From Puniceicoccus vermicola (GTDB taxonomy: Bacteria > Verrucomicrobiota > Verrucomicrobiia > Opitutales > Puniceicoccaceae): a stretch of DNA of 64,000 nucleotides. This document shows positions 1 to 64,000 of the stretch, piece after piece. The stretch is from contig NZ_JACHVA010000022.1 in NCBI RefSeq assembly GCF_014230055.1, positions 1-64,000 on the forward strand, in the 5' to 3' direction. Below the pieces are notes generated by a model. It was given only the letters and a program-made list of their open reading frames with translations. It did not search any database and was not told the origin of the DNA. Within the stretch, counting starts at the first letter, position 1, and every line of letters starts with the position of its first letter. Made by a program: the position numbers and the translations under genes.

Positions 1-67
1 AACGTCAAGAGGAGGGATGCTGAGTGAGCGGAGCGATCTCGGCATTCCTCTCGCTCGCCTTGTTAGC
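1..67 (-). other. attC recombination site (cassette boundary), left-truncated by window
   Basis: Inverted repeat directly after the stop of the outermost cassette gene. The arms GAGGAGGGATGC (9-20) and GCATTCCTCTC (42-52) pair, and the outer ends carry AAC at position 1 and GTTAGCG at 61-67, the positions expected for the R and L boxes of an integron attC. The leftmost box is cut by the window edge, so more cassettes probably continue to the left. Confidence 0.6.
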
Positions 68-71
68 GTAT

Positions 72-392
72 TTATTTTTCAATTTCATATTCTCTCCGAG
101 CAAAAACCAAACCATCTAATACATCGATATCACGAAGTAGCTTATCTGAGAAAAAACATTCTTCTTTCACTTTTTTTATTTCTTCTTTTGAGGATGTATT
201 TGCCAAGATTTCTGTCATCACCATTGAGCACGATTCTCGATCAAAATCTGTAGGTTCTTTTTCTAGATAGTAGCGCAGTGTGAATTCTTTTGAATCTGTG
301 AACTTAACCGCTATTGCTCGAATCGAAGGGTAGATTTCCCCGATAAGTGCGGATTGAATCCAAATACGCAACCAATGTGGAATCGATTTCAT
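72..392 (-). CDS. Integron cassette gene, hypothetical protein (106 aa)
   Basis: Small soluble protein beginning MKSIPHWLRIWIQSALIGEI. I recall similar short proteins from gene cassettes and mobile regions but cannot name a function. An upstream in-frame start at 416 would lie inside the attC repeat; the ATG at 392 comes just after the GTTAGC box, as usual for cassette genes. There are no Cys clusters, no signal peptide and no membrane segment. It is acidic in its second half. It lies on the - strand, pointing away from intI, with attC-like repeats on both sides. Confidence 0.65.
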   Translation of the reverse strand: MKSIPHWLRIWIQSALIGEIYPSIRAIAVKFTDSKEFTLRYYLEKEPTDFDRESCSMVMTEILANTSSKEEIKKVKEECFFSDKLLRDIDVLDGLVFARREYEIEK

Positions 393-399
393 TTTTTTT

Positions 400-471
400 G
401 CTAACGCTGAAGCCATACGCGAAGGTCAGCGCGGAGCGATGGCCGGAGTTGTATGGGCTGACTGGTTGGAC
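400..471 (-). other. attC recombination site
   Basis: Imperfect inverted repeat between two cassette genes: GCTGAAGCCATAC (406-418) pairs with GTATGGGCTGAC. On the - strand the outer boxes read GTCCAAC, a perfect RYYYAAC, and GTTAGCA, close to GTTRRRY. The size of about 72 bp is typical of attC. Confidence 0.7.
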
Positions 472-484
472 CATTCTTTTCTTC

Positions 485-853
485 TCATCTCGAAATCTCC
501 AATGGTCTGATTGTTTCGAGTTCAGGCCAAGACTCTACGTCTCTTCCATCTATCGACCAAGCCTCTAGTTCGGTGATGGATCCATTGCTTTCCCATAGCG
601 TGATTCCCACCATGCCGGTTTCTGTGTCCCCACCTTGGAAGTCTGCTAAAATCGAACTTTCTTTTTCTCTTTTAGCTCCAGACGTGAACATTACAGTTGG
701 GCAAGATCCGCATCCACATCGTCCAAGGACTTGAAGCGAATCTAGTTCTTTCTCTCGTTCTGGTTGAGTTTCAGAGATCAGCTTTCGGAGAATCGCTCTT
801 TCCGATTCGGAAAGTTCACGATTGATGGGAATGCTGTAGGGAAACGTATTCAA
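485..853 (-). CDS. Integron cassette gene, hypothetical protein with CGCGSC motif (122 aa)
   Basis: Unrecognised function. The centre carries GRCGCGSCPTVMF, a compact Cys cluster at about residues 45-51 that could bind metal or form disulfides. The N-terminal third is helical and charged. The reading frame opens with TTG at 853, and no ATG lies between the upstream attC and the conserved-looking N-terminus, so a TTG start is proposed. The stop is about 13 bp from the following attC. The type is common in integron arrays, but that is from memory and not checked. Confidence 0.6.
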   Translation of the reverse strand: MNTFPYSIPINRELSESERAILRKLISETQPEREKELDSLQVLGRCGCGSCPTVMFTSGAKREKESSILADFQGGDTETGMVGITLWESNGSITELEAWSIDGRDVESWPELETIRPLEISR

Positions 854-864
854 TTTTCTATTTC

Positions 865-968
865 GTCCAACGTAGGTGATAGACGCCCGACCTGAGAGGT
901 TAAGCGTGCAAGTGATTATAAGTATTTTCAGGCGGGTTACTCGGGTTGTCTACTCACCCTGGTTCTAA
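865..968 (-). other. attC recombination site
   Basis: Cassette boundary of about 104 bp. GGTGATAGAC (874-883) pairs with GTCTACTCACC (948-958). On the - strand the outer boxes are TTAGAAC (962-968) and GTTGGAC (865-871), the latter a perfect GTTRRRY. The middle is a looser hairpin, so it is longer than its neighbours. Confidence 0.65.
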
Positions 969-1007
969 AATTTTTTGGAGAGGCCATGGTTTTTATATGT
1001 GATTCTT

Positions 1008-1217
1008 TTAATTTTCTCTTCTTCTCTTGAAGTAGTTAAAGATCAAGAGGAGGCCTATTATGGCAAGCAGGACTCCATGTATTCTTACGTGAATTCCTTC
1101 TTCAATTGCGCCTGGAGATTTCCTTGAGTGAACCCAGCCGTTTATCGCGAAAATCGTTCCACTGAGTGCAAGAAGTGCACCGAATGATAATGCGAGTAAT
1201 GTGGGCTTATCTTTCAT
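1008..1217 (-). CDS. Integron cassette gene, two-helix membrane protein (69 aa)
   Basis: Short integral membrane protein with two hydrophobic stretches (about residues 6-26 and 45-61), a charged loop between them and a basic tail ending FKRRREN. The start at 1217 (MKDKPTLLALSFG) directly follows the attC end; the upstream alternative at 1235 would run into the repeat. No family recognised. The topology fits small membrane or immunity-type cassette proteins, which is only a guess. Confidence 0.6.
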   Translation of the reverse strand: MKDKPTLLALSFGALLALSGTIFAINGWVHSRKSPGAIEEGIHVRIHGVLLAIIGLLLIFNYFKRRREN

Positions 1218-1220
1218 TCG

Positions 1221-1312
<92 letters not shown>

Positions 1313-1342
1313 TGGTTGCATCATCGGTGATTCCGTCTCCTT

Positions 1343-1624
1343 CTAGAATCCGGAAAACAGAGAAGCTATAATTTCAAAAATCATAGCAACCCCCTCGACG
1401 ACTAACTCCATTATGGCTGCTAGGATTTCTAAGAAGCCATCCGCGCTTTCAGTAAATGCTGGCCCGACGATTGACGCTAGCGCAGCAGCGTAGACAGCCA
1501 TGAATACGAAAGTAAGCTCGAAGATCAAAACCAAGATCGTGGTAATCAGAATCGTGAATACTCCTAAAGCGGCAAAAGCCCTTTGGATAGTCCCGTGCTT
1601 TCGCTTCTTTTGTTCTTCATTCAT
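1343..1624 (-). CDS. Integron cassette gene, hydrophobic membrane protein (93 aa)
   Basis: Basic N-terminus (MNEEQKKRKHGTIQRAF) followed by an almost entirely hydrophobic body with about two to three membrane helices (residues 18-45, 60-92). ATG at 1624 is preferred because the upstream in-frame ATG at 1663 falls within the attC repeat. Function unknown. The charged head and long apolar helices could suit a small pore-forming or immunity-like protein, but nothing in the sequence settles this. Confidence 0.6.
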   Translation of the reverse strand: MNEEQKKRKHGTIQRAFAALGVFTILITTILVLIFELTFVFMAVYAAALASIVGPAFTESADGFLEILAAIMELVVEGVAMIFEIIASLFSGF

Positions 1625-1635
1625 TTTTCTGTAGA

Positions 1636-1720
1636 TCGTAGAGAGGAGTCGATGCGAGGCCAAGCGATTTAGCTCATCACGAGCGCGTGAACTCGCATTG
1701 ACTCGCTCGACTGGTTCTAA
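1636..1720 (-). other. attC recombination site (degenerate left box)
   Basis: GAGTCGATGCGAG (1646-1658) pairs with CTCGCATTGACTC (1692-1704) at 12 of 13 positions. The right box on the - strand is TTAGAAC, as in the 865-968 site. The left box reads CTACGAT, with no GTT. Confidence 0.55.
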
Positions 1721-1728
1721 CCAGCCCT

Positions 1729-1986
1729 TCAGTCGGTTGAGATTTCAGTTTCAACATAGAGATGACATTCATCGCATACAAGGAATAGAATATTTCCTTC
1801 AAAGCCTGTTGGTCCCATCCACTTCTTTTTCATTTTCTTTCCGCATTTCGAACAACTCGCACTGGGTAATAGAGTGAATTTCAACTTCGACAGTATGGCG
1901 CTCTTTTTCTCCTCGATTCTCTCTGTTTCCTTTTCATCCAGATAATAGAGCAGTTCTGGGTATTCAGGATGATTGAGAGTCTTCAT
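1729..1986 (-). CDS. Integron cassette gene, putative zinc-ribbon protein (85 aa)
   Basis: The C-terminal half contains CSKCGKKMKKKW and CDECH, two CxxC pairs about 27 residues apart that would form a zinc ribbon. The N-terminal half is a charged helix (YYLDEKETERIEEKK). The start at 1986 (MKTLNHPEYPELL) is preceded by an A-rich leader and by a GTTCTAA box at 2001-1995 that looks like the integron insertion point. It is the cassette nearest intI, hence probably the most recently gained and best expressed (general integron logic, not shown here). Confidence 0.6.
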   Translation of the reverse strand: MKTLNHPEYPELLYYLDEKETERIEEKKSAILSKLKFTLLPSASCSKCGKKMKKKWMGPTGFEGNILFLVCDECHLYVETEISTD

Positions 1987-1993
1987 TTCTTTT

Positions 1994-2403
1994 CTTAGAA
2001 CAGTGTTATCTCTCAAACTCAGTTTGAGATAACCCGGAGGGGTTGGAGGGTTGAGTCGTGACGTTTTTCACGGATTTCGGCGTGTGCTTGAGGATTGTAA
2101 AGCTCTCGTATCAGGCAAGATGTGGAGCCTTGACCTTATCGGAGCAAAGCGAGAATCTGGTCCGATAGCAAGCTCGATCTTCCGGCAAATACACAACTCA
2201 GGGAGCGGTTCCCGGGATGAGTTGAGGATATGACGGAAAGTAACAATGATTGAAAGGGCTGATTCGATTTCGTAAGATCCTATTACTTAGTGGAATAAGA
2301 ATTACTTTGAGCCGGTCAGAAGTGGCATGGCGCCCGGAAAGTACTCAACTCAGGCGATTTACCGGTGGACTTTAAGTGAAATTATGTTCACTATCTCTAA
2401 ATT
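1994..2403. promoter_or_regulatory. Integron platform leader: probable attI and promoter region
   Basis: Gene-free stretch between the first cassette and intI. It holds the insertion-type box GTTCTAA (- strand, 2001-1995), a strong inverted repeat GTTATCTC/GAGATAAC (2005-2033) and G-rich repeats GGTTGGAGGGTTGAG (2041-2055). The cassette promoter (Pc) and the divergent intI promoter should lie here. No clear -35/-10 pair could be fixed by eye, and no LexA-like box was recognised. Confidence 0.4.
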
Positions 2404-3717
2404 ATGAATAAACTTCATTTCCCTCGATGGGCCGAGGTGCTGGAGCAAAGCAACCTGCCTGAATCGGAGCGAGGTAGTTTTCGGGTGACCTTGCGTTGGT
2501 ATTTGAGCTGGTGTCATCGACATTCCGTAGGATGTACATTCGATTCCGCTCGGGAATTCGTGAAGTGGGCGTGCGAGGAAAAAAATCCAAGTTATTGGAT
2601 GGTAGAACGTTGGCGTGAAGCAATTCGGTGGTTTTTCCGGACCGGTAAACAACAAGCGAGTGGAGAGTGCCCTCAGAAATCGTCCAATGCTTCTGGCTGG
2701 TGTAAATATCCGGGAACTTTTCCCGCTAACGACACCGATGCGGAAAGGGTTGTGTCTACGAATAATGATGAGAAAGAGATCCTGGCTTTGATGCGAAGAC
2801 GCGGAATGGCGTTGAAGACGGAGCGAACGTACCTGCGCTGGTTTCGGGATTTTTCGCACTGGAGCCATTTGACTTGCGGTCGGGAGATAAGCCCAGAGCA
2901 GATAAAGGGCTACCTAACTTTTTTGGCGATGGACCGACTTGTTGCCTCCTCGACGCAGAAGCAGGCGCTCAATGCACTCGCGTTTGTGGCTCAGAGTGTT
3001 TTCGAAATTGATCTTGGCGATATCAGCGACTTCTGCCGTGCGAAAAGTCGGAAGAAGATTCCGGTGGTGATGAGCAAAGATGAAATGCGAGCGTTTTTCT
3101 CCAAGCTGAGCGGCGAACGTCTGTTGATGGGAAAACTTCAGTATTCGGCGGGGCTTCGAGTCTCGGAACTTTTACGCCTTCGGGTGCAAGATATGGACCT
3201 GGAACGAAACCAGCTGGTAGTGCGTTGTGGAAAAGGAGGCAAGGACCGAGTCGCCCCGATGTCCGAGCGACTGATTGACGAAGTTCGTGGGCATTTGAGG
3301 AAGGTTCGCGATATTTTCGAAGAAGATCTGAAACGAACCGACTTGGATGGAGTCTATTTACCGGAGGCATTGGCCCGGCGGCACTCGAATGCGGGAAAGG
3401 ATTGGCGTTGGCAGTGGCTTTGGCCGAGCCGCGAGATTTCGAATGATCCCCGCAGCGGAAAGCGAAGGCGGCACCATGTCTTACCCCAAGTTTATCAGGG
3501 GGCGATTTCACAGGCGGGAAAACGTGCAGACCTGAACAAGCGCGTGACCAGTCACACCCTGCGGCATTCGTTCGCAACGCACCTGCTCGAAGGGGGAACG
3601 GATATCCGGACGGTGCAGGATCTTCTCGGGCACAAGAGCGTGGAGACGACTCAGATTTATTTGCATGTGATGCAGAAACCGGGGGCGGGAGTGAGGAGTC
3701 CTCTGGATTCGTTGTGA
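2404..3717 (+). CDS. intI: Integron integrase (IntI-type tyrosine recombinase) with N-terminal extension
   Basis: Tyrosine recombinase of 437 aa that would insert and excise cassettes at attI and attC. The catalytic set is visible: R252 ([12 protein letters not shown]), H384 and R387 (HTLRHSF), H410 (DLLGHKS) and the nucleophile Y419 (TTQIYLH). The diagnostic IntI-specific insert lies at about 323-358, with [20 protein letters not shown] and then DPRSG..RRHH. This separates IntI from XerC/D. The protein is about 100 aa longer than the usual 320-340 aa. Residues 5-95 look like a second SAM-like core-binding domain ahead of the normal one (about 112-200). Orientation, pointing away from the cassettes, is that of a classical integron. 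No frameshift, so probably active. Confidence 0.9.
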
Positions 3718-3912
3718 ATCCCCTCCCCCTTTGTCGGGATCTGTAAACGAAAGAAGGACACAGATCCGCTACAGTTCTCCTGAAACGATCCGTTCCCCAC
3801 TCTCATTCTATCGGGAGGGATCTGGTGCCAGCCGAATCCAAGCACAAGGCGTTTCATCCGCACGCTTCCCACTGGGAACCGGCTGGGTTCGGCGGGGCCT
3901 CCGTTCTCTCTC

Positions 3913-4215
3913 GGAGCGCGGAATTCATTCCGCCCCGCATGCCTCTCCGCCTCCCCTCTCCTACGCGCTGCTCCACCGGGGCGGAATGAATTCCGCGGTC
4001 CGTGGTCGAAACTTCGAGATCTATTCCGATGCGTTCGAATTTCTTCGGGAAAGTAGTAGAAACGGCTATCGCCGTTACTCCCCATGGTTGGGAAGTAAAA
4101 GAAACGGCTGTCGCCGTTCCTCTCCGATGGTAGGAAAGCGTAGAAACGGCTGTCGCCGTTCCTCTCCAATGATTGGAAAATAGTGGAAAGGGCTCTCGCC
4201 GTTCCTCTCCCCTTT
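3913..4215. repeat. Palindromic repeat block (two families)
   Basis: The 528-bp gap after intI has no gene I can support. From 3913 to 3998 a long inverted repeat has arms of the GGAGCGCGGAATTCATTCCG type. From about 4055 to 4215 four short hairpins follow, spaced about 50 bp apart, of the form GAAACGGCTRTCGCCGTTCC. Both families recur elsewhere in the window. The ORFs that cross this block on both strands are translations of repeats. Confidence 0.8.
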
Positions 4216-4245
4216 TTCAGTCCTCCGGTCTGTTTCTTTCGCCAA

Positions 4246-5199
4246 TCACCTGAACCAACGCTGTAGCCGGGCAAAAACGGCTGCGTCGTCGAGTTCGTTG
4301 CCGGCGAGCTCGAAATGGGCGGCTTGGCGAAGATAGAGTTGTTTCGGGCTCTGGATGGCGTTGTAGATGGCGAATTGGCCGGGGGGCGGGACGCTGGGAT
4401 CGAACAATGCGGCAGCGACGAAGACGGGAATCTGAATCCGGGCGGCAGCGGTAGCGGCGTCAAAATATTGGAGGACCTCGAGGATCTTCGCGCCCTCCTC
4501 GAGATATTTTTCTCGGACGGCGGCCCCACTCCCCGTGCAAGGCAGCGTCACCCGCAACGGGTGATTGCCAAAACTGGGAATATTGAGATAGGCCCGTTTG
4601 AAGCGAGCATCCCACGGGAGCAACAAGGCTCCGATCCCACCTCCAAAACTGCCGCCGTGGTAGAACAATCGTTCCCCCACCTGCGGATAGAGTTCCAAGA
4701 GGGCCGACGCCGCCAACCAGTAGTCGATCACCGATCCCAGGTGGGAGTAGGTTTCCTTCGACTCGATACCGGTCAGCACATGGGCTGAAGCCGTTCCAGG
4801 GAAATTCAAGGAGGCGGAGAGATGAAATCCCCGGGCGCAGGGGAAAATGCAAACCGCATTCTCGCACGGAAGCTCATAAATCGGAGCGTCTCGGCCTCCG
4901 TATCCATGCCCAATGACAAAGCCGCATTCCAATCGTTCCACATTTTTCGGAACCGTGAGCCAGGCACCGATGCGCTCTCCCTGGTAGGAATTGTAGTAAA
5001 CCTGAAAGACATCGACATTCTCCGCCGGAGAAACCGCCGGGCCCACGTCCAGATTCATCGGAATTTTCAGTGCCTTCTCGTAGGCACCCTCCCAGAATTC
5101 GGCAAAATCTTCCGGTCCTTCCGGAGCCTCCACCGCCAACAGATCCTCCAAGGTGTACCCGTATTCCGGATCAAAATCAAAATCGTGCTCTATCTTCAT
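4246..5199 (-). CDS. Acetyl xylan esterase / cephalosporin-C deacetylase family hydrolase (AXE1)
   Basis: Alpha/beta hydrolase of 317 aa, close to the family length. The oxyanion and nucleophile regions are visible as GHGYGGRDAP and then HGGSFGGGIGA (catalytic Ser). The acid lies in AALFDPSVPPPGQF and the His in QAAHFEL near the C-terminus. Members deacetylate xylan or other acetylated sugars. There is no signal peptide, so it should act in the cytoplasm on imported oligosaccharides or small acetyl esters. It is separated from neighbours by repeat-filled gaps, so probably monocistronic. Substrate is not deducible. Confidence 0.8.
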   Translation of the reverse strand: MKIEHDFDFDPEYGYTLEDLLAVEAPEGPEDFAEFWEGAYEKALKIPMNLDVGPAVSPAENVDVFQVYYNSYQGERIGAWLTVPKNVERLECGFVIGHGYGGRDAPIYELPCENAVCIFPCARGFHLSASLNFPGTASAHVLTGIESKETYSHLGSVIDYWLAASALLELYPQVGERLFYHGGSFGGGIGALLLPWDARFKRAYLNIPSFGNHPLRVTLPCTGSGAAVREKYLEEGAKILEVLQYFDAATAAARIQIPVFVAAALFDPSVPPPGQFAIYNAIQSPKQLYLRQAAHFELAGNELDDAAVFARLQRWFR

Positions 5200-5948
5200 A
5201 AACTGATCCGAGCAGCCTAGCGTGAAGGTCTTGTGCCACGCAAGCGACTTGCCGAGGGATTGACGAAGATTCGCCCGAGCTTGTGCTTGGCGGACGTGGG
5301 CCGAATGTCTCTCGCTTGCGCCAGGTTACTCGGCCTGCTTGTAGAAAATAAGGCTGAGTCGAAACCCCTCCATCCCGCGTCCGCGGGATTCCCCTCCTAC
5401 TCGTAAGCATATCCTTCCAACAAGACAGGAGAGCAACACGGTCTTGAACATTCTTTTGATAGAGAGGCGACTTTCCCTGTGGTTTGACTTGGTTCGATTG
5501 CTCCCGACTAAGGCCGAAGGTCTTATTTACCCGAGCCTCGGGCGACGCCCGAGTAAAACGGATGGGATAGTTGGTAGGCTGAATGTCCTACCTCAAGCGC
5601 TCCACCAAATGCTCTAAAGCACGCTTTCAGCGTGCCCATTTCTTGCATTGGGATCCTCGGGCGTTGCCCGAGGCTAATCTTGAAATTGCGCTTTCAGCGC
5701 ACCGATGGACGTTTACGAATCCAGAGAAAACCTTACCCCAATCTAAATTTCTGGTCATAGGCATCGCCGTCGACTCGAAGAGACGGGAAGAATATGTGCA
5801 AGGATATGCTCTCGTAGGAGGGGGCCAAGGCCCGATGCTAGGGAAGTTCTGTTGTTCGGGTCTGTCATTCAACTTTTGCCCCCTCCCCGCTCCTGCCTTA
5901 CCGACCCAAGGCTTGCTCTCGGGATTCCGATTCACAGACTCCCTGCGC
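5200..5948. repeat. Gene-free interval with short GC hairpins
   Basis: About 750 bp without a supported gene. It contains hairpins CCTCGGGCGACGCCCGAG (around 5534) and CCTCGGGCGTTGCCCGAGG (around 5657), which share a stem with different loops, plus a GCGCTTTCAGCGC palindrome near 5690. An open frame from 5583 reads through into the next gene, but the N-terminal part is a translation of these repeats. Confidence 0.55.
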
Positions 5949-6722
5949 ATGGAAAAGGTAAACCCCAACCACATCCTTCCCGACATCACGCCCGGCGATT
6001 TTCCCGGGCTGGTTTCCTTCTGGAATTTTCAGGAGGACGGCGAGGACTTCGGCACCACTCAGGGCGAATCCTACACCCTACGTTCTCAATCCGGCCCCCT
6101 TTCGGTCCATGAGGATCCGACCGCTCCCCTTGGCGGAAAGGCCCTTCAGATCAAACGGGGCCAATGGATGAACATCGCCCGCAAGGACTGTCCCCTCCTC
6201 GACTTTCACGGTCCCGACGGGCACCTGACGGTCATCGCCTGGATCAAGCGAAAGAAAACCGAGCACCGAAACTGCGAGTTCATCGCTGGCCAGTGGAACG
6301 AGAGCGACGGCGGTCGCCAGTACGGACTGTTCCTCAACATTTCCGTGTGGCAGCAACAAGATCAGGTCTGCGGCCACCTTTCGAACGTCGGCGGTCCGAC
6401 TCCCGGTTACCGCTACTGCATCGACGGCCCGGTCGGGGCTACTCCGGTCGGCTTCGACGAATGGAGTGTGGTCGCCATGACCTATGACGGCACCCAGGGC
6501 TTCTGCTGGCTCAACGGACACCTCGACGTCCGCCCTCAACTCAACCCCTACTCCATGGCAGGAGGCCTCTTTGACGGGGGATCCCAGGGTTCCGATTTCA
6601 CCGTCGGGGCGGTGGATCGCAGTGGCGAGATCGGCAATTTCTTTTCCGGAGAGATGGCGGGACTCGCCGTCTACCGCCGCGCTCTCAGCCCCGCGGAGAT
6701 TTTTGCGCTCAGCCAGTTGTGA
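5949..6722 (+). CDS. LamG / concanavalin-A-like fold protein (257 aa)
   Basis: The sequence has the pattern of LamG-like jelly-roll domains: GLVSFWNFQE at the start, LTVIAWIKR, DEWSVVAMTYDG, CWLNGHL, DFTVGAVDRS and a closing GEMAGLAVYRRALSPAEI. Such domains bind or cover glycans. The usual secreted forms have a signal peptide, but none is seen here. The ATG at 5949 is chosen because the 122 residues upstream are translated repeats. It is convergent with the VWA operon, 38 bp away. It may act with sugar-processing genes such as the esterase, but no linkage is shown. Confidence 0.7.
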   Translation: MEKVNPNHILPDITPGDFPGLVSFWNFQEDGEDFGTTQGESYTLRSQSGPLSVHEDPTAPLGGKALQIKRGQWMNIARKDCPLLDFHGPDGHLTVIAWIKRKKTEHRNCEFIAGQWNESDGGRQYGLFLNISVWQQQDQVCGHLSNVGGPTPGYRYCIDGPVGATPVGFDEWSVVAMTYDGTQGFCWLNGHLDVRPQLNPYSMAGGLFDGGSQGSDFTVGAVDRSGEIGNFFSGEMAGLAVYRRALSPAEIFALSQL

Positions 6723-6760
6723 GTTGAATCGCGTCTCCGCTCAGCGGAAACAACCCGGAA

Positions 6761-7753
6761 TCAATTCACCTCAGAGTAAACCCCGTCATTCTCGGCCGCG
6801 AGTTGCTTGAGGAAAGCACGGCCGTCCTTGCTTTTGTAGGAGAGCGTGTTGATGGGAACAACCTTCCCCTGATCCTTTTGGAGCTTCCTCACGATTTTCA
6901 GAACCTCGGCATCTTTCTTCTCGGTGGGATCTCCATCCGAAAGAAGAATGATGATATTCGGCTCCATATCGAAGGCCTCCTCCAGAGCGAGATCGGTTCG
7001 AGTTCCAACATGCTGCCCTTTCCGGAATTTCTCAAAAACTTTGTAAGTCACTTTCTTCCCATCCCGCTTGGCATCGGCGATCGGCTCCGAGGGATCGAGC
7101 CTCATCAACCATTTTTCGGCAGAATCGATCTTGTCCTCGGTGGCTAAGACAAAGTCGCCGCCGCGATACGTGTCCGTGCTTTTCGAAAACGCGATGATAT
7201 TAAAGGTTCCTACATCCTGAATGGATCGCAGTGTGCGGATGAGCTCCTCGACCACCGTCCGGTAGCCGTCCACGCCTCGATCCCCGAGAACCATACTCCC
7301 GGACATATCGATGACGAAAAGCATGCGCTGCGCATCGGATTTCATCTCCTTTCCGAAGAACTCTAAGCTCTCGACATCAAGCGCCATCTCCCGGATCTGC
7401 ATACCTCCTCCGCTACCAAATCCCCCACTCCCCCGACCGTAGCTGGAGTTGTTGGCGATGTTTACATCAATATCAAGGGCGGGAATGGAAACGTCGGGAG
7501 AATCGACGACAATTGGATTCGGCCGGGGTGGCGAGCTCGATTGGGTGCGCTGCTCGAGGTTTACAACATACTCGGGCTCCTGCTGAGGCACCTCGACAAT
7601 CTCTGGAGCTTCAAAGGTCTGATCTTCCCGAGTGATACTTTCGACGATTTTGTAAGCACCGAAGCCAATGATCGCGACGAGGTGCAAGGCGACACTGATA
7701 ATGATGACGAGAAGCAGAGCCCGGTTGCGGGCGAAAGCGTTGCTGATGTTCAT
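6761..7753 (-). CDS. TonB-like membrane-anchored von Willebrand factor A protein
   Basis: 330 aa. One N-terminal membrane helix (about 13-34) is followed by a proline-rich and Gly-rich linker (EVPQQEPEY, SSSPPRPNP, SYGRGSGGFGSGGG) and a VWA domain with intact MIDAS motif DMSGSM at 149-154 and a later LLSDGDPTEKK. The architecture of helix plus Pro-rich spacer resembles TonB/TolA, but a VWA domain replaces the TonB C-terminal domain. It is the last gene of an operon with exbB and two exbD genes, which suggests that a proton-driven motor pulls a metal-dependent adhesion domain. The partner is unknown. Confidence 0.8.
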   Translation of the reverse strand: MNISNAFARNRALLLVIIISVALHLVAIIGFGAYKIVESITREDQTFEAPEIVEVPQQEPEYVVNLEQRTQSSSPPRPNPIVVDSPDVSIPALDIDVNIANNSSYGRGSGGFGSGGGMQIREMALDVESLEFFGKEMKSDAQRMLFVIDMSGSMVLGDRGVDGYRTVVEELIRTLRSIQDVGTFNIIAFSKSTDTYRGGDFVLATEDKIDSAEKWLMRLDPSEPIADAKRDGKKVTYKVFEKFRKGQHVGTRTDLALEEAFDMEPNIIILLSDGDPTEKKDAEVLKIVRKLQKDQGKVVPINTLSYKSKDGRAFLKQLAAENDGVYSEVN

Positions 7754-7791
7754 GAATGAAAATCTCCGATAAATGGGGGTTGGGTCTATTC

Positions 7792-8226
7792 CTAGTAGTC
7801 GCCGAAGGAGACATATTTGATGTCTGCGGCGGCACAGGCATCCAGAACTTCGATCGCCTTGAAGTGGGGCGAGAGCGGATCGGCGACAATGACGACGACG
7901 GTTTTCTGATCCATCCGGTCCGAGGTCGCCTTCACCCGGCGCAAGGTAGCAATCAGGCCATTCAGGGTAATCCGTTCCGCAGGACTGGCGATGGGACTGC
8001 CGTTGAAGAGAACACTTCCGTCCGGGAGGATGTCGATGACGTGGCGGTTGGGCAGTTCGTCACTGGCCTTGGCGGCGGTGCTCGTGGGCAGTTGGATCCC
8101 GAGATCGGCCTCTTCCTTGATCAGCGAGGTGGTCACCATGAAGAAAATCAAGAGCAGGAAGACCACGTCGATCATCGGCGTGAGGTCCGGCTTCAGTTTG
8201 CCGGAGAGTATTTCCTCGGATTTCAT
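7792..8226 (-). CDS. exbD: ExbD/TolR family biopolymer transport protein (second copy)
   Basis: 144 aa with the family signature [19 protein letters not shown] (Asp in the membrane helix, proposed proton path) followed by a periplasmic domain. It is the second of two tandem exbD genes, 18 bp after the first and 38 bp before the VWA gene. Two ExbD-type proteins per ExbB are common in Planctomycetes and Verrucomicrobia motors. The periplasmic part differs strongly from the first copy ([11 protein letters not shown] region absent there), so the two may form a heteromer. Confidence 0.88.
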
Positions 8227-8244
8227 GGGGTTTGCTTCCTGGGG

Positions 8245-8667
8245 TTATTTATCACTTTGGTAGGCCGCAAAGATCACGTTGCTCAGCCCCGCGTTGGCGC
8301 AGGCCTGCATGACGTCATTCACATACTGGTGCTCGGTGGAACTGTCGGCTCGGAGGAAAACCCGCACCGTTGGATTCTCCTCACGGGCTTCGACCAGGGT
8401 TTGCGCGAGTTCGTCCAGGCTGACCGAGTTGACGCCCGAGTAGAGCGAGCCGTCCGCAGCCACGGTCACGGTCGTCCGATCCCCGTAATCTTCGGGAATC
8501 GTCGAGTTCAACGCCACCGGCATATCGATCGGATGCTTCTCAGCGGTGATCATGTTGGCGACCGTCATGAAGAAGACTATAAGCAGGAAGACGATGTCGA
8601 TCATCGGCGTGAGATCGACCTCTCCGTCGTCTTCTTCGACGGACCAGTTCTTAAACTTTTTCCTCAT
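8245..8667 (-). CDS. exbD: ExbD/TolR family biopolymer transport protein (first copy)
   Basis: 140 aa with [19 protein letters not shown], carrying the conserved membrane Asp, then a periplasmic domain. Its ATG overlaps the exbB stop (8664-8667), indicating translational coupling. With ExbB it should form the inner-membrane proton channel of a TonB- or Tol-like motor. Confidence 0.88.
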
Positions 8668-9440
8668 TTGCCAGCGGCTCGTAGCAGATCGGCGTAAAGG
8701 CGACCGAGGACCAGATTCACCTCAGCGACGATCTTGCCGTAGCGGTTTCGGAAGAAGAAGAAAAAGAACATCGCCGGGATCGCGATCGACATCCCGGCCG
8801 CCGTCGTGATCAGAGCCTCCGAGATATTGTCCGCCAGCAGCTCCGGCTTCCCCATCCCCTGGGCGGCGATGGTATTGAAGGCCTTCACCATCCCGGAGAC
8901 CGTTCCGAGCAGCCCGACCATTGGGGAAAGAGCAGCGATGATCGAAAGATAGCTGACTACGACAAAACTACCCGAGAGCTCCTTGCTCGAAGCGTTTTCG
9001 AAGGCCATTTCCACGGCTTCTGCCGAGAAGCTTTCCTTCCGGACCTGGTCCAGTCCATGATTGAAGGTGTTCGTGACCGGACCGGGATTGTTCCGGCAAA
9101 TCTCGTGGGCGCGTTCAATATCCATCTCGCTGACCGCAGCGTCCAACTCTTCGATCACTTGATCATCCACAAAGGACTTTCGGCGAATGACCAAAAAGTT
9201 GTAGACGGCAAAGCCGAGGGTGCCGACCGAAAGGATCCCGAGTGGATACATGGCCCACCCCCCAGCCGCGAGCATATCGAGCAAAGTCTTGTCAGGAGGC
9301 GGAGGTGTCAGCTCCGCCAGCTCCTGTTCGGAACCCGCGGCCGCACTATCCGCCGCATCTTGCGCAGCCAGCGGAGTGGCCAAGTTGAAGAGCAGGAGAG
9401 ATCCCAGGCCCAGTAAAAATAGATTGAGGTGTTTTTTCAT
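8664..9440 (-). CDS. exbB: MotA/TolQ/ExbB proton channel family protein
   Basis: 258 aa. A signal-like helix with LATPLAAQD (about 1-27) precedes three membrane helices: about 62-86, a second in [20 protein letters not shown], and a third in [17 protein letters not shown]. The [11 protein letters not shown] stretch is the core MotA/TolQ/ExbB signature. The extra cleavable N-terminus and short periplasmic segment are usual for ExbB of Bacteroidetes and Verrucomicrobia. It lies in an operon with upstream TPR genes and downstream exbD genes, so the motor probably serves a dedicated outer-membrane task. Confidence 0.9.
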
Positions 9441-9461
9441 GTTAGCTTCGGTGGAATTTGA

Positions 9462-10598
9462 TCAGTTGAGGATTGGTTCATCAGCCCCGCCAAACTCTTG
9501 CCGGTATTGCTCCAGCCAAGGATTTTCGGGGTAAAAGATTGCGAACTCGCGGGCGAGACGACTGGCCGCTTCTTCCTGGCCAGACTCGGTGTAGCCGACG
9601 GTCAGCAAGTAATAGAGTTCGGGCTTGAAGGAGGCCTTCACGGTGGAGAGGACCATGGCCCGCGAGAGGTATCGTAAAGCTTCATTCGTATTCCCCTCGG
9701 CGAGCCCCAAGCGACCGCGGGCCAAGCAATAGGTGAGAAAATTCTCATCCCCCCGACTCAGTTCGGGAACTTGATCGAGCACCGCGCGGGCTTCCGCTGC
9801 CTGATTCTCGACGGCCTTACTATAACCCGCCCAGAGGAGACTTTTCTGACGAAGAGCCTCGTCTTCCGACTGGGCCAGCGTTCCATAAATCTTGCTGGCG
9901 AGTTCGTGCGCACCGGCGGTGCGCGCCGCATCCGCGACCGGGAACCCGATCCGGGCCAGGCTCTCCGCATCCAAGGACCCGGAAAGCACAGAAAGCATCT
10001 GCTCGGTGGCCTCAAGGTCGTTTTCTTCAATCGTCCGGTAGACCAGATTCTCGGCGAGATCGAGAAAGTCCGTCGAAAGATCATCCCAAGGCATCTCCAT
10101 TGAAATCGCCACCGCTTCCTCCAAATCGCCCGTCAGCACGAGTGCCTGGTAGTAGTTGTAAAAGAGAATATGGAGATTGGTTCGAGACGGAGGTATCTGC
10201 AGAAGCCAAACCAGCGGAGCCATCTTCGGCCGCAGGCCTTTCAGCATGGGCCGGTAATCACCACGGGCGGCACTGGCAACCCACTGATCCATCGGATCCG
10301 GTCGTGGAACCTTCACAAAGATCCCCTCCCCGTCCACCGGCACAATCGCTTCCGAATCCGGAAGATTCGGAAAGGCGATCACGAGATCCCCCTCCTCCAT
10401 TCCAAGAATCGTCTGAGGCTGATCATTGAGATCAAGCACCGTGGCGGGCATATCCAGCGTAAAAGTCTTCGGCGGTTGCGGAGCAGGCGATAATTCGGGC
10501 AAGTCCGTATCCTGAGCTCCCAACGTGGGGAGGCAGAGAGCCGACACTGACAATGACAGGAGCAATCCACGGCCCCAGAATCTCAAATTACAGTTCAT
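9462..10598 (-). CDS. Secreted TPR-type protein
   Basis: 378 aa with signal peptide (LLLSLSVSALCLPTLGAQD, cleaved near 29). It has an N-terminal beta-rich part (to about 120) and then helical repeats of TPR/SEL1-like spacing, for example YCLARGRLGLAEGNTNEALR and YLLTVGYTESGQEEAA. It starts inside the 3' end of the longer TPR gene (overlap 10588-10598) and sits 21 bp before exbB. It is likely a periplasmic scaffold for the ExbB/ExbD/VWA complex. The exact role is unknown. Confidence 0.75.
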   Translation of the reverse strand: MNCNLRFWGRGLLLSLSVSALCLPTLGAQDTDLPELSPAPQPPKTFTLDMPATVLDLNDQPQTILGMEEGDLVIAFPNLPDSEAIVPVDGEGIFVKVPRPDPMDQWVASAARGDYRPMLKGLRPKMAPLVWLLQIPPSRTNLHILFYNYYQALVLTGDLEEAVAISMEMPWDDLSTDFLDLAENLVYRTIEENDLEATEQMLSVLSGSLDAESLARIGFPVADAARTAGAHELASKIYGTLAQSEDEALRQKSLLWAGYSKAVENQAAEARAVLDQVPELSRGDENFLTYCLARGRLGLAEGNTNEALRYLSRAMVLSTVKASFKPELYYLLTVGYTESGQEEAASRLAREFAIFYPENPWLEQYRQEFGGADEPILN

Positions 10599-13500
10599 AC
10601 TTCTCCTCGATTTGTTGATAGGCCTCTGTGTCCGCCATCACCGAGAGGCGGGTTCGGTATTCTTCCAAAAGCTGCTGCACGCTCTCCTCTTCCCCAAGCT
10701 CCTCAAGAGTCAGGAGATCATAATAGTAGGCCCACGAAACAATTTCTGCATAACCGCCATAGGCAACAATGAGCCGTTCAAAAAATCCATGAGCTTCCTC
10801 CAACTGGTTCTCGCGGCGATAGGCCATTCCCAGCTCGAGGTGCGCCTTGGCGTGATCCTTTCCCTTCCATGCCGGATTGCGAAGAACCTGCCCCAAGGTA
10901 TCGATGGCATCTTGATCCCGTCCCAGCTGCGACAGAACCATCCCTTTCTGAAGGTAGGGCTCCGCATCACGGACTTTCATCGCATAGCGCTCAGTCACCG
11001 TATTGTAATAGGTGAGCGCCTGCGCCCAATCCTCGGGGTCCCCCGATTCCTCCGCGATTTGAACGGAAAGGTCCCCCAAGGCCAAAAGAGCCTCGTAAAC
11101 CGAATCCGACCATGGATGAAAACGAAGGATATTCCTGTAGAGAGTGATCGCTGTCTGCGGATCAGAATCCTCGTATTTTTGGGCTTCCCAAAGGAGAACA
11201 GCGGGCGGAGCTACCTCGAGGGTTTCGAGGTCGAAATGGAGTTCTGCCGGCTCGTCTGAAAGCTTGTCCAACGCCATCTGCGCCCGCATCTGAGGCACGA
11301 GTCTACCATTCGCTTCGGCCTCCATGAGAATCGGCTCGAAAAGGGCTGCAGGGCTGTAGGGTTCGAGACTGGAAACTCTCTCGGCGTATTCATCTCTCAG
11401 CACCTGCAACTCGACCAGCGCTTCTTCGCGGGTCACATCGGAGTCGATCGGAGACCGCGGAGCCATCGTTTTCGGATCCAAAGGACGTTCCGTTTCGATG
11501 ATCTTCGAACGAAAAGCCCGATCCCGAACCAACAGATTTGCCAAAGACTGGTCGACGTATACCCCTTCCGCACTTTGCATGTACTGATATTGGTAGACTC
11601 GATCGGTCAGGAATTTCCTCCGGAATTCATCCTCCTCCACCATTCGATCCAGCAGAGCTACAGAATCGTTGAATGAACGCTCATATCGTTGATAGTCCTC
11701 GACGTAGACATTGATGAGTCGATCCACCGCATAGCGGTTTCGATCCCCAATCAACGAGCGGATGGCATTTCCGTGAATTTCAAAGCGTTCACCCAAACGA
11801 TCCATTCGTCCCAGGATCATCCCCATTCGGAAATAGGCATCTGAAATTTCGCCTTCTTCGCCATAGGTATCGACATAGGCTTGGAGGACCTCGACCGCTT
11901 GCTCTGGCTCACCCGAAGCTTCGAGCACTTCGCTCAACGAAAAGGTGGCTTTTGAAAGGAACGAGATATTTTCGGTATGATCTGCGACCAAGCGGTAGTG
12001 TTCAGCTGCCTCCGCGAAGGCTCCCCGATCCCGTTTGAGGTCCCCCAGGTAAAGTTCTGCTTCGCCCCGCAAGGAACTGTTGGGAAATAACCTAACGAAT
12101 TTAGCAAACTGCTCCTCCGATTCGCCACGCTTTTGCTCCCCGAATAACGTAATGGCATACCGATACGAAGCGTCTTCATAGAAAATACTGTTTTCGCCAT
12201 AATCCTCAAGGAACGTGCGAAATGTGTTGGACGCTCTCGGATAGTCGGCGAGCAAGAGATCGGAGAGCCCCAGCCAATAACGAACCGCCTGAGTCGATGG
12301 CTCTTTGCCGTCCAAATCCGAGCGCATGGTATCCATGTAATCGCGAAGCGAAGCATACTCGCCCAATCGGACGTAGAAACTCCCCACGACGTTCATCAAC
12401 TGTGCTACCGTCCGTTGATTCGGAGAGTCCTCCATGTATTCTTCAACGAGGGCCAACAGAGACTCCAAGCGATCCGAACGAGAATAGAATTGAGCGAGCC
12501 CAAGGACCACCTGCGCGCGGAACCGATCATACCCTTCGTTGGCCAGGTAATCCTTCGCCAGCTGTTCGGTCATGGGATCATCCCCCAAAGCGACAGCCTC
12601 CCCGTAGGCCGTGTAGAGAAAATCCTCCACCTGCTCGTGCTCTGGGTAATCCTCATAGAGATGAATGAAAGCCCAGAGCGACTCCCAGGTTCGATCCGTC
12701 TCCTTGTAGACCCGCGCCATTCTCCAGCGCATGTCGACATCATATTCGCGGATCGCCTCCACCGCGGCCAAACGAGCCTCGGCTGCCTTCAATTCACTAT
12801 CGATCACCAGATACGACTCGCTCTCGGGATCGAGAAAACGGATATCGGCTCGAAGACTGCTGACACGTCGCTCGTAAAAATCGACAATCTCGGCCCGACT
12901 TTTGACAAACGAGTACAGGAGAATTGCCTGGTCGTATTCACCTTTCTCGAACAATTCGTCACCCGACTTTAACAACGTGATATTGAAAGCGGGATCATAT
13001 ACGGCCTCAAAACGACCGGTCAGATAACGGAGGTAAGGTAGAATCTTCTCTGGTTGCCCGAGAGCCAAATATCCTTGTAGCAACCATGCGGCAGCTTGCG
13101 ATCGTAGTTCCGGATCCATAGAGGATTCCGCAAAAATCTCTTGAAAGAGAGAAACGCCCTCCCCGGCCCGATCGCTGGAGATATAGAGTGATGCCATTCG
13201 ATCCCGGGCCTGATTTCGAAAGGTCCAGCTCCCGCTGTTGCGGTAAAGCCAATCATATTGCTCGATGGCTTCGTCCGGACGTTCGAGATCCGCGTAGACC
13301 CCTCCCAGGTTGAATCGAACGAAATCATAGCGCTGCCCCCCGGGAAACTTTTCAATGTAGGCTTTGTATTGCTCCGCCGCGTTTTCAAGCAATGTAGAGT
13401 TCCCACCTTCCGCAAACTCGTCCTGGTAGGAAAGCCCGAGAAGAAAGAGATAGGGCTCCTGATCGGGCTGACCTTCCGTCCGCTGAACCAATTCGACCAA

Positions 13501-13707
13501 CTCAGAGCGTACTCCAATCAAACCATTCGGAAGTTTTCGCTGCAACTGTCCGATTAACGAAGCATCCGAGATGTCGCTCAGCGACTGTCCAGACAGGCCC
13601 TGAACTCCGGCAACCAACAAGTGCACCATCACGAGCAAGCCCCAGGCTCCGCGTCGTACTTTTCTTGCATAGAGAACCGAGGTTGGAAATGGGGATGAGG
13701 ATTTCAT
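10588..13707 (-). CDS. Large secreted TPR-repeat protein (about 1040 aa)
   Basis: First gene of the motor operon. A hydrophobic export segment (WGLLVMVHLLVAGVQGLSGQ) is followed by a solenoid of TPR-like helices throughout: APEQAVEVLQAYVDTYG-like and YDQAILLYSFVKS-like units repeat every 34-37 residues. ATG at 13707 is preferred over a TTG 14 codons upstream. Such large TPR proteins next to exbBD are recurrent in Planctomycetes and Verrucomicrobia, where they probably organise periplasmic or outer-membrane complexes. No enzymatic motif is seen. Confidence 0.75.
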   Translation of the reverse strand: MKSSSPFPTSVLYARKVRRGAWGLLVMVHLLVAGVQGLSGQSLSDISDASLIGQLQRKLPNGLIGVRSELVELVQRTEGQPDQEPYLFLLGLSYQDEFAEGGNSTLLENAAEQYKAYIEKFPGGQRYDFVRFNLGGVYADLERPDEAIEQYDWLYRNSGSWTFRNQARDRMASLYISSDRAGEGVSLFQEIFAESSMDPELRSQAAAWLLQGYLALGQPEKILPYLRYLTGRFEAVYDPAFNITLLKSGDELFEKGEYDQAILLYSFVKSRAEIVDFYERRVSSLRADIRFLDPESESYLVIDSELKAAEARLAAVEAIREYDVDMRWRMARVYKETDRTWESLWAFIHLYEDYPEHEQVEDFLYTAYGEAVALGDDPMTEQLAKDYLANEGYDRFRAQVVLGLAQFYSRSDRLESLLALVEEYMEDSPNQRTVAQLMNVVGSFYVRLGEYASLRDYMDTMRSDLDGKEPSTQAVRYWLGLSDLLLADYPRASNTFRTFLEDYGENSIFYEDASYRYAITLFGEQKRGESEEQFAKFVRLFPNSSLRGEAELYLGDLKRDRGAFAEAAEHYRLVADHTENISFLSKATFSLSEVLEASGEPEQAVEVLQAYVDTYGEEGEISDAYFRMGMILGRMDRLGERFEIHGNAIRSLIGDRNRYAVDRLINVYVEDYQRYERSFNDSVALLDRMVEEDEFRRKFLTDRVYQYQYMQSAEGVYVDQSLANLLVRDRAFRSKIIETERPLDPKTMAPRSPIDSDVTREEALVELQVLRDEYAERVSSLEPYSPAALFEPILMEAEANGRLVPQMRAQMALDKLSDEPAELHFDLETLEVAPPAVLLWEAQKYEDSDPQTAITLYRNILRFHPWSDSVYEALLALGDLSVQIAEESGDPEDWAQALTYYNTVTERYAMKVRDAEPYLQKGMVLSQLGRDQDAIDTLGQVLRNPAWKGKDHAKAHLELGMAYRRENQLEEAHGFFERLIVAYGGYAEIVSWAYYYDLLTLEELGEEESVQQLLEEYRTRLSVMADTEAYQQIEEKYEL

Positions 13708-13870
13708 TCGAGTGAAAAACGGGGAAATTTGATAGAGGTTTTTCGCCAATGCGGACCGAGGGGGGTATCGGGACTACCGCGTCAGAGAGTAATCTCAACA
13801 AACTGTAACAAATGGGGGATTCCCTCAACTAGGCGCTAGGTTAACGAATTAGATTTTTTAATCTGTGTCA

Positions 13871-14139
13871 TACCGAATTTAGTAAGGTTTGACCGTTATG
13901 GTGCAGCGCAGAATCGAAGCAGCGCAAGGCGCAGGGATCGTATTCGTATCGAGATACGCTCCGATCTCTGCAACGCCGCGACCTTCGATTCTGGGCGCAT
14001 CCCCCTGGGACGTGCGGGAAATGAGCCTGAGCAGCGTTAGCCCAAATGGCACGGGTCGCAGACCCGCCTCCAATTGGGCCGCCTCGCTCAGACTCATTTC
14101 CCATCCCGCCATAACTATCAAAACTTCCTCAATTCGGTA
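13871..14139. repeat. 269-bp element with 31-bp terminal inverted repeats and two internal hairpins
   Basis: The ends TACCGAATT...GTTATGG (13871-13901) and their inverse (14109-14139) match at about 26 of 31 positions. Inside are two further inverted repeats: GCGCAGAATCGAAG with CTTCGATTCTGGGCGC (13906-13998), and GGGAAATGAGCCTGAGC with GCTCAGACTCATTTCCC (14016-14102). The second encloses GCCCAA...TTGGGC and GGGTCGCAGACCC. It fills most of the gap between the TPR operon and a sulfatase. It could be a MITE or a structured RNA. No ORF in it looks real. Confidence 0.7.
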
Positions 14140-14298
14140 TGAGTTTCTTAAATGCGGATGTACTCCCTCGCGCACGTCGGATCTACGCCCGGTTTTCCGA
14201 CCTTTTGGGCCGAGACAACGTGAATTTGGAGGGGATGGAGCCCTTCTACGCTCTGCGAGCTACGCAGGCCGAAGTTGGGAGCACTGCCCTCCCCAAGA

Positions 14299-15729
14299 TC
14301 AATTTGGCCAAAAGACTTTTGGAGGCTGATTCGCGCAGGGGCTCAAAGCCGACTCGTCGAAGGTCACATCCTCGCGCCCGGACACATGCCCTTCCATGAT
14401 CTTTCGCATCGCTTGAAGATTCTCCGTATTTGTTCCTGAAAGATCGCGGGTTTCCCGGGGATCGTTCTGCAGATCGAAGAGCTGCTCTTCATTGGTCTTG
14501 GCAAACCAGATGTACTTCCAACGCTCATTGACAACCCAAAGATTGGCGAACCGACCAAAGCATTGACCGAAGATGTGGTCTGGAGCGTCGTCCGGCTCTT
14601 TTCCGTCCAAATAGGAAACCAGTGAACGCCCATCCATCGACGGGGGAATTACAACTCCCGCCAAATCCAACAACGTCGGTGCCACATCTTCCCAACTGAC
14701 GAAATCGTCGGTCTCCATGGAGGGAAGATCGACGTTGATCCCACTCAGAAAGAACGGCACATGGGCCGAGGCTTCGTAGCCTTGCGACTTCCGGAAGAGA
14801 TGGTGGTCTCCCAGCATTTCCCCGTGGTCGGAGCTGAAAATAATGTAGAGCGGATCATTCCCCACATCCGGAAGATTTGTCCACTGCTCAAGGATATGGG
14901 CGATGCAGTCGTCGATGTGATTGATCAACGCATAGTAAGCCGCCTTGGCCCGCTTCATCGTTCCTTCATCGAATGGACCCGCAACCGCATCGGGTGCAGC
15001 CCGGGCATCTTCCCCCTGCTTCGCCCACTCTCCAATCACCGGACCGGAAAGATCCTTCTCCAAATACCGATCAAAATAATGCTTCAAGGGAATAAATGGG
15101 GGATGCGGGTGAAAAAACGACAGGTGCAGAAACAACGGGCAAGTGGGATCGCGACGCTGCTGGAAAAGTTTCACCGTCTCGTCCGTGACCCACTGATTCC
15201 AGTGCAGGGTATCATCCATGCCCCACGGAGCGCTGAGTCGACTGTTGCTCCCGATCCCCTGAAAGGTGGGGTGGCGGGTCACCCCTTTCTCCTGAAGCCA
15301 ACGCACGTAATCGTTGCGCTTTTGGTGTGGATGATCCGGACGCCAATTGGCGGTTTCCGATAAAGTTATGTTGTCAAATCCGTACCGCTTCCCCTGAGGA
15401 TGGAGATGAAGCTTTCCGATCAATTCGGTTTGGTAGCCAACTTCCTTAAGACATCCGGGCAAAGTCGCGGGGGGATCGAAATCCACGCCATCCAGATAGC
15501 GACGCAGTCCGTGTGAATCCGGGCTCATCCCGGAGATCAGGGTTCGCCTCGCGGGGATACAAACCGGACAAGTTACGTAGCCTTTGCGAAAATTTACTCC
15601 ATTACGGGCCAACGCATCGAGATTGGGAGTCTCGACCTCGTGATTTCCGTTGATCCCCAAACAATCCGATCTCTGCTGGTCGGTCGTAATCAAAAGGATA
15701 TGTGGTCTGCGCTCTGTGGGGTTCGACAT
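14299..15729 (-). CDS. Sulfatase (Cys-type, alkaline-phosphatase superfamily)
   Basis: 476 aa. N-terminal metal site RPHILLITTDQQR, then the sulfatase signature with formylglycine Cys in CPVCIPARRT (CxPxR), GKLHLHPQG, and SSDHGEMLGDHHLF with metal-binding Asp and His. It hydrolyses sulfate esters, probably on algal or animal polysaccharides. The start at 15729 (MSNPTERRPHILL) is chosen over an upstream GTG/ATG-less extension of 58 residues without similarity. No signal peptide is visible, so cytoplasmic action is likely. The Cys needs oxidation by a maturase, which is not in this window (the SUMF1-like protein at 58.4 kb lacks active cysteines). Confidence 0.88.
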   Translation of the reverse strand: MSNPTERRPHILLITTDQQRSDCLGINGNHEVETPNLDALARNGVNFRKGYVTCPVCIPARRTLISGMSPDSHGLRRYLDGVDFDPPATLPGCLKEVGYQTELIGKLHLHPQGKRYGFDNITLSETANWRPDHPHQKRNDYVRWLQEKGVTRHPTFQGIGSNSRLSAPWGMDDTLHWNQWVTDETVKLFQQRRDPTCPLFLHLSFFHPHPPFIPLKHYFDRYLEKDLSGPVIGEWAKQGEDARAAPDAVAGPFDEGTMKRAKAAYYALINHIDDCIAHILEQWTNLPDVGNDPLYIIFSSDHGEMLGDHHLFRKSQGYEASAHVPFFLSGINVDLPSMETDDFVSWEDVAPTLLDLAGVVIPPSMDGRSLVSYLDGKEPDDAPDHIFGQCFGRFANLWVVNERWKYIWFAKTNEEQLFDLQNDPRETRDLSGTNTENLQAMRKIMEGHVSGREDVTFDESALSPCANQPPKVFWPN

Positions 15730-15904
15730 CTTCTTCAAAATGAACTCCGTCGTCGAATCGAGCAAATCTCCCCTGTTGTAAAATTTTCTCATTCTCTTGC
15801 ACAAAGCGGAACCGCGAAATCTTCGGGAAGTACTCGAATTGTTTTCTTCGCACGAAAAAAAGAGCTTATTTCGGCCCCAATTTCCACCCTCCTCGATTCG
15901 CAAC

Positions 15905-16045
15905 TCGTCGGCAAAACGCCAATGCTACCGACTCCGTATCATCGAGCCTTGCTCGATGACCGCGACAGCCGAAAGCACCCTCAACTTGCTGAACTTTCCC
16001 GAAACACTATTCATCGGCGAAACGCCGATGCTACGGAATGGCGTT
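15905..16045. repeat. Palindromic repeats (CATCGGCG and ATCGAGC types)
   Basis: The 619-bp gap between the sulfatase and the PEP-CTERM gene has no supported gene. It holds hairpins CATCGAGCCTTGCTCGATGA (15939-15958) and CATCGGCGAAACGCCGATG (16013-16031) followed by CTAC. The same pair in the same order recurs at 17.2-17.35 kb, and a variant at 28.77 kb. Confidence 0.7.
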
Positions 16046-16348
16046 CCCCAATTCCTCCGAAAGGCATTTCGAGCCGAGACGAAACTCTCCGCATCGAGAC
16101 CCGCTCCAATACGGCACAAACATCGCGGAAGCAGGACTTTCATCTCGCCCGGAGAAACCCGAGAACTCGCGCTAATTGCGCCATCCTCTGAACCCAATTT
16201 AGCCTCACCATAATTCGCAACTAACCAGACAAATTTCACTTACAAAAGATTGACTCTAAAAAGTGAAACAAAATGAGAAAATCCTGAAACCGTTCCGATT
16301 TGAGGGAATCCCCCACATGAGCGAAATTAATCGCAACCAATAAATCCC

Positions 16349-17026
16349 ATGAAAAAGAACCTCCTACTCATCACACTTCCCGTATTTGCCTCGCTTGCGA
16401 GCACCGCATCGGCCGTCGTTTTGGCCCAATACGGCTTTGAGAATTCCTTTGCTGCAAGCACGGTGGAAACCGGGCTCGACGCATCCAGTGTCTCCGCAGG
16501 ATCTGGAGTATCCCCCAACCCACCCGTATTTTCCGGAACTTCGGCAGTCGGAAACCGGTCCCTCGCCGTTCAGGGATTAACCGAGACCTCTGCGGCCGAC
16601 GCGATCTCGACCAACGATTATATCGAATTCACCCTGACACCCGATGGAGGCTACACGATGGACTTGGAAGACATCACGGTCTACCTCCAGCGGAGTAACG
16701 ACCCCGGATCCGCAACGACGGTGTTCGCTCGCAGCAGCCTAGACTCTTTCGGTTCCACCATTGATACCCTTAGCAGTATTCCGGTGTCCCCATCAGGATT
16801 CGCAAATTACTCAATCGATCTCACCGGATCGGCATACCAAGATCTTACGGAAAGCGTCACGTTCCGACTCTATGCCTTCGGAGGAAATAATTCCTCCTCA
16901 TCGCTTCGATTCGACGACCTAACCGTAAACGGAACGGCCGCCATCCCCGAACCCGCAACCTCGGCAATCCTCCTCATGGGAGTCGCCGCCGGCTTCGCAT
17001 TGGTTCGCCGCCGTCGCCAAAGCTGA
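16349..17026 (+). CDS. PEP-CTERM sorting-domain protein
   Basis: 225 aa secreted protein. Signal peptide MKKNLLLITLPVFASLASTA..., a Ser/Thr-rich beta body with GYTMDLEDITVYLQRS and LRFDDLTVNG, and a classic C-terminal PEP-CTERM tripartite tail: PEPAT, a hydrophobic helix and RRRRQS. Exosortase would cut at PEP and attach the protein to the surface or matrix. No exosortase is in the window. The body resembles carbohydrate-binding jelly-roll domains, but the function is unknown. It stands alone, followed by a strong terminator. Confidence 0.9.
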   Translation: MKKNLLLITLPVFASLASTASAVVLAQYGFENSFAASTVETGLDASSVSAGSGVSPNPPVFSGTSAVGNRSLAVQGLTETSAADAISTNDYIEFTLTPDGGYTMDLEDITVYLQRSNDPGSATTVFARSSLDSFGSTIDTLSSIPVSPSGFANYSIDLTGSAYQDLTESVTFRLYAFGGNNSSSSLRFDDLTVNGTAAIPEPATSAILLMGVAAGFALVRRRRQS

Positions 17027-17048
17027 GGCTGATTTCATTTTGCATCCA

Positions 17049-17082
17049 AAGCCCCACCGGATCATTCCGGTGGGGCTTTTTT
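17049..17082 (+). terminator. Rho-independent terminator of the PEP-CTERM gene
   Basis: AGCCCCACCGGA / TCCGGTGGGGCT, a perfect 12-bp stem with a 4-nt loop, followed by six T. It begins 23 bp after the stop codon. Confidence 0.9.
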
Positions 17083-17189
17083 CGGTCCTTCGGCCCAGCT
17101 CGACGCAGGTCGGAGAAACCGGGTCTACCGTAGGTGCTATGAGCGGATCCGAGGGATCTGCTCATAGCATCTACAATCAAAACCGGATC

Positions 17190-17350
17190 CACCGTAGCAT
17201 CGAGCCTTGCTCGATGATCGCATCCGCGAAGAGCCCTCCGGCGGACCGCAATAAACCTCCCCAACCCCCAAGTCATCGGCGAAGCGCCGATGCTACCGGG
17301 CGGGCACTTTCCGCCCACGAGGGTCATCGGCGAAACGCCGATGAATTGGA
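17190..17350. repeat. Palindromic repeats, second copy of the ATCGAGC / CATCGGCG pair
   Basis: GTAGCATCGAGCCTTGCTCG, then CATCGGCGAAGCGCCGATG with CTAC, then CATCGGCGAAACGCCGATG. Loop changes (AAG/AAA) leave the stems intact. The remainder of the 346-bp gap before the AraC gene shows nothing else. Confidence 0.7.
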
Positions 17351-17428
17351 CCCGAGATCTTAGCCCTCATGCGTTCGGAGAGGAGACCGAAAGGCAGCCT
17401 GCGGGAGCTGGAAGCTCCCACTACTTTG

Positions 17429-18322
17429 CTACTTTTCGAACCGCTGGCGGAAGGCCCGTGGGGATTCTCCGTGATTCTTCGAAAACCAACGCGAAAAATA
17501 GCTCAGGGATTTGAAGCCCAATTCATAGGCGATCTGCTTGACCGGAATAGTGGACACCTGCAACTGGGCCTCGGCGTCTTTCAAACGCCGCGCATCGAGA
17601 TATTGGCGCGGCGAAAGCTGGTATTCCTTTTTGAACAATCGGTCGAGTTGGGTGCTGCTCAACGAGATTTCCTGGGCGAGCTCTTCTTCCCGGAACGGCA
17701 TATCCAGAGGGTGTCGATCCAAAAGCCGGGCCGCTTCGAAAATGCGTTCATCCCCATCTTGCGTCTTCTGAACAAAAGCGTCGAGCTTCTGCCCCACTTC
17801 AACCAGAGAGACCAGCCAGGAAATGAATGATTCACGAATACGTAGGTGGCTCAACAGATCCCCACGGGACAGCCGATAGAAACGACCCGCATCCGGCAGA
17901 AGGGTCTCGACCAGATCGAGGAGCGCATCGGCTCTATCCTTCAACTCCGGAAAATCTGCGCTGGGAAAAACCAAGGCTATGTCAGAATCAAAACAAGGCT
18001 GACCATCCGGCCAATCCCCGCAAAAGCGAATCGAAATAAAACGAGAACCTTCCGTGAAGGTCCTCTCAATCATTCGAGAACTAGGGAGTACCCAATCCCC
18101 AGCTTTGGCGAAAATCTTCCCACTCGCGGTCTCGACCTTCAGTTCTCCTTCCTTCAGGAAATACGCAGAACGCCCTGGGCTCCCGAGCTTCGCCAGCGTC
18201 AAATATTCAGGGCGCACGACACCTTCATAAATCCAATAAAACTCCGTTTTTAGATGAGTCCAATCACTCATCCGAATCCGTCCGTGACTGGAACGATGAA
18301 CACCGGAATCTCCTGAAGCCAT
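17429..18322 (-). CDS. AraC-family transcriptional regulator
   Basis: About 297 aa. An N-terminal cupin-like sensor (KEGELKVETASGKIFAKAGD) is followed by two C-terminal helix-turn-helix motifs, with LAQEISLSSTQLDRLFKKE and then IAYELGFKSLSYFSRWFSKN followed by SPRAFR, the standard AraC/XylS DNA-binding domain. The target is probably a sugar or sulfated-glycan gene; none is adjacent in a clear operon. The start is uncertain: ATG at 18322 or 18271. Confidence 0.85.
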   Translation of the reverse strand: MASGDSGVHRSSHGRIRMSDWTHLKTEFYWIYEGVVRPEYLTLAKLGSPGRSAYFLKEGELKVETASGKIFAKAGDWVLPSSRMIERTFTEGSRFISIRFCGDWPDGQPCFDSDIALVFPSADFPELKDRADALLDLVETLLPDAGRFYRLSRGDLLSHLRIRESFISWLVSLVEVGQKLDAFVQKTQDGDERIFEAARLLDRHPLDMPFREEELAQEISLSSTQLDRLFKKEYQLSPRQYLDARRLKDAEAQLQVSTIPVKQIAYELGFKSLSYFSRWFSKNHGESPRAFRQRFEK

Positions 18323-18381
18323 GGAGATAGGGTGTGCCAAGGAATAGAGACGGTCAACCCGATCTGAAACTCTCTCTCCCG

Positions 18382-18705
18382 CTAGGCTTCCTCAAAGAAA
18401 ATCAGCTCAATCTCATCCTTCGCATCCGATTTCTGCTCCATGGTAAAGGATCCGACGAAAATGATCGTAAAATCCTGCCCCTTGGCGCCGCGGGTCAATT
18501 TGAGCGACACGTCCGAGGCCGTGGCCTCATCGAGATCGCGATGGAGGTATATCCGCAATTGGTTCTCATCCACATTCGAAAACTGGACGAGAACCTCGGA
18601 ATGCTTGAGGAAAACGATATCGTCGTAGGCATAGGTAATTTCATAGCCGGCCTCTCGGGCCAGCGCTTCGACGTGATAGAGAGGGCGTATTGCTTTCTGG
18701 GTCAT
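18382..18705 (-). CDS. Conserved-looking hypothetical protein (107 aa)
   Basis: Compact mixed alpha/beta protein (MTQKAIRPLYHVEALAREAG..., ending LIFFEEA), with alternating hydrophobic beta strands such as EVLVQFS and QDFTIIFVGSF. No signal peptide or known motif. Unrecognised. It lies between the AraC gene and the end of the nif cluster, on the same strand. Confidence 0.6.
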   Translation of the reverse strand: MTQKAIRPLYHVEALAREAGYEITYAYDDIVFLKHSEVLVQFSNVDENQLRIYLHRDLDEATASDVSLKLTRGAKGQDFTIIFVGSFTMEQKSDAKDEIELIFFEEA

Positions 18706-18862
18706 GGCACTGGTTATTTCGAAGAACGTAAATTTGCTGATTCAGACTCTAATTTCTGGGAACAACCCGGCCTCTTCCCTCCCCCGAATCTGAACGGTCA
18801 TTGAAATCCGGGAGAAGGAACATGGAAGAAGCCGGGTATTCATAACCCAAGAAAAGATATGA

Positions 18863-18942
18863 CGGCGGGAAATCTCGCGGCGAGGCGGTCCAAATCACTC
18901 CCAAAGGACTTTGCCCCAATTGCGGCGACTCCCGCCGTCCAC
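18863..18942. repeat. Long hairpin downstream of nifJ
   Basis: GACGGCGGGA at 18863 pairs with TCCCGCCGTC ending at 18942, about 60 nt apart; the inside also pairs (GTCC...GGAC, CGGCGAGGCGG...). It lies 41 bp beyond the nifJ stop, so it could end the nif transcript or protect its 3' end. There is no T-run, so it is not a canonical terminator. Confidence 0.5.
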
Positions 18943-18982
18943 CCGTATTCACGCATGGTAGACGTGAAAGTGATCCATTCGA

Positions 18983-21900
18983 TCAACCCCAGCCATCATC
19001 ATCGTCGTCATCCTCATCCTCGCTGACAGAGGCCAGAGCTTCTAGGCGTTTCCAACGTTCGTCGGCGTGCTTTTGAGCGATCGCGGTCAGGCTGTCGGCT
19101 CGTTCGGGATCCCCACGACGGAGGGCTTTGAAACGGTTCTCCGCCTCCATGAAGGATCCAACCGTTCCCGAGGGCTCGAAGGAGTCGAGGGAAAGGATCG
19201 GACGCCCCTTCTCCTTGTTCCTCGGATCGAACCGGAAGAGCGGCCAGTATCCGGTTTCCACCGCCGCCTTTTGCCGGGCCGGACCGTTCCGCAAGTCGAT
19301 TCCGTGTCCGGCACAGGGTCCGTAAGCGATGACCAGCGAGGGACCGTCATAGGATTCCGCTTCCCGCAGTGCGTCGAGCGTCTGCTTCTCATTCGCCCCA
19401 AGCGCAATCTGGGCGACATAGATTCCGCCATAGCTCATGGCGATGGCGGCCAGATCCTTCTTCGGCAACTCCTTTCCGGCAGCGGCAAACTTGGCCTGGG
19501 CACCGACCGGAGTCGCTTTGGAGGCCTGCCCCCCGGTATTCGAGTAAATCTCGGTGTCGAGGACGAGGATGTTCACATTGTATCCACTGGCAAGGACGTG
19601 GTCGAGTCCCCCAAAGTCGATATCGTAGGCCCATCCATCGCCACCGACGATCCAGGTCGATTTCGGCACCAGATAATCCGCATGGAGGATCAAGCGTTTG
19701 GCGTCCTCCCCGGGGATCTCGGCCAACACTTCCTTCAACGCATCTACCTTGGAGCGCTGCAGAGAGAGCCCCGCAGGCGATCGATCCGCGTGGTCGAGAA
19801 TTTCTCCGGCGAGGATCGATCCGACTTGGCCCCGCAGCTTCGTCAAGAGCCGGAGAGCGACGTCGCGGCGCCATTCGGCCGCCATGTGCAATCCGAGCCC
19901 AAACTCAGCATTGTCCTCGAAGAGAGAATTGGCCCAGGCGGGTCCGCGCCCGTTCTCGTCGGTGCAATAGGGCGTCGTCGGCAGGTTACCTCCGTAAATC
20001 GAAGAGCAGCCGGTCGCGTTGGCCACGAGGAGACGGTCTCCATACAACTGCGTCAGCATCCGGACATAAGGAGTCTGGGTGCACCCGGCACAGGCTCCGG
20101 AGAACTCAAAGAGCGGCTGCCGGAAGGAGATGGTCCGCGCCGAGAGCTTGTCGTCTGGAATCGTCTCCGTAGACAGTTTCTCGAAGAATGCTAGATTTTC
20201 CTTCTCGGGCTCGATCTGATTTACCGCTGAAACCATTCGGATCGCTTTGAGCCCATCCTCAGCGGTTGCCGGACAAACTTCGACACAAGCGGTGCATCCC
20301 GTGCAATCCTCGGGATACACCTGAAGGGTCAATTCCAGTCCGTCTCCGCCAACTCCTTTGAAAGGTGTATGCCGGAAGGTCTCGGGAGCTCCCTCGAGCG
20401 ACTCGGGATTGTAGATTTTCGGCCTCACAGCAGAGTGCGGGCAGACCACCGCGCATTTATTACACTGGGTGCAGGCATCCGGCTGCCAGATCGGAATTTC
20501 GCGGGCGATGTTGCGTTTCTCAAACCGAGAGGTCCCAGTGGGCCAGGATCCATCGACGGGGAAAGCACTCACAGGCAGGAGGTCCCCCTCCCCGGCCATC
20601 AACCGCGCGGTCACCCGGCGGACAAAGTCCGGCGCATCGTCCGGGACCCATTCTACCGGAATATCAGTTGCGGAAGCATCCGCAGGAACGGCGATGCGTT
20701 CCAATCCGCCGATTGCGGCATCGACCGCGGCGTGATTGGCTTCCACCACCTTGGGTCCCTTGCGAGAATAGGTTTTGGTGATCGCGTCCTTCATGGCCTG
20801 CACCGCCTCCTTGGGCGGGAGGAGATCGGAGAGGGCGAAGAAGCAGGCTTGCATGATCGTGTTCGTCCGATTCCCCATTCCGAGGTCTGCAGCGAGAGAG
20901 AGCGCATCGACGTGAAAGAGACGAATCTCCTTCTCGATAATCTGCCGCTGCACATCGCGCGGAAGTGAATCCCAGAGGCCCTCGTGGGAAACGGTGCTGT
21001 TGACGAGGAAAGTGGCACCCTTCTGCGCCTTACCGAGCATATCCACCCGGCCGAGGAACTGCGGTTGGTGGCAACCGACAAATTTCGCATCCGAGATCAA
21101 GTAGGGAGCCCGAATCGGGTCCGGCCCAAACCGGAGGTGGGAAACGGTCAATCCGCCCGACTTCTTCGAGTCGTAGACAAAATACCCCTGCGTGTGGAGA
21201 CCCGTTTTGTCCCCGATGATCTTGATGGTGTTCTTATTGGCCCCCACGGTCCCGTCCGATCCGAGCCCGAAGAAAAGGGCCCGAGTCGTTTCCGAACTCT
21301 CGATGGTGAGGGGTTTTTCGACATCCAGCGACTTGCCGGTGACGTCGTCCTTAATCCCCACGGTGAAGTGATCCCCTACACTCGGAGCTTCGAGCTCCTG
21401 GAAGACCGCCGCCACCATCTCCGGAGTGAACTCCTTTGAGCCCAGACCGTAACGGCCACCGATCAGGCGCTCGATGTCCAACTCCACATTTCCTTCGCAC
21501 TTCCCGGCCTTGCTGAGGGCCATGGAAACGTCGAGGTAGAGGGGCTCTCCCACTCCACCCGGTTCCTTGGTCCGATCGAGAACTGCGATTCGTTTCACCG
21601 ATTTCGGCAGTGCCTTCAGGAAAAGGGGCGTGTGGAACGGACGATAGAGGCGCACCTTCAAAACTCCCCGCTTGGATCCGGTGGTTTCGTTGAGGAAGCG
21701 AGCGGTCTCGGCAACGGTTTCCGCTCCGGATCCCATGATGACGATCACCTCATCCGCTTCAGGATGGCCTTCGTATTCGAAGGGAGCATACTTCCTCCCG
21801 GTCAGCCTCCCAAAACGTTCCATCAACTCGGCAACAATCCATACGGCTTCCCGGTAGAACGGATTCACCGCCTCCCGGCCCTGAAAATAGGTATCCGGGT

Positions 21901-22573
21901 TTTGCGCCGTGCCTCGCACTGAAGGAGCATCGGGTGTCAGCCCCCGCTTGTAGAAACCCTCTAGGCCTTCCGGATCGACGAGCTGATGCAGAACGTCATC
22001 GGGAATCAACTCAATGTCGGACAACTCGTGAGAGGTGCGGAAGCCGTCGAAAAAGTGAATAAACGGCAGCCGACTGCGCAAGGTCGCCGCATGAGCGATG
22101 GCGGCGAAGTCATGCGCCTCCTGCACACTGTTCGAGGCCAACATACCGAGACCCGTCGCCCGGCAGGCCATCACATCACTGTGATCCCCGAAAATCGAGA
22201 GGGCATGGGTGGCAATCGCCCGAGCCGAGACGTGGACCACCGTCGGTGTCAGCTCCCCTGCCAGCTTGTAGAGGTTCGGGATCATCAGGAGCAGTCCTTG
22301 GGAGGCCGTGAAGGTTGTTCCGAGGGCACCGCCCATCAGGCTGCCATGGAGCGCTCCGGCCGCCCCACCCTCGCTCTGCATCTCCACGAGTCGAGGCACA
22401 TCCCCCCAGAGGTTGGTCTTTCCTGCTGCCGACCACTCGTCACAGTGTTCGGCCATAGGCGTGGACGGGGTGATGGGGAACATGGAGACTACCTCGCTGA
22501 AACGATAGGCGACCGAGGCAACGGCCTCGTTGGCATCCATTGTTTTGCGGGCGGATTTTGCGGGAGCGATCAT
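18983..22573 (-). CDS. nifJ: Pyruvate:flavodoxin/ferredoxin oxidoreductase
   Basis: 1196 aa, full length for the single-chain enzyme. It oxidises pyruvate to acetyl-CoA and CO2 with CoA and passes low-potential electrons to flavodoxin. Visible: N-terminal pyrimidine-binding domain (MDANEAVASVAYRFSEVV, PITPSTPMAEHCDEW), two 4Fe-4S motifs CTQCNKCAVVCPHSA and CTGCTACVEVCPAT at about 700-770, the third-cluster Cys in CAGCTQTPYVRML, and the TPP motif GGDGWAYDIDFGGLDHVL. The acidic tail EDEDDDDDDGWG is unusual. It is last in the nif run, 25 bp after the flavodoxin gene, as expected for the nitrogenase electron-donor chain. Confidence 0.95.
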   Translation of the reverse strand: MIAPAKSARKTMDANEAVASVAYRFSEVVSMFPITPSTPMAEHCDEWSAAGKTNLWGDVPRLVEMQSEGGAAGALHGSLMGGALGTTFTASQGLLLMIPNLYKLAGELTPTVVHVSARAIATHALSIFGDHSDVMACRATGLGMLASNSVQEAHDFAAIAHAATLRSRLPFIHFFDGFRTSHELSDIELIPDDVLHQLVDPEGLEGFYKRGLTPDAPSVRGTAQNPDTYFQGREAVNPFYREAVWIVAELMERFGRLTGRKYAPFEYEGHPEADEVIVIMGSGAETVAETARFLNETTGSKRGVLKVRLYRPFHTPLFLKALPKSVKRIAVLDRTKEPGGVGEPLYLDVSMALSKAGKCEGNVELDIERLIGGRYGLGSKEFTPEMVAAVFQELEAPSVGDHFTVGIKDDVTGKSLDVEKPLTIESSETTRALFFGLGSDGTVGANKNTIKIIGDKTGLHTQGYFVYDSKKSGGLTVSHLRFGPDPIRAPYLISDAKFVGCHQPQFLGRVDMLGKAQKGATFLVNSTVSHEGLWDSLPRDVQRQIIEKEIRLFHVDALSLAADLGMGNRTNTIMQACFFALSDLLPPKEAVQAMKDAITKTYSRKGPKVVEANHAAVDAAIGGLERIAVPADASATDIPVEWVPDDAPDFVRRVTARLMAGEGDLLPVSAFPVDGSWPTGTSRFEKRNIAREIPIWQPDACTQCNKCAVVCPHSAVRPKIYNPESLEGAPETFRHTPFKGVGGDGLELTLQVYPEDCTGCTACVEVCPATAEDGLKAIRMVSAVNQIEPEKENLAFFEKLSTETIPDDKLSARTISFRQPLFEFSGACAGCTQTPYVRMLTQLYGDRLLVANATGCSSIYGGNLPTTPYCTDENGRGPAWANSLFEDNAEFGLGLHMAAEWRRDVALRLLTKLRGQVGSILAGEILDHADRSPAGLSLQRSKVDALKEVLAEIPGEDAKRLILHADYLVPKSTWIVGGDGWAYDIDFGGLDHVLASGYNVNILVLDTEIYSNTGGQASKATPVGAQAKFAAAGKELPKKDLAAIAMSYGGIYVAQIALGANEKQTLDALREAESYDGPSLVIAYGPCAGHGIDLRNGPARQKAAVETGYWPLFRFDPRNKEKGRPILSLDSFEPSGTVGSFMEAENRFKALRRGDPERADSLTAIAQKHADERWKRLEALASVSEDEDDDDDDGWG

Positions 22574-22598
22574 GACACGAATAATTTGAAGTTATGGA

Positions 22599-23072
22599 TT
22601 ATGCGGATTTCCCCACACCGAAGTATCCGGCGAGAGTCTTCCAGAAGCGTTTCGACCAGCCGATGTAGCTGACGAGAAAGTCTGAGCCGAGATCGGCCCT
22701 CTCGAGAAAGGGCTTCGCCCCAAGCTCGGCGAGGCGGGCATCGATCTGCTTCCCGCACTCGCAGTAAAGCGGATACTCGGTATCGCCGAGAGCGAGAACC
22801 GTGTAATCGATGGCGGACAGGTCGATGTCGGCCGTCGCGAGCTCATCACAGAAAGGCTTGGCCTTTGGTGGGGGCAGCCCGTCATCCCAGGTCGAGATGA
22901 TGATGAGGACGGCGCCCTTGAGTTCGGCCAATTGGGCGGTCGTGTACTCGGCGAGGTTCTGGACCTCGACCTTCACCCCGTTCTTTTCCCCTTTGGCGGC
23001 AACTTTGTTCGCCAAGCCTTTGCAATTCCCTGTTTCGGTCCCGTAGAGGACAGTCATAGCCAGATCAGACAT
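22599..23072 (-). CDS. Flavodoxin, predicted nitrogenase electron donor (CysJ/CPR-like type)
   Basis: 157 aa FMN protein with the phosphate loop YGTETGNCKGLAN at 10-22, WDDGLPPP near 62-69 and LALGDTEYPLYCECGKQID. The LGDTxYPxxCxxGKxxD pattern resembles the FMN domain of sulfite reductase and P450 reductase more than classical NifF. A Shine-Dalgarno AGGAAAT precedes the ATG. Its place between nifV and nifJ argues that it carries electrons from NifJ to NifH, so it plays the NifF role. Whether it is orthologous to NifF is uncertain, so no symbol is given. Confidence 0.8.
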   Translation of the reverse strand: MSDLAMTVLYGTETGNCKGLANKVAAKGEKNGVKVEVQNLAEYTTAQLAELKGAVLIIISTWDDGLPPPKAKPFCDELATADIDLSAIDYTVLALGDTEYPLYCECGKQIDARLAELGAKPFLERADLGSDFLVSYIGWSKRFWKTLAGYFGVGKSA

Positions 23073-23081
23073 GATGATTTC

Positions 23082-24227
23082 CTATTCTTGGTTTTTATTT
23101 TGGTTCGTTTTCACCGACTGAAGTCGGAGGATTTCAATTACTTCCTGAGGCGAGAGAGCACGGTCCTTTCGCTCCACTTCGGCGCGGACGGTGGAAAGAA
23201 GGTTTCGCAAAGTACTTCTCTCGACGATGAACCCCGCCTCTTCGAGGGCCATCCGGATCCCCTCGGATCCGGAATGTTTTCCGATGACAAAAGATTGGGC
23301 TCCGGCTCCGATCTCCTCGGCGGAGATCAACTCGTAGGCGGAGCGGTCGACGGCCATGCCTCGCGTATGGATCCCGGTCTCGTGCCGAAAGCAGGCCGTG
23401 CCCACCACCGGTTTGTTCCCCGGCAGCACCCGCCTCGAGGCCTCTGCGACCATTTCGCTCAACGATTGCAACGAGTCGGAGTGAATCCCTGTCTCGATTT
23501 TGCAAGCATGCCGAAGGGCCATCACCACTTCTTCGAGAGCGGCGTTTCCCGCCCGCTCTCCAAGACCGTTCACGGTAACGCTAATCGCTTCGGCACCCGC
23601 CTGTACCGCCGTGACCGAATTGGCAACCGCCATGCCGAGATCATTGTGCCCGTGAAACTCAATGGGGAGATCCGGCACTCCCGCATGAACCTGGGCCACC
23701 AGTTCGCGGGTTCTCTTGGGATCGAGGATGCCGACCGTATCGGCAATTCGGAAACGGGAAGCGCCCTGCTCTCTCGCAGCTGCTGCGAGCATGACAAGGA
23801 ACTCCGGATCGGCGCGGGAGGCATCCTGCGCCCCGACTGTAAAATATTCGAATCGCCCGCGGGCCAGAGAAGAGATCCGGCGCAGGGTCGCAAAAACCCA
23901 ATCACTATTCTTTCCCCAGATCCGCTGATGGAGGCCACTCGCCGGCAAGGAAAAATGGAACCCCGCCGCACCGGTTGCAGCGGCCGCAAAAAGATCCTCC
24001 TCCGTGGCGCGCCCCCAGGTCAGGGTCCGCGCCGGAAGGATGGCCTCCGCGACCTGGCGGATCTCAGAGACCTCGAGAGGTCCCATCGCCGGAATGCCCA
24101 CCTCGAGTTCCTGCACACCCGCTTCTACCAGCGTGCGGGCGATCGCGAGTTTCTTTTCCAAAGAGAAAGAGACTCCCGCCGCCTGTTCGCCGTCGCGCAA
24201 AGTGGTATCGATCAGGTGGACGCCCAT
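23082..24227 (-). CDS. nifV: Homocitrate synthase
   Basis: 381 aa. It condenses acetyl-CoA with 2-oxoglutarate to homocitrate, the organic ligand of FeMo-cofactor. Motifs: [16 protein letters not shown] (metal-binding Asp, catalytic Arg) at the N-terminus, [13 protein letters not shown] (HxH metal site), [14 protein letters not shown], and [10 protein letters not shown] at 24227 is chosen, 7 bp after the ferredoxin stop with AGGAAAA as ribosome site; the longer frame overlaps the ferredoxin gene. The nif context supports NifV rather than LeuA. Confidence 0.92.
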
Positions 24228-24234
24228 GGTTTTC

Positions 24235-24543
24235 CTAGTCCTTGATGAGGTTCGTCTCGCAGACTTCGCCTTCTTCGATCGAATCGAGAATCTCGTCAAT
24301 GAGCTCCTCAGTGGCGCGTTCGTAGAAGCGGCCGGATGGGTAATCAATGACGACAGGCCCCCGCGTGCACATATTGAGGCAGCCAGTCATCGCAACTTCG
24401 ACGCCATCGAGCATCCGGTCCTGGATCTCGCTTTGGGCGTAAGATAGTAAGTCGATGGATTCTTTGTTGCAGCACACTCCCTTGAGTTCCCCGCTCGCGC
24501 GGGCGCTGCCACAAATGAAGAGATGATGGGATGGTTTGTTCAT
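24235..24543 (-). CDS. Thioredoxin-fold [2Fe-2S] ferredoxin
   Basis: 102 aa with Cys at 11, 24/25, 55 and 59 ([17 protein letters not shown] ... [10 protein letters not shown]), the ligand pattern of the thioredoxin-like 2Fe-2S ferredoxins such as the Clostridium pasteurianum protein and Shethna protein I. Those are linked to nitrogenase, either in electron transfer or redox control. It sits between nifB and nifV, a frequent place for it. Exact function is inferred. Confidence 0.85.
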
Positions 24544-24594
24544 GATGATTGATGATGGAATAAGATTCTATTTCGTTCGTCGGATTCGATAGGC

Positions 24595-25890
24595 TCAGCC
24601 GCAGCCCGTGCCGTCTCCACCGCAGGAGACCCCTTCTCCACAACAATCCATGTGGCGCTCGAGCGTGGGGGGAAGAGCTTCGCCGTGGAAAACGTGGGAC
24701 AGGCCCGCTTCGATCATTCCTTCCATCTGGATGACTCCGATCCCGTGGTCGCGAAGCCTTTCCAGTGGAGTCCGCCCGGCGGCACTCACGAGGATCACGC
24801 GGCAGTCGTGGAGGGTCTCGGCAATCGTCTTCCAGCGATCGTCCCGCCCTCCGGGAGCGGCCGCTGGACGCGTGTCGATTTGAATAAACTCTTCCGGATC
24901 CTCCGGATCTTCAGCGAAGATAGCAAATTCGCGGACCTCACCGAGGTGTTGGTTGACCAGCATCCCTTCCCGGGTTCCCACGGCCACATAGGGCCGATTC
25001 TGGGTCGGGTCGATCGGGAGCCGCGAACAACCCTTGATCAACTCGTTTAAATCTTCGCTCATCGGCTCACTGAGCTTCCCGATCGCATCGGCCCGGCAAC
25101 GCGCGCAATGGGTCATCTGATTCATGTACTCGCCGCACTTCAGGCGGGTGGCGAAGCGCATCTTGGCATCCGGTTCGATCAGATTTTCAAAGACCGTATC
25201 CTTCGTCGGCAACAGTGGGATGCAGTTCATGATGTCAGCCCCCATTGCGGAAACCGTCTTGGCGATCTCGGGGAGGTGGTCTTCGTTGATTCCCGGCACG
25301 AGGATCGAATTTACCTTGGCGATCATGCCATACTCTTTGATCCAGCGGATGGCCTGCATCTGCTTCTCGATCATCAACTCCCCGGCCTTCGTCCCCCGGC
25401 GAATCATCTTGTCATGCCGAGCCCAGGCGTAGATCTTTCCGGCGATCTCGGGATCCGTGGCGTTCATGGTAATCGTCACGTGGCTGACCTTCAGTGCGGC
25501 CAGCTCTTGGACGTATTCCTCCGTCAAACCCAGTCCGTTCGTGGAGAGGCAGAGAATCATCGAGGGAAAACGTTCTCTGACCCGCCGAAAGGTATCCATC
25601 GTCTCTTCCGGATTCGCGAATGGATCCCCCGGGCCCGCGATGCCGACGACGGCAATGTCCTCGCGGAGTTCCATGATTTTTTCCAGGTAAGCCACGGCCT
25701 GCCCCGGAGACAAGATGGTCGAAGTCACCCCGGGGCGGCTCTCATTGACGCAGTCAAAATCCCGATTGCAGTAGTTGCACTGGATGTTGCAGCGAGGCGC
25801 CACCGGAAGGTGAACCCGACCGTGGGTCGAGCAGGCCTCGCGATTGAAACAGGGATGGTTTTCGAGTGTAATTTCAGAGGGAGTGATCAT
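24595..25890 (-). CDS. nifB: NifB, FeMo-cofactor precursor (NifB-co) synthase
   Basis: 431 aa. Radical SAM motif CNIQCNYC with Cys at 34, 38 and 41; N-terminal HPCFNREACSTHGRVHLP carries additional NifB cluster ligands (including ExxCxxxxR-like CSTHGR). Middle part VGIAGPGDPFANPEET is the SAM-binding GGEP-like motif. From about residue 310 a NifX-like domain follows (VAVGTREGMLVNQHLGEV), so this is the two-domain NifB. A Cys-rich tail (CCGEGVSCGGDGTGCG) ends the protein. It builds the 8Fe-9S-C core passed to NifEN. Confidence 0.95.
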   Translation of the reverse strand: MITPSEITLENHPCFNREACSTHGRVHLPVAPRCNIQCNYCNRDFDCVNESRPGVTSTILSPGQAVAYLEKIMELREDIAVVGIAGPGDPFANPEETMDTFRRVRERFPSMILCLSTNGLGLTEEYVQELAALKVSHVTITMNATDPEIAGKIYAWARHDKMIRRGTKAGELMIEKQMQAIRWIKEYGMIAKVNSILVPGINEDHLPEIAKTVSAMGADIMNCIPLLPTKDTVFENLIEPDAKMRFATRLKCGEYMNQMTHCARCRADAIGKLSEPMSEDLNELIKGCSRLPIDPTQNRPYVAVGTREGMLVNQHLGEVREFAIFAEDPEDPEEFIQIDTRPAAAPGGRDDRWKTIAETLHDCRVILVSAAGRTPLERLRDHGIGVIQMEGMIEAGLSHVFHGEALPPTLERHMDCCGEGVSCGGDGTGCG

Positions 25891-25905
25891 TGTATGTCCT
25901 TGTTG

Positions 25906-27333
25906 TTATAGGTAGCTATACCCGGTTTCGTTGTTCTCTTGGCGGGCTTCCAATAGAGCATTCACTACGCGATCGAAGAGGTATTGAGTTCCCCGGTATC
26001 CGACCGAAAGCTCCCGCTGACCGCCAAAACGATCGTGTAAGGGAAATCCGATGCGAAGGAGAGGAATCCCGAGCTCGCGGGCCAAGGGATAGCCCTTGCT
26101 CGATCCAAGAAGCAGATCGGGCTTGCGAGCACGGGCTCGCACCGAGATGGAGGCGTGATCCACCCCGGAAAGAGCTTCAATATCTTCCATACCGCCCTCA
26201 ATCTCGGAGGCGAGACGGCGGTCCCAACGGGGCACCTTGGATCCGGTGGCACAGATGATCGGGCGGATGCCGATCTCCGAAAGAAATCCTGCGAGGCCGA
26301 CGACGAGGTCCGGTTCACCGTAAACCGCTGCGGTCTTACCTGAAACGTATTTGTGGGCGTCCACATAGGCGTCGACCAGGCGCCCTCGCTCTTTGCGAAA
26401 GACCTCGGGCATCTGGTTTCCGGAAATCTCTGAGAGCGAAGCGTAGAGCCGGTCCGAAGCGGCAATTCCCAACGGCCACCCGTGGAGGAAATTGGGAATT
26501 CCGTGACGGCTCTCCAGCAGAGCCCCGGCAGACTCTTCCCGCTTCTCCCGGGAGTGGCCGAACTCAATCGTGGCTGCCGCTTTGCCCATGGCGCGAATTT
26601 CTTCGAGCGGGGTTCCGCCGGGAGAGATCCGGTGGTAGGCATCCCATCCCCCACCCTCGAGGGTCTCGTTGTAGTCTGGGAGCAAGGTGGGCTTCAATTG
26701 GTAGGCCCGGCAGATCTCCGCCAAGTGGCGCAGATCCGCACAGGACATCATTCCGGGAAGAACATTTACCCGGCCCGCAACCGGACCTTCCGGTGCGACT
26801 TCGACAAAAGAGCGAACCACTTCGAGAACGGCGGCCTGAAATCCTTCGGCATGCGTCCCGGTGTAAGCGGGAGTGGATACGTGCACCAGCGGCATCTCAC
26901 TGCCCCGGGTATTTTGGAAATCCCGAATCATCCCGATCATGTGTTCGCCAATCGTTTCCGAGAGGCAGGTCGTCGCGACGCCAATGATTTCCGGATGATA
27001 CTGCCGAATGACGTTGTCGAGACCATCGGCAAAGTTCTTGGCCCCTCCAAAGATCGCATCATCCTCGGTAAAGCTGGAGGACGCGATGTCGACTGGCTCG
27101 CGAAAGTGGCTGATCATGTAGCGCCGGATGTAGGTGGCGCAGCCCTGGCTTCCGTGCAGGAACGGCAGGCAACCTCGGATTCCCTTGAAGACCATGGAAG
27201 CCCCGAGCGGCGAGCAGAGCTTGCAGGCATTGCGGGTGGCCGCAGCCGGGATGTCTCCCCCCGCGGGGAGCCCATCAGCTCCACAGACGTCGTTGGCCAT
27301 CGGCGGGTTTACGACTTTCAAACTCTGATTCAT
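25906..27333 (-). CDS. nifN: NifN, FeMo-cofactor scaffold beta subunit
   Basis: 475 aa NifK-like protein. Cluster ligands in NACKLCSPLGAS and GSQGCATYIRRYM, and TTCLSETIGEHM, are in the positions expected for NifN/NifK. It overlaps nifE by four bases (ATGA at 27330-27333), so the two should be made in equal amounts. NifEN accepts NifB-co and matures it with Mo and homocitrate. Confidence 0.93.
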   Translation of the reverse strand: MNQSLKVVNPPMANDVCGADGLPAGGDIPAAATRNACKLCSPLGASMVFKGIRGCLPFLHGSQGCATYIRRYMISHFREPVDIASSSFTEDDAIFGGAKNFADGLDNVIRQYHPEIIGVATTCLSETIGEHMIGMIRDFQNTRGSEMPLVHVSTPAYTGTHAEGFQAAVLEVVRSFVEVAPEGPVAGRVNVLPGMMSCADLRHLAEICRAYQLKPTLLPDYNETLEGGGWDAYHRISPGGTPLEEIRAMGKAAATIEFGHSREKREESAGALLESRHGIPNFLHGWPLGIAASDRLYASLSEISGNQMPEVFRKERGRLVDAYVDAHKYVSGKTAAVYGEPDLVVGLAGFLSEIGIRPIICATGSKVPRWDRRLASEIEGGMEDIEALSGVDHASISVRARARKPDLLLGSSKGYPLARELGIPLLRIGFPLHDRFGGQRELSVGYRGTQYLFDRVVNALLEARQENNETGYSYL

Positions 27334-28715
27334 GCTTCCTCCTTCGATGCGGCCAGCGACTTCTCAATGGCCATGGTTTTCCGGGGCACAAACTTCCAGA
27401 TGGGGCTCAAGACGCTGCGCGCGACTTCGTCGGCAAATCGCATCATTCCCTCGAACCCGGCCAGCGGAATCTTCCTTTCGTGATTGTGGTCGCAGAAGGC
27501 CACTCCGAGTTTGAAGGCGATCGGGCGTTCCTTAACTCCCCCGATGAAGAGATCGACCTCCTTTTCTAGGACAAACTTTGCCAGCTCCAAAGGGTTTGAG
27601 TCATCGACAATCACCGTGCCGGGATCGCAGATTTCGCGGAGCTGATCGTAATCCTCCTGGCTCCCCGTCTGGGTTCCGGCGAGCACGGTCTGCATCCCGA
27701 GGGCGCGGAGGGCCAGCACCAGCGAGAAGGCCTTGAAGGCTCCGCCAACATAGAGGGCGGCCTTCTTGCCCCGGAGCTGCTTCCGGTATTTGCGAATCAC
27801 TGGAGAATACTTGGCAATTTCCTCGCGAACGAGGGCGGCAGCCCGCTCTTCGATCTCCGGATCGCCGAAAAAGGAGGCAGTCTCGTAAATGGCCCTCGCT
27901 GTATCTTCGAATCCGAAAAAGGAGACTCGGCGCAGAGGGATCCCGTGCTCCTTCTTGAGAAGGTTGGCCAGGTGGGTCATCGAGCCCGAGCACTGCACCA
28001 GATTGAGGGAAGCCCCGTGGCAACGTCTCAGATCGTCGACCCGCCCGTCGCCCGTGATCGTCGAGACGACCTCGATCCCGATCTTTTCAAAATATTCGCG
28101 AATCATCCAGGCTTCCCCGGCGATATTGAACTCTCCGAGAAGGTTTATGCTGTATTTGCTAATTTTCGACGTATCACCTGTTCCCACCAAGCGGTAGGCC
28201 GCCTCACAGGCTGCCTTGTAGCCACTCTTCTTGGTTCCCTTGAAGCCAGGCGAGTCCACCGGAATGACCTCGATCCCTGATTTCTTCGTAACCGTGCGGC
28301 AGACGGCTTCAACATCGTCCCCGATCACCCCGACAATGCAGGTGGAATAGACAAATGCCGCCTTTGGCCGGTAATACGCGATGAGCTCCAGCAGAGAGGC
28401 TTCGAGCTTCTTTTCTCCTCCGAAAACCACTTCCTTTTCGGCTAGATCCGTTGAGAAACTGTTGCGATGGAGCTGAGGCCCCGAAGAAAGAGATCCGCGA
28501 ATGTCCCAGTTGTAGACAGCGCATCCGATGGGTCCGTGGACGATATGCAATGCATCCGCAATGGGATACAAAACCACCCGGGAACCACAGAACGCACAAG
28601 CACGCTGGGTGACCGCACCGGCAGTGCTGCGACGGTCGCAGGAAAACTCACCGGACTCCCCTTTGGTCCAGACCTGCTGCGAGCGGTCCGTTAAGATCTC
28701 GATCTCTTCACTCAT
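27330..28715 (-). CDS. nifE: NifE, FeMo-cofactor scaffold alpha subunit
   Basis: 461 aa NifD-like protein. Cluster Cys in RACAFCGSRVVLYP and GPIGCAVYNWDIRG, TCIVGVIGDDVE, and CSGSMTHLANL, which corresponds to the FeMo-co-ligating region. ATG at 28715 (MSEEIEILTDRS) is chosen; the longer frame has 33 residues translated from a repeat-rich gap. 413 bp separate it from the ferritin gene, so nifEN may have its own promoter or be at the far end of a long transcript. Confidence 0.93.
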   Translation of the reverse strand: MSEEIEILTDRSQQVWTKGESGEFSCDRRSTAGAVTQRACAFCGSRVVLYPIADALHIVHGPIGCAVYNWDIRGSLSSGPQLHRNSFSTDLAEKEVVFGGEKKLEASLLELIAYYRPKAAFVYSTCIVGVIGDDVEAVCRTVTKKSGIEVIPVDSPGFKGTKKSGYKAACEAAYRLVGTGDTSKISKYSINLLGEFNIAGEAWMIREYFEKIGIEVVSTITGDGRVDDLRRCHGASLNLVQCSGSMTHLANLLKKEHGIPLRRVSFFGFEDTARAIYETASFFGDPEIEERAAALVREEIAKYSPVIRKYRKQLRGKKAALYVGGAFKAFSLVLALRALGMQTVLAGTQTGSQEDYDQLREICDPGTVIVDDSNPLELAKFVLEKEVDLFIGGVKERPIAFKLGVAFCDHNHERKIPLAGFEGMMRFADEVARSVLSPIWKFVPRKTMAIEKSLAASKEEA

Positions 28716-28764
28716 GCCCTGCTTCCCCGTTGTTGTTAAAAAATGAATGAAGGCTGCCCTTCGT

Positions 28765-28926
28765 AGCATCGGCTGTAACGCCGATGACCGTCCTCCCCAG
28801 AGCGGCTTCTTCACGGAGCGCGGACTTCAGTCCGCCCCGCATGCCCCTCAGGCATTTCTCTGCGAAAATCGAGGAAAACCGATCCTCCGCGACCGATCCA
28901 ACGGGGCGGACTGAAGTCCGCGCTCC
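28765..28926. repeat. Palindromic repeats in the ferritin-nifE gap
   Basis: GTAGCATCGGCTGTAACGCCGATG (28764-28787 region) and a long inverted repeat GGAGCGCGGACTTCAGTCCG ... CGGACTGAAGTCCGCGCTCC (28815-28926). The second is the same family as at 3.9 and 53.1 kb, but with C-G in place of A-T in the stem on both sides. There is no supported gene in the 413 bp, and no convincing sigma-54 promoter was found. Confidence 0.75.
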
Positions 28927-29128
28927 ATTGACCGTGAGGGCTTCCTCGAAAAATAACCGGAGGGAATCAGCGCTACGAGCACCCAAGCGATCAGAGGCCT
29001 GAGAGGAACGGAGGGATATTCCGTCAGCAAAGACGACGACTACCTTTACTGAACTCCCACTGACGGACCCGTGCCCCTCTGACCTCAAAATGCTCATGCG
29101 CTGATTCTCCGGATAATTCGCTCCCCTA

Positions 29129-29626
29129 CTAGCCGAGGGTCTGGATGATATGACGGTCGAGATTCAAGAGAGACCCTGGGCAGTCGCACTTCTCCAGAAG
29201 GCCAACCATGGTCGCCGCCCAAGCTTCTTCCTCGACCTGCTCTTCAATGAAGTTGAGTAGGAAGGGTACCGAGCGGGGATTGCCCGAGGCGTTCGCCTCG
29301 TCATAGCATTCGATAATGAGTTGAGTGTTCTTCAACTCGAGGCCGCGAGCAAACAGCGCAACTTCCAGAAGACTATCGAACTCGGTCCGGGGAGGCTCCA
29401 TGCCGCCGATCTCCGGCTTCATCGAACGCTCACTCATGTGCGCGATAAACTTGCGGGCATGCTCACCCTCCTCGCTGGCCTGCTTGCGGAAAAACTCCGC
29501 AAAGCCGTTGAATTCATTATCGGCGCACCATACCGCAAGCGCCTCATAGCTCAAGGCGGCGTAGAACTCGTGATTCACTTGCCGGCACAGGAGTGCCGGC
29601 AAGTCGGATTTTTGGGTTTCACTCAT
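29129..29626 (-). CDS. Ferritin-like iron-storage protein in the nif operon
   Basis: 165 aa four-helix diiron protein. Ferroxidase residues are visible: HEFYAALSYEA (first Glu), ASEEGEHARKF (ExxH), and IEEQVEEEAWAATM in the last long helix. It belongs to bacterial ferritin (Ftn) rather than bacterioferritin (no obvious heme Met). It sits 27 bp after nifK, on the same strand, before nifE. It may store or buffer iron for the large demand of nitrogenase assembly, or protect it from oxygen radicals. It is not among the standard nif genes. Confidence 0.85.
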   Translation of the reverse strand: MSETQKSDLPALLCRQVNHEFYAALSYEALAVWCADNEFNGFAEFFRKQASEEGEHARKFIAHMSERSMKPEIGGMEPPRTEFDSLLEVALFARGLELKNTQLIIECYDEANASGNPRSVPFLLNFIEEQVEEEAWAATMVGLLEKCDCPGSLLNLDRHIIQTLG

Positions 29627-29653
29627 AATCTTCTTCCTTTGGGCGAACCGGAC

Positions 29654-31015
29654 TTACTGCACCAGCTCGACTTCGTGGTCGGGCAGGAGTCGATCATCGC
29701 GATCGAAGAACGCGTCGGTGATCTTTTCGACCATTCGCATGGCTCCGGCGTATCCGACGAGCGGGAAAGCACGGTGTCCGACCCGGTCCAGCATCGGGAA
29801 TCCGAAGCGGACGAAGGGAATGTCCTCCGCGCGAGCGACATACTTCCCATAGGTATTTCCCATGAGTAGGTCGACCGGGTTGTTCTTGATCCACTGGTGG
29901 AGGTAGTGCAGATCGCTGAAGGCCTTGACTTCCGTATTGGGGGCCTTGGCTTTCATCTTGCGTTCCCACTTCTTCCCGGGAGTTCCGGTGATGGCGATCG
30001 AAGCTTCCATGCCCAGTTCGGTCACGAAATCGATCATGCTGCTGACGTGGTCCGGATCCCCGAAGATGGCTACCTTCTTTTTATGGAGATACTGCGACAT
30101 GTCGCTGATCATATCGATCAGACGACCGCGTTCAGCATCGAGCCAAGCTGGAACCGCAGTGTCCCCGGCAACCCGTAGCGCGTTGACAAACTCATCCGTG
30201 GCGCGGACCCCGATCGGCAACTCAGCGATTTTTCCTTCGACTCCACATTTCTTTTGGAGGGAAGTCACCGCTGCAGTGCTGGCCAAGGGACCAAGTCCGA
30301 TCGATACCATCGTGTGGCCCATCTCACGGAGGTCGGAGATCTTCGTTCCGCCGTCCGGATACATCTTGTAGTGTCCGTCGTAAGGCGTATCGAGCACATC
30401 CGAAGCATCAGGGGCGAGGATGAACTCGACTCCCACCGCAGTCGCCAGGCGCTTGATCTCCCGCATGTCCGATGGATCGACGAACCCAGGGAAGATGGTG
30501 ATGGTGTTCTTCCGGGTGTCTCCCGTTTCGGCAAGATATTTCACGAAGGCTTCGCACTGATTCGAGAAGCCGGTGACATGACTCCCGACAAAGCTCGGCG
30601 TATTCGCGTGAATGACGGTCTTCCCTTCGGGGATCTTCCCGGACTCGATGGCCTTCTTGATGATGGTCGGGATGTCGTCCCCGATCACTTCCGAGAGACA
30701 GGTCGTGTGCACGGCCACAATCTCCGGCTCATAGATGGTGAAGATGTTTTCCAGCGCGCTGGTCAGATTGGCCATTCCGCCGAAAACGGAGGCCCCTTCG
30801 GTGAAGGAACTGGTCGTGGCGACGACCGGCTCCTTGTAATGACGGGTCAGGTGACTGCGATGATAAGCGCAGCATCCCTGTGAACCGTGTGAGTGCGGCA
30901 TGCACCCGTTCACTCCCAGCGCCGCATACATGGCACCGATCGGCTGACAGGTTTTCGCCGGATTGACGCGGAGCGCCTTGCGTTCGCGGAGTTCCGCTGT
31001 GGTTCCTTCCAACAT
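29654..31015 (-). CDS. nifK: Nitrogenase MoFe protein beta subunit
   Basis: 453 aa, about 60 aa shorter at the N-terminus than the Azotobacter type, as in NifK of clostridia, green sulfur bacteria and Desulfovibrio. P-cluster ligands: C23 (KTCQPIGAMYA), C48 (HGSQGCCAYHR), C106 (TTCLSEVIGDD). FTEGASVFGG follows the family. It forms the alpha2beta2 MoFe protein with NifD; 38 bp separate them. Confidence 0.97.
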   Translation of the reverse strand: MLEGTTAELRERKALRVNPAKTCQPIGAMYAALGVNGCMPHSHGSQGCCAYHRSHLTRHYKEPVVATTSSFTEGASVFGGMANLTSALENIFTIYEPEIVAVHTTCLSEVIGDDIPTIIKKAIESGKIPEGKTVIHANTPSFVGSHVTGFSNQCEAFVKYLAETGDTRKNTITIFPGFVDPSDMREIKRLATAVGVEFILAPDASDVLDTPYDGHYKMYPDGGTKISDLREMGHTMVSIGLGPLASTAAVTSLQKKCGVEGKIAELPIGVRATDEFVNALRVAGDTAVPAWLDAERGRLIDMISDMSQYLHKKKVAIFGDPDHVSSMIDFVTELGMEASIAITGTPGKKWERKMKAKAPNTEVKAFSDLHYLHQWIKNNPVDLLMGNTYGKYVARAEDIPFVRFGFPMLDRVGHRAFPLVGYAGAMRMVEKITDAFFDRDDRLLPDHEVELVQ

Positions 31016-31054
31016 GGTATGATTTCCTTTTTAAGTGTTTGAATTGATTTACGC

Positions 31055-32719
31055 TTAGGCCGTGACTTCTTCCGAAACGGTAGCTTCGGGCGCTTCGTCG
31101 GCTTCGTGCCAGGGAGCGCGGGTCAGCTCCCAGACGCGGGAGGAGGTCATGCGGTCGATTTCCTTGAAAAAGTTGATCGCACCCTTGAATCCGGCGTAAG
31201 GTCCGCCGTAGTCGTAGGAGTGGAGCTGCTTACAAGGCACCCCCATCTTCTCGATCACGTATTTGTCTTTGACCCCGGAGCCGATGACGTCGGGCTTGTA
31301 GAGTTCGATCAGCTTCTCCATCTCGTGATGGGAGATGTCATCGATGACGAGTGTGTCCTTTTTCATCTGCTTCAACATCCCTTCGTAGTCGCTGAAGGCG
31401 AAGCCGGACTCTTCGAGAGACTTCTTCCGATCGACCGTCTTGCGAAGGTTGAAGCGCTCTGGATCTTCTTCGATCGTGAGTTCTTCAATATTTCGTGAAT
31501 CCGCATCGACCTTGATGCTCGGCAGAACCTCGCGGCCTTCGTAGTCGTCCCGGTGGGCAAACTCGTAACCGGCGGCAATCACCTTCATCTCCATATCCTC
31601 GAAAAGATCCTGGTAGTGGTGCGCCCGACTGCCTCCCACGAAGAGAGCGGCGGTCTTGCCATTGGTGCGGGTCTTCACGTCTTCGATCACGGGACGGACC
31701 TCGCTCATCTCGGCGGCGATCACTTCCTCGACCCGGTCGATGAGTTTCTTCTCTCCAAAATATTGGGCGATCTTGCGGAGGGACTTCTTCGTGCCTTCCA
31801 ACCCGATGAAGTTGACCTTGAACCAGGGAATCCCAAACTTGGTCTCCATCATCTCGGCCATGTAGTTGATCGAGCGATGACACATGACCACATTCAGATC
31901 CGCCATGTGCGCATTGCAGATCTCGTCGTAAGTGACCCCACCAGAGAGCGTCCCAATGATCTTGATTCCGCAGAGGGCCAGAATCCGGTCGATTTCCCAC
32001 GCGTCCCCGCCGATGTTGTATTCACCGAGGATGTTAATCGTGTATTCGCCTTTAGAGGGAGTGTCGTCCAGGCCGATCATGTTCTTAAACACCCCGTTAT
32101 TTGCGATGTGGTGACCCGCCGACTGGGAGACTCCCTTGTAGCCTTCGCAGGAGAAACCGAAAATGTTGATCCCCAGTTTCGCCTTCATTTCCTTACAGAC
32201 CGCGTGAATGTCGTCTCCGATCAGACCGACCGGACAGGTGGCGTAGACTGAGATCGCCTTCGGTTTGAACTCATCGTAGGCTTCCTGAATCGCATCCTTC
32301 AGAAGAGTCTCCCCGCCGAAAACGATGTGATTCTCCTGCATGTCGGTCGACATTGAATACTGCAGGTAATTGGTTTCACCCTCGTTGCGGATCTTCGTGA
32401 AGTTCCGGCGGGAGAGCCAGCTGTAGTAACCACAACCGATCGGGCCATGGGTGATGTGCAGGATGTCGTAGATCGGTCCGATGACCACCCCTTTACAACC
32501 TGCATACGAGCAACCGCGCTGGGTGATGATGCCCGGGACCGTCCGACTGTTCGCGCCAATCTCGGCGGGAGTCGAAGGGTTCTCGTTGACCATCATCTGC
32601 TTGCTGCGCTTGCGGAGAGTCTTCTTCGGATAAATATCGAGCATCTTCTCCCGCGCTTCGGCGGCGGAAGGCCCGGTAGGCCCCATGGGCGAATCGTTCT
32701 TAGCGTTTTCTTCTGACAT
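31055..32719 (-). CDS. nifD: Nitrogenase MoFe protein alpha subunit (long form)
   Basis: 554 aa from ATG 32719 (a GTG at 32758 would add 13 residues). P-cluster Cys in QRGCSYAGCKG, GPIGCGYYSW and TCPVGLIGDD; FeMo-co ligands Cys in VVMCHRSINY and His in KQLHSYDYGGP; the QSAGHHIAN site matches the homocitrate-contacting QSLGHH motif. All point to Mo-nitrogenase. About 50 extra residues (around VLPSIKVDADSRNIEELTIE) lie before the last third. This insertion is typical of group II NifD from anaerobes. With short NifK it defines the cluster type. Confidence 0.97.
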   Translation of the reverse strand: MSEENAKNDSPMGPTGPSAAEAREKMLDIYPKKTLRKRSKQMMVNENPSTPAEIGANSRTVPGIITQRGCSYAGCKGVVIGPIYDILHITHGPIGCGYYSWLSRRNFTKIRNEGETNYLQYSMSTDMQENHIVFGGETLLKDAIQEAYDEFKPKAISVYATCPVGLIGDDIHAVCKEMKAKLGINIFGFSCEGYKGVSQSAGHHIANNGVFKNMIGLDDTPSKGEYTINILGEYNIGGDAWEIDRILALCGIKIIGTLSGGVTYDEICNAHMADLNVVMCHRSINYMAEMMETKFGIPWFKVNFIGLEGTKKSLRKIAQYFGEKKLIDRVEEVIAAEMSEVRPVIEDVKTRTNGKTAALFVGGSRAHHYQDLFEDMEMKVIAAGYEFAHRDDYEGREVLPSIKVDADSRNIEELTIEEDPERFNLRKTVDRKKSLEESGFAFSDYEGMLKQMKKDTLVIDDISHHEMEKLIELYKPDVIGSGVKDKYVIEKMGVPCKQLHSYDYGGPYAGFKGAINFFKEIDRMTSSRVWELTRAPWHEADEAPEATVSEEVTA

Positions 32720-32796
32720 TGGATTAAACTTCGGTGTTGCGGCTGGGCGGTTGACCACTGCCCCCGGGTTCCGACCGGTGACAGTGGAAATTCACC

Positions 32797-33744
<948 letters not shown>

Positions 33745-33855
33745 ATCCAAATTCAGAACAACGTAAGACATTCATGGCCATGGAGATAAAAATTTAAACC
33801 GCCCTACTTCCGCCCATTGGCGGTTTTTCTAAGCCCCTGAAAACGTAGCCAATCT

Positions 33856-33903
33856 CCGACACAAACGTCGGACGTAGGTCCAAATCCTACATTTATGTAG
33901 GAT
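33856..33903. promoter_or_regulatory. Candidate enhancer for the NifA-type activator
   Basis: Perfect palindrome ATCCTACATttATGTAGGAT (33884-33903) with a third half-site GTAGG at 33874-33878, and a second inverted repeat CCGACacaaacGTCGG (33856-33871). It lies about 140-165 bp upstream of the proposed -24 box, the usual enhancer distance. The classical NifA box TGT-N10-ACA was not found. An 8-bp stem AAACCGCC/GGCGGTTT followed by T (33796-33829) lies between enhancer and promoter. The rest of the 415-bp gap is A/T-rich without a gene. Confidence 0.5.
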
Positions 33904-34087
33904 CCCTTTCTTCATAAATTTTGTATCTTTATTTCCCCGACAGGATAAGGGACCCTTCTTAAAAGAATTTGATCCGCTAATCGCTCAAGTGTGAGAATGG
34001 CTAATACCTCAAGAAACTACGCTTATCCCCCATGGAAAAGGGGAGTGAAAGCCTCATTCGGCACCCTTTAAGCTGCATCCAGCAATC

Positions 34088-35710
34088 GTGATCGACTCAA
34101 AACAATGCCAGAACAAAGACTGCACGATCGCCCGCGAGGGGCCTTCGCTCGAAATGCTGAACCGATCCACCGGGATTAACTGCCGCTCTGTCCAGGAACT
34201 GGGCCTCCTCTTTGCCGTCAGCCGCAGTCTCGAGAACAGCTTTGATTTGACCGACGTCGCACGGCCCGTCCTCCGGCGTCTCCAAGACTGGATGGGACTC
34301 GAGCGGGGCACCGTCGCCATCCTCAACCGCGACACCGGGGGCCTTCTCGTCTCCGAGGCCATCGGGCTCCCGCGCGATCTGGCTGCCAACGAGTATTTCA
34401 AACTCATTGAACCTCATCTCGAACATGTGGTTCGCAAGAAAGACGCGATCATCGTCCACGATCTGGACCGTTGGTCCCGGGAGAGCGACATACCCTCCGA
34501 AACCATCGAAAAACTGCAACTGCGCCCCCAGACTGGCTTGATCTGCATCCCCCTCAAATTTGCCGACGAGATCATCGGGACCCTGAGTATCGAAAGACGC
34601 CGCAATCCACAAACCGGCTGGGAGGCAGATTTGCGCCTCTTATCGATGCTCGCCTCGATTATCGCCCAGGCGACGAAGGTGCGCCAAGAGGCCGCCGAGC
34701 AGATCCAAAGCCTTCGCGAGGAAAACGACCGGCTTCATCAGAAAATCGGCTCGGGCAATCGCCCTCAGGACATGATTGGTTCTGCCAGTTCGATGCGGGC
34801 GGTCTATCTCCAAATCGACCAGGTGGCCCCCAGTCTCACCACGACCCTCATCCGGGGCGAGAGCGGGACCGGGAAGGAGCTTGTGGCCAAGGCTGTCCAC
34901 GAACGCAGCAAACGGGCGTCTAAGCCGTTTGTAAAATTCAACTGCGCAGCCCTCCCCGATTCGATCATAGAGAGCGAGCTCTTTGGTCACGAGAAAGGAG
35001 CCTTCACCGGGGCCCTCGCCACCCGCAAGGGCCGGTTTGAGATGGCGCATGGGGGAACCATCTTTCTCGACGAAATCGGAGACATCTCGATCGCCACCCA
35101 GGTCAAACTTTTGCGAGTGCTGCAGGAAAAGGAATTCGAGCGCGTGGGCAGTCAGGAGCCCCGCCGCGCCGATGTTCGGGTGATCGCCGCCACCAGTCGT
35201 GATTTGGAAACGATGATGGCCGAAGGCACCTTTCGGGAGGACCTTTATTATCGGCTCAACGTCTTCCCCATCTACGTGCCGCCGCTCCGGGAGAGAAAGT
35301 GTGACATTCTGCTGCTCTGCGACTTTTTCGTCGAAAAGTATGCCGACCGGATCGGGGTCAAAGCCCCCCGCATCTCCAGCGCCGCCATCGACCTTCTCGC
35401 CAGCTACCATTGGCCCGGCAATGTCCGGGAACTGGAAAACTGCATGGAGCGGGCCGTCATCATCGCCAAGGGGGAATCCATCAAGGCCCACCATCTTCCG
35501 CCCACTCTACAGAAGAAATCGCCGCGCGAAGGAGCCGTCTCCGACACCCTCGAAGACGCCCTCGAATCCCTCGAGCGGGAAATGCTGGTCGACGCCCTCA
35601 AGGAAACTGGCAGCAATATGGCCGAGGCCGCCCGTCGCCTCGGAATGACCGAGCGCAAAATGGGCCTCCGGGTGAAAAAATACGGGATTGATCGCGAGCG
35701 GTATAAGTGA
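34088..35710 (+). CDS. nifA: NifA-type sigma-54-dependent activator
   Basis: 540 aa. GAF sensor domain (about 35-195), AAA+ domain with Walker A GESGTGKE (257-264), sigma-54 contact loop GAFTGA (304-309), Walker [12 protein letters not shown] (322-332), and a C-terminal Fis-like helix-turn-helix ([21 protein letters not shown]). It is divergent from nifH. It should activate nif genes in response to nitrogen or oxygen status. The Cys motif of oxygen-sensing rhizobial NifA between AAA+ and HTH is absent, and no nifL is present, so the signal input is unclear. It starts with GTG at 34088; ATG at codon 23 is an alternative. Confidence 0.9.
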
Positions 35711-35802
35711 GCTGGAAGCAATCGATCTGAACTTGAGGAACGGAATGGCGACAGCCCATTTCGGCTTAAAACCGGAAAAGTTTAAACTTCTCGAACGAAC
35801 CA

Positions 35803-35980
35803 CTAGAAACGCCTCTTGTCGTTCCTCTGCCCAAAGCCTGGAGCGGAATGGCGATCGCCATTTCGACTGACGCCCAGAGTGTATGGATTGAACCGAGAAA
35901 AGAGACAGGCTGGCAGCCTGTTGTACGTTTCGACGTTTCGGAACGCGGACTTCAGTCCGCCCCGCATGCCTCTCCGATGT
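35803..35980. repeat. Palindromic repeats after nifA
   Basis: GAAACGCCTCTTGTCGTTCC (35807-35826), GGAATGGCGATCGCCATTTC (35845-35864), and a single arm GGAACGCGGACTTCAGTCCG (35940-35959). The 299-bp gap has no other feature. Confidence 0.7.
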
Positions 35981-36009
35981 AGGCCCGCAGCGACGTGAAA
36001 TCCTGAGCC

Positions 36010-36648
36010 CTACCGCGAGGCCCAGCAGACGCCGGCTACGATGAAGTCCCAGACCGCCGGATGGTCGTCATATTCCTTTGGGCTGTGACCGAGGGCGCAG
36101 TAGAAGACCCGTCCGTTTCCCCATTTGCGGGTCCACGCTGCGGGCATGTCGACGGTGCCGCATCCGAGATCATAGTCGGTCGAGAGGAGAACATTGAGCC
36201 CCGGATCGACGTGGAGGTAGTATTGCTCGGAATCGTAGACGAACTTTTCGGCCAAACCATGGGTCAAGGGATGCCCCGGCTGGGTCACCCGCACCGTATA
36301 GGGTCCCACGTAGGGATGGGCCACAAAGCGGCCACCGACCATCTCGTTGTAGGTCATGGCCGATCGAAAGGCGTCCCCCATTCCTCCGTGGGCACCGGCA
36401 AAACCCGTTCCCGCCCGCACCGCTTCGCAGAGAGCGGACTCTTGATCGCCAGTCAACTCGCCCATCGTCCAACAAGGCACAATGACATCAAAGGCCTTCA
36501 GCGAGTCCGCATCGTCGAGGCAGGAGAGCGAATCCGACCGCGTCACCTCATGTCCCCGCTCCCGCAGAGAAGACTCAAACCGGAGACTCATTTCCTCGGG
36601 AAAATGGCCGTCCCAACCACCATAGAAAATCAAAGCGCTTTTTGCCAT
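36010..36648 (-). CDS. ThuA-like protein
   Basis: 212 aa with the ThuA domain of the glutamine-amidotransferase-like fold: ALIFYGGWDGHFPEE at the start, FAGAHGGMGDAFRS in the middle and GRVFYCALGHSPKEYDDHP near the end. ThuA proteins are linked to trehalose and other sugar metabolism in Rhizobium and are widespread in Verrucomicrobia, often beside dehydrogenases. No such gene is adjacent here. The biochemical reaction of the family remains uncertain. Confidence 0.85.
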   Translation of the reverse strand: MAKSALIFYGGWDGHFPEEMSLRFESSLRERGHEVTRSDSLSCLDDADSLKAFDVIVPCWTMGELTGDQESALCEAVRAGTGFAGAHGGMGDAFRSAMTYNEMVGGRFVAHPYVGPYTVRVTQPGHPLTHGLAEKFVYDSEQYYLHVDPGLNVLLSTDYDLGCGTVDMPAAWTRKWGNGRVFYCALGHSPKEYDDHPAVWDFIVAGVCWASR

Positions 36649-36799
36649 AAGGAGAAGATCCTAGTGCAAAGGATCCCGAACTGGAAAGTCGGAACTATCC
36701 CGGCTAGCCGTTCCTCTCCCTAACGAAAGAGAAAACAGCAGCGCACCACCAATCCAACGTGGGGAGGTTGCTTCAGCACCTCCCGTCCCCCGTCAGCCT

Positions 36800-37230
36800 A
36801 TCCGTAAGAAATGGCTATCGCCATTCCTCTACAACCAAATCCACCGATTTCCGACTTCTGACTACTGATTTCCGGTCTCCCGTCCCCGTTCAGCCCATCC
36901 GTAAGAAATGGCTATCGCCATTCCTCTACAACCAAATCCACCGATTTCCGACTTCCGACTTCTGACTACTGATTTCCGGTCTCCCGTCCCCCGTCAGCCT
37001 ATCCGTAAGAAATGGCTATCGCCATTCCTCTACAACCAAATCCACCGATTTCCGACTTCCGACTTCTGACTACTGATTTCCGGTCTCCCGTCCCCGTTCA
37101 GCCCATCCGTAAGAAATGGCTATCGCCATTCCTCTACAACCGAATCGACCGATTCCCGATCTCTGAATACTGATTCCCGATCTCCCGTCCCCTCTCAGCC
37201 ATCCGGAAGAAACGGCTATCGCCGTTCCTC
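36800..37230. repeat. Tandem array of five units of about 96-104 bp
   Basis: Five copies begin near 36805, 36902, 37006, 37110 and 37206. Each contains TAAGAAATGGCTATCGCCAT plus TCCTCTACAAC and a spacer of CCGATTTCCGACTTCTGAC type. The fifth copy has AACGGC/GCCGTT in place of AATGGC/GCCATT, a paired change in the hairpin stem. It fills most of the 704-bp gap between thuA-like and the DUF167 gene. Confidence 0.9.
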
Positions 37231-37352
37231 TACAACAAAGATCCACCGACTACTGACTACTGAACTCCGACCTCCGACCTCCGCCATCTCCCATCTACAA
37301 GAAAAAATTCCACTTTGCCCCACCCCTTCTCTTCGCTAGAGTCCTCTCTCCC

Positions 37353-37580
37353 GTGAAAACCCTCTCCGTCAAAGTCAAACCCAACGCCAAGACCAGCGAA
37401 CTTGCCGAGCAGGAGGATGGGACTTGGAAAGCCTCGCTGAAATCGCCACCGGTTGACGGCAAGGCCAATCAAGAATTGATCAAGCTGATCTCCAAGTCCT
37501 TTCGCTGTCCAAAATCGGATGTCGCCATCAAGAGTGGCGCCGGATCCCGCCTCAAACGAATCACCATTGCCTCCGAATAG
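37353..37580 (+). CDS. DUF167 / YggU-family protein
   Basis: 75 aa. [28 protein letters not shown] and [12 protein letters not shown] are the conserved segments of the UPF0235/YggU family, a small alpha/beta fold of unknown function. Full length, 34 bp ahead of the DUF5069 gene and probably cotranscribed with it. Confidence 0.85.
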
Positions 37581-37614
37581 GCAGTTTTCGTATCAAACCA
37601 CCACTTTTCAATTT

Positions 37615-38037
37615 ATGAACGACCAACCACCCATCTCGGCCTACCAAGAAGTCTGTGGGATGAAATATTTCCCCCGCATGCTCGACAAAATCCGCAAATA
37701 TGCCGCCGGAGAACTCCGCGAGGATTTTCACCATCACCTCGGGATCGGCCTCGACGGTCGCACTTGCCAGTTTCTCCGCATTGATTATCAAAAGCTGAAG
37801 GAAAAAACCTTGGCCGGAGGAAGCGACGAGGAGATTTTCCAATGGTGCGACGAGAACGGACGCCAGCTCGATGAGAACGACAAGATCATCTGGAATGGCT
37901 TTGTCAGCAAGATCGGGTGGAAGGATCAAGTCACCGAATCGCTGATCGAACGTAAGAAATCGAGCGGACTCGAAGATCGGGACGAGATTCAGACCATGGT
38001 CGAGTACTTCGAATACGACGAAGGACGAAAAAGCTAA
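37615..38037 (+). CDS. DUF5069 domain protein
   Basis: 140 aa. GMKYFPRMLDKIRKYAAGEL, HHHLGIGLDGRTCQFLRIDY, and IFQWCDENGR match what I recall of DUF5069, common in Verrucomicrobia and Planctomycetes. ATG at 37615 is chosen over an earlier in-frame codon because the domain starts here. Function unknown. Confidence 0.75.
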   Translation: MNDQPPISAYQEVCGMKYFPRMLDKIRKYAAGELREDFHHHLGIGLDGRTCQFLRIDYQKLKEKTLAGGSDEEIFQWCDENGRQLDENDKIIWNGFVSKIGWKDQVTESLIERKKSSGLEDRDEIQTMVEYFEYDEGRKS

Positions 38038-38078
38038 GGTCTGCCTTGATGATTTCCGCCCGTATCCCGAATTCTCCC

Positions 38079-38879
38079 ATGAAAGCTGCATCCTTTTTAT
38101 TCATCGCCATCCTCCTGTCCGCGGGTCCGCTCCAATCCCAAGATTCAGCCGAGGCCGAGGGCAATTGGATGATGGACTACTACCTGGACCCGACTCCAGA
38201 AGAGCTTCCGAGCCACCTGATCCAGTTGTCCGAAGACGGCGTCCTCTCTGATCCGAAGGCCCAGGCACCGATCGTCGGTTTCACCAGTCAGGTCATGGCC
38301 AACCATCCAGACCGAGTTGGCGACTGGATGGCTCAGCTGTCGGATCTCCCCGAAGATTCCGCCGTGGCCGTCCAGACCGCTCTCTGGTTTTCCAATACCG
38401 AAGCGAGTCGGGAATATTTTGAAGAAAACGACCTGAACGAATATCTGGAGGCCCCCGCCCCCGACATTCTAGGAATGGCGATCGATAATCCCGGCACCCT
38501 CGACCTGCTCTGGGGTTACTTTTTCGCCACGGGGGAGAAGGCTCCCATTGAGTCGCTGGTCTCCTCTCTCGCGCTTGCCCAGTATGCCGGAGCTCTCAAC
38601 GCCTATCCGGAATCCGAAAAGACCGAGACAGACCGCGAAGCCGCCTATTTCGACGCCACCTTTCAGTCCGCTCTCTGGTCCTTGGAGAGCAACGCCGTCG
38701 CCCACCCGCGCGTCCTGCAATATTGCCAGGAAATACTTGCAGAAGGAGATCTGACGGAACGGGAACAACTCTGGCTCAAAGTGGTCCTCTCCAAAGCGCA
38801 AAAGCAATTGACGCCCGGTCCTCTGCCCGACGAGCCCGACGCCGAAAAAGCCGAAACTCCCGAAAAGGAAGACCTCTGA
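38079..38879 (+). CDS. Secreted hypothetical protein (266 aa)
   Basis: Signal peptide MKAASFLFIAILLSAGPLQSQ, then a helical, Glu-rich protein without recognised domain (LQTALWFSNTEASREYFEEN region), ending with an acidic low-complexity tail (DEPDAEKAETPEKEDL). It may be an outer-envelope or periplasmic protein. It follows the DUF5069 gene by 41 bp on the same strand. Confidence 0.65.
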   Translation: MKAASFLFIAILLSAGPLQSQDSAEAEGNWMMDYYLDPTPEELPSHLIQLSEDGVLSDPKAQAPIVGFTSQVMANHPDRVGDWMAQLSDLPEDSAVAVQTALWFSNTEASREYFEENDLNEYLEAPAPDILGMAIDNPGTLDLLWGYFFATGEKAPIESLVSSLALAQYAGALNAYPESEKTETDREAAYFDATFQSALWSLESNAVAHPRVLQYCQEILAEGDLTEREQLWLKVVLSKAQKQLTPGPLPDEPDAEKAETPEKEDL

Positions 38880-38924
38880 TTTCCGACCTCCGTCGATCCG
38901 ACCCTCTCCATCTGTTGAATTCCC

Positions 38925-39290
38925 ATGCCTGAATCCGAACCCGATCCGATCGAACTCCGCTGCCGCACCGAGAGCGTTCGGTCGATCCTCACCCCGATCC
39001 TCGATCTCGGGATGCTCATCCTCCTGAACCAAAGCGGCGCGTTTCGGGGACTGACCCACCTCGGACCTCCGGGAGTCCTCCTTATCCTCGGATTGGTCAT
39101 CCTCCTCTACCTTCTCGTCCCCATCCTCGGACTCTTCTGGGGGATCCGCAGCTACCGCTACTCGAATTCAGAGGATCGCAAGACCCGCATCTTCGCCATG
39201 ATTGGTCTCGCCCTCAACTCCCTCTTCATCGCCTTTGCAGTAATGGGACTGGCGAACGTCATGCGGGCGAATCTGGAAGCTGGAGGTTGA
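38925..39290 (+). CDS. Small membrane protein (121 aa)
   Basis: Three hydrophobic helices (about 22-36, 46-72 and 86-110), with GPPGVLLILGLVILLYLLVP in the middle one. No known family beyond a loose similarity to DUF4190-like membrane proteins. It follows the secreted hypothetical gene by 45 bp. Confidence 0.6.
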   Translation: MPESEPDPIELRCRTESVRSILTPILDLGMLILLNQSGAFRGLTHLGPPGVLLILGLVILLYLLVPILGLFWGIRSYRYSNSEDRKTRIFAMIGLALNSLFIAFAVMGLANVMRANLEAGG

Positions 39291-39317
39291 TTTCAGGGTT
39301 CACCATCAGATTTCCGA

Positions 39318-39806
39318 ATGATGATAGAAATCACCCAAGGAGATATTACTCAGGCCCCCACCCAGGCCATCGTCAATGCAGCCAACGAACAGCTTCTCCT
39401 CGGAAGCGGTGTAGCTGGGGCGATTCTCCGAACGGGAGGCTCGGCGATTCAAGAAGAGTGCTATCCGCTCGCTCCAATCCGCGAGGGAGAGGCTGTGGTG
39501 ACTGATGCAGGAAACTTGCGGCACGACTACGTGATTCATGCCGTGGCTCCCAATGGGACGAAGCCCGGCTGGGAAAACTTGGTATCGAACTGTGCGAGCA
39601 ACATTTTCCGAATCTGCGAGGAAAACCACATTGAATCAGTTGCGATTCCAGCCTTGGGAACCGGAGTTTTCAATCTTCCCCCTTCTCGAGTCGCCGAACT
39701 TCTCGTCGCGGCTGCTCAAAAATTTCGCGGCGAGCACCTCCAGAAGATCGTTTTCGTCCTTTTCGATGAGGAAAACTTTCTATGGTTTCACCGAGCTAAT
39801 TCTTAA
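39318..39806 (+). CDS. Macrodomain protein, probable O-acetyl-ADP-ribose deacetylase
   Basis: 162 aa stand-alone macrodomain. ITQGDITQAPTQAIVNAANE at the start, GSGVAGAILRTGG as the catalytic loop, HAVAPNGT, and IPALGTGVFNLP as the diphosphate loop are the family landmarks (MacroD/YmdB-like). It hydrolyses O-acetyl-ADP-ribose or ADP-ribosyl esters. It lacks the common GGGG run (AILRTGG). No DarT toxin gene is adjacent, so a DarTG role is unlikely. Confidence 0.88.
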   Translation: MMIEITQGDITQAPTQAIVNAANEQLLLGSGVAGAILRTGGSAIQEECYPLAPIREGEAVVTDAGNLRHDYVIHAVAPNGTKPGWENLVSNCASNIFRICEENHIESVAIPALGTGVFNLPPSRVAELLVAAAQKFRGEHLQKIVFVLFDEENFLWFHRANS

Positions 39807-39938
39807 GCCCCCAGAAAACCAAACCTCGTAAAATCCGCTCGAATCGAGAAACTCCATTATTACAGTGCAAGCAGAGCCATTCTGACGAGACTTTCAGACA
39901 CAGACGCTGTCTCATTTCCAAAACAAATCCTTCTTCCC

Positions 39939-41264
39939 ATGTCCTCTCCCAAACGTCCCAACATCATCTGGTTCATGGTCGATCAAATGCGCGGTCAGGC
40001 GACTGGCGCCAATGGCGACCCCAATGTATTCACTCCGCACCTCGACAACATGGCCGTCTGCGGAACCAACTTTCCCGGAGCGGTCTCGGGATATCCTCTC
40101 TGCTGTCCCTGTCGGGCCAGCATGCTCACCGCGCGCTACGCCCACAATCACTCGGTCAAATGCCATGAAGACCGTCTCGATCCCTCCTTCGAAACCGTGA
40201 CGGACGTGTTCAACGAAAACGAATACGAAACCATCTACCTCGGCAAATGGCATCTGGCTGGGATGAAAGAAGCGGAGGGCCGGACGGCCTTGAGCACCGT
40301 GCCCCGGGATGAGCGCGGCCGTTTCGACACTTGGCTAGGCTACGAGAACAACAACAGCCAGTGGGACTGCTACCTCCACGGGCACGACGGCGACGACGAG
40401 GTGGAACACTGCAAGCTCCCCGGCTACGAAACCGATTGTCTCACCGATATGGCGTTGGAAAGGATCGAGTCCCGCGGCGAGGATGATCCTCCATTCTTCA
40501 TGGTTGTCTCCGTGCAGCCCCCTCACTGGCCATCCCTGGCCCCAGCGGAGTATCGCCACTATCAGGCGCAACAGCTACAACTTCGTTCCAACGTTCCCAA
40601 GACTGAAGAAGCCAAGGCGCGCTTTGATCTTTCGGGCTACTACGCTCAAATCGAAAACATCGACGCCAATGTTGGGCGGATTATGGATAGCCTGCAAAAC
40701 ACAGGCCAAATCGACGACACTCACGTCCTCTTTTTCAGCGATCATGGCGACCAGATGGGCAGCCATGGACGCTTTGGAAAATGTGTTCCCTTCGAAGAAT
40801 CTGCCCGCGTCCCGTTTCTCATCGGAGGCGGCAAACCGATGCGCTACGACGGATGGCAATGCGGAAACGCGCCTTCGCTCGTCAACCATGTCGACATCGC
40901 GCCGACGAGCCTCGGTCTCTGCGGGATTGCTACACCTGACTGGATGGAGGGATTTGACTATTCTCACCGACGCACCGGAAACAATCTGCAGGAGCGGCTC
41001 GGCAGCGAACCCGACAGCGCCTATCTGCAACTCATCGGCCAACGGGAGTCCGGCTATCCTTGGCGTTGCGTCGTCACCCGCGATGGCTGGAAATATGCCT
41101 GTGTGGAGGGTGGAGAATGGCTCCTCATCAATCTCAAAGACGATCCCTACGAGCAGAACAATCTCGCCTTCAACCCTGCCTACCAAGGCAAGCGCGAAGA
41201 GATGAAATCCCTCTTGAGGGACTGGATCGAGAAAACCGGCGATTCCTTCCCCGTCCCTCAATAA
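39939..41264 (+). CDS. Sulfatase (Cys-type), second copy
   Basis: 441 aa. RPNIIWFMVDQMRGQ with metal-binding Asp residues; formylglycine signature CCPCRASML (CxPxR form, unusual in having extra cysteines); GKWHLAGMK; FFSDHGDQMGSHGRFGK. It differs from the 14.3-kb sulfatase in length and in signature surroundings, so the two are not recent duplicates. No signal peptide. Substrate unknown; both may act on sulfated polysaccharide fragments. Confidence 0.88.
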   Translation: MSSPKRPNIIWFMVDQMRGQATGANGDPNVFTPHLDNMAVCGTNFPGAVSGYPLCCPCRASMLTARYAHNHSVKCHEDRLDPSFETVTDVFNENEYETIYLGKWHLAGMKEAEGRTALSTVPRDERGRFDTWLGYENNNSQWDCYLHGHDGDDEVEHCKLPGYETDCLTDMALERIESRGEDDPPFFMVVSVQPPHWPSLAPAEYRHYQAQQLQLRSNVPKTEEAKARFDLSGYYAQIENIDANVGRIMDSLQNTGQIDDTHVLFFSDHGDQMGSHGRFGKCVPFEESARVPFLIGGGKPMRYDGWQCGNAPSLVNHVDIAPTSLGLCGIATPDWMEGFDYSHRRTGNNLQERLGSEPDSAYLQLIGQRESGYPWRCVVTRDGWKYACVEGGEWLLINLKDDPYEQNNLAFNPAYQGKREEMKSLLRDWIEKTGDSFPVPQ

Positions 41265-41282
41265 CAGGTCTCAACAGCCTTC

Positions 41283-41981
41283 ATGAAGAGACTTCTCCTC
41301 CTCGTTCTAGTCGGTTGTTTGTCCGCGTGCCTTTTCTACCACTATGGACGGGGCCTCTGGTATCCCTACTTCTTAAAAATCCGCGGAGAGCGGACCGTCG
41401 AAGAGGTCGTTCATGAAATCCGCCAAAGACCCGGGATCGATTTCTCGGCGGAAAGGTATGAGCGACTCGTATTGCTCGGACTCAAAGAGGAACGAAAACT
41501 CGAAGTCTGGGGCCTCAAACCATCCGAGGATCCTGAACTCGTCGCCGTCTTTCCTTTCACTGGATTCAGCGGCGACCTCGGTCCCAAACTAAACGAGGGT
41601 GACGGGCAAATCCCCGAAGGGATCTATTCGATTGAATTTCTGCATCCGAACAGCAGCTATCACCTTTCGCTCAAGCTCAACTATCCCAATTCCTGGGACC
41701 AGCAAAAGGCCCGCGAAGACGGCCGCACCCGTCCAGGGTCCGACATTTTCATCCACGGCAAATCCGTAACGATCGGATGCATCCCCATCGGAGACGAAGG
41801 AATCGAAGAGCTCTTTCTCATGGTTGCCGAGACCGGCAAAGAAAACGTAGAAGTCATTCTTGCTCCCTATGACTTCCGCCTTCGGGAGGAGGTTCCCGCA
41901 ATCGAAGAAATCGACTGGGAAAACGAGCTCTACCAGTCGATAAAACTCCGTCTGGAGGAGCTCGGGGTTCAGTTCACCTGA
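41283..41981 (+). CDS. L,D-transpeptidase-like (YkuD/YafK) lipoprotein
   Basis: 232 aa. The N-terminal membrane segment contains Cys in LVGCLSAC, compatible with a lipobox. The catalytic region reads FIHGKSVTIGCIPIGDEG, the HxnSxGC pattern of YkuD/L,D-transpeptidases, preceded by GDGQIPEGIYSIEF. Such enzymes cross-link or trim peptidoglycan, or anchor lipoproteins. It follows the sulfatase by 18 bp on the same strand but is unrelated in function. Confidence 0.85.
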   Translation: MKRLLLLVLVGCLSACLFYHYGRGLWYPYFLKIRGERTVEEVVHEIRQRPGIDFSAERYERLVLLGLKEERKLEVWGLKPSEDPELVAVFPFTGFSGDLGPKLNEGDGQIPEGIYSIEFLHPNSSYHLSLKLNYPNSWDQQKAREDGRTRPGSDIFIHGKSVTIGCIPIGDEGIEELFLMVAETGKENVEVILAPYDFRLREEVPAIEEIDWENELYQSIKLRLEELGVQFT

Positions 41982-42114
41982 GCCAGTCCGAACTTCCTAG
42001 CCGGAATCCGGCTCATCAGGATAGCTGTCCCAGATTTTCTCGACTGGAGTAGGAACTTCGATCCTCTCCACGACAGAGCTTTCCCCATGCGCATGACTCT
42101 AGCCGGTGGGTGAA

Positions 42115-42378
42115 GTTCCAATCACTGGGACCGGCTGCTTAAGCTGCCGACGCTGCCCCTCAGCCACTGCCTCTCCGCCCAACCAACCCTTTACGCCAAT
42201 GGCCCAACTCCACCGAGGCGATTCAGCGACCCTTACGCCAAGACAGCCCCAAAAAGATCCGCACCGAACTTCCGGTGAGAATCTCTGCCTTCACTCGCTC
42301 TGGGCCACCGCCCCTCGATCCCGCACAACTGAAGATCGGCAGCTTAAGCAGCCGGTCCTTGGGAAGATTGGTTGGAAC
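42115..42378. repeat. 264-bp element with terminal inverted repeats
   Basis: The left end holds GGGACCGGCTGCTTAAGCTG (42127-42146). The right end carries the reverse complement of this 20-mer core (42338-42357), and GTTCCAA at 42115 matches TTGGAAC at 42372-42378. Arm length is about 36-45 bp with gaps. The centre has no gene that I can support. Size and layout resemble a MITE. It fills most of the 449-bp gap. Confidence 0.55.
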
Positions 42379-42430
42379 CGAACGTTTCCGGCTCTGGGGA
42401 AAAAGGACAACTCTGCCCTCTCAACGACGC

Positions 42431-43483
42431 CTACTCTTCTGCAGCCACCGCAGCACTCACGGCCTCGCCAATTTGGTCCGAGGAATCGCCCTCGGACACA
42501 CCTTGAAGAAATGACAAGTATGGATCGATAAACCGATCAAAGGCTTCGATGTGGGGAAGGTGGCCAATGCCTTCGAGCTCCACCAAATAAGAGTCAGGAA
42601 TGGCCGCTGCGGTCTTTTTGCCGAGCTCGGGATAATTGCCGAGTGTGGCGCGTGCTTCATCGGAAACCAAATTCTTCCCCAGCGCGGTCCTGTCGCGCTG
42701 GCCAATGATGAGCAGGGTCGGCATCGACAGATCTCCAAACTCATAGACCACGGGCTGGGTGAACACCATATCGCCGGTCAAAGCTTGGTCCCAAGCCATT
42801 CGCGGATACTCCGGGCTCTCGATAAAAGTGGCGAGGAGCTCCACCCAGGGGTCATATTCTTCCTTCCAGTTTCCATCGTAGTAGGACTCCAGTTGATAGG
42901 CGCGAATTTTCTCCGCCGTCTTGGCCAACTCTCCTTCATATCGCTGGTCGATCGTGATGTAGGGAACGCCCTGGGCCGCCCAATCCTCAAGACCGATCGG
43001 ATTGAGCAAGGTCAGCGATTCGACCTGATCTGGAAACATGAGCGAGAACCGCGTCGCCACCATGCCTCCCATGGAGTGTCCCAGAACCTGAACCTCCTCG
43101 ACGCCCACCGATTCCAGAAGCTCCCGAGTGTTGTGGGCCAGCTGCTCAAAGGTGAATTGGTAATGTTCCGGTTTTGATGACTTCCCAAAGCCGATCTGAT
43201 CCGGGATCACCACCCGAAAACCTGCATCCACGAGAGCGTCGGCTGTGTCTTCAAAATAGGCTCCGGAAAAATTCTTCCCGTGGAGAAGAAGAACTGTCCC
43301 TTTCGGATCCGATTCAGCCGGGCTGACGTCCATATAGACCATTTCGAGGGTCTGCCCCTGACTCTCGAATTCAAAGACCTCCTCCTCAAAAGGATACTCA
43401 ATCGACTCCAGTCGAATACCCGCCTCGTCCCCGAGAAGAGCAACACTGGCCGCAATGAAACTGAATGGTATCAAAAAGCGCAT
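42431..43483 (-). CDS. Secreted alpha/beta hydrolase
   Basis: 350 aa with signal peptide (MRFLIPFSFIAASVALLGDEA). GKNFSGAYFEDTADALVDAG, nucleophile elbow LGHSMGGMVATR, late acid in LIIGQRDRTALG and catalytic His in GIGHLPHIEAFD. The architecture is that of haloalkane-dehalogenase-like and esterase-like hydrolases; substrate unknown. ATG at 43483 gives a clean signal peptide. Confidence 0.82.
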   Translation of the reverse strand: MRFLIPFSFIAASVALLGDEAGIRLESIEYPFEEEVFEFESQGQTLEMVYMDVSPAESDPKGTVLLLHGKNFSGAYFEDTADALVDAGFRVVIPDQIGFGKSSKPEHYQFTFEQLAHNTRELLESVGVEEVQVLGHSMGGMVATRFSLMFPDQVESLTLLNPIGLEDWAAQGVPYITIDQRYEGELAKTAEKIRAYQLESYYDGNWKEEYDPWVELLATFIESPEYPRMAWDQALTGDMVFTQPVVYEFGDLSMPTLLIIGQRDRTALGKNLVSDEARATLGNYPELGKKTAAAIPDSYLVELEGIGHLPHIEAFDRFIDPYLSFLQGVSEGDSSDQIGEAVSAAVAAEE

Positions 43484-43597
43484 TCCCGAACGATGTGGAA
43501 GGGAGGCCAATGATTCAAGCAGCAGAGGCGATTCGCAAAAAGTTTAGAGGTTCATGGAGAGAGCTTTTCGGGTAAAAACGGACTTGGTTTGCGGAGA

Positions 43598-44331
43598 GGC
43601 AGCGAGAAGGGCGCAGCTGAAGCTACGTCCCTACTCCCGTACCACAGGCTGCCAGCCTGTGCCGCGAATCGAGAGCTGGTCTGGTCCTGCGAAGCTGCCG
43701 AGCGAAGCATGGAAGCTCTCGCTACTTGGGTCTCCCCTTGTCGCATAATTTCATTCGACGACTAAAAGCCGCCTAACAGAACGACCTGGAGAACTACTTC
43801 CACTCGAATACGAACTTGGCCAGCTGAGGGGCAGCGAGATGGGCGCAGCTGAAGCTACGGCCCTACTCCCGTACCACAGGCTGCCAGCCTGTGCCGCAAA
43901 TCGAGAGCTGGTCTGGTCCTGCGAAGCTGCCGAGCGAAGCATGGAAGCTCTCGCTACTTGGGTCTCCCCTTGTCGCATAATTCTAGACGGCGACTAAAAG
44001 CCCCCCTAACAGAACGATCTGGAGAACTACTTCCACTCGAATACGAACTTGGCCAGCTGAGGGGCAGCGAGATGGGCGCAGCTGAAGCTACGGCCCTACT
44101 CCCGTACCACAGGCTGCCAGCCTGTGCCGCGAATCGAGAGCTGGACTGGCCCTACGAAGCTGCCGAGCGAGCATGGAAGCTCTCGTTACTTTCGTGTCCC
44201 GCTCAGGAGCGCGGTGCTTTCGCCCGCGTCTTCCCCTCCGTAAATCCCTGCCAAACAGTCCAAAACCGAATACCATCCACCCATCAAAAAAATAGACTCC
44301 ATCCAACTCGCGGGCGAAAGCACCGCGCTCC
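43598..44331. repeat. Three direct repeats of about 232 bp plus long inverted repeat
   Basis: Copies begin near 43601, 43833 and 44066. Each contains ACCACAGGCTGCCAGCCTGT and GAGAGCTGG...CTCTCG. Copies 1 and 2 also end with CTTGTCGCATAATT; the third lacks it. A long inverted repeat GGAGCGCGGTGCTTTCGCCC...AAGCACCGCGCTCC (44206-44331) follows directly. No supported gene lies in the 870 bp. Confidence 0.85.
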
Positions 44332-44353
44332 CGCTTGAACCCCGAAACGTTCT

Positions 44354-44686
44354 TCAAACCACTTCCGACTCGACCAGCCTCAGCAAGCCCGGGAACCTCT
44401 CTTCAAATTCCTCCCGGCGAAGGGAGGAAAGGCATTTGGTTCCCTCGACGCGGGTACGGATTAAGCCGGCATCCCGGAGGGCTTCGAAATGATGGGACAC
44501 CGTTCCCTTGCTCAACTGCAGGGGGATCTCATTGCAGCTGATTTCTCCCTTCTCCGATTCGATTACGGCTCGAAGGATCGTCACCCGAGCAGGGTCCGAG
44601 AGCGCCTGCAGTGCTGCATTCAGCGTTACTTGCGAGAGTTCGGGATGAGTGTATTCCTTGGCGGCCATGGAACCAATGGATACCAT
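44354..44686 (-). CDS. ArsR-type winged-helix regulator
   Basis: 110 aa. LQALSDPARVTILRAVIES, IPLQLSKGTVSHHFEALRDA and LIRTRVEGTKC are the recognition helix and wing of the ArsR family. No Cys pair for metal sensing is seen. ATG at 44686 (or 44668). Divergent from an old-yellow-enzyme gene, whose upstream region holds a palindrome, so it probably represses that gene. Confidence 0.85.
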   Translation of the reverse strand: MVSIGSMAAKEYTHPELSQVTLNAALQALSDPARVTILRAVIESEKGEISCNEIPLQLSKGTVSHHFEALRDAGLIRTRVEGTKCLSSLRREEFEERFPGLLRLVESEVV

Positions 44687-44736
44687 TGTTCGATAAAAAT
44701 CAAACTTCTGATTTGACCCAATACCTGCATTTCTTA

Positions 44737-44756
44737 TGTTCGAAAACCATCGAACA
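44737..44756. promoter_or_regulatory. Candidate operator between ArsR-type regulator and OYE gene
   Basis: Palindrome TGTTCGAaaaccaTCGAACA ends immediately before the ATG of the flavin oxidoreductase; another half-site TTGTTCGAT lies at 44693-44701 near the regulator start. Half-sites with the same core on both sides suggest repressor binding that would block both genes. Confidence 0.55.
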
Positions 44757-45827
44757 ATGAAAACAGCCACGAAATCTCCTCTCTTCCAGCCTCTCACCGT
44801 GGGGGCTTGGAACCTTCCAAACCGCCTGATCATGGCTCCTCTCACTCGCTGCCGGACGGGCGAAGACCGCGTCCCCAACGAGATGATGGTCGAATACTAC
44901 CGTCAACGAGCAACCGCGGGACTGATTCTGACCGAAGCCACCTCGGTGGAACCGATGGGAGTCGGCTATGCCAACACGCCGGGGATATGGAACGACAAAC
45001 AAGTCAAGGGCTGGAAAAAAGTCACCGAGGCGGTCCATGCCGAGGGCGGACGGATCGTTCTCCAGCTCTGGCACGTCGGGCGCATTTCCGATCCGATATT
45101 TCTGGATGGAAAACTGCCAGTGGCTCCCAGCGCCATCAAGCCAGACGGACACGTCAGGCACCTTCGACCCATGAAAGCCTATGAAACGCCCCGCGCTCTG
45201 GAGACCGAGGAGATCGCCGGAATCGTCGAAGCCTACCGTCGTGGAGCCGCCAATGCAAAGAAAGCCGGCTTTGACGGAGTGGAGCTCCATGGCGCCAATG
45301 GCTACCTGCTCGACCAATTTCTTCAGGATTCTACCAATCACCGAACTGATAATTACGGAGGTCCACTGGAAAACCGGGCGCGCTTGATGTTCGAAGCCGT
45401 CGATGCCGCCGTCGATGTCTGGGGTGCCGACCGGGTGGGTCTCCACCTATCCGCCAAGGCCGACGCGCATGACATGGGCGATTCCGACTTGGAGGCCTCC
45501 TTTACCTACGTCGCCCGTGAGGCGGGCAAGCGTGGACTCGCGTTCCTCTTCACTCGCGAATCTCAGGAGGAACCGCGTCTAAGCCCCAAGATGAAGAAAG
45601 AATTTGGCGGGATCATGATCGCCAACCAGCAACTGGATCAGAAAACAGCGGAAACGCTGATCGAAAACGGCGACGCCGACGCTGTTTCCTGGGGCCAACT
45701 CTTCATCGCCAATCCGGATCTGGTCCATCGCATGGAGATCGGGGCTCCCTTGAACGAGCCACAATCCGACTCCTTCTATGGGGGAAGCGAAGAGGGCTAT
45801 ATCGACTATCCTTTCTACGAAGGATAA
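44757..45827 (+). CDS. Old-yellow-enzyme family NADH:flavin oxidoreductase
   Basis: 356 aa FMN TIM barrel. PLTVGAWNLPNRLIMAPLTR at the start, LQLWHVGRIS, active-site pair in GVELHGANGYLLDQFLQD, NHRTDNYGG, and WGQLFIANPDL near the end. These enzymes reduce electrophilic alkenes or nitro compounds. The pairing with a divergent repressor resembles nemRA-type electrophile responses, but here with an ArsR-type protein. The leader between palindrome and ATG is absent, so no Shine-Dalgarno is visible. Confidence 0.9.
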   Translation: MKTATKSPLFQPLTVGAWNLPNRLIMAPLTRCRTGEDRVPNEMMVEYYRQRATAGLILTEATSVEPMGVGYANTPGIWNDKQVKGWKKVTEAVHAEGGRIVLQLWHVGRISDPIFLDGKLPVAPSAIKPDGHVRHLRPMKAYETPRALETEEIAGIVEAYRRGAANAKKAGFDGVELHGANGYLLDQFLQDSTNHRTDNYGGPLENRARLMFEAVDAAVDVWGADRVGLHLSAKADAHDMGDSDLEASFTYVAREAGKRGLAFLFTRESQEEPRLSPKMKKEFGGIMIANQQLDQKTAETLIENGDADAVSWGQLFIANPDLVHRMEIGAPLNEPQSDSFYGGSEEGYIDYPFYEG

Positions 45828-45859
45828 TCGAAAGCGATCCGGAAACGGTTGGGACAAGC

Positions 45860-46440
45860 TCGAGAAACGACTCTCGTCGTTCCTCTCCCAAAAAGATTGG
45901 AACGGAATGGCGAGAGCCATTTCGGCTTCTAGCCGGAAACATCAAACCTCCCACAAGATTCTCTAGAAACGACTCTCGTCGTTCCTCTCCCAAAAGATTG
46001 GAGCGGAATGGCGAGAGCCATTTCGGCTTCTGGCCGGAAACTTCAAGCCTCTCACAAGATTCTTTAGAAACGACTCTCGTCGTTCCTCTCCAAAAGAATT
46101 GGAGCGGAATGGCGAAAGCCATTTCGACTTCCGACCGGAAAACTTCAAACCTCTCCCAAGCTTCTTTAGAAACGACTCTCGTCGTTCCTCTCCCAAAAGA
46201 TTGGAACGGAATGGCGAAAGCCATTTCGACTTCTGACCGGAAACTTCAAACCTCTCACAAGATTCTCTAGAAACGACTCTCGTCGTTCCTCTCCCAAAAG
46301 ATTGGAACGGAATGGCGAAAGCCATTTCGGCTTCTAGCCGGAAAAATCAAACCTCCCACAAGATTCTCTAGAAACGACTCTCGTCGTTCCTCTCCCAAAA
46401 GATTGGAGCGGAATGGCGAGAGCCATTTCGACTGCCGCCC
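45860..46440. repeat. Tandem array of six units of 101-102 bp with two hairpins each
   Basis: Units start near 45864, 45966, 46067, 46169, 46270 and 46371. Each holds GAAACGACTCTCGTCGTTCC and, about 30 bp later, GGAATGGCGAGAGCCATTTC. The period is strikingly even. The loop of the second hairpin alternates between GAGA and GAAA; the stems are kept. The 621-bp gap between the OYE and HXXEE genes is nearly all array. Confidence 0.92.
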
Positions 46441-46448
46441 TACATCTC

Positions 46449-47108
46449 TCAATCCGCGCTCTCTAACGGCTGGCGATCATCGCCCTCACGGCGCACCGCG
46501 GGAACCATGCACCGCCTCGGAAACCCATACGGCGACTCTCGATTCTTCATCCAATCGATGAGTTTGAGAATGCCCACGTAGTTGAGAACGAAACCGAGCG
46601 GAATGCCGATTCCCCAATCAACCCAAGTCGCCGCCCCGGTGCTCACGATTTCCACAAAGAACCAAATGACAATCGGGAGAAACAAGACAAAGGCGGTCAG
46701 CATCCCCGGATTATAGAAAGTCTTGCCCTTCCGGTTAAAAACGATCGTGTGCGCGAACACATTTCCCACCGACACGAGGATCGTAGCGATGCCGAGCCAA
46801 AGAGCCGCTTCTGCAAAGACCGCGGCCAGAAAATAGGTCATCCAGCCCATCCCGACATTCACCGCGAGGGAGGTTTGGGCGTTTAGAGGATAACGCTCAG
46901 GTCGATCGCTCCCGAACAAGGTGGTATTGATCAAACCCGGGAAATAGCCGGGGAACCGATACTCCTCAAACTGATGGAAAAACAACGAAACCAGGCTGAT
47001 CCAGAGAATCAAGGGCAGCCCTGTATACTCGGCTCCCCAAACGAATCCAAGCAACCCGAGACCCAGAAAGGGTCCGAGATCGAACCAATGATTTCGCAAG
47101 AACTTCAT
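46449..47108 (-). CDS. HXXEE-domain membrane protein
   Basis: 219 aa with about six membrane helices and the motif HQFEEYRFPGYFPG (HxxEE) that names the family; a second conserved region is HTIVFNRKGKTFYNPGM. Function unknown. ATG at 47108 is chosen; the upstream extension is charged and lies in the divergent gene start region. Confidence 0.8.
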   Translation of the reverse strand: MKFLRNHWFDLGPFLGLGLLGFVWGAEYTGLPLILWISLVSLFFHQFEEYRFPGYFPGLINTTLFGSDRPERYPLNAQTSLAVNVGMGWMTYFLAAVFAEAALWLGIATILVSVGNVFAHTIVFNRKGKTFYNPGMLTAFVLFLPIVIWFFVEIVSTGAATWVDWGIGIPLGFVLNYVGILKLIDWMKNRESPYGFPRRCMVPAVRREGDDRQPLESAD

Positions 47109-47270
47109 ACCACCGAGAATTTCGCTCCGATCGAAGCGAAATTTTCCGACTTCGGCAACCCTGCGAATAGGAAACCGCGTCCCCAGAAATTCCACGCACA
47201 TTTTTCGGCGCAACGTTTTCAAAAATTCTGCTAGGATCCCCCGATCACTGCAGACTGATCCATCCACTCC

Positions 47271-48341
47271 ATGAACCAATCGTCGTCACAATCGTCCAAC
47301 CGTTCCCTGCCGGACTCGGAATATTACCGGGCCTTCCTCGATCGCGATTCGAATTACGATGGCATCTTCTTTGCTGGAGTCCGTTCCACGGGGATTTTCT
47401 GCCGCCCCACCTGCAGCGCCCGAAAGCCCAAACTGGAAAACTGCGAATTTTTCGCCACGGCGCAGGACGCTCTTCTTGCCGGATACCGTCCCTGCAAGCG
47501 CTGCCATCCGACGGACCACCCCGGATCTACTTCGCCTCTGATCAAGGAGCTCATCACATTGGTGGAATCGGATCTCACCCGACGCTGGAAAGATCAGGAT
47601 CTGCGTGCCCGCGGCATTGATCCCACCACCGCCCGCCGCCAGTTCAAGAGCCGTTTCGGCATGACCTTCGTTGCCTATGCCCGCGCCCGACGAATGGGAG
47701 AAGGGCTCAAGACCATCCGCTCCGGCGAGAGAGTCATCGACGCCCAAATTGACAGTGGATACGAATCCGGGAGCGGATTCCGTGACGCCTTTTCCAAGAT
47801 GATGGGCTCGCCCCCGTCCGGCAACGTAGCTCATACCCTTAAAGCCGAGTGGATCGACACTCCCCTCGGTCCCATGATCGCCCTGGCCGACGAGAGCGCT
47901 CTCCACCTCTTGGAGTTCGTTGATCGACCGGGACTCGAGACCGAGATTCTGCGACTCCGCCAGAAACACGGCTTGGCAATCCTCCCCGGCCGCACGCCAA
48001 TCACCGAGCTCCTGGAGAGCGAACTCGCGTCCTATTTCCGCGGCCAACTCCAAGAGTTCACCACACCTCTTCACCTCTACGGTTCGGACTTCCAGAAATC
48101 TGTCCTCAAGATCCTCCAGCAAATTCCCTACGGCGAGACCTGGACCTATGCCCAGCAGTCGGAAGCCCTGGGTAACCCCAAAGCCATTCGCGCCGTCGCC
48201 CGCGCCAACGGCATGAACCAAATCCCCATCCTCATCCCCTGCCACCGCGTCATCGGCTCCGACGGCAAACTCACCGGCTACAGCGGCGGCCTCGCCCGCA
48301 AGGAGTGGCTCCTGGACTTGGAGAAGCGCCGGAAATCATGA
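47271..48341 (+). CDS. ada: Bifunctional Ada: DNA methylphosphotriester repair, regulator and O6-methylguanine methyltransferase
   Basis: 356 aa. N-terminal zinc domain with four Cys (GIFCRPTCSARKP and YRPCKRC), where the first Cys accepts methyl from phosphotriesters; an AraC-like HTH region (about 100-185); and a C-terminal methyltransferase with active Cys in LIPCHRVIGSDG. All three parts are intact. It is a methylation-damage response protein that controls itself. It stands alone. Confidence 0.95.
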   Translation: MNQSSSQSSNRSLPDSEYYRAFLDRDSNYDGIFFAGVRSTGIFCRPTCSARKPKLENCEFFATAQDALLAGYRPCKRCHPTDHPGSTSPLIKELITLVESDLTRRWKDQDLRARGIDPTTARRQFKSRFGMTFVAYARARRMGEGLKTIRSGERVIDAQIDSGYESGSGFRDAFSKMMGSPPSGNVAHTLKAEWIDTPLGPMIALADESALHLLEFVDRPGLETEILRLRQKHGLAILPGRTPITELLESELASYFRGQLQEFTTPLHLYGSDFQKSVLKILQQIPYGETWTYAQQSEALGNPKAIRAVARANGMNQIPILIPCHRVIGSDGKLTGYSGGLARKEWLLDLEKRRKS

Positions 48342-48624
48342 GTATTCCGTCTCCTCTCGCCCTAATGGCACTAGTTTAAGACGAATCACGAGGATCATTG
48401 GCTAATTTTAACTGGGTCGGCACCACAACCCAGAATATCGTCTCAGGCCCCTACCCCCAAGATCCCTAGAATCTAGGAAACCACAGCTACCAAAGCCTCG
48501 GCTCACGAAACCCACAAAGGCTAGACAACCGAGGCATTTGACTTCATTCATTTCTCGGACGCCCTACGTGTCAACCAGCTCGGAAAGCCGACTGGACCAC
48601 CCAAACCTTTACCGATCGATTTCT

Positions 48625-49743
48625 ATGCGAACACCCATTCTCACTCTCATCACCAGTTCCATTCTGGCGGCCGCAGGCTCTCTTTCCGCCACCTCCCTAC
48701 CGGTTTCCGCCTCCCTTCCCGTGCAGCTCAACGACATCGTCGATCAGACGGTTGAGGAAAAAGGCATGACCGGAGTCGTCGTCGGCATCTGGAAATCTGG
48801 AAAGGAAATTGTGATCATCCAAAAAGGTACCGCAAACCTCGACGAGGAGACTCCACTCAGCCAAGACGACCATTTCCGCATCGGCAGCGTCACCAAGTCT
48901 TTCACCGTGACTCGCATTCTCCAGCTGGTCGACGAGGGGCAAATCAGTCTCGACGACCCGATCAGCGACTACATCGACGATCTGCAAAACGGCTCCGCAA
49001 CCCTCCGGGAACTGGCCGATATGAGCAGCGGGATTTTCAACTATACCGAGGACGGCGAGTTTGTCGGGATGCTCTTTGAGGACATTTCAGCACCCTGGAC
49101 CGAGCAACAACTCGTCGACGTGGGGAATCGAAATGCCCCCTACTTTGCTCCGGGCGAAGGATGGCACTACACAAACACCGCCACCGTTCTTCTCGGAATG
49201 GTCATTGAAGAGGTCACCGGCAATCCTCTGGCTCAAGAACTCGAAACCCACCTTTTCGAGCCTCTGGGATTGAGCGAGACCTCCTATCCCATGACTCCAG
49301 CAATGCCCTCCCCCTTCGCCCACGGCTACGCCCTCTTTGACGAGGAGGAAGGCGTGGAGGATTTGACCGCCTCCAATCCAACCAGCTCAGCTGGATCCGG
49401 CGCCATGGTCTCGACTCTCAACGATCTTCAAAAATGGGGCGTCGCCCTTGGCGAAGGCACCCTCATCAGTCCGGAGTTGCAAAACGAACGAGTCCAACTG
49501 CTCCCCAACGAAGACTGTCCCACCTGCCCCGAATACGACGGTTATGGAATGGGCATCGGCAACCTTGAGGGTTGGCTCGGACACACCGGGGATTATCTGG
49601 GATACCAGAGCCTCGTCATGCACGATGAGGAGACAGACCAAACCGTCGTCATTCTTACCAATTTCCGCAATTTCACCAACGCAGACCACCTCCCCACCGA
49701 TCTCTTCCGGGAAATGGTTCCCCTACTGACTCCAGAATTCTGA
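48625..49743 (+). CDS. Secreted serine hydrolase of the beta-lactamase/PBP family
   Basis: 372 aa. Signal peptide (MRTPILTLITSSILAAAGSLS), SxxK motif in RIGSVTKSFTV, YxN-type YTNTATVLLGM and HTGDYLGYQS (HxG). D-alanyl-D-alanine carboxypeptidase/esterase type; class C beta-lactamase relatives. ATG at 48625 gives the signal peptide. The 283-bp region before it has no gene. Confidence 0.85.
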   Translation: MRTPILTLITSSILAAAGSLSATSLPVSASLPVQLNDIVDQTVEEKGMTGVVVGIWKSGKEIVIIQKGTANLDEETPLSQDDHFRIGSVTKSFTVTRILQLVDEGQISLDDPISDYIDDLQNGSATLRELADMSSGIFNYTEDGEFVGMLFEDISAPWTEQQLVDVGNRNAPYFAPGEGWHYTNTATVLLGMVIEEVTGNPLAQELETHLFEPLGLSETSYPMTPAMPSPFAHGYALFDEEEGVEDLTASNPTSSAGSGAMVSTLNDLQKWGVALGEGTLISPELQNERVQLLPNEDCPTCPEYDGYGMGIGNLEGWLGHTGDYLGYQSLVMHDEETDQTVVILTNFRNFTNADHLPTDLFREMVPLLTPEF

Positions 49744-50676
49744 ACCCGAGGGCGGTGCCCTTCCCCAATGGCTCCGAGTTCAGCTACTGCACGACATCAC
49801 TGGCGGATGAATCAGACTGGTCAGAACCCGTCTATCCCGCAGTTAGGAACATTCCATAAACGAGTGGCATTCGCGACAACGGGGGTCCCCCCGGCGTAGC
49901 AATGCAAAACCGGGTGAGGTAGTTCTCTGATGCTGGCAGGTTCTCAAACTCGTTCCATTTGAGGGCCCACCTCGAAGGTGCTGAGAACCGCGCAAAGGAG
50001 AGCTCGACCCTCTTTCACGAGGCTCCGTGGAGAGATTCTGTGAAATCGATCAGTTCCAGCACCGGAGGTTGTTTCTCGTCGATCAGATGATGCCCCGATC
50101 CACAGAGGAAATCCAAGTCGACAACGCTCACCAACCCCCCCCCGGCAAAATGGGAAGTTGGTCTTGGAGGGATCTCAAGTTCCCTCCAAGACCTGGAACC
50201 ACCTCAAGGTTCCAATACCCATTTTCTATTCCCTCAACCAAAGAGTCGTCTTGTCGACGCTCGAAGGTTCACTCTCCCCTCCTTACCCCAAGAAGTAGGT
50301 AGAGTCGCAGGAATAAAAAGCTCAAAAAATTCGAAAGATCACGCGGGCTGGACTGTAAAAATTGAAAAGACAAATGATTCGAACCTCCCTGGCGCCGAGC
50401 GAAACCAAGTCCCCTCAAATAGCCGGGATTAGCATCAACTCGGACCCGAAAAGGGATCCTCTGCCCAATAACTAAATCGTTATATTCATTTTCCGTTTTG
50501 TAAAGCGATAAATTCGTTTTGAATCGCAATCCTAAAACCCTTTCCCTAACGTTCACTCCCTTATATCGTATATCATATCAGTTTATTTCCCCTTTTCCCG
50601 TATCCGCTTGACTGCGAAATTACCCAAAATTTAACGTTATATCTTTTTGACTTAAACCTGACGATCACTTCAGACC
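49744..50676. other. Gene-free 930-bp interval with hairpins
   Basis: No supported gene. It contains an enclosed structure GGTTCTCA...TGAGAACC (49939-49989) with inner stems CTCAAA/TTTGAG and CACC/GGTG. It also has two adjacent perfect hairpins: GTCTTGGAGGGA/TCCCTCCAAGAC (50161-50192) and TGGAACC/GGTTCCA (50194-50214). The last 150 bp are A/T-rich and probably hold the promoter of the GH3 gene. Confidence 0.5.
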
Positions 50677-52920
50677 ATGACGGCTCCCTACCAAGATCCC
50701 AAACAACCTACGGAAACCCGCGTCTCCGACCTCCTCTCCCGCATGAACCTGGAGGAAAAAATCGGACAAATGCTGCAAATGGCCTGCGGCCATGGCGATC
50801 CGAGTGAGCATATTTTCGAGCGGAAAGTGGGATCGCTTCTCCACATCCAAAATGAGCGGGCCGCCCTGGCCATGGACTTGGCGGCCAAGACCCGTCTCGG
50901 CATTCCCCTTCTATTCGGAGACGACTGCATCCACGGACACTCATTCCACCCCGGAGCCACCATTTTTCCGACCCAGTTGGCCATGGCCAGTAGCTGGAAT
51001 GCAGACCTCATCGAGGAATGTGCCCGCGTCACCGCCCGCGAGGTCAGCTTGACTGGCCTTAAATGGACGTTTTCTCCCGTTCTCTGCCTCACCCGCGACC
51101 TTCGCTGGGGCCGGGTCAACGAATCCTTTGGAGAGGACCCCTTCCTCATCGGAGAATTTGCCTGCGCCATGATCCGGGGATACCAAGGCAAAGGTCTGGA
51201 CGATCCGGAGGCCATCCTCGCCTGCGCGAAACACTACGCCGGCTACTCGGAAACCCAAGGCGGGCGCGATGCCTCCGAAGCGGATCTGAGCAAGCGCAAG
51301 CTCCTCTCCTACTTCCTCCCTCCTTTCGAACGGGCCGCAAAGGAGGGATGCATGTCCTTCATGACCGGATACCAGTCCATCGAAGGGGTTCCATCGACGG
51401 CCAATCGCTGGCTCCTTCACGACGTCCTCAAAGAGCAATGGGGATTCGATGGAATCCTGGTCACCGACTGGGACAATTGCGGCCGGATGTTCTGGGAGCA
51501 GAAGATCGTCCCCTCCATGAAGGAGGCCGCAGCTTTGGCCATTAAGAGTGGCAACGACTTGATCATGCACACGCCCAGCTTCATCGACGGGGCCCACGAA
51601 GCCGTTCGCGACGGGTTGGTCACCGAATCCGAGATCGATGAAGTCGTCGCCAGAATTCTTAACCTCAAGTTCCGACTCGGTCTTTTCGAGAATCCCGGGA
51701 AACCGGACCTGGAACGCCAATCAGCCGTCATCGGCTGCGACGCCCACCGGGAAACCAATCTCGAGATGGCCCGACGGTCTCTCATTCTCCTCCAGAACGA
51801 CGGGATCCTTCCTCTCGACTCCAACAAGCCACGCAAAATCGCGGTCATCGGACCGAATGCCGATGATCCGCAGGCCAACCAAGGGGACTGGGCTGGAGCC
51901 AGCGGTCAGGTCGGCTGGATGAAAGACGGCCATCCCCGAGAGTGTACCGAAACGGTTCTCGATGGAATCCGCACTATCGCCCCCGAGGGAAGCACCATCA
52001 CTTACGCGCGTGGAGCCGACATCACCTTACTCAAGGATGCGGTCGATCAGACGTATAACGATGGTCAAGAGAAACAAAAGGTCTCCGTCATAGCCGAACC
52101 GGACGAAGAGATGATCCAGGAAGCCGTCCAGAACGCCCGCGCAGCAGAGATCGCCGTCGTGGTCGTTGGGGACAACAACTTCCTCGTAGGGGAATGCAAA
52201 TCCACCGCGACTCTGGAGCTACAAGGGGGCCAGCGGGCTCTCCTCGAGGCCGTGGCCCAAACCGGCACTCCCATGGTAGTGGTCCTCATGCACAGCAAAC
52301 CGAATGTGCTTCCGGATTCTATACAAAACGCAGCCGCCATCATCGAATCGTTTAACCCGGGCATGATGGGTGGAACTGCCATCGCCGAAGCGATTTTCGG
52401 GCATTTCAACCCCTCTGGCCGCCTGACGGTCTCCGTCCCCTACCACGTCGGCCAGCAACCGATCTTCTACAGTCAGGTTCGCGGGCAGCATGGCGAAAAA
52501 TACGCCGACATGACCCAGGACCCTCACTTCGCCTTCGGATTTGGGCTGAGCTACACCACCTTCGCCTACAGCAACCTGTCCATCCAGAAGACCGAATCGC
52601 TGACCCGCGAAGACACCCTTCACTTCCAAGTCACGGTGACCAACACCGGCGACCGGGCGGGCCGGGAGACCACCCAAGCCTACGTCTCGGACCTCGTGAC
52701 CTCCGCCACCTGGGTCAACAAAGAGCTGAAGGCTTTCCAGCAAGTCGACCTCGAAGCCGGAGAAAGCCAAACCGTCCACTTCACCCTTCCCATCGCCAGT
52801 TGCACCCTGGTCAATGCGGACAGCGAGCGAGTCGTCGAACCCGGTGACTTCGAGCTCCAAGTCGGAAGCAGCAGCCGCGAGGACGATCTTCTCAAGGCTA
52901 CGTTCTCGGTGAGTGATTAG
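50677..52920 (+). CDS. Beta-glucosidase, glycoside hydrolase family 3
   Basis: 747 aa. N-terminal GH3 barrel with KHYAGYSETQGGRDASEADL and nucleophile Asp in ILVTDWDNCGR; C-terminal alpha/beta sandwich (RRSLILLQNDGILPL, KIAVIGPNADD), then a fibronectin-III-like tail (TVTNTGDRAGRETTQAYVSD). No signal peptide, so it cleaves imported beta-oligosaccharides in the cytoplasm. ATG at 50677. No neighbouring transporter. Confidence 0.92.
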   Translation: MTAPYQDPKQPTETRVSDLLSRMNLEEKIGQMLQMACGHGDPSEHIFERKVGSLLHIQNERAALAMDLAAKTRLGIPLLFGDDCIHGHSFHPGATIFPTQLAMASSWNADLIEECARVTAREVSLTGLKWTFSPVLCLTRDLRWGRVNESFGEDPFLIGEFACAMIRGYQGKGLDDPEAILACAKHYAGYSETQGGRDASEADLSKRKLLSYFLPPFERAAKEGCMSFMTGYQSIEGVPSTANRWLLHDVLKEQWGFDGILVTDWDNCGRMFWEQKIVPSMKEAAALAIKSGNDLIMHTPSFIDGAHEAVRDGLVTESEIDEVVARILNLKFRLGLFENPGKPDLERQSAVIGCDAHRETNLEMARRSLILLQNDGILPLDSNKPRKIAVIGPNADDPQANQGDWAGASGQVGWMKDGHPRECTETVLDGIRTIAPEGSTITYARGADITLLKDAVDQTYNDGQEKQKVSVIAEPDEEMIQEAVQNARAAEIAVVVVGDNNFLVGECKSTATLELQGGQRALLEAVAQTGTPMVVVLMHSKPNVLPDSIQNAAAIIESFNPGMMGGTAIAEAIFGHFNPSGRLTVSVPYHVGQQPIFYSQVRGQHGEKYADMTQDPHFAFGFGLSYTTFAYSNLSIQKTESLTREDTLHFQVTVTNTGDRAGRETTQAYVSDLVTSATWVNKELKAFQQVDLEAGESQTVHFTLPIASCTLVNADSERVVEPGDFELQVGSSSREDDLLKATFSVSD

Positions 52921-53060
52921 GCCTTCTTCAGATTTTGCGACGCTCGGGAATTCGCTCTCGCCCCTCCCAGCATTCGCCCAAAGGGGGTGTCCTTGCGGAA
53001 GACCATTCCCACGCTGACAAAGTTCCATAGCGTTGGGCGGTCTCGAAAAGGCCGAAAATC

Positions 53061-53174
53061 GGAGCGCGGAATTCATTCCGCCCCGTTGGATTGGCTGCGT
53101 AGGAAAGGTGAATTGCGGAAGTTAAGGTGAAACACACCCGAGGGGCATGCGGGGCGGAACGAATTCCGCGCTCC
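53061..53174. repeat. Long inverted repeat, GGAGCGCGG family
   Basis: GGAGCGCGGAATTCATTCCG (53061-53080) pairs with CGGAACGAATTCCGCGCTCC (53155-53174), joined by 74 bp. It lies in the 378-bp gap between the GH3 gene and the antitoxin gene; nothing else is seen there. Confidence 0.8.
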
Positions 53175-53298
53175 AATTGCAACCTGGTCATCCGCCTCAC
53201 TGCGAAATTCTACAATTGATTCGGAAATACCAAAACCCCGGAACCGCCATAGTGATGGTATTCGTATGACCCCATGAAATGACCAAACTGAACTTTGC

Positions 53299-53652
53299 TT
53301 ATGCTTTCTCCACAAGAGCGTCATTCTCTTGAGGCTCCATCAATACTTCCGGATGCTTTTGAGCCACACGAAGGATCTTCAGCGCTGGCCCTGAAGGTTT
53401 GCGACTCCCCCTTTCCCAACTGGCTGCTGTAGTTGATCCAACATTCAGCATTCGGGCAAAAACCGGCTGGCTCATTTTGAGAGTTTGGCGAAGCGCAATA
53501 ATTTGCTTTGGGCTCATCGGAGCAGGCTTTTTCGGCAATGCAAACTTGGACGTACGCATAGTGATCTTGCGCTTGCCTTTAACGTGATCGCGCACGACTT
53601 CAACTGCTCCGATAAAATCATCGGCATCAAATTCGATCTCTGTGTCTTTCAT
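53299..53652 (-). CDS. HigA/NadS-like antitoxin with HTH
   Basis: 117 aa. XRE-type HTH in IIALRQTLKMSQPVFARMLN followed by TTAASWERGSRKPSGPA. It is the second gene of a toxin-antitoxin pair: its ATG overlaps the toxin stop by four bases (53649-53652). It would neutralise the toxin and repress the operon. Confidence 0.88.
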   Translation of the reverse strand: MKDTEIEFDADDFIGAVEVVRDHVKGKRKITMRTSKFALPKKPAPMSPKQIIALRQTLKMSQPVFARMLNVGSTTAASWERGSRKPSGPALKILRVAQKHPEVLMEPQENDALVEKA

Positions 53653-53981
53653 TTTTCGTATACCTCCTTAATTTCAGTCACAAGTTTAGCTACCCGCTTC
53701 TTCTGTTCCGGCTTTAAGTCTGTGATATCACCCTTGGTGAAAAGATAAAAAAGATAGATGATACCCGCCTTCGGAAGGTATAGGTAAATAATTCGAGCGC
53801 CTCCGCGCTTTCCCTTACCTTTTGCGCCCCAACGCATCTTTCGCAAACCACTAAGATGGGGAATAACATCTCCAACTTTGGGGTTTGCAACCAATTCAGT
53901 CTGTAGTTCCCGATATTCATCATCTTCAAAAACTTGCAGGACATTTTTCGTAAAGGCGGGCTGCTCGACTAACGTCAACAC
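53649..53981 (-). CDS. RelE/HigB-type toxin
   Basis: 110 aa. FTKNVLQVFEDDEYRELQ, GLRKMRWGAKGKGKRGG, ARIIYLYLP and LFTKGDITDLKPEQKK match the RelE-like toxin family (PF06296 type), basic and mRNA-cleaving at the ribosome. Toxin first, antitoxin second, as in higBA. No damage visible. Confidence 0.88.
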   Translation of the reverse strand: MLTLVEQPAFTKNVLQVFEDDEYRELQTELVANPKVGDVIPHLSGLRKMRWGAKGKGKRGGARIIYLYLPKAGIIYLFYLFTKGDITDLKPEQKKRVAKLVTEIKEVYEK

Positions 53982-54539
53982 CGAAAAACCCTCACACAGT
54001 AAGGGCTTTTACGCAAGCGACATTTTGCAATTTTTAACCGCCGCAATCATTCAATTTGGCCTTATGCTCATTCGGCACGGTATTTAACTTTCCTATTCGT
54101 GTGATACGGCAGTCGCTCCAAGTACCCGGTTCCGGGGCATTGTTCCTCTCGGGAGGGCAAGACAAGTGAAATCTCCCACCGATCCAAACCAGCACCATAA
54201 ATAGAACCGCGTTCGTGCTTCAGCCGCCTACTACTCTACCGCACAGTTTGATTCCTTAACCTCCTTTCGAGCCGACTGCACTCTGCGCTTTCCAAGAGAT
54301 CCTCTCGGCCGGCTATGGAGTTCGGGAAACTGTGACTATCGGACCGGCCAGAAAGACCATTACTGAATATGGATCATCCCGCCCAAATATTCGTGGACGC
54401 CTCGCCGAAAAAGATGGGGTTGCCCACGGGACCAATAGTGTGTCCAGGCGAAATCGAACTGCATTAAGAGGCTCAGAACAGAGCTAGGATAGAATGGTTG
54501 AGAGACTTCGTCCAAAACCAAGACATGACGTCTTTTGTC

Positions 54540-54660
54540 CTTCCCCGGATGTGCGTCATCCTGAGGATCGTCGGAGGTTGAAAGGATGTCTTTCACGGAG
54601 GCGCCCGGCCTTCGCGCAAGACTACGGCGGGCAGGCCAGAGGCACGGAGAACGGTAAGAA
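54540..54660. repeat. Dispersed repeat, copy 1, in a gene-free interval
   Basis: The 915 bp from 53982 to 54896 hold no gene I can support. GATCGTCGGAGG, GAAAGGATGTCTTTC and CCCGGCCTTCGCGCAAG, with CTACGGCGGGCAGGCCAG (about 54555-54645), recur at 56511-56585 in the same order with few changes. Confidence 0.65.
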
Positions 54661-54896
54661 TCGGATGGCTATTCTGGACCCAATTTCCATGGAAATCATT
54701 CTGTCATATTTGATGCGAGCCGGTTGTTGCCGTTTCACACACAGACCCTGTTTTTTTCAGACAGCGGGCAAGAACCGCTTCATAAACCTATCCAAGGAGT
54801 CCCGCCCCAAGGTCTTCGTGAATCCCGAATCTGAGTGAAAAAACGCCTTCCTCTCAATTCCAACCCACTTCGCTGGATTCTTTGATTGGGCAACGC

Positions 54897-56330
54897 TCAG
54901 TTCACTTTCTCGATATCCGGCAACTTCCAAGTGCTGTTCGTCTTGTCCATGATTGCCGGCTCCGGGCCGTAGACGCGGAACCACGGGAACCACTTTTGGT
55001 TCGCAGGCGTGTAGAGCCAGTTGGACTTCTTGCCATTGGGTGGCTTGGGTCCGATGTAAATGTCTACCGATCCGTCGGAATTTTTCTTCAGATCTGCGTC
55101 AAGCGAGCTGAGCGTTAGATTCTTGGAGTTGAGAAAGAAGCTTGAGGTTTCCAAGCTGTAAATCGTGATAGACCAAAACTGCTTCACCGGTACATTTGCC
55201 GGCACATGCAGTTGGTAATTGTTCTGGCCCTCCAGCGGTTGCCCCTTGCTGTCGAAAAAGGTGCCGAAGTAGAAGCTGTCCCCTCCCGCCTTTACCATCG
55301 GGCAGAAATATTGATAGAAGGCGATGGCTCTTGCATCCACACCAAAATAGTCCGGCATCTTCCACTGGAATTCAGTCTGTAGGGTTATTGGAGGGGATGG
55401 AAATACCCAGTGGGTGTCCGGCCACCATGGTGTGCCACCGGTGGTGACAGACTCCATCAACCAAGCCTGCGCTTCCGTGGCCGCGCCCTTCAACAGAGTT
55501 ACGGTGGCTGAGTCGGGCTTAAACTCCTTCCCCTTCTCGATGCCCACGGGGAGGATCATCCCCATCATCTCCATGTCGCGTGGTTTTACCGGCTCCTCGT
55601 TCAGCATCCGGGAGAGGCTGGTGAAAAAGGTTTCGTCAAAAGTAACCAATCCGTTGTAGGTGACGTCGGTCATATCGAGGAAACGTTGCGCGGGCGGATT
55701 GGCCGCCTCTGACAATGGATACACCTTGAGCTTTTTCACCAGATCATCCCCTGCCTGCACATCTTTCTGATCCTCAGAGGCCAAAATGTTACGCAGCAGG
55801 GTAAAGGTGTTGTAGGTTTCGGAACGAACTGGAGTGTAACCGTCTGGCACCTTGCCCTTGTAGTCCGGAGGGAGAACAAGATATTTTCCACCTTTGCCAT
55901 CCAAGCCCAGGTCTTGAAGCGGCACATACCAGGCGTCTTCGATTGTCCCGTAGAAACTAGATCCTTGGACCGCGGGCGGCACCTCCATGACGACTGGGCC
56001 ATCCTTCTTCGTATTGATGAAACAGTAGATGTAACGGGTGTTGACGTTGGGTGTGGGAGACTGGTTCTTCCAACTCCCCCCTTGAGGCCACCAGACGATG
56101 TCATTGTATTTCGCTTTGCCGTCACGGAAGGCTGCCTGTTTAACTGCATCCTGGGCCACCAACGGCAGTCCCCAGATAACGGCGTCTACAGCCCTGCGCT
56201 CCTGCATTCGCTGTTGGAGCGCCTTGGGAGACATGTCGTCCTGATGCGAGGACGCTTGGAGTTGAGGCATCGCGAGGGAAGCCAGCGCGAAAAAGAAAGT
56301 CGGCAGAAGATTTTTTCTCAGATTATTCAT
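54897..56330 (-). CDS. DUF1254/DUF1214 domain secreted protein
   Basis: About 477 aa. Signal peptide MNNLRKNLLPTFFFALASLA, DUF1254 part with AVDAVIWGLPLVAQ, TPNVNTRYIYCFIN and GSSFYGTIEDAWYVPLQDLG, and C-terminal DUF1214 part with NYQLHVPANVPVKQFWSITI and NWLYTPANQKWFPWFRVYGPEP. Members are exported and of unknown function, often in environmental bacteria. A longer frame from 56417 (GTG) would hide the signal peptide. Confidence 0.85.
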   Translation of the reverse strand: MNNLRKNLLPTFFFALASLAMPQLQASSHQDDMSPKALQQRMQERRAVDAVIWGLPLVAQDAVKQAAFRDGKAKYNDIVWWPQGGSWKNQSPTPNVNTRYIYCFINTKKDGPVVMEVPPAVQGSSFYGTIEDAWYVPLQDLGLDGKGGKYLVLPPDYKGKVPDGYTPVRSETYNTFTLLRNILASEDQKDVQAGDDLVKKLKVYPLSEAANPPAQRFLDMTDVTYNGLVTFDETFFTSLSRMLNEEPVKPRDMEMMGMILPVGIEKGKEFKPDSATVTLLKGAATEAQAWLMESVTTGGTPWWPDTHWVFPSPPITLQTEFQWKMPDYFGVDARAIAFYQYFCPMVKAGGDSFYFGTFFDSKGQPLEGQNNYQLHVPANVPVKQFWSITIYSLETSSFFLNSKNLTLSSLDADLKKNSDGSVDIYIGPKPPNGKKSNWLYTPANQKWFPWFRVYGPEPAIMDKTNSTWKLPDIEKVN

Positions 56331-56499
56331 GTGTACAAGGAAGTCTTGCGGATTTCTAAGATCATACCCCCTGCTCCAAATATCGTCTATAGGACTTAAG
56401 GTCATATTTGGGAGCACCTAGGGGAGAAATCTTCAGGAGCCTCCGGATGTCGAGTTGGGGTCAGGATCATTCAAGTCTTGCCAGAAATTTTGGACTGCC

Positions 56500-56690
56500 C
56501 TTCCCCCTAAGGATCGTCGGAGGATGAAAGGATGTCTCTCTCGGAGGCACCCGGCCTTCGCGCAAGGCTACGGCGGGCAGGCCAGGGACACGGAGAGAAC
56601 CATTCTCCGTGGACTCTGTGCCCGCGCCTCGACTACGCTCAGGGTCGTGAGCCTCTCGAACGATGAGAGAACTGCATTTCGCATCTGACT
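56500..56690. repeat. Dispersed repeat, copy 2, plus GTCGAACGATGAGAG-type repeat
   Basis: The 513-bp gap starts with the second copy of the 54.5-kb repeat, followed by CTCGACTACGCTCAGGGTCG and TGAGCCTCTCGAACGATGAG (56632-56672), which returns at 58112-58160. No gene supported. Confidence 0.65.
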
Positions 56691-56843
56691 CTCCTCCAAG
56701 GTCTTTGCGTCTCGGCAGGAGACATTTCTCTCCCCACTCGAACCAATCGGCTTAGGCAACCCAATGAACAAGTCCACGAAATCGATACCCCACAGTTTCT
56801 ATAACCCCCACAGACATAGCCTCTACGTTCGACACTAATATAA

Positions 56844-57206
56844 ATGAGCAATCTAGATATAGATCAATTGGTAGCAGACATCCGAAAACGGTACGATGAA
56901 TTGACTTCGTCAGATTACAACGAGCGAATTATCGAATCGTTCAAGATGCATGCAGCGTCCTTAGCGAAGTGGTATAACGAGCCAATGGATTATCCCGAAA
57001 TCTCCGATATTGATTTCCCTGAATCCGTCTATATCGCATACGCAGTTTGCCATCCTGAGTGCAGTGCTAGAGAGTTCGTAGTTGATGGAGGCCCCCAACA
57101 ATGCCGGCATTGCGGAGCCTCTCTATTTCGCACTGAAGTGGCTCAATACAAGTTCATTAAAAAATGTAATACCGTCGAACCAGACGAGTATACAACCCGA
57201 GATTGA
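56844..57206 (+). CDS. Hypothetical protein with CxxC pair (120 aa)
   Basis: Helical N-terminal half (IDQLVADIRKRYDELTSSDY) and a Cys-containing C-terminal half (VCHPECSAREF ... CRHCGASLF) that could bind zinc. Not recognised. First of a run of six small same-strand genes with no shared function. It is followed directly by a 77-bp boundary sequence that recurs at 58.3 kb. Confidence 0.6.
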   Translation: MSNLDIDQLVADIRKRYDELTSSDYNERIIESFKMHAASLAKWYNEPMDYPEISDIDFPESVYIAYAVCHPECSAREFVVDGGPQQCRHCGASLFRTEVAQYKFIKKCNTVEPDEYTTRD

Positions 57207-57265
57207 CCGCATCCCATGTGCTTGATCCCCTTGGTTCTGGTGCATACCGTCCACGGTATCAGAAT
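57189..57265 (+). repeat. 77-bp boundary repeat, copy A
   Basis: From TATACAACCCGAGAT to the base before ATG 57266. It matches copy B at 58279-58355 without a gap; by hand 53 of 77 positions agree, and both end at a start codon of an unrelated gene. It contains the perfect hairpin ATACCGTccACGGTAT. Confidence 0.7.
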
Positions 57266-57511
57266 ATGAGTGATACGATAGGACTCTTCTTGGTAGACGT
57301 GATGCTTCATGGGTTCTGCTACTATACCGGAAAGGTTATCGTGAAGATTTCGAGCTTAGGACGAGCCTCAGTAGAACCGAGGAGAAGAATCGGAAGAAAG
57401 GAAAACGCAACATATCAGGTCGATCATTCTCGAGTTTCAGATGGCTGGCTATCTGCTATCGGATTCATTTTCTGGGTAGCAACTGGCTTCCTGTTCGCCA
57501 TTTTAAAGTGA
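57266..57511 (+). CDS. Hypothetical membrane-associated protein (81 aa)
   Basis: Starts MSDTIGLFLVDVMLHGFCYY and ends with a hydrophobic helix (WLSAIGFIFWVATGFLFAIL). Middle part basic. No family recognised. The ATG at 57266 lies directly after the 77-bp repeat; the longer frame from 57203 translates that repeat. Confidence 0.55.
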   Translation: MSDTIGLFLVDVMLHGFCYYTGKVIVKISSLGRASVEPRRRIGRKENATYQVDHSRVSDGWLSAIGFIFWVATGFLFAILK

Positions 57512-57626
57512 TGATATTCAGATATCCAGACGACCTAGGCAACCCAGATTTACCGCCCGTGAATTCGACAACCCACAGAGATCTGAACCCGACAGACTGG
57601 TCCTCCTAGCCTCACCGTTATCCAGA

Positions 57627-57941
57627 ATGAATGAACTCTTCACAGTCAAAGATCGTTTCAAGATCACAGGAAGAGGCATTGTGTTAATTACTGGAATTTC
57701 AGCTGACGAAGACCCGCCAGCATATACCGGACAGAAAATCATTATCGTTTCACCTGACGGGAAAGAAAAAATTGAAACCGAAATCAGAAGCATCGAGTTC
57801 GTGCTGCTGAAAGACCAAAATGAAGAGTATGTCGTCCCAATCTGCCTACCCGAAGAAATTGAAAAAGAAACGGTTCAGGTCGGTTCTAAAGTATACTTAA
57901 AACCCACAAAGAATATCCCGTCGCACCTGGACAACGCCTAA
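57627..57941 (+). CDS. Small protein resembling translation-factor domain 2 (104 aa)
   Basis: MNELFTVKDRFKITGRGIVL, then PPAYTGQKIIIVSPDGKEK and VQVGSKVYLKP, a beta-barrel pattern like domain 2 of EF-Tu-type factors, here free-standing. Such short versions occur as single-domain proteins of unknown function. Its stop codon TAA is part of GCCTAAC (57936-57942), the exact form of an integron R-box, as often in cassettes. Confidence 0.6.
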   Translation: MNELFTVKDRFKITGRGIVLITGISADEDPPAYTGQKIIIVSPDGKEKIETEIRSIEFVLLKDQNEEYVVPICLPEEIEKETVQVGSKVYLKPTKNIPSHLDNA

Positions 57942-57967
57942 CGGGGTGCCAGAGCTTTAAGTTCGAG
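57936..57967 (+). other. attC-like remnant
   Basis: GCCTAAC directly at the gene stop, then GGGGTGCCAGAGCTTTAA and GTTCGAG. The two outer boxes and the GAGCTTT element resemble an attC with most of the hairpin deleted. Too short to be certain. Confidence 0.3.
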
Positions 57968-58049
57968 AAAGAAAAATGAAGAGCCTCGGATGAGACTCGT
58001 TTTTCCGCGATGAATCCAGCGATCCAAACAGAATACCAGCAAGACGGAA

Positions 58050-58355
58050 GAATCGTTCTCACGGAGGCGCCAAGGTACAGAAGAAAGGGAATTCTCTCCG
58101 GGCTCCGTGTCCTCCGCTCATCGACTACGCTCAGGGTCGTGAGCCTGTCGAACGATGAGAGAATGCCTTTTATGTCCGCCTCACCGCTCTTGTCCCGCGT
58201 AGCTCGCAGAGCGAAGCAGGTTAGCGGCTTCGCGGCTTCGCGTGAGACCTTTTCCTACTCCGTCTCGAACAAGATGCGTATGCAACCCGGGATCAGCCGC
58301 TTGCCTTGTGCTTGATCCACCCGGCTCGGATGCACACCCTCGATCGGCTAAGACA
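58050..58355. repeat. Repeat-rich gap with 77-bp boundary repeat, copy B
   Basis: Between the 57.6-kb gene and the SUMF1-like gene (414 bp). It contains the CTACGCTCAGGGTCGTGAGC repeat (58117-58136 region), a GGTTAGCGG box (58219-58227), and copy B of the 77-bp boundary (58279-58355) ending at ATG 58356. No gene supported. Confidence 0.65.
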
Positions 58356-59348
58356 ATGAAGACTCTCCTTATAGCGGTATTTTCCATTCTTTATATTTGT
58401 GCAGTGCAAGCAGTGTTTGCGGAGCGCTCCAAAGTAATCGACGTGGATCTCGGTGAGGGACGAACGATGAGATTCATTCGAATTTCTCCAAAGAGTATCG
58501 GCATCAACTATCCTGACTACTTCATTTCCGAAACCGAAGTCACGAACGCCCAGTTCAAGGCGTTCCTCGATGCAACGAAGAGGCAGAAGGACGACAGGGA
58601 CGTATTGAAGGCGATCAAGAAACGCAAAGAGAGTGGCGTCTTCTCAACCGGTGATATCCCATACAGCGTTGAAGACGAGAAAACGATTTGGCGTGATGGG
58701 AAGTTTCCAAAGGGTCTAGAGGAACATCCAGTGGCTCTCGTCACCCTCCCTGAAGTGACTGATTTCTGCACATGGCTGTCCGATGCCCAAAAGAGTGAAG
58801 GTCTCTTCCGTTTGCCCTCGTGGAATGAATGGATGATCTCTGCTTACGGACGCAGCAGAGAGTATCCATGGGGCGATGATTGGGACTCGATAAAAGTGCA
58901 CATGTCTTTCGGATTCAAGTGGAATAAATTTCCCACTCGCACAGAACCGGTGAAGGCCCGCCCTCAGGGAAGGTCGCCAGAGGGAATTTACGGGCTGCTC
59001 GGGAATGTATCTGAATACATTCTGACCGGTGATCCCACAAACGAGAGCTACTTTAATCTCGGTTCTCGATCTATGGGAGGAGGATTCAGCGATGGGAAGT
59101 ACACCGAAAAAGGGGAAGGCATAGCTCCGAGACAGGATTACTGGGGCTACAGCCACCACGCGACACCTCGCGAATGCGATCTTGGGTTCCGTGTCGTTTT
59201 AGATCCAACCAACAACGCTGAGCTTCCGAACCGGACGCGGCTGTTTCAACAGAACGACAGGTCTTGGATGATCACGCCTCAAACCGAAAAGACCGAAAAA
59301 GGCGGTGGTGCAAACTCCGAGGCTACGCCTCTCCGTGATACTCCTTAG
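58356..59348 (+). CDS. Secreted SUMF1 (formylglycine-generating enzyme-like) domain protein
   Basis: 330 aa. Signal peptide MKTLLIAVFSILYICAVQAV, then the SUMF1/C-lectin-like fold: FISETEVTNAQFKAFLDAT, LPEVTDFCTWLSDAQ, FRLPSWNEWMISAYG, EYPWGDDWD, GLLGNVSEYI and DLGFRVVLDP. The catalytic Cys pair of true formylglycine-generating enzymes, expected before the final GFR, is absent, so it is not a sulfatase maturase. It is probably a binding domain in the envelope. Confidence 0.8.
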   Translation: MKTLLIAVFSILYICAVQAVFAERSKVIDVDLGEGRTMRFIRISPKSIGINYPDYFISETEVTNAQFKAFLDATKRQKDDRDVLKAIKKRKESGVFSTGDIPYSVEDEKTIWRDGKFPKGLEEHPVALVTLPEVTDFCTWLSDAQKSEGLFRLPSWNEWMISAYGRSREYPWGDDWDSIKVHMSFGFKWNKFPTRTEPVKARPQGRSPEGIYGLLGNVSEYILTGDPTNESYFNLGSRSMGGGFSDGKYTEKGEGIAPRQDYWGYSHHATPRECDLGFRVVLDPTNNAELPNRTRLFQQNDRSWMITPQTEKTEKGGGANSEATPLRDTP

Positions 59349-59365
59349 CGTTCACCCTATATTAA

Positions 59366-59962
59366 ATGCTTTCTACAAAACAAATCCCATCTCCCGATGG
59401 CAAAGCAATAGAAGCATTTGCCTCTCAAGCGGTGTTTGAGGAGTGGATCGCGCGGCAAGATGTCGGGCATGAAGGTATTTGGATTCGATTTTTCAAAAAG
59501 AACAGCGGCGTCGACTCGATCACGTATGCGGAAGCACTCGATATTGCCCTATGTTACGGGTGGATCTACGGCCCCGTACGCAGCGCTGATGATATTTCAT
59601 GGATTCACAAGTTCGTCCCTCGACGCCAGTGCAGCGTGTGGTCACAGATCAATAAGGAACATATTGCTCGTTTAACCCGCGAAGGGCGTATGAAGCCCCA
59701 GGGCACAAAACAGGTAGATGCCGCGAAAGCCGATGGGAGATGGGATGCCGCCTATGCGTCATCATCGACTTTCGAGATGCCCGAATATTTCATGACGGCG
59801 CTGAAACAGTCTCCGAAGGCTTACGATTTCTATATGAAACTGCCGAAGTCGTATCGCTATCACATCTACTATCAGCTTCAGTCAGCCAAAAAGGCGACGA
59901 CGCGGTCCTCCAGAGTCGCGAAATTCCTGGATATGATGGAACGCAAAGAGAAACCAAGATGA
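59366..59962 (+). CDS. YdeI/OmpD-associated family protein (bacteriocin-protection type)
   Basis: 198 aa. FEEWIARQDVGHEGIWIRFF, ALDIALCYGWIYGPVR, SWIHKFVPRRQCSVWSQIN and RMKPQGTKQVDAAKADGRWD are the family hallmarks. Members have been tied to peptide or stress resistance; mechanism unknown. 17 bp after the SUMF1-like gene, same strand. Confidence 0.88.
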   Translation: MLSTKQIPSPDGKAIEAFASQAVFEEWIARQDVGHEGIWIRFFKKNSGVDSITYAEALDIALCYGWIYGPVRSADDISWIHKFVPRRQCSVWSQINKEHIARLTREGRMKPQGTKQVDAAKADGRWDAAYASSSTFEMPEYFMTALKQSPKAYDFYMKLPKSYRYHIYYQLQSAKKATTRSSRVAKFLDMMERKEKPR

Positions 59963-59989
59963 GACAATCCTCTGAAGGAAAGATACGCC

Positions 59990-60117
59990 CAAACAAGGCG
60001 CTGCAGTACCCCCTAGACGCCGATCGACCAACTTTGTACCCCGTCCAACATGCATCGGATCACCCTCAGCCTACGTACGCGAGCTCGGGATTGCTGAGCT
60101 TTGCACTCAGCCAAAGA
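59990..60117 (+). other. attC-like boundary
   Basis: Begins CCCAAACAAGGCGCTGCAG (59989-60007), a sequence much like the 5' end of many cassette attC sites, and ends with GCTGAGCTTTGCACTCAGCC (60094-60113), like the 3' end except that the GTTRRRY box is missing. It lies between two unrelated genes and ends at ATG 60118. Confidence 0.35.
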
Positions 60118-60429
60118 ATGAAGAAGACCATTTTCGCAGTCATATTGATCTTAGGTCTTATCGGCCATGCGTTTTGGCCTGCTGAGTATCAAAAAATAAA
60201 GAGCCCTGACGGTAGATTTGAAGCCACCGCCTATTACCACAGGTATAAAGAATGGCTTCCGCTGTCTCCGGGCCAAGGCGGCGACAAATCCGGCTGGATC
60301 AAAATCGAATCACTCTCAGGAGAGAATTTTGGAGACCTCAAAGTCGATAGGATTTCCAGAATAAATGAAATTGAATGGACGCCAGGAACCGCCGAGATCA
60401 AACTTCTTGGCACCTGGAACCTCGAATAA
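60118..60429 (+). CDS. Hypothetical membrane-anchored protein (103 aa)
   Basis: MKKTIFAVILILGLIGHAFW is a signal peptide or anchor, followed by a beta-rich exported part (KSPDGRFEATAYYHRYKEW, LSGENFGDLKVDRIS). Unrecognised. Start at 60118 because the upstream frame translates the attC-like stretch. The stop TAA lies in AATAACC. Confidence 0.6.
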   Translation: MKKTIFAVILILGLIGHAFWPAEYQKIKSPDGRFEATAYYHRYKEWLPLSPGQGGDKSGWIKIESLSGENFGDLKVDRISRINEIEWTPGTAEIKLLGTWNLE

Positions 60430-61166
60430 CCATCAAGCTAGGACGCTACAAGCTCGGTCCTGCCACAGAGGACGCTCGCCTGGGGCACCCCTTGGCACGA
60501 GAGATCGTGAGCCGCGCTGCCGATACCGAACCGCCTCGCTGTAATCTGACTTTCGACTACACAAATTGCCCGCTTCAAGTCTCCATCCTGAAGAGCTTCG
60601 TCGGTAAATCAGGGAACCTTGTCCTGACGAAACTCACCATCGACAGCGCCGAGACCTAAGACCACCTCATCTGGGCCGACCGCGCAGACGACGGTACGAC
60701 CCTCGACTCTGAGAAGTGCTATAGCCTTTTCTCCATTCCTGCCACGATTGAAGCAGCCAACAATGACCCAGCCGATCTCAGCGAGCTGACCGAATCTGCC
60801 CCCCAATCGATTCTCGCTCAAATTGCCGAGCAGAACGCTAACTACTTCGACGAAGAGATGGACAAACTGGAACGCTGGGCCGACGACCGCAAACGCAGCC
60901 TCGAAATCCAGATCAAAGACCTCGACGTTGAGATCAAGACCCTCAAGACCGTATCCCGCAAGCCGACAAAGCTGGAGGACAAGGCCAAAGCCAAGCGACA
61001 GATCAAGTAACCGGAGCAAAAGCTCACGGATTTCCGCCGTCAACTCTTTGATGCGAAGGACGCCATCGACCAAGACAAGGACGGACTCCTGAGCGAAGTC
61101 GAAGAGCTCCTTAAGCAAACGACCCAGCAAACCACACTCTTCCAGATCAAGTTTACCATTATTTAA
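60430..61166 (+). pseudogene. Remnant of an SNF2-family helicase C-terminus (two in-frame stops)
   Basis: One frame reads RYKLGPATEDARLGHPLARE, LTFDYTN, SFVGKSGNLVLTKLTID, DHLIWADRADDGTTLD, NANYFDEEMDKLERWADDRK, LDVEIKTLK and LFDAKDAIDQDKDGLLSEVE. This is the order and type of segments I know from the C-terminal part of large SNF2/DEAD helicases of defence loci. The frame is broken by TAA at 60657-60659 and TAA at 61008-61010 and ends with TAA at 61164-61166. The helicase motor itself is missing, so the gene is dead. The ORF on the opposite strand is a shadow. Confidence 0.7.
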
Positions 61167-61226
61167 TACCCCGCAAAACCCAAAACAAAACTTGAAATCG
61201 TCAATATTTTGCCGATTATTGATTTT

Positions 61227-62444
61227 ATGATCCATTCACTGGCCATAAATAACTTCTCATCTTTCCACGAATCCACATTTGTGGAGTTTACTTCTGGTCC
61301 AAAGGCAGGAGATCGGAAGATCTTTCTTTCGTCCGTGCTATCGGATGTCTCCATCAACTCAGTTACGGGCGTATTCGGAGCCAATGCCTCGGGCAAAACC
61401 AACCTGCTCAAGGCCATTGCCTTCCTGCGCTACTTCATTCTGGATTCCGCCTCAGAGAAGCCTGACTCCAAGATTCCCGTCGAACCCTTCCATTTTACGG
61501 AAGGCGCGGCAGAACGCCACAAGCCGATATTCTTTCAACTGGAGTTCGAGTATGAGGAAAAGCTTTATCGCTACGAGTTGGAGATTTCTCACCAAAGAGT
61601 GCAATTCGAGGCTCTTTTCCGCAAGGATCAGCGCTTCCGTTATCTCTTTGAGCGTTCGTGGAAGCCAGCGAAGGGCGATTACGAATTCAAGCACCAGGAC
61701 ATCGGCCCGTCCAAACAAGTCGCACAGCGGGAAAACGCTTCCTTCATCGCATCCGCAGTGCTCCAAGAGCATGAATTCGCCAAGTATATCTCAGGCTATT
61801 TCAAGAAGTGCTACGTCAACGTCCACCTTTACGGGCGGATGCCCACACATGACCCAGAGTCAACTAATATCATCAAGGCCACCAACTACTTCTCAAAGCA
61901 TGAGAACTACCTGAACACGGCCATCCGCCACATTGCTTTCGCGGATACGGGCATCAGCGACATTGAGTTGGAGCCCTTCAAATTCATCGACGAAGAAGGC
62001 AAGGAGCAATCCTTGCTCCTACCCATGGCCAAACACCAGGTCGAAGGGCATGACTACAAACGTCCGCTCATGACAGAGTCGCGCGGCACCCAAGCCCTTT
62101 TCGTCCTGCTTCGCTACATCCTGCCCGTATTGGAAACAGGCGGCGTTGCCGTCATCGACGAGTTTGAAACGGGGCTGCACTCCCATGTGGTCAAATACGT
62201 GGTCGAGCTCTTTTACTCCAAGAAGACCAATCCGAAGGGGGCTCAGCTCATTGCCAACTTCCATACGGACTACCTGCTGCAATCGACTCTGGAGAAATAC
62301 CAGATCGTCTTCACCGAGAAGGACCCAGATACCCAGTCCACCGAGGCCTGGCGCTTGGATAAGGTCAAGGGAGTCGCCCGCAACGCCAACAACCACTATG
62401 CCAAATACCACGCAGGCGCGTATGGCGGCATTCCCAACCTCTGA
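61227..62444 (+). CDS. AAA family ATPase, RloA/AbiLi-like defence component
   Basis: 405 aa. N-terminal INNFSSFHESTFVEF and Walker A FGANASGKTNLLKA; C-terminal signature GTQALFVLLRYILPVLETGG and Walker B VAVIDEFETGLHSHVV, with a late His switch in ANFHTDYLL. This is the ABC/OLD-like ATPase type (AAA_15/AAA_21). With the RloB gene 12 bp downstream it matches the AbiL abortive-infection arrangement. ATG at 61227 is preferred to an upstream TTG at 61209. Confidence 0.85.
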   Translation: MIHSLAINNFSSFHESTFVEFTSGPKAGDRKIFLSSVLSDVSINSVTGVFGANASGKTNLLKAIAFLRYFILDSASEKPDSKIPVEPFHFTEGAAERHKPIFFQLEFEYEEKLYRYELEISHQRVQFEALFRKDQRFRYLFERSWKPAKGDYEFKHQDIGPSKQVAQRENASFIASAVLQEHEFAKYISGYFKKCYVNVHLYGRMPTHDPESTNIIKATNYFSKHENYLNTAIRHIAFADTGISDIELEPFKFIDEEGKEQSLLLPMAKHQVEGHDYKRPLMTESRGTQALFVLLRYILPVLETGGVAVIDEFETGLHSHVVKYVVELFYSKKTNPKGAQLIANFHTDYLLQSTLEKYQIVFTEKDPDTQSTEAWRLDKVKGVARNANNHYAKYHAGAYGGIPNL

Positions 62445-62456
62445 TTCGAAGAAACG

Positions 62457-62987
62457 ATGTCACGCAGTAATCCTTTCAATCAGAAGACCCGCCAGATACA
62501 GCACACTACCCTGATCGTAGTTGAGGGCGACACCGAACTCGCCCTCGTCAAATACCTCAGGGCGCTCTGCGGAAGGAATTGCGGCACAAGAGTCTCCCCT
62601 GAAAACGCCCATGGAGGCAGCGGCGATGTCGTGTTGGAGATGGCTATCAAGCTGGGTAAGGATTTCGATGCCCGTGCTTGCATTTATGACATGGACCGCG
62701 CCCCAAAGCTCAAGAAGCACATCCGCAAAGCCAAGCAACTCGGCATCCACGAGATCAAATCCACCCCGTGCATCGAGGCGTTGCTCCTAGAAATCCTCGG
62801 AGAGAAAGTCCCCGCTTCTACCGATGATTGTAAGCGGGCGATGCAACGTATCCTCGGGGAAGACAGCCTTACCGAAATCCCCACCTTTGAGAAGTATTTC
62901 CCGAAGGAGCTGATCGAACGACGCAAGTCAGAGGTCCCCCAACTCGACGTGCTCATGGGGCTGATTAACCGTAATTCAAAAAAGTAG
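62457..62987 (+). CDS. RloB-like protein (AbiLii-type)
   Basis: 176 aa. TTLIVVEGDTELALVKYLRA with Glu in the TOPRIM-like first strand, ARACIYDMDRAPKLKK with the Asp pair, and STPCIEALLLEILGE. This is the RloB family, thought to be a nuclease partner of the ATPase. Intact and cotranscribed with it. Confidence 0.87.
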   Translation: MSRSNPFNQKTRQIQHTTLIVVEGDTELALVKYLRALCGRNCGTRVSPENAHGGSGDVVLEMAIKLGKDFDARACIYDMDRAPKLKKHIRKAKQLGIHEIKSTPCIEALLLEILGEKVPASTDDCKRAMQRILGEDSLTEIPTFEKYFPKELIERRKSEVPQLDVLMGLINRNSKK

Positions 62988-63024
62988 AGCGAATTTTATA
63001 AATAATTAAAACCGAACATTTGAT

Positions 63025-63210
63025 ATGAAGCTCCCGAAACAAGCTGCCGAAAACATCACAAAGGCACTGACATCCGTAAGTCTACTAGAGGAAGCTACCG
63101 CAAAGGAAGTAGTCGATGCCCTGGATGGCCAAAAATCAGTGAATTGGAACATCATTCTGACCAAACAATTTAAGGCCGAGAAAGGAGATCAAGATGAAGT
63201 TGAGTCTTAA
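63025..63210 (+). CDS. Small protein preceding an SMC-like ATPase (61 aa)
   Basis: MKLPKQAAENITKALTSVSL..., mostly helical, ending KAEKGDQDEVES. Its 3' end overlaps the ATPase gene by 17 bp in another frame and contains that gene's ribosome site AAAGGAG. Such coupling argues that it is real and is made with the ATPase. No homologue recalled. Confidence 0.6.
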   Translation: MKLPKQAAENITKALTSVSLLEEATAKEVVDALDGQKSVNWNIILTKQFKAEKGDQDEVES

Positions 63211-64000
63211 AGCATTCCGCGGGGTCAACGACTCGTTTGAGGTTAAGTTCGATACAAATCAAAACCTCACAGTCCTTTACGGTGAAAATGGGAGTGGCAA
63301 AACTACGATATCTGATGCCTTGGAATTTGTAGTCGATGGCAAAGCTGGGTCCCTGGAAGACAAATCTTTGGATGGAAAGGCGCGACTGCCCCAGTTAGTC
63401 AATGCTCAAAGAAAGAAGGCTGACCTTTCTGTGTCTTTGGAAATTCATAACAAAACGCGCTCTGCAACACTACCAGCCTCTAAGGTAGTTCATAGCGGAG
63501 AACTGGATCAGCAATTTAAGGTTCTTAGTAGAAAGAATATTACAAGACTGATCGAGGAGGAGCCAGCAAAGCGCTTCAGTAGAATTCAAGACTTCGTTTC
63601 CATCCCTGTCCTTGAGCGTGAAGAAAAGGCTCTCAATGCTCTTCTTCTCGCCGAAAAGAAAATTTTCGACAGTCAATCCAGGCTCGTCGAGCAAGCACAT
63701 GAAATACTTGAAGAGTTATTCACCGAGCATGCCGACAAAACCAAGTATGGTGACCGACAAAAGGACTGGAAAGAAGACATCCTCAGCGAGAGCGAGGAGA
63801 CAATCACGGAACACCTCAATCTCCTTCAGGAACTCCACCAACAAGTCAAGCGTCTACGTGCTGACTTCACGCCTCTAGGCGGAAGCTACCCTGCCGTAAA
63901 AATGGCTCAGAGAACCTTTGATAATGAGACTAAAGCCCTCACCAAACTAATAGCAGATCACAGTGGGGACTTGGCCAAGGCTTTCAAAACCCTTAAACAT
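63194..64000 (+). CDS. SMC/RecF-like AAA ATPase, 5' part (runs off the window)
   Basis: 269 codons without stop to the window end. MKLSLKAFRGVNDSFEVKFD, Walker A LYGENGSGKTTISDALEF at about 27-44, then long coiled-coil-like stretches (EREEKALNALLLAEKKIFDS, ETITEHLNLLQELHQQVKRL). The N-terminal half of an SMC/RecN/RecF-like or Lamassu/ABC-3C-like ATPase; the C-terminal Walker B part is outside. AAAGGAG lies 8 bp before the ATG. It follows a small gene and the AbiL-like pair, so probably a second defence system. Confidence 0.8.
   Translation, partial: MKLSLKAFRGVNDSFEVKFDTNQNLTVLYGENGSGKTTISDALEFVVDGKAGSLEDKSLDGKARLPQLVNAQRKKADLSVSLEIHNKTRSATLPASKVVHSGELDQQFKVLSRKNITRLIEEEPAKRFSRIQDFVSIPVLEREEKALNALLLAEKKIFDSQSRLVEQAHEILEELFTEHADKTKYGDRQKDWKEDILSESEETITEHLNLLQELHQQVKRLRADFTPLGGSYPAVKMAQRTFDNETKALTKLIADHSGDLAKAFKTLKH

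Follow-up and report, generated by a model that had tools for sequence, protein, structure and literature searches.

A decayed SNF2–type III restriction-modification operon in Puniceicoccus vermicola, and the small gene–ATPase pair that it shares with intact relatives

The window analyzed here, bases 1-64000 of the 65363-base contig NZ_JACHVA010000022.1 (C22) from the draft genome of Puniceicoccus vermicola (5.2 Mb, 143 contigs), ends in two overlapping genes, one for a protein of 61 amino acids and one for the front of a Rad50/SMC-like ATPase. An earlier note, made from the letters alone, took this pair for a candidate new defence system. Does the pair belong to one, and if so, what might it do there? 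Comparison with related loci shows that the window end is the leftover of a decayed multi-gene anti-phage operon, and that this copy is the fossil of a real variant.

The gene pair at the window edge and the decay of this copy

The small gene (63025..63210, + strand) was identified as an open reading frame and through a structural model, an alignment and leave-one-out profiles. It overlaps the ATPase reading frame (63194..64000, + strand, open at the window edge) by 17 bp and contains a GGAG ribosome site for the ATPase gene (63184..63187, + strand), spaced 6 nt from the ATPase ATG; both the overlap and the internal ribosome site had been read correctly in the earlier note, as had the GENGSGKT motif, found at ATPase residues 30-37. 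The N-terminal part of the ATPase within the window matches Pfam AAA_23 (1.1e-15), and its zinc-hook-like CPVC motif is encoded past the window edge.

The contig extends 1363 bases past that edge. The ATPase reading frame continues rightward and is then broken by an IS3-family element: it is interrupted after C22:64108 (305 codons) and ends at C22:64111, inside the element, whose inverted repeat starts at C22:64109 and whose transposase matches NF033516 (E 2e-78). A search with an intact relative, P0003, placed the second ATPase half on contig C96, beside the other end of the IS. Because the two halves match P0003 residues 1-305 and 376-777, about 70 ATPase codons are missing; no short duplication was seen in the IS flank sequence that was read. 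We infer the join of C22 to C96 from gene content, in a genome that has six full copies of the IS and in which contig C103 also starts inside one.

Upstream lies the remnant of a DrmD/RapA-like SNF2 helicase (60435..61154, + strand; E 2.1e-42, 39% identity). What remains of it is its C-terminal part, corresponding to residues 704-949 of an intact 952-aa relative at locus L005, and it has two in-frame TAA stops. Between this remnant and the small gene sits an AbiL pair (61209-62987), both genes free of stops: an AbiLi-like AAA/ABC ATPase (61209..62444, + strand; PADLOC AbiLi 6.9e-70, Pfam AAA_21 1.2e-27) and an AbiLii/RloB-like protein (62457..62987, + strand; PADLOC AbiLii 1e-11, Pfam RloB 3.5e-8). 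On C96, the ATPase half carries the sequence RNAIGCH and is followed by a fragment of a type III methylase gene (Mod; residues 5-101 of the relative at L023) with two TAG stops. The restriction gene (Res) has no match anywhere in the draft genome's 143 contigs, and an intact set of Mod and Res was not found there. Since the helicase and methylase remnants hold stops, Res is absent and the ATPase is cut, the module in P. vermicola is very probably dead, through the IS and the loss of the ∼70 codons.

Other genes were seen in passing. On C96, past the Mod remnant (locus L017, 226-1924), there are reading frames which, judged by reading, resemble toxin-antitoxin genes of the HigB/HTH, Phd and VapC kinds. 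Elsewhere in the window, a nitrogen-fixation cluster (18983-35710) has nifH, nifD, nifE, nifB and pyruvate:flavodoxin oxidoreductase above their NCBIfam cut-offs, nifK, nifN and nifV under theirs, and a regulator that reads as NifA-like (34088-35710). In a probable toxin-antitoxin pair (53299-53981), an HTH protein resembles MqsA-type antitoxins at 1.8e-12, short of the cut-off, and its partner reads as RelE-like and has no NCBIfam match.

The intact operon family and its variable slot

The 305-aa ATPase fragment alone led nowhere as a query for related loci. A search with an ATPase alignment (A1) gave 49 loci, of which 28 were used (L019-L045 and L047); in L046 and L048-L067 the match covers only a short piece, and these were set aside. 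Together with four Hymenobacter/Fibrella plasmid loci, these make up the study set of 32. Among the first plasmid matches, H1, H2, H4 and H5 were examined and H3 was left out.

In intact members, the gene order is SNF2 helicase, small gene (about 60-80 aa), ATPase, type III Mod and type III Res. The helicase is present in 22 of the 32 ATPase loci, Mod (cluster C2) in 16 and Res (cluster C3) in 14, with all five genes together in 14. PADLOC matches in one such locus, L037, are strong for DrmD (helicase, 1.1e-208), MTase_III (4.8e-218) and REase_III (9.8e-198), and the downstream genes of the intact relatives, having both Mod and Res, amount to type III restriction-modification (R-M). The records name Pseudomonadota (alpha, beta and gamma), Deltaproteobacteria, Nitrospira, Verrucomicrobia, Elusimicrobiota, Armatimonadetes, Chloroflexi, Acidobacteria and Hymenobacter. 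Within the phylum of P. vermicola, the N-terminal part of the ATPase is matched at E<=1e-8 in 2 of 387 sampled genomes, the window's own included.

Several loci depart from the intact order. Mod is lacking in six of the 22 helicase loci (L019, L036, L038, L041, L042 and L031); a contig end explains this in L019, L036, L038 and L041, and in L031 the gene is plainly absent. In L042 (2118-3545), the ATPase front runs in frame into an end that reads as Res-like, as though the middle of the operon had been deleted. L028 has the ATPase and no helicase of the family's cluster. Five Hymenobacter/Fibrella loci (L006-L009 and L040) have no helicase, Mod or Res, and all five retain the small gene with the ATPase. 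In two Hymenobacter plasmids among them (L006 8398-11772, L008 8368-11730), two more genes come after that of the ATPase, one for a protein of 642 aa, which has no Pfam match in L006, and one for a metallo-beta-lactamase-fold protein. L035, L039, L044 and L047 are distant loci. Two of these share a three-gene set: first a ∼155-aa gene (cluster C18; L044 3372-3848, L047 4051-4512), matching no Pfam family at cut-off, then a small ORF of another kind, then the ATPase. A phage or viral origin of the family was considered and rejected, as there was no match in phages and none confirmed in viral contigs.

The operon also carries other cargo. An AIPR cluster is found in L020, L027, L036 and L043 (L020 tested: AbiU 2.3e-34, AIPR 4.5e-35), AbiEi/AbiEii in L028 and L041 (L028 tested), a DUF2130 cluster in L023, L025 and L041 (L023 tested) and, between Mod and Res, a PDC-S02/PD-DExK cluster in L024 and L026 (L026 tested). 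We also examined eight SNF2/Mod plasmid loci that lack this ATPase (H26, H27, H56, H57, H59, H65, H77 and H79; the remaining matches were left out). By annotation, a DNA methyltransferase lies downstream of the SNF2 gene in all eight, and a DEAD/Res gene is in view in seven. The slot holds AIPR, HTH and VapC genes in Deinococcus and an Abi gene in Salmonella, and it is empty in Ketogulonicigenium; the small gene was not found in any of the eight, where the best matches, with E values between 0.038 and 3.3, were all turned down. Across 14 loci, evolutionary distances of helicase and Res are well correlated (0.83), whereas those of ATPase and helicase are only weakly so (0.34), as expected for an exchanged cassette.

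The ATPase, its C-terminal domain and the small protein

What kind of ATPase occupies this slot? All 32 ATPase reading frames have a zinc-hook-like CPxC, a CxxC insert of the RloC type, and the closest sequence relatives with solved structures are Smc and Rad50. LmuB, rather than an ABC-HEPN family, is the best PADLOC match in 15 of 15 members (best 5.3e-27), and the PbeC matches are only weak. The C-terminal domain has features of its own. The motif RNxxG[AC]H occurs in 25 of 32 ATPase reading frames, or 25 of the 27 that keep the domain; the seven without it are truncated or deleted (L036, L038, L041 and L042), stop before the domain (L047) or are very distant (L039 and L044). R115, N116, G119 and H121 are invariant in all 18 aligned sequences. 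This agrees with the HEPN motif Rx4-6H, including a polar residue after the R, and the HEPN motif Ex3[KR] is half present, with Glu42 invariant and the basic residue at +4 not conserved. In terms of the anticodon-nuclease triad R-x3-E-x36-52-H, as given in PMC2610378, Glu42, Arg115 and His121 are invariant, and the position four residues ahead of Glu42 holds no conserved Arg throughout.

A structural model of the domain, built from the 18 sequences (pLDDT 85.3, pTM 0.83), points the same way. In a VIA-align comparison, where families without a listed row are not excluded, the first 13 entries are HEPN-type with Z from 7.8 to 4.6, and the first non-HEPN row is vinculin (Z 4.5), though a Z under 8 (under roughly 13 where folds are helical) may reflect a common arrangement. 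Seven of the 13 are HEPN by title or abstract: 5yep (SO_3166), MntA-HepT 6m6u, 6m6w and 7bxo, and 3o10, 1wol and 9oik (HepS). The other six are four Csm6 entries, whose C-terminal domain we take to be HEPN, and 2q00 and 1wwp, presumably HEPN as well. With Foldseek the model had no confident match (best E 0.69), none of the 18 members matched a HEPN family of Pfam, and the alignment of the domain against solved-structure sequences led nowhere. For a helical fold, Z values of this size are middling by themselves; it is because motif and fold combine that we consider the C-terminal domain likely to be HEPN. To judge by its conserved residues, it is probably an RNase.

The same ATPase can be read another way. 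As a Rad50/SMC-like DNA sensor or loader, a complex of ATPase and small protein would load on or loop foreign DNA on behalf of the helicase and Res; the small protein would be a kleisin- or DndE-like accessory, and the C-terminal domain would serve as a noncatalytic docking site. Such a role would suit the LmuB, Smc and Rad50 relationships, the universal CPxC and the linkage to an SNF2 helicase and Res, and PMC10853773 proposes it for DndD/CxC ABC ATPases with small partners. However, an invariant RNxxG[AC]H within an otherwise variable domain looks catalytic, five loci have the pair but neither helicase nor Mod nor Res, and ATPase and helicase distances are weakly correlated compared with those of helicase and Res. 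We therefore regard a DNA loader as possible but rather doubtful, and favor the reading of the ATPase as a nuclease with a HEPN domain.

With leave-one-out profiles, in which each locus's own sequence is omitted, the small gene at the ATPase start is the top match at E<=0.01 in 28 of 33 loci, and at E<=1e-8 in 27. It is top but weak in L019 (0.066) and L035 (1.6), and was not found in L039, L044 and L047. Even with the window and its nearest relative removed from the profile, the 61-aa ORF is the top six-frame match in its own locus (E 0.0021; next 2.4). These profile matches indicate that the pairing of small gene and ATPase is not chance, and the earlier note's picture of a coupled small protein and SMC/Rad50-like ATPase in a defence setting holds across the relatives. 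Its remark that the small protein is unlike described ones is likewise borne out by Pfam, NCBIfam and PADLOC, none of which has a match at E<0.02. Trp41 is invariant in all 23 aligned sequences and in the four Hymenobacter/Fibrella plasmid sequences. The model has three helices (pLDDT 78.9, pTM 0.56); Foldseek found no confident match for it (best E 3.2), and an alignment against solved-structure sequences led nowhere. Mirror-tree correlations (0.47 with the ATPase, 0.51 with Res) give no clear partner. The survival of the pair in loci that lack the rest of the operon makes the small protein the ATPase's likely dedicated partner, perhaps an inhibitor, perhaps an activator.

Could the small ORF instead be mainly a translational coupler or leader, its peptide having no function of its own? 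The overlap and internal ribosome site would fit, but conservation at the protein level across phyla, with one invariant Trp, makes this improbable. In L028, moreover, the small-protein domain is fused to the end of an AbiEii-like ORF, and in L032 the small gene is kept even though 273 bases, a 39-bp tandem array among them (5794-6021; 5.8 copies, 97% match), separate its end from the first ATPase residue matched. A fusion of small protein and ATPase in L032 was rejected, as the intervening stretch is this array. Least of all do we expect an ordinary housekeeping repair gene of the recF/recN/sbcC type: the AAA_23/SMC_N head is common to both, but NCBIfam RecF, RecN and SMC models score far under their cut-offs, the matches are as rare in the phylum as noted above, the context is one of R-M, Abi and plasmid genes, and the recF/recN or housekeeping surroundings that the earlier note named as its refutation did not appear downstream.

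Known systems and a proposed role

The earlier note had likened the pair to Lamassu and ABC-3C systems. The SMC-like ATPase, with its LmuB matches, does resemble that of Lamassu, but it has its own HEPN-like C-terminal domain. For the operon and cargo proteins scanned in L020, L023, L026, L028 and L037, neither LmuA nor LmuC is among the best 25 matches of each, and both are also absent from PADLOC results for the ten flanking proteins of L021, L024 and L037. The small protein has no Pfam or PADLOC match to an ABC-3C middle component. Membership in Lamassu or ABC-3C is not supported. The effector, which the earlier note had placed downstream, outside the window, appears to be mostly the ATPase's own HEPN-like C-terminal domain; in intact relatives, Mod and Res come after it. 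The earlier note had not anticipated the IS3-family break in this copy or the decay of the operon around it.

Other systems share single components. The family helicase is nearest to the DrmD model of DISARM, but DrmA, DrmB and DrmC are absent among the ten flanking proteins of L021, L024 and L037, and the operon genes are Mod and Res. Hma, or BREX-related type 1, is rejected in that the ATPase is AAA_23/SMC-like rather than a DUF499-type HmaC, and HmaA is only a weaker helicase match (1.9e-52). In Dnd/PbeABCD, a small protein, PbeB, stands beside a zinc-hook CxC ABC ATPase, and PMC10853773 proposes PbeB as a negative regulator; in contrast, the small protein here has no PbeB match in PADLOC at E<=1. 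The family has Mod and Res in common with type III R-M systems and differs from them in what comes before these genes: an SNF2 helicase, then a slot of variable cargo in which the small gene and the ATPase lie.

Among the closest parallels are PrrC and RloC. P0003 does not reach Pfam AAA_13 (PF13166; 22.8 bits against a cut-off of 36), the model that we take to define PrrC and RloC heads. What PrrC and RloC have in common with the family, according to PMC2610378 and PMC3710099, is an ABC head, a C-terminal HEPN RNase (a probable one here) and R-M linkage, with RloC also having a coiled coil and a zinc hook. In these papers, ABC-HEPN proteins within R-M operons have already been described, and PrrC is silenced by the type Ic R-M enzyme EcoprrI and released by a phage anti-restriction peptide. 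The family here differs in its type III Mod and Res, SNF2 helicase and dedicated coupled small gene, and the passages of PMC2610378 and PMC3710099 consulted mention no small gene of this sort. The APECO1_4465 and ERFG_01251 groups, ABC ATPases fused to HEPN, are placed by PMC3710099 in prophage islands or near CRISPR loci. The same paper gives ERFG_01251 an MNT-type HEPN, and the best fold rows for the C-terminal domain here include MNT-HEPN structures. We did not find an SNF2–type III operon with a small gene and ABC-HEPN ATPase named in the searches made, nor the operon or the small gene described in titles and the beginnings of abstracts; a prior description may exist.

By analogy with PrrC and RloC, we propose that the pair is a module in which a backup RNase has its own small regulator, and that it rides in the variable slot of an SNF2–type III R-M operon, a reading to which we give about even weight. 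Mod, Res and the SNF2 helicase would form the first line, modifying self DNA and cutting foreign DNA. The ATPase-HEPN protein would be the second line: with its Rad50-like head and zinc hook it would sense DNA ends, abnormal DNA or a restriction complex that has been blocked; once triggered, it would cut cellular RNA and stop the infection, as PrrC does beside EcoprrI. The small protein, a subunit made just before the ATPase, would most likely silence or gate it. A more specific version can be offered only tentatively: a widespread two-gene toxin-regulator cassette, in which the coupled ∼60-aa three-helix protein with its invariant Trp silences a zinc-hook ABC-HEPN RNase between helicase and Mod, guarding the operon in the manner of PrrC and EcoprrI. 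The RNase would be set free when a phage inhibits restriction or when DNA is damaged.

For type Ic R-M, a backup nuclease of the ABC-HEPN kind is already known in PrrC, but what keeps such nucleases silent is seldom clear. Here a dedicated, coupled small partner is conserved in many phyla, which would allow a simple two-gene test of silencing. The slot of the SNF2-Mod-Res operon, with its AIPR, AbiE, AbiL, VapC and ABC-HEPN genes, is a ready place to seek more defence genes.
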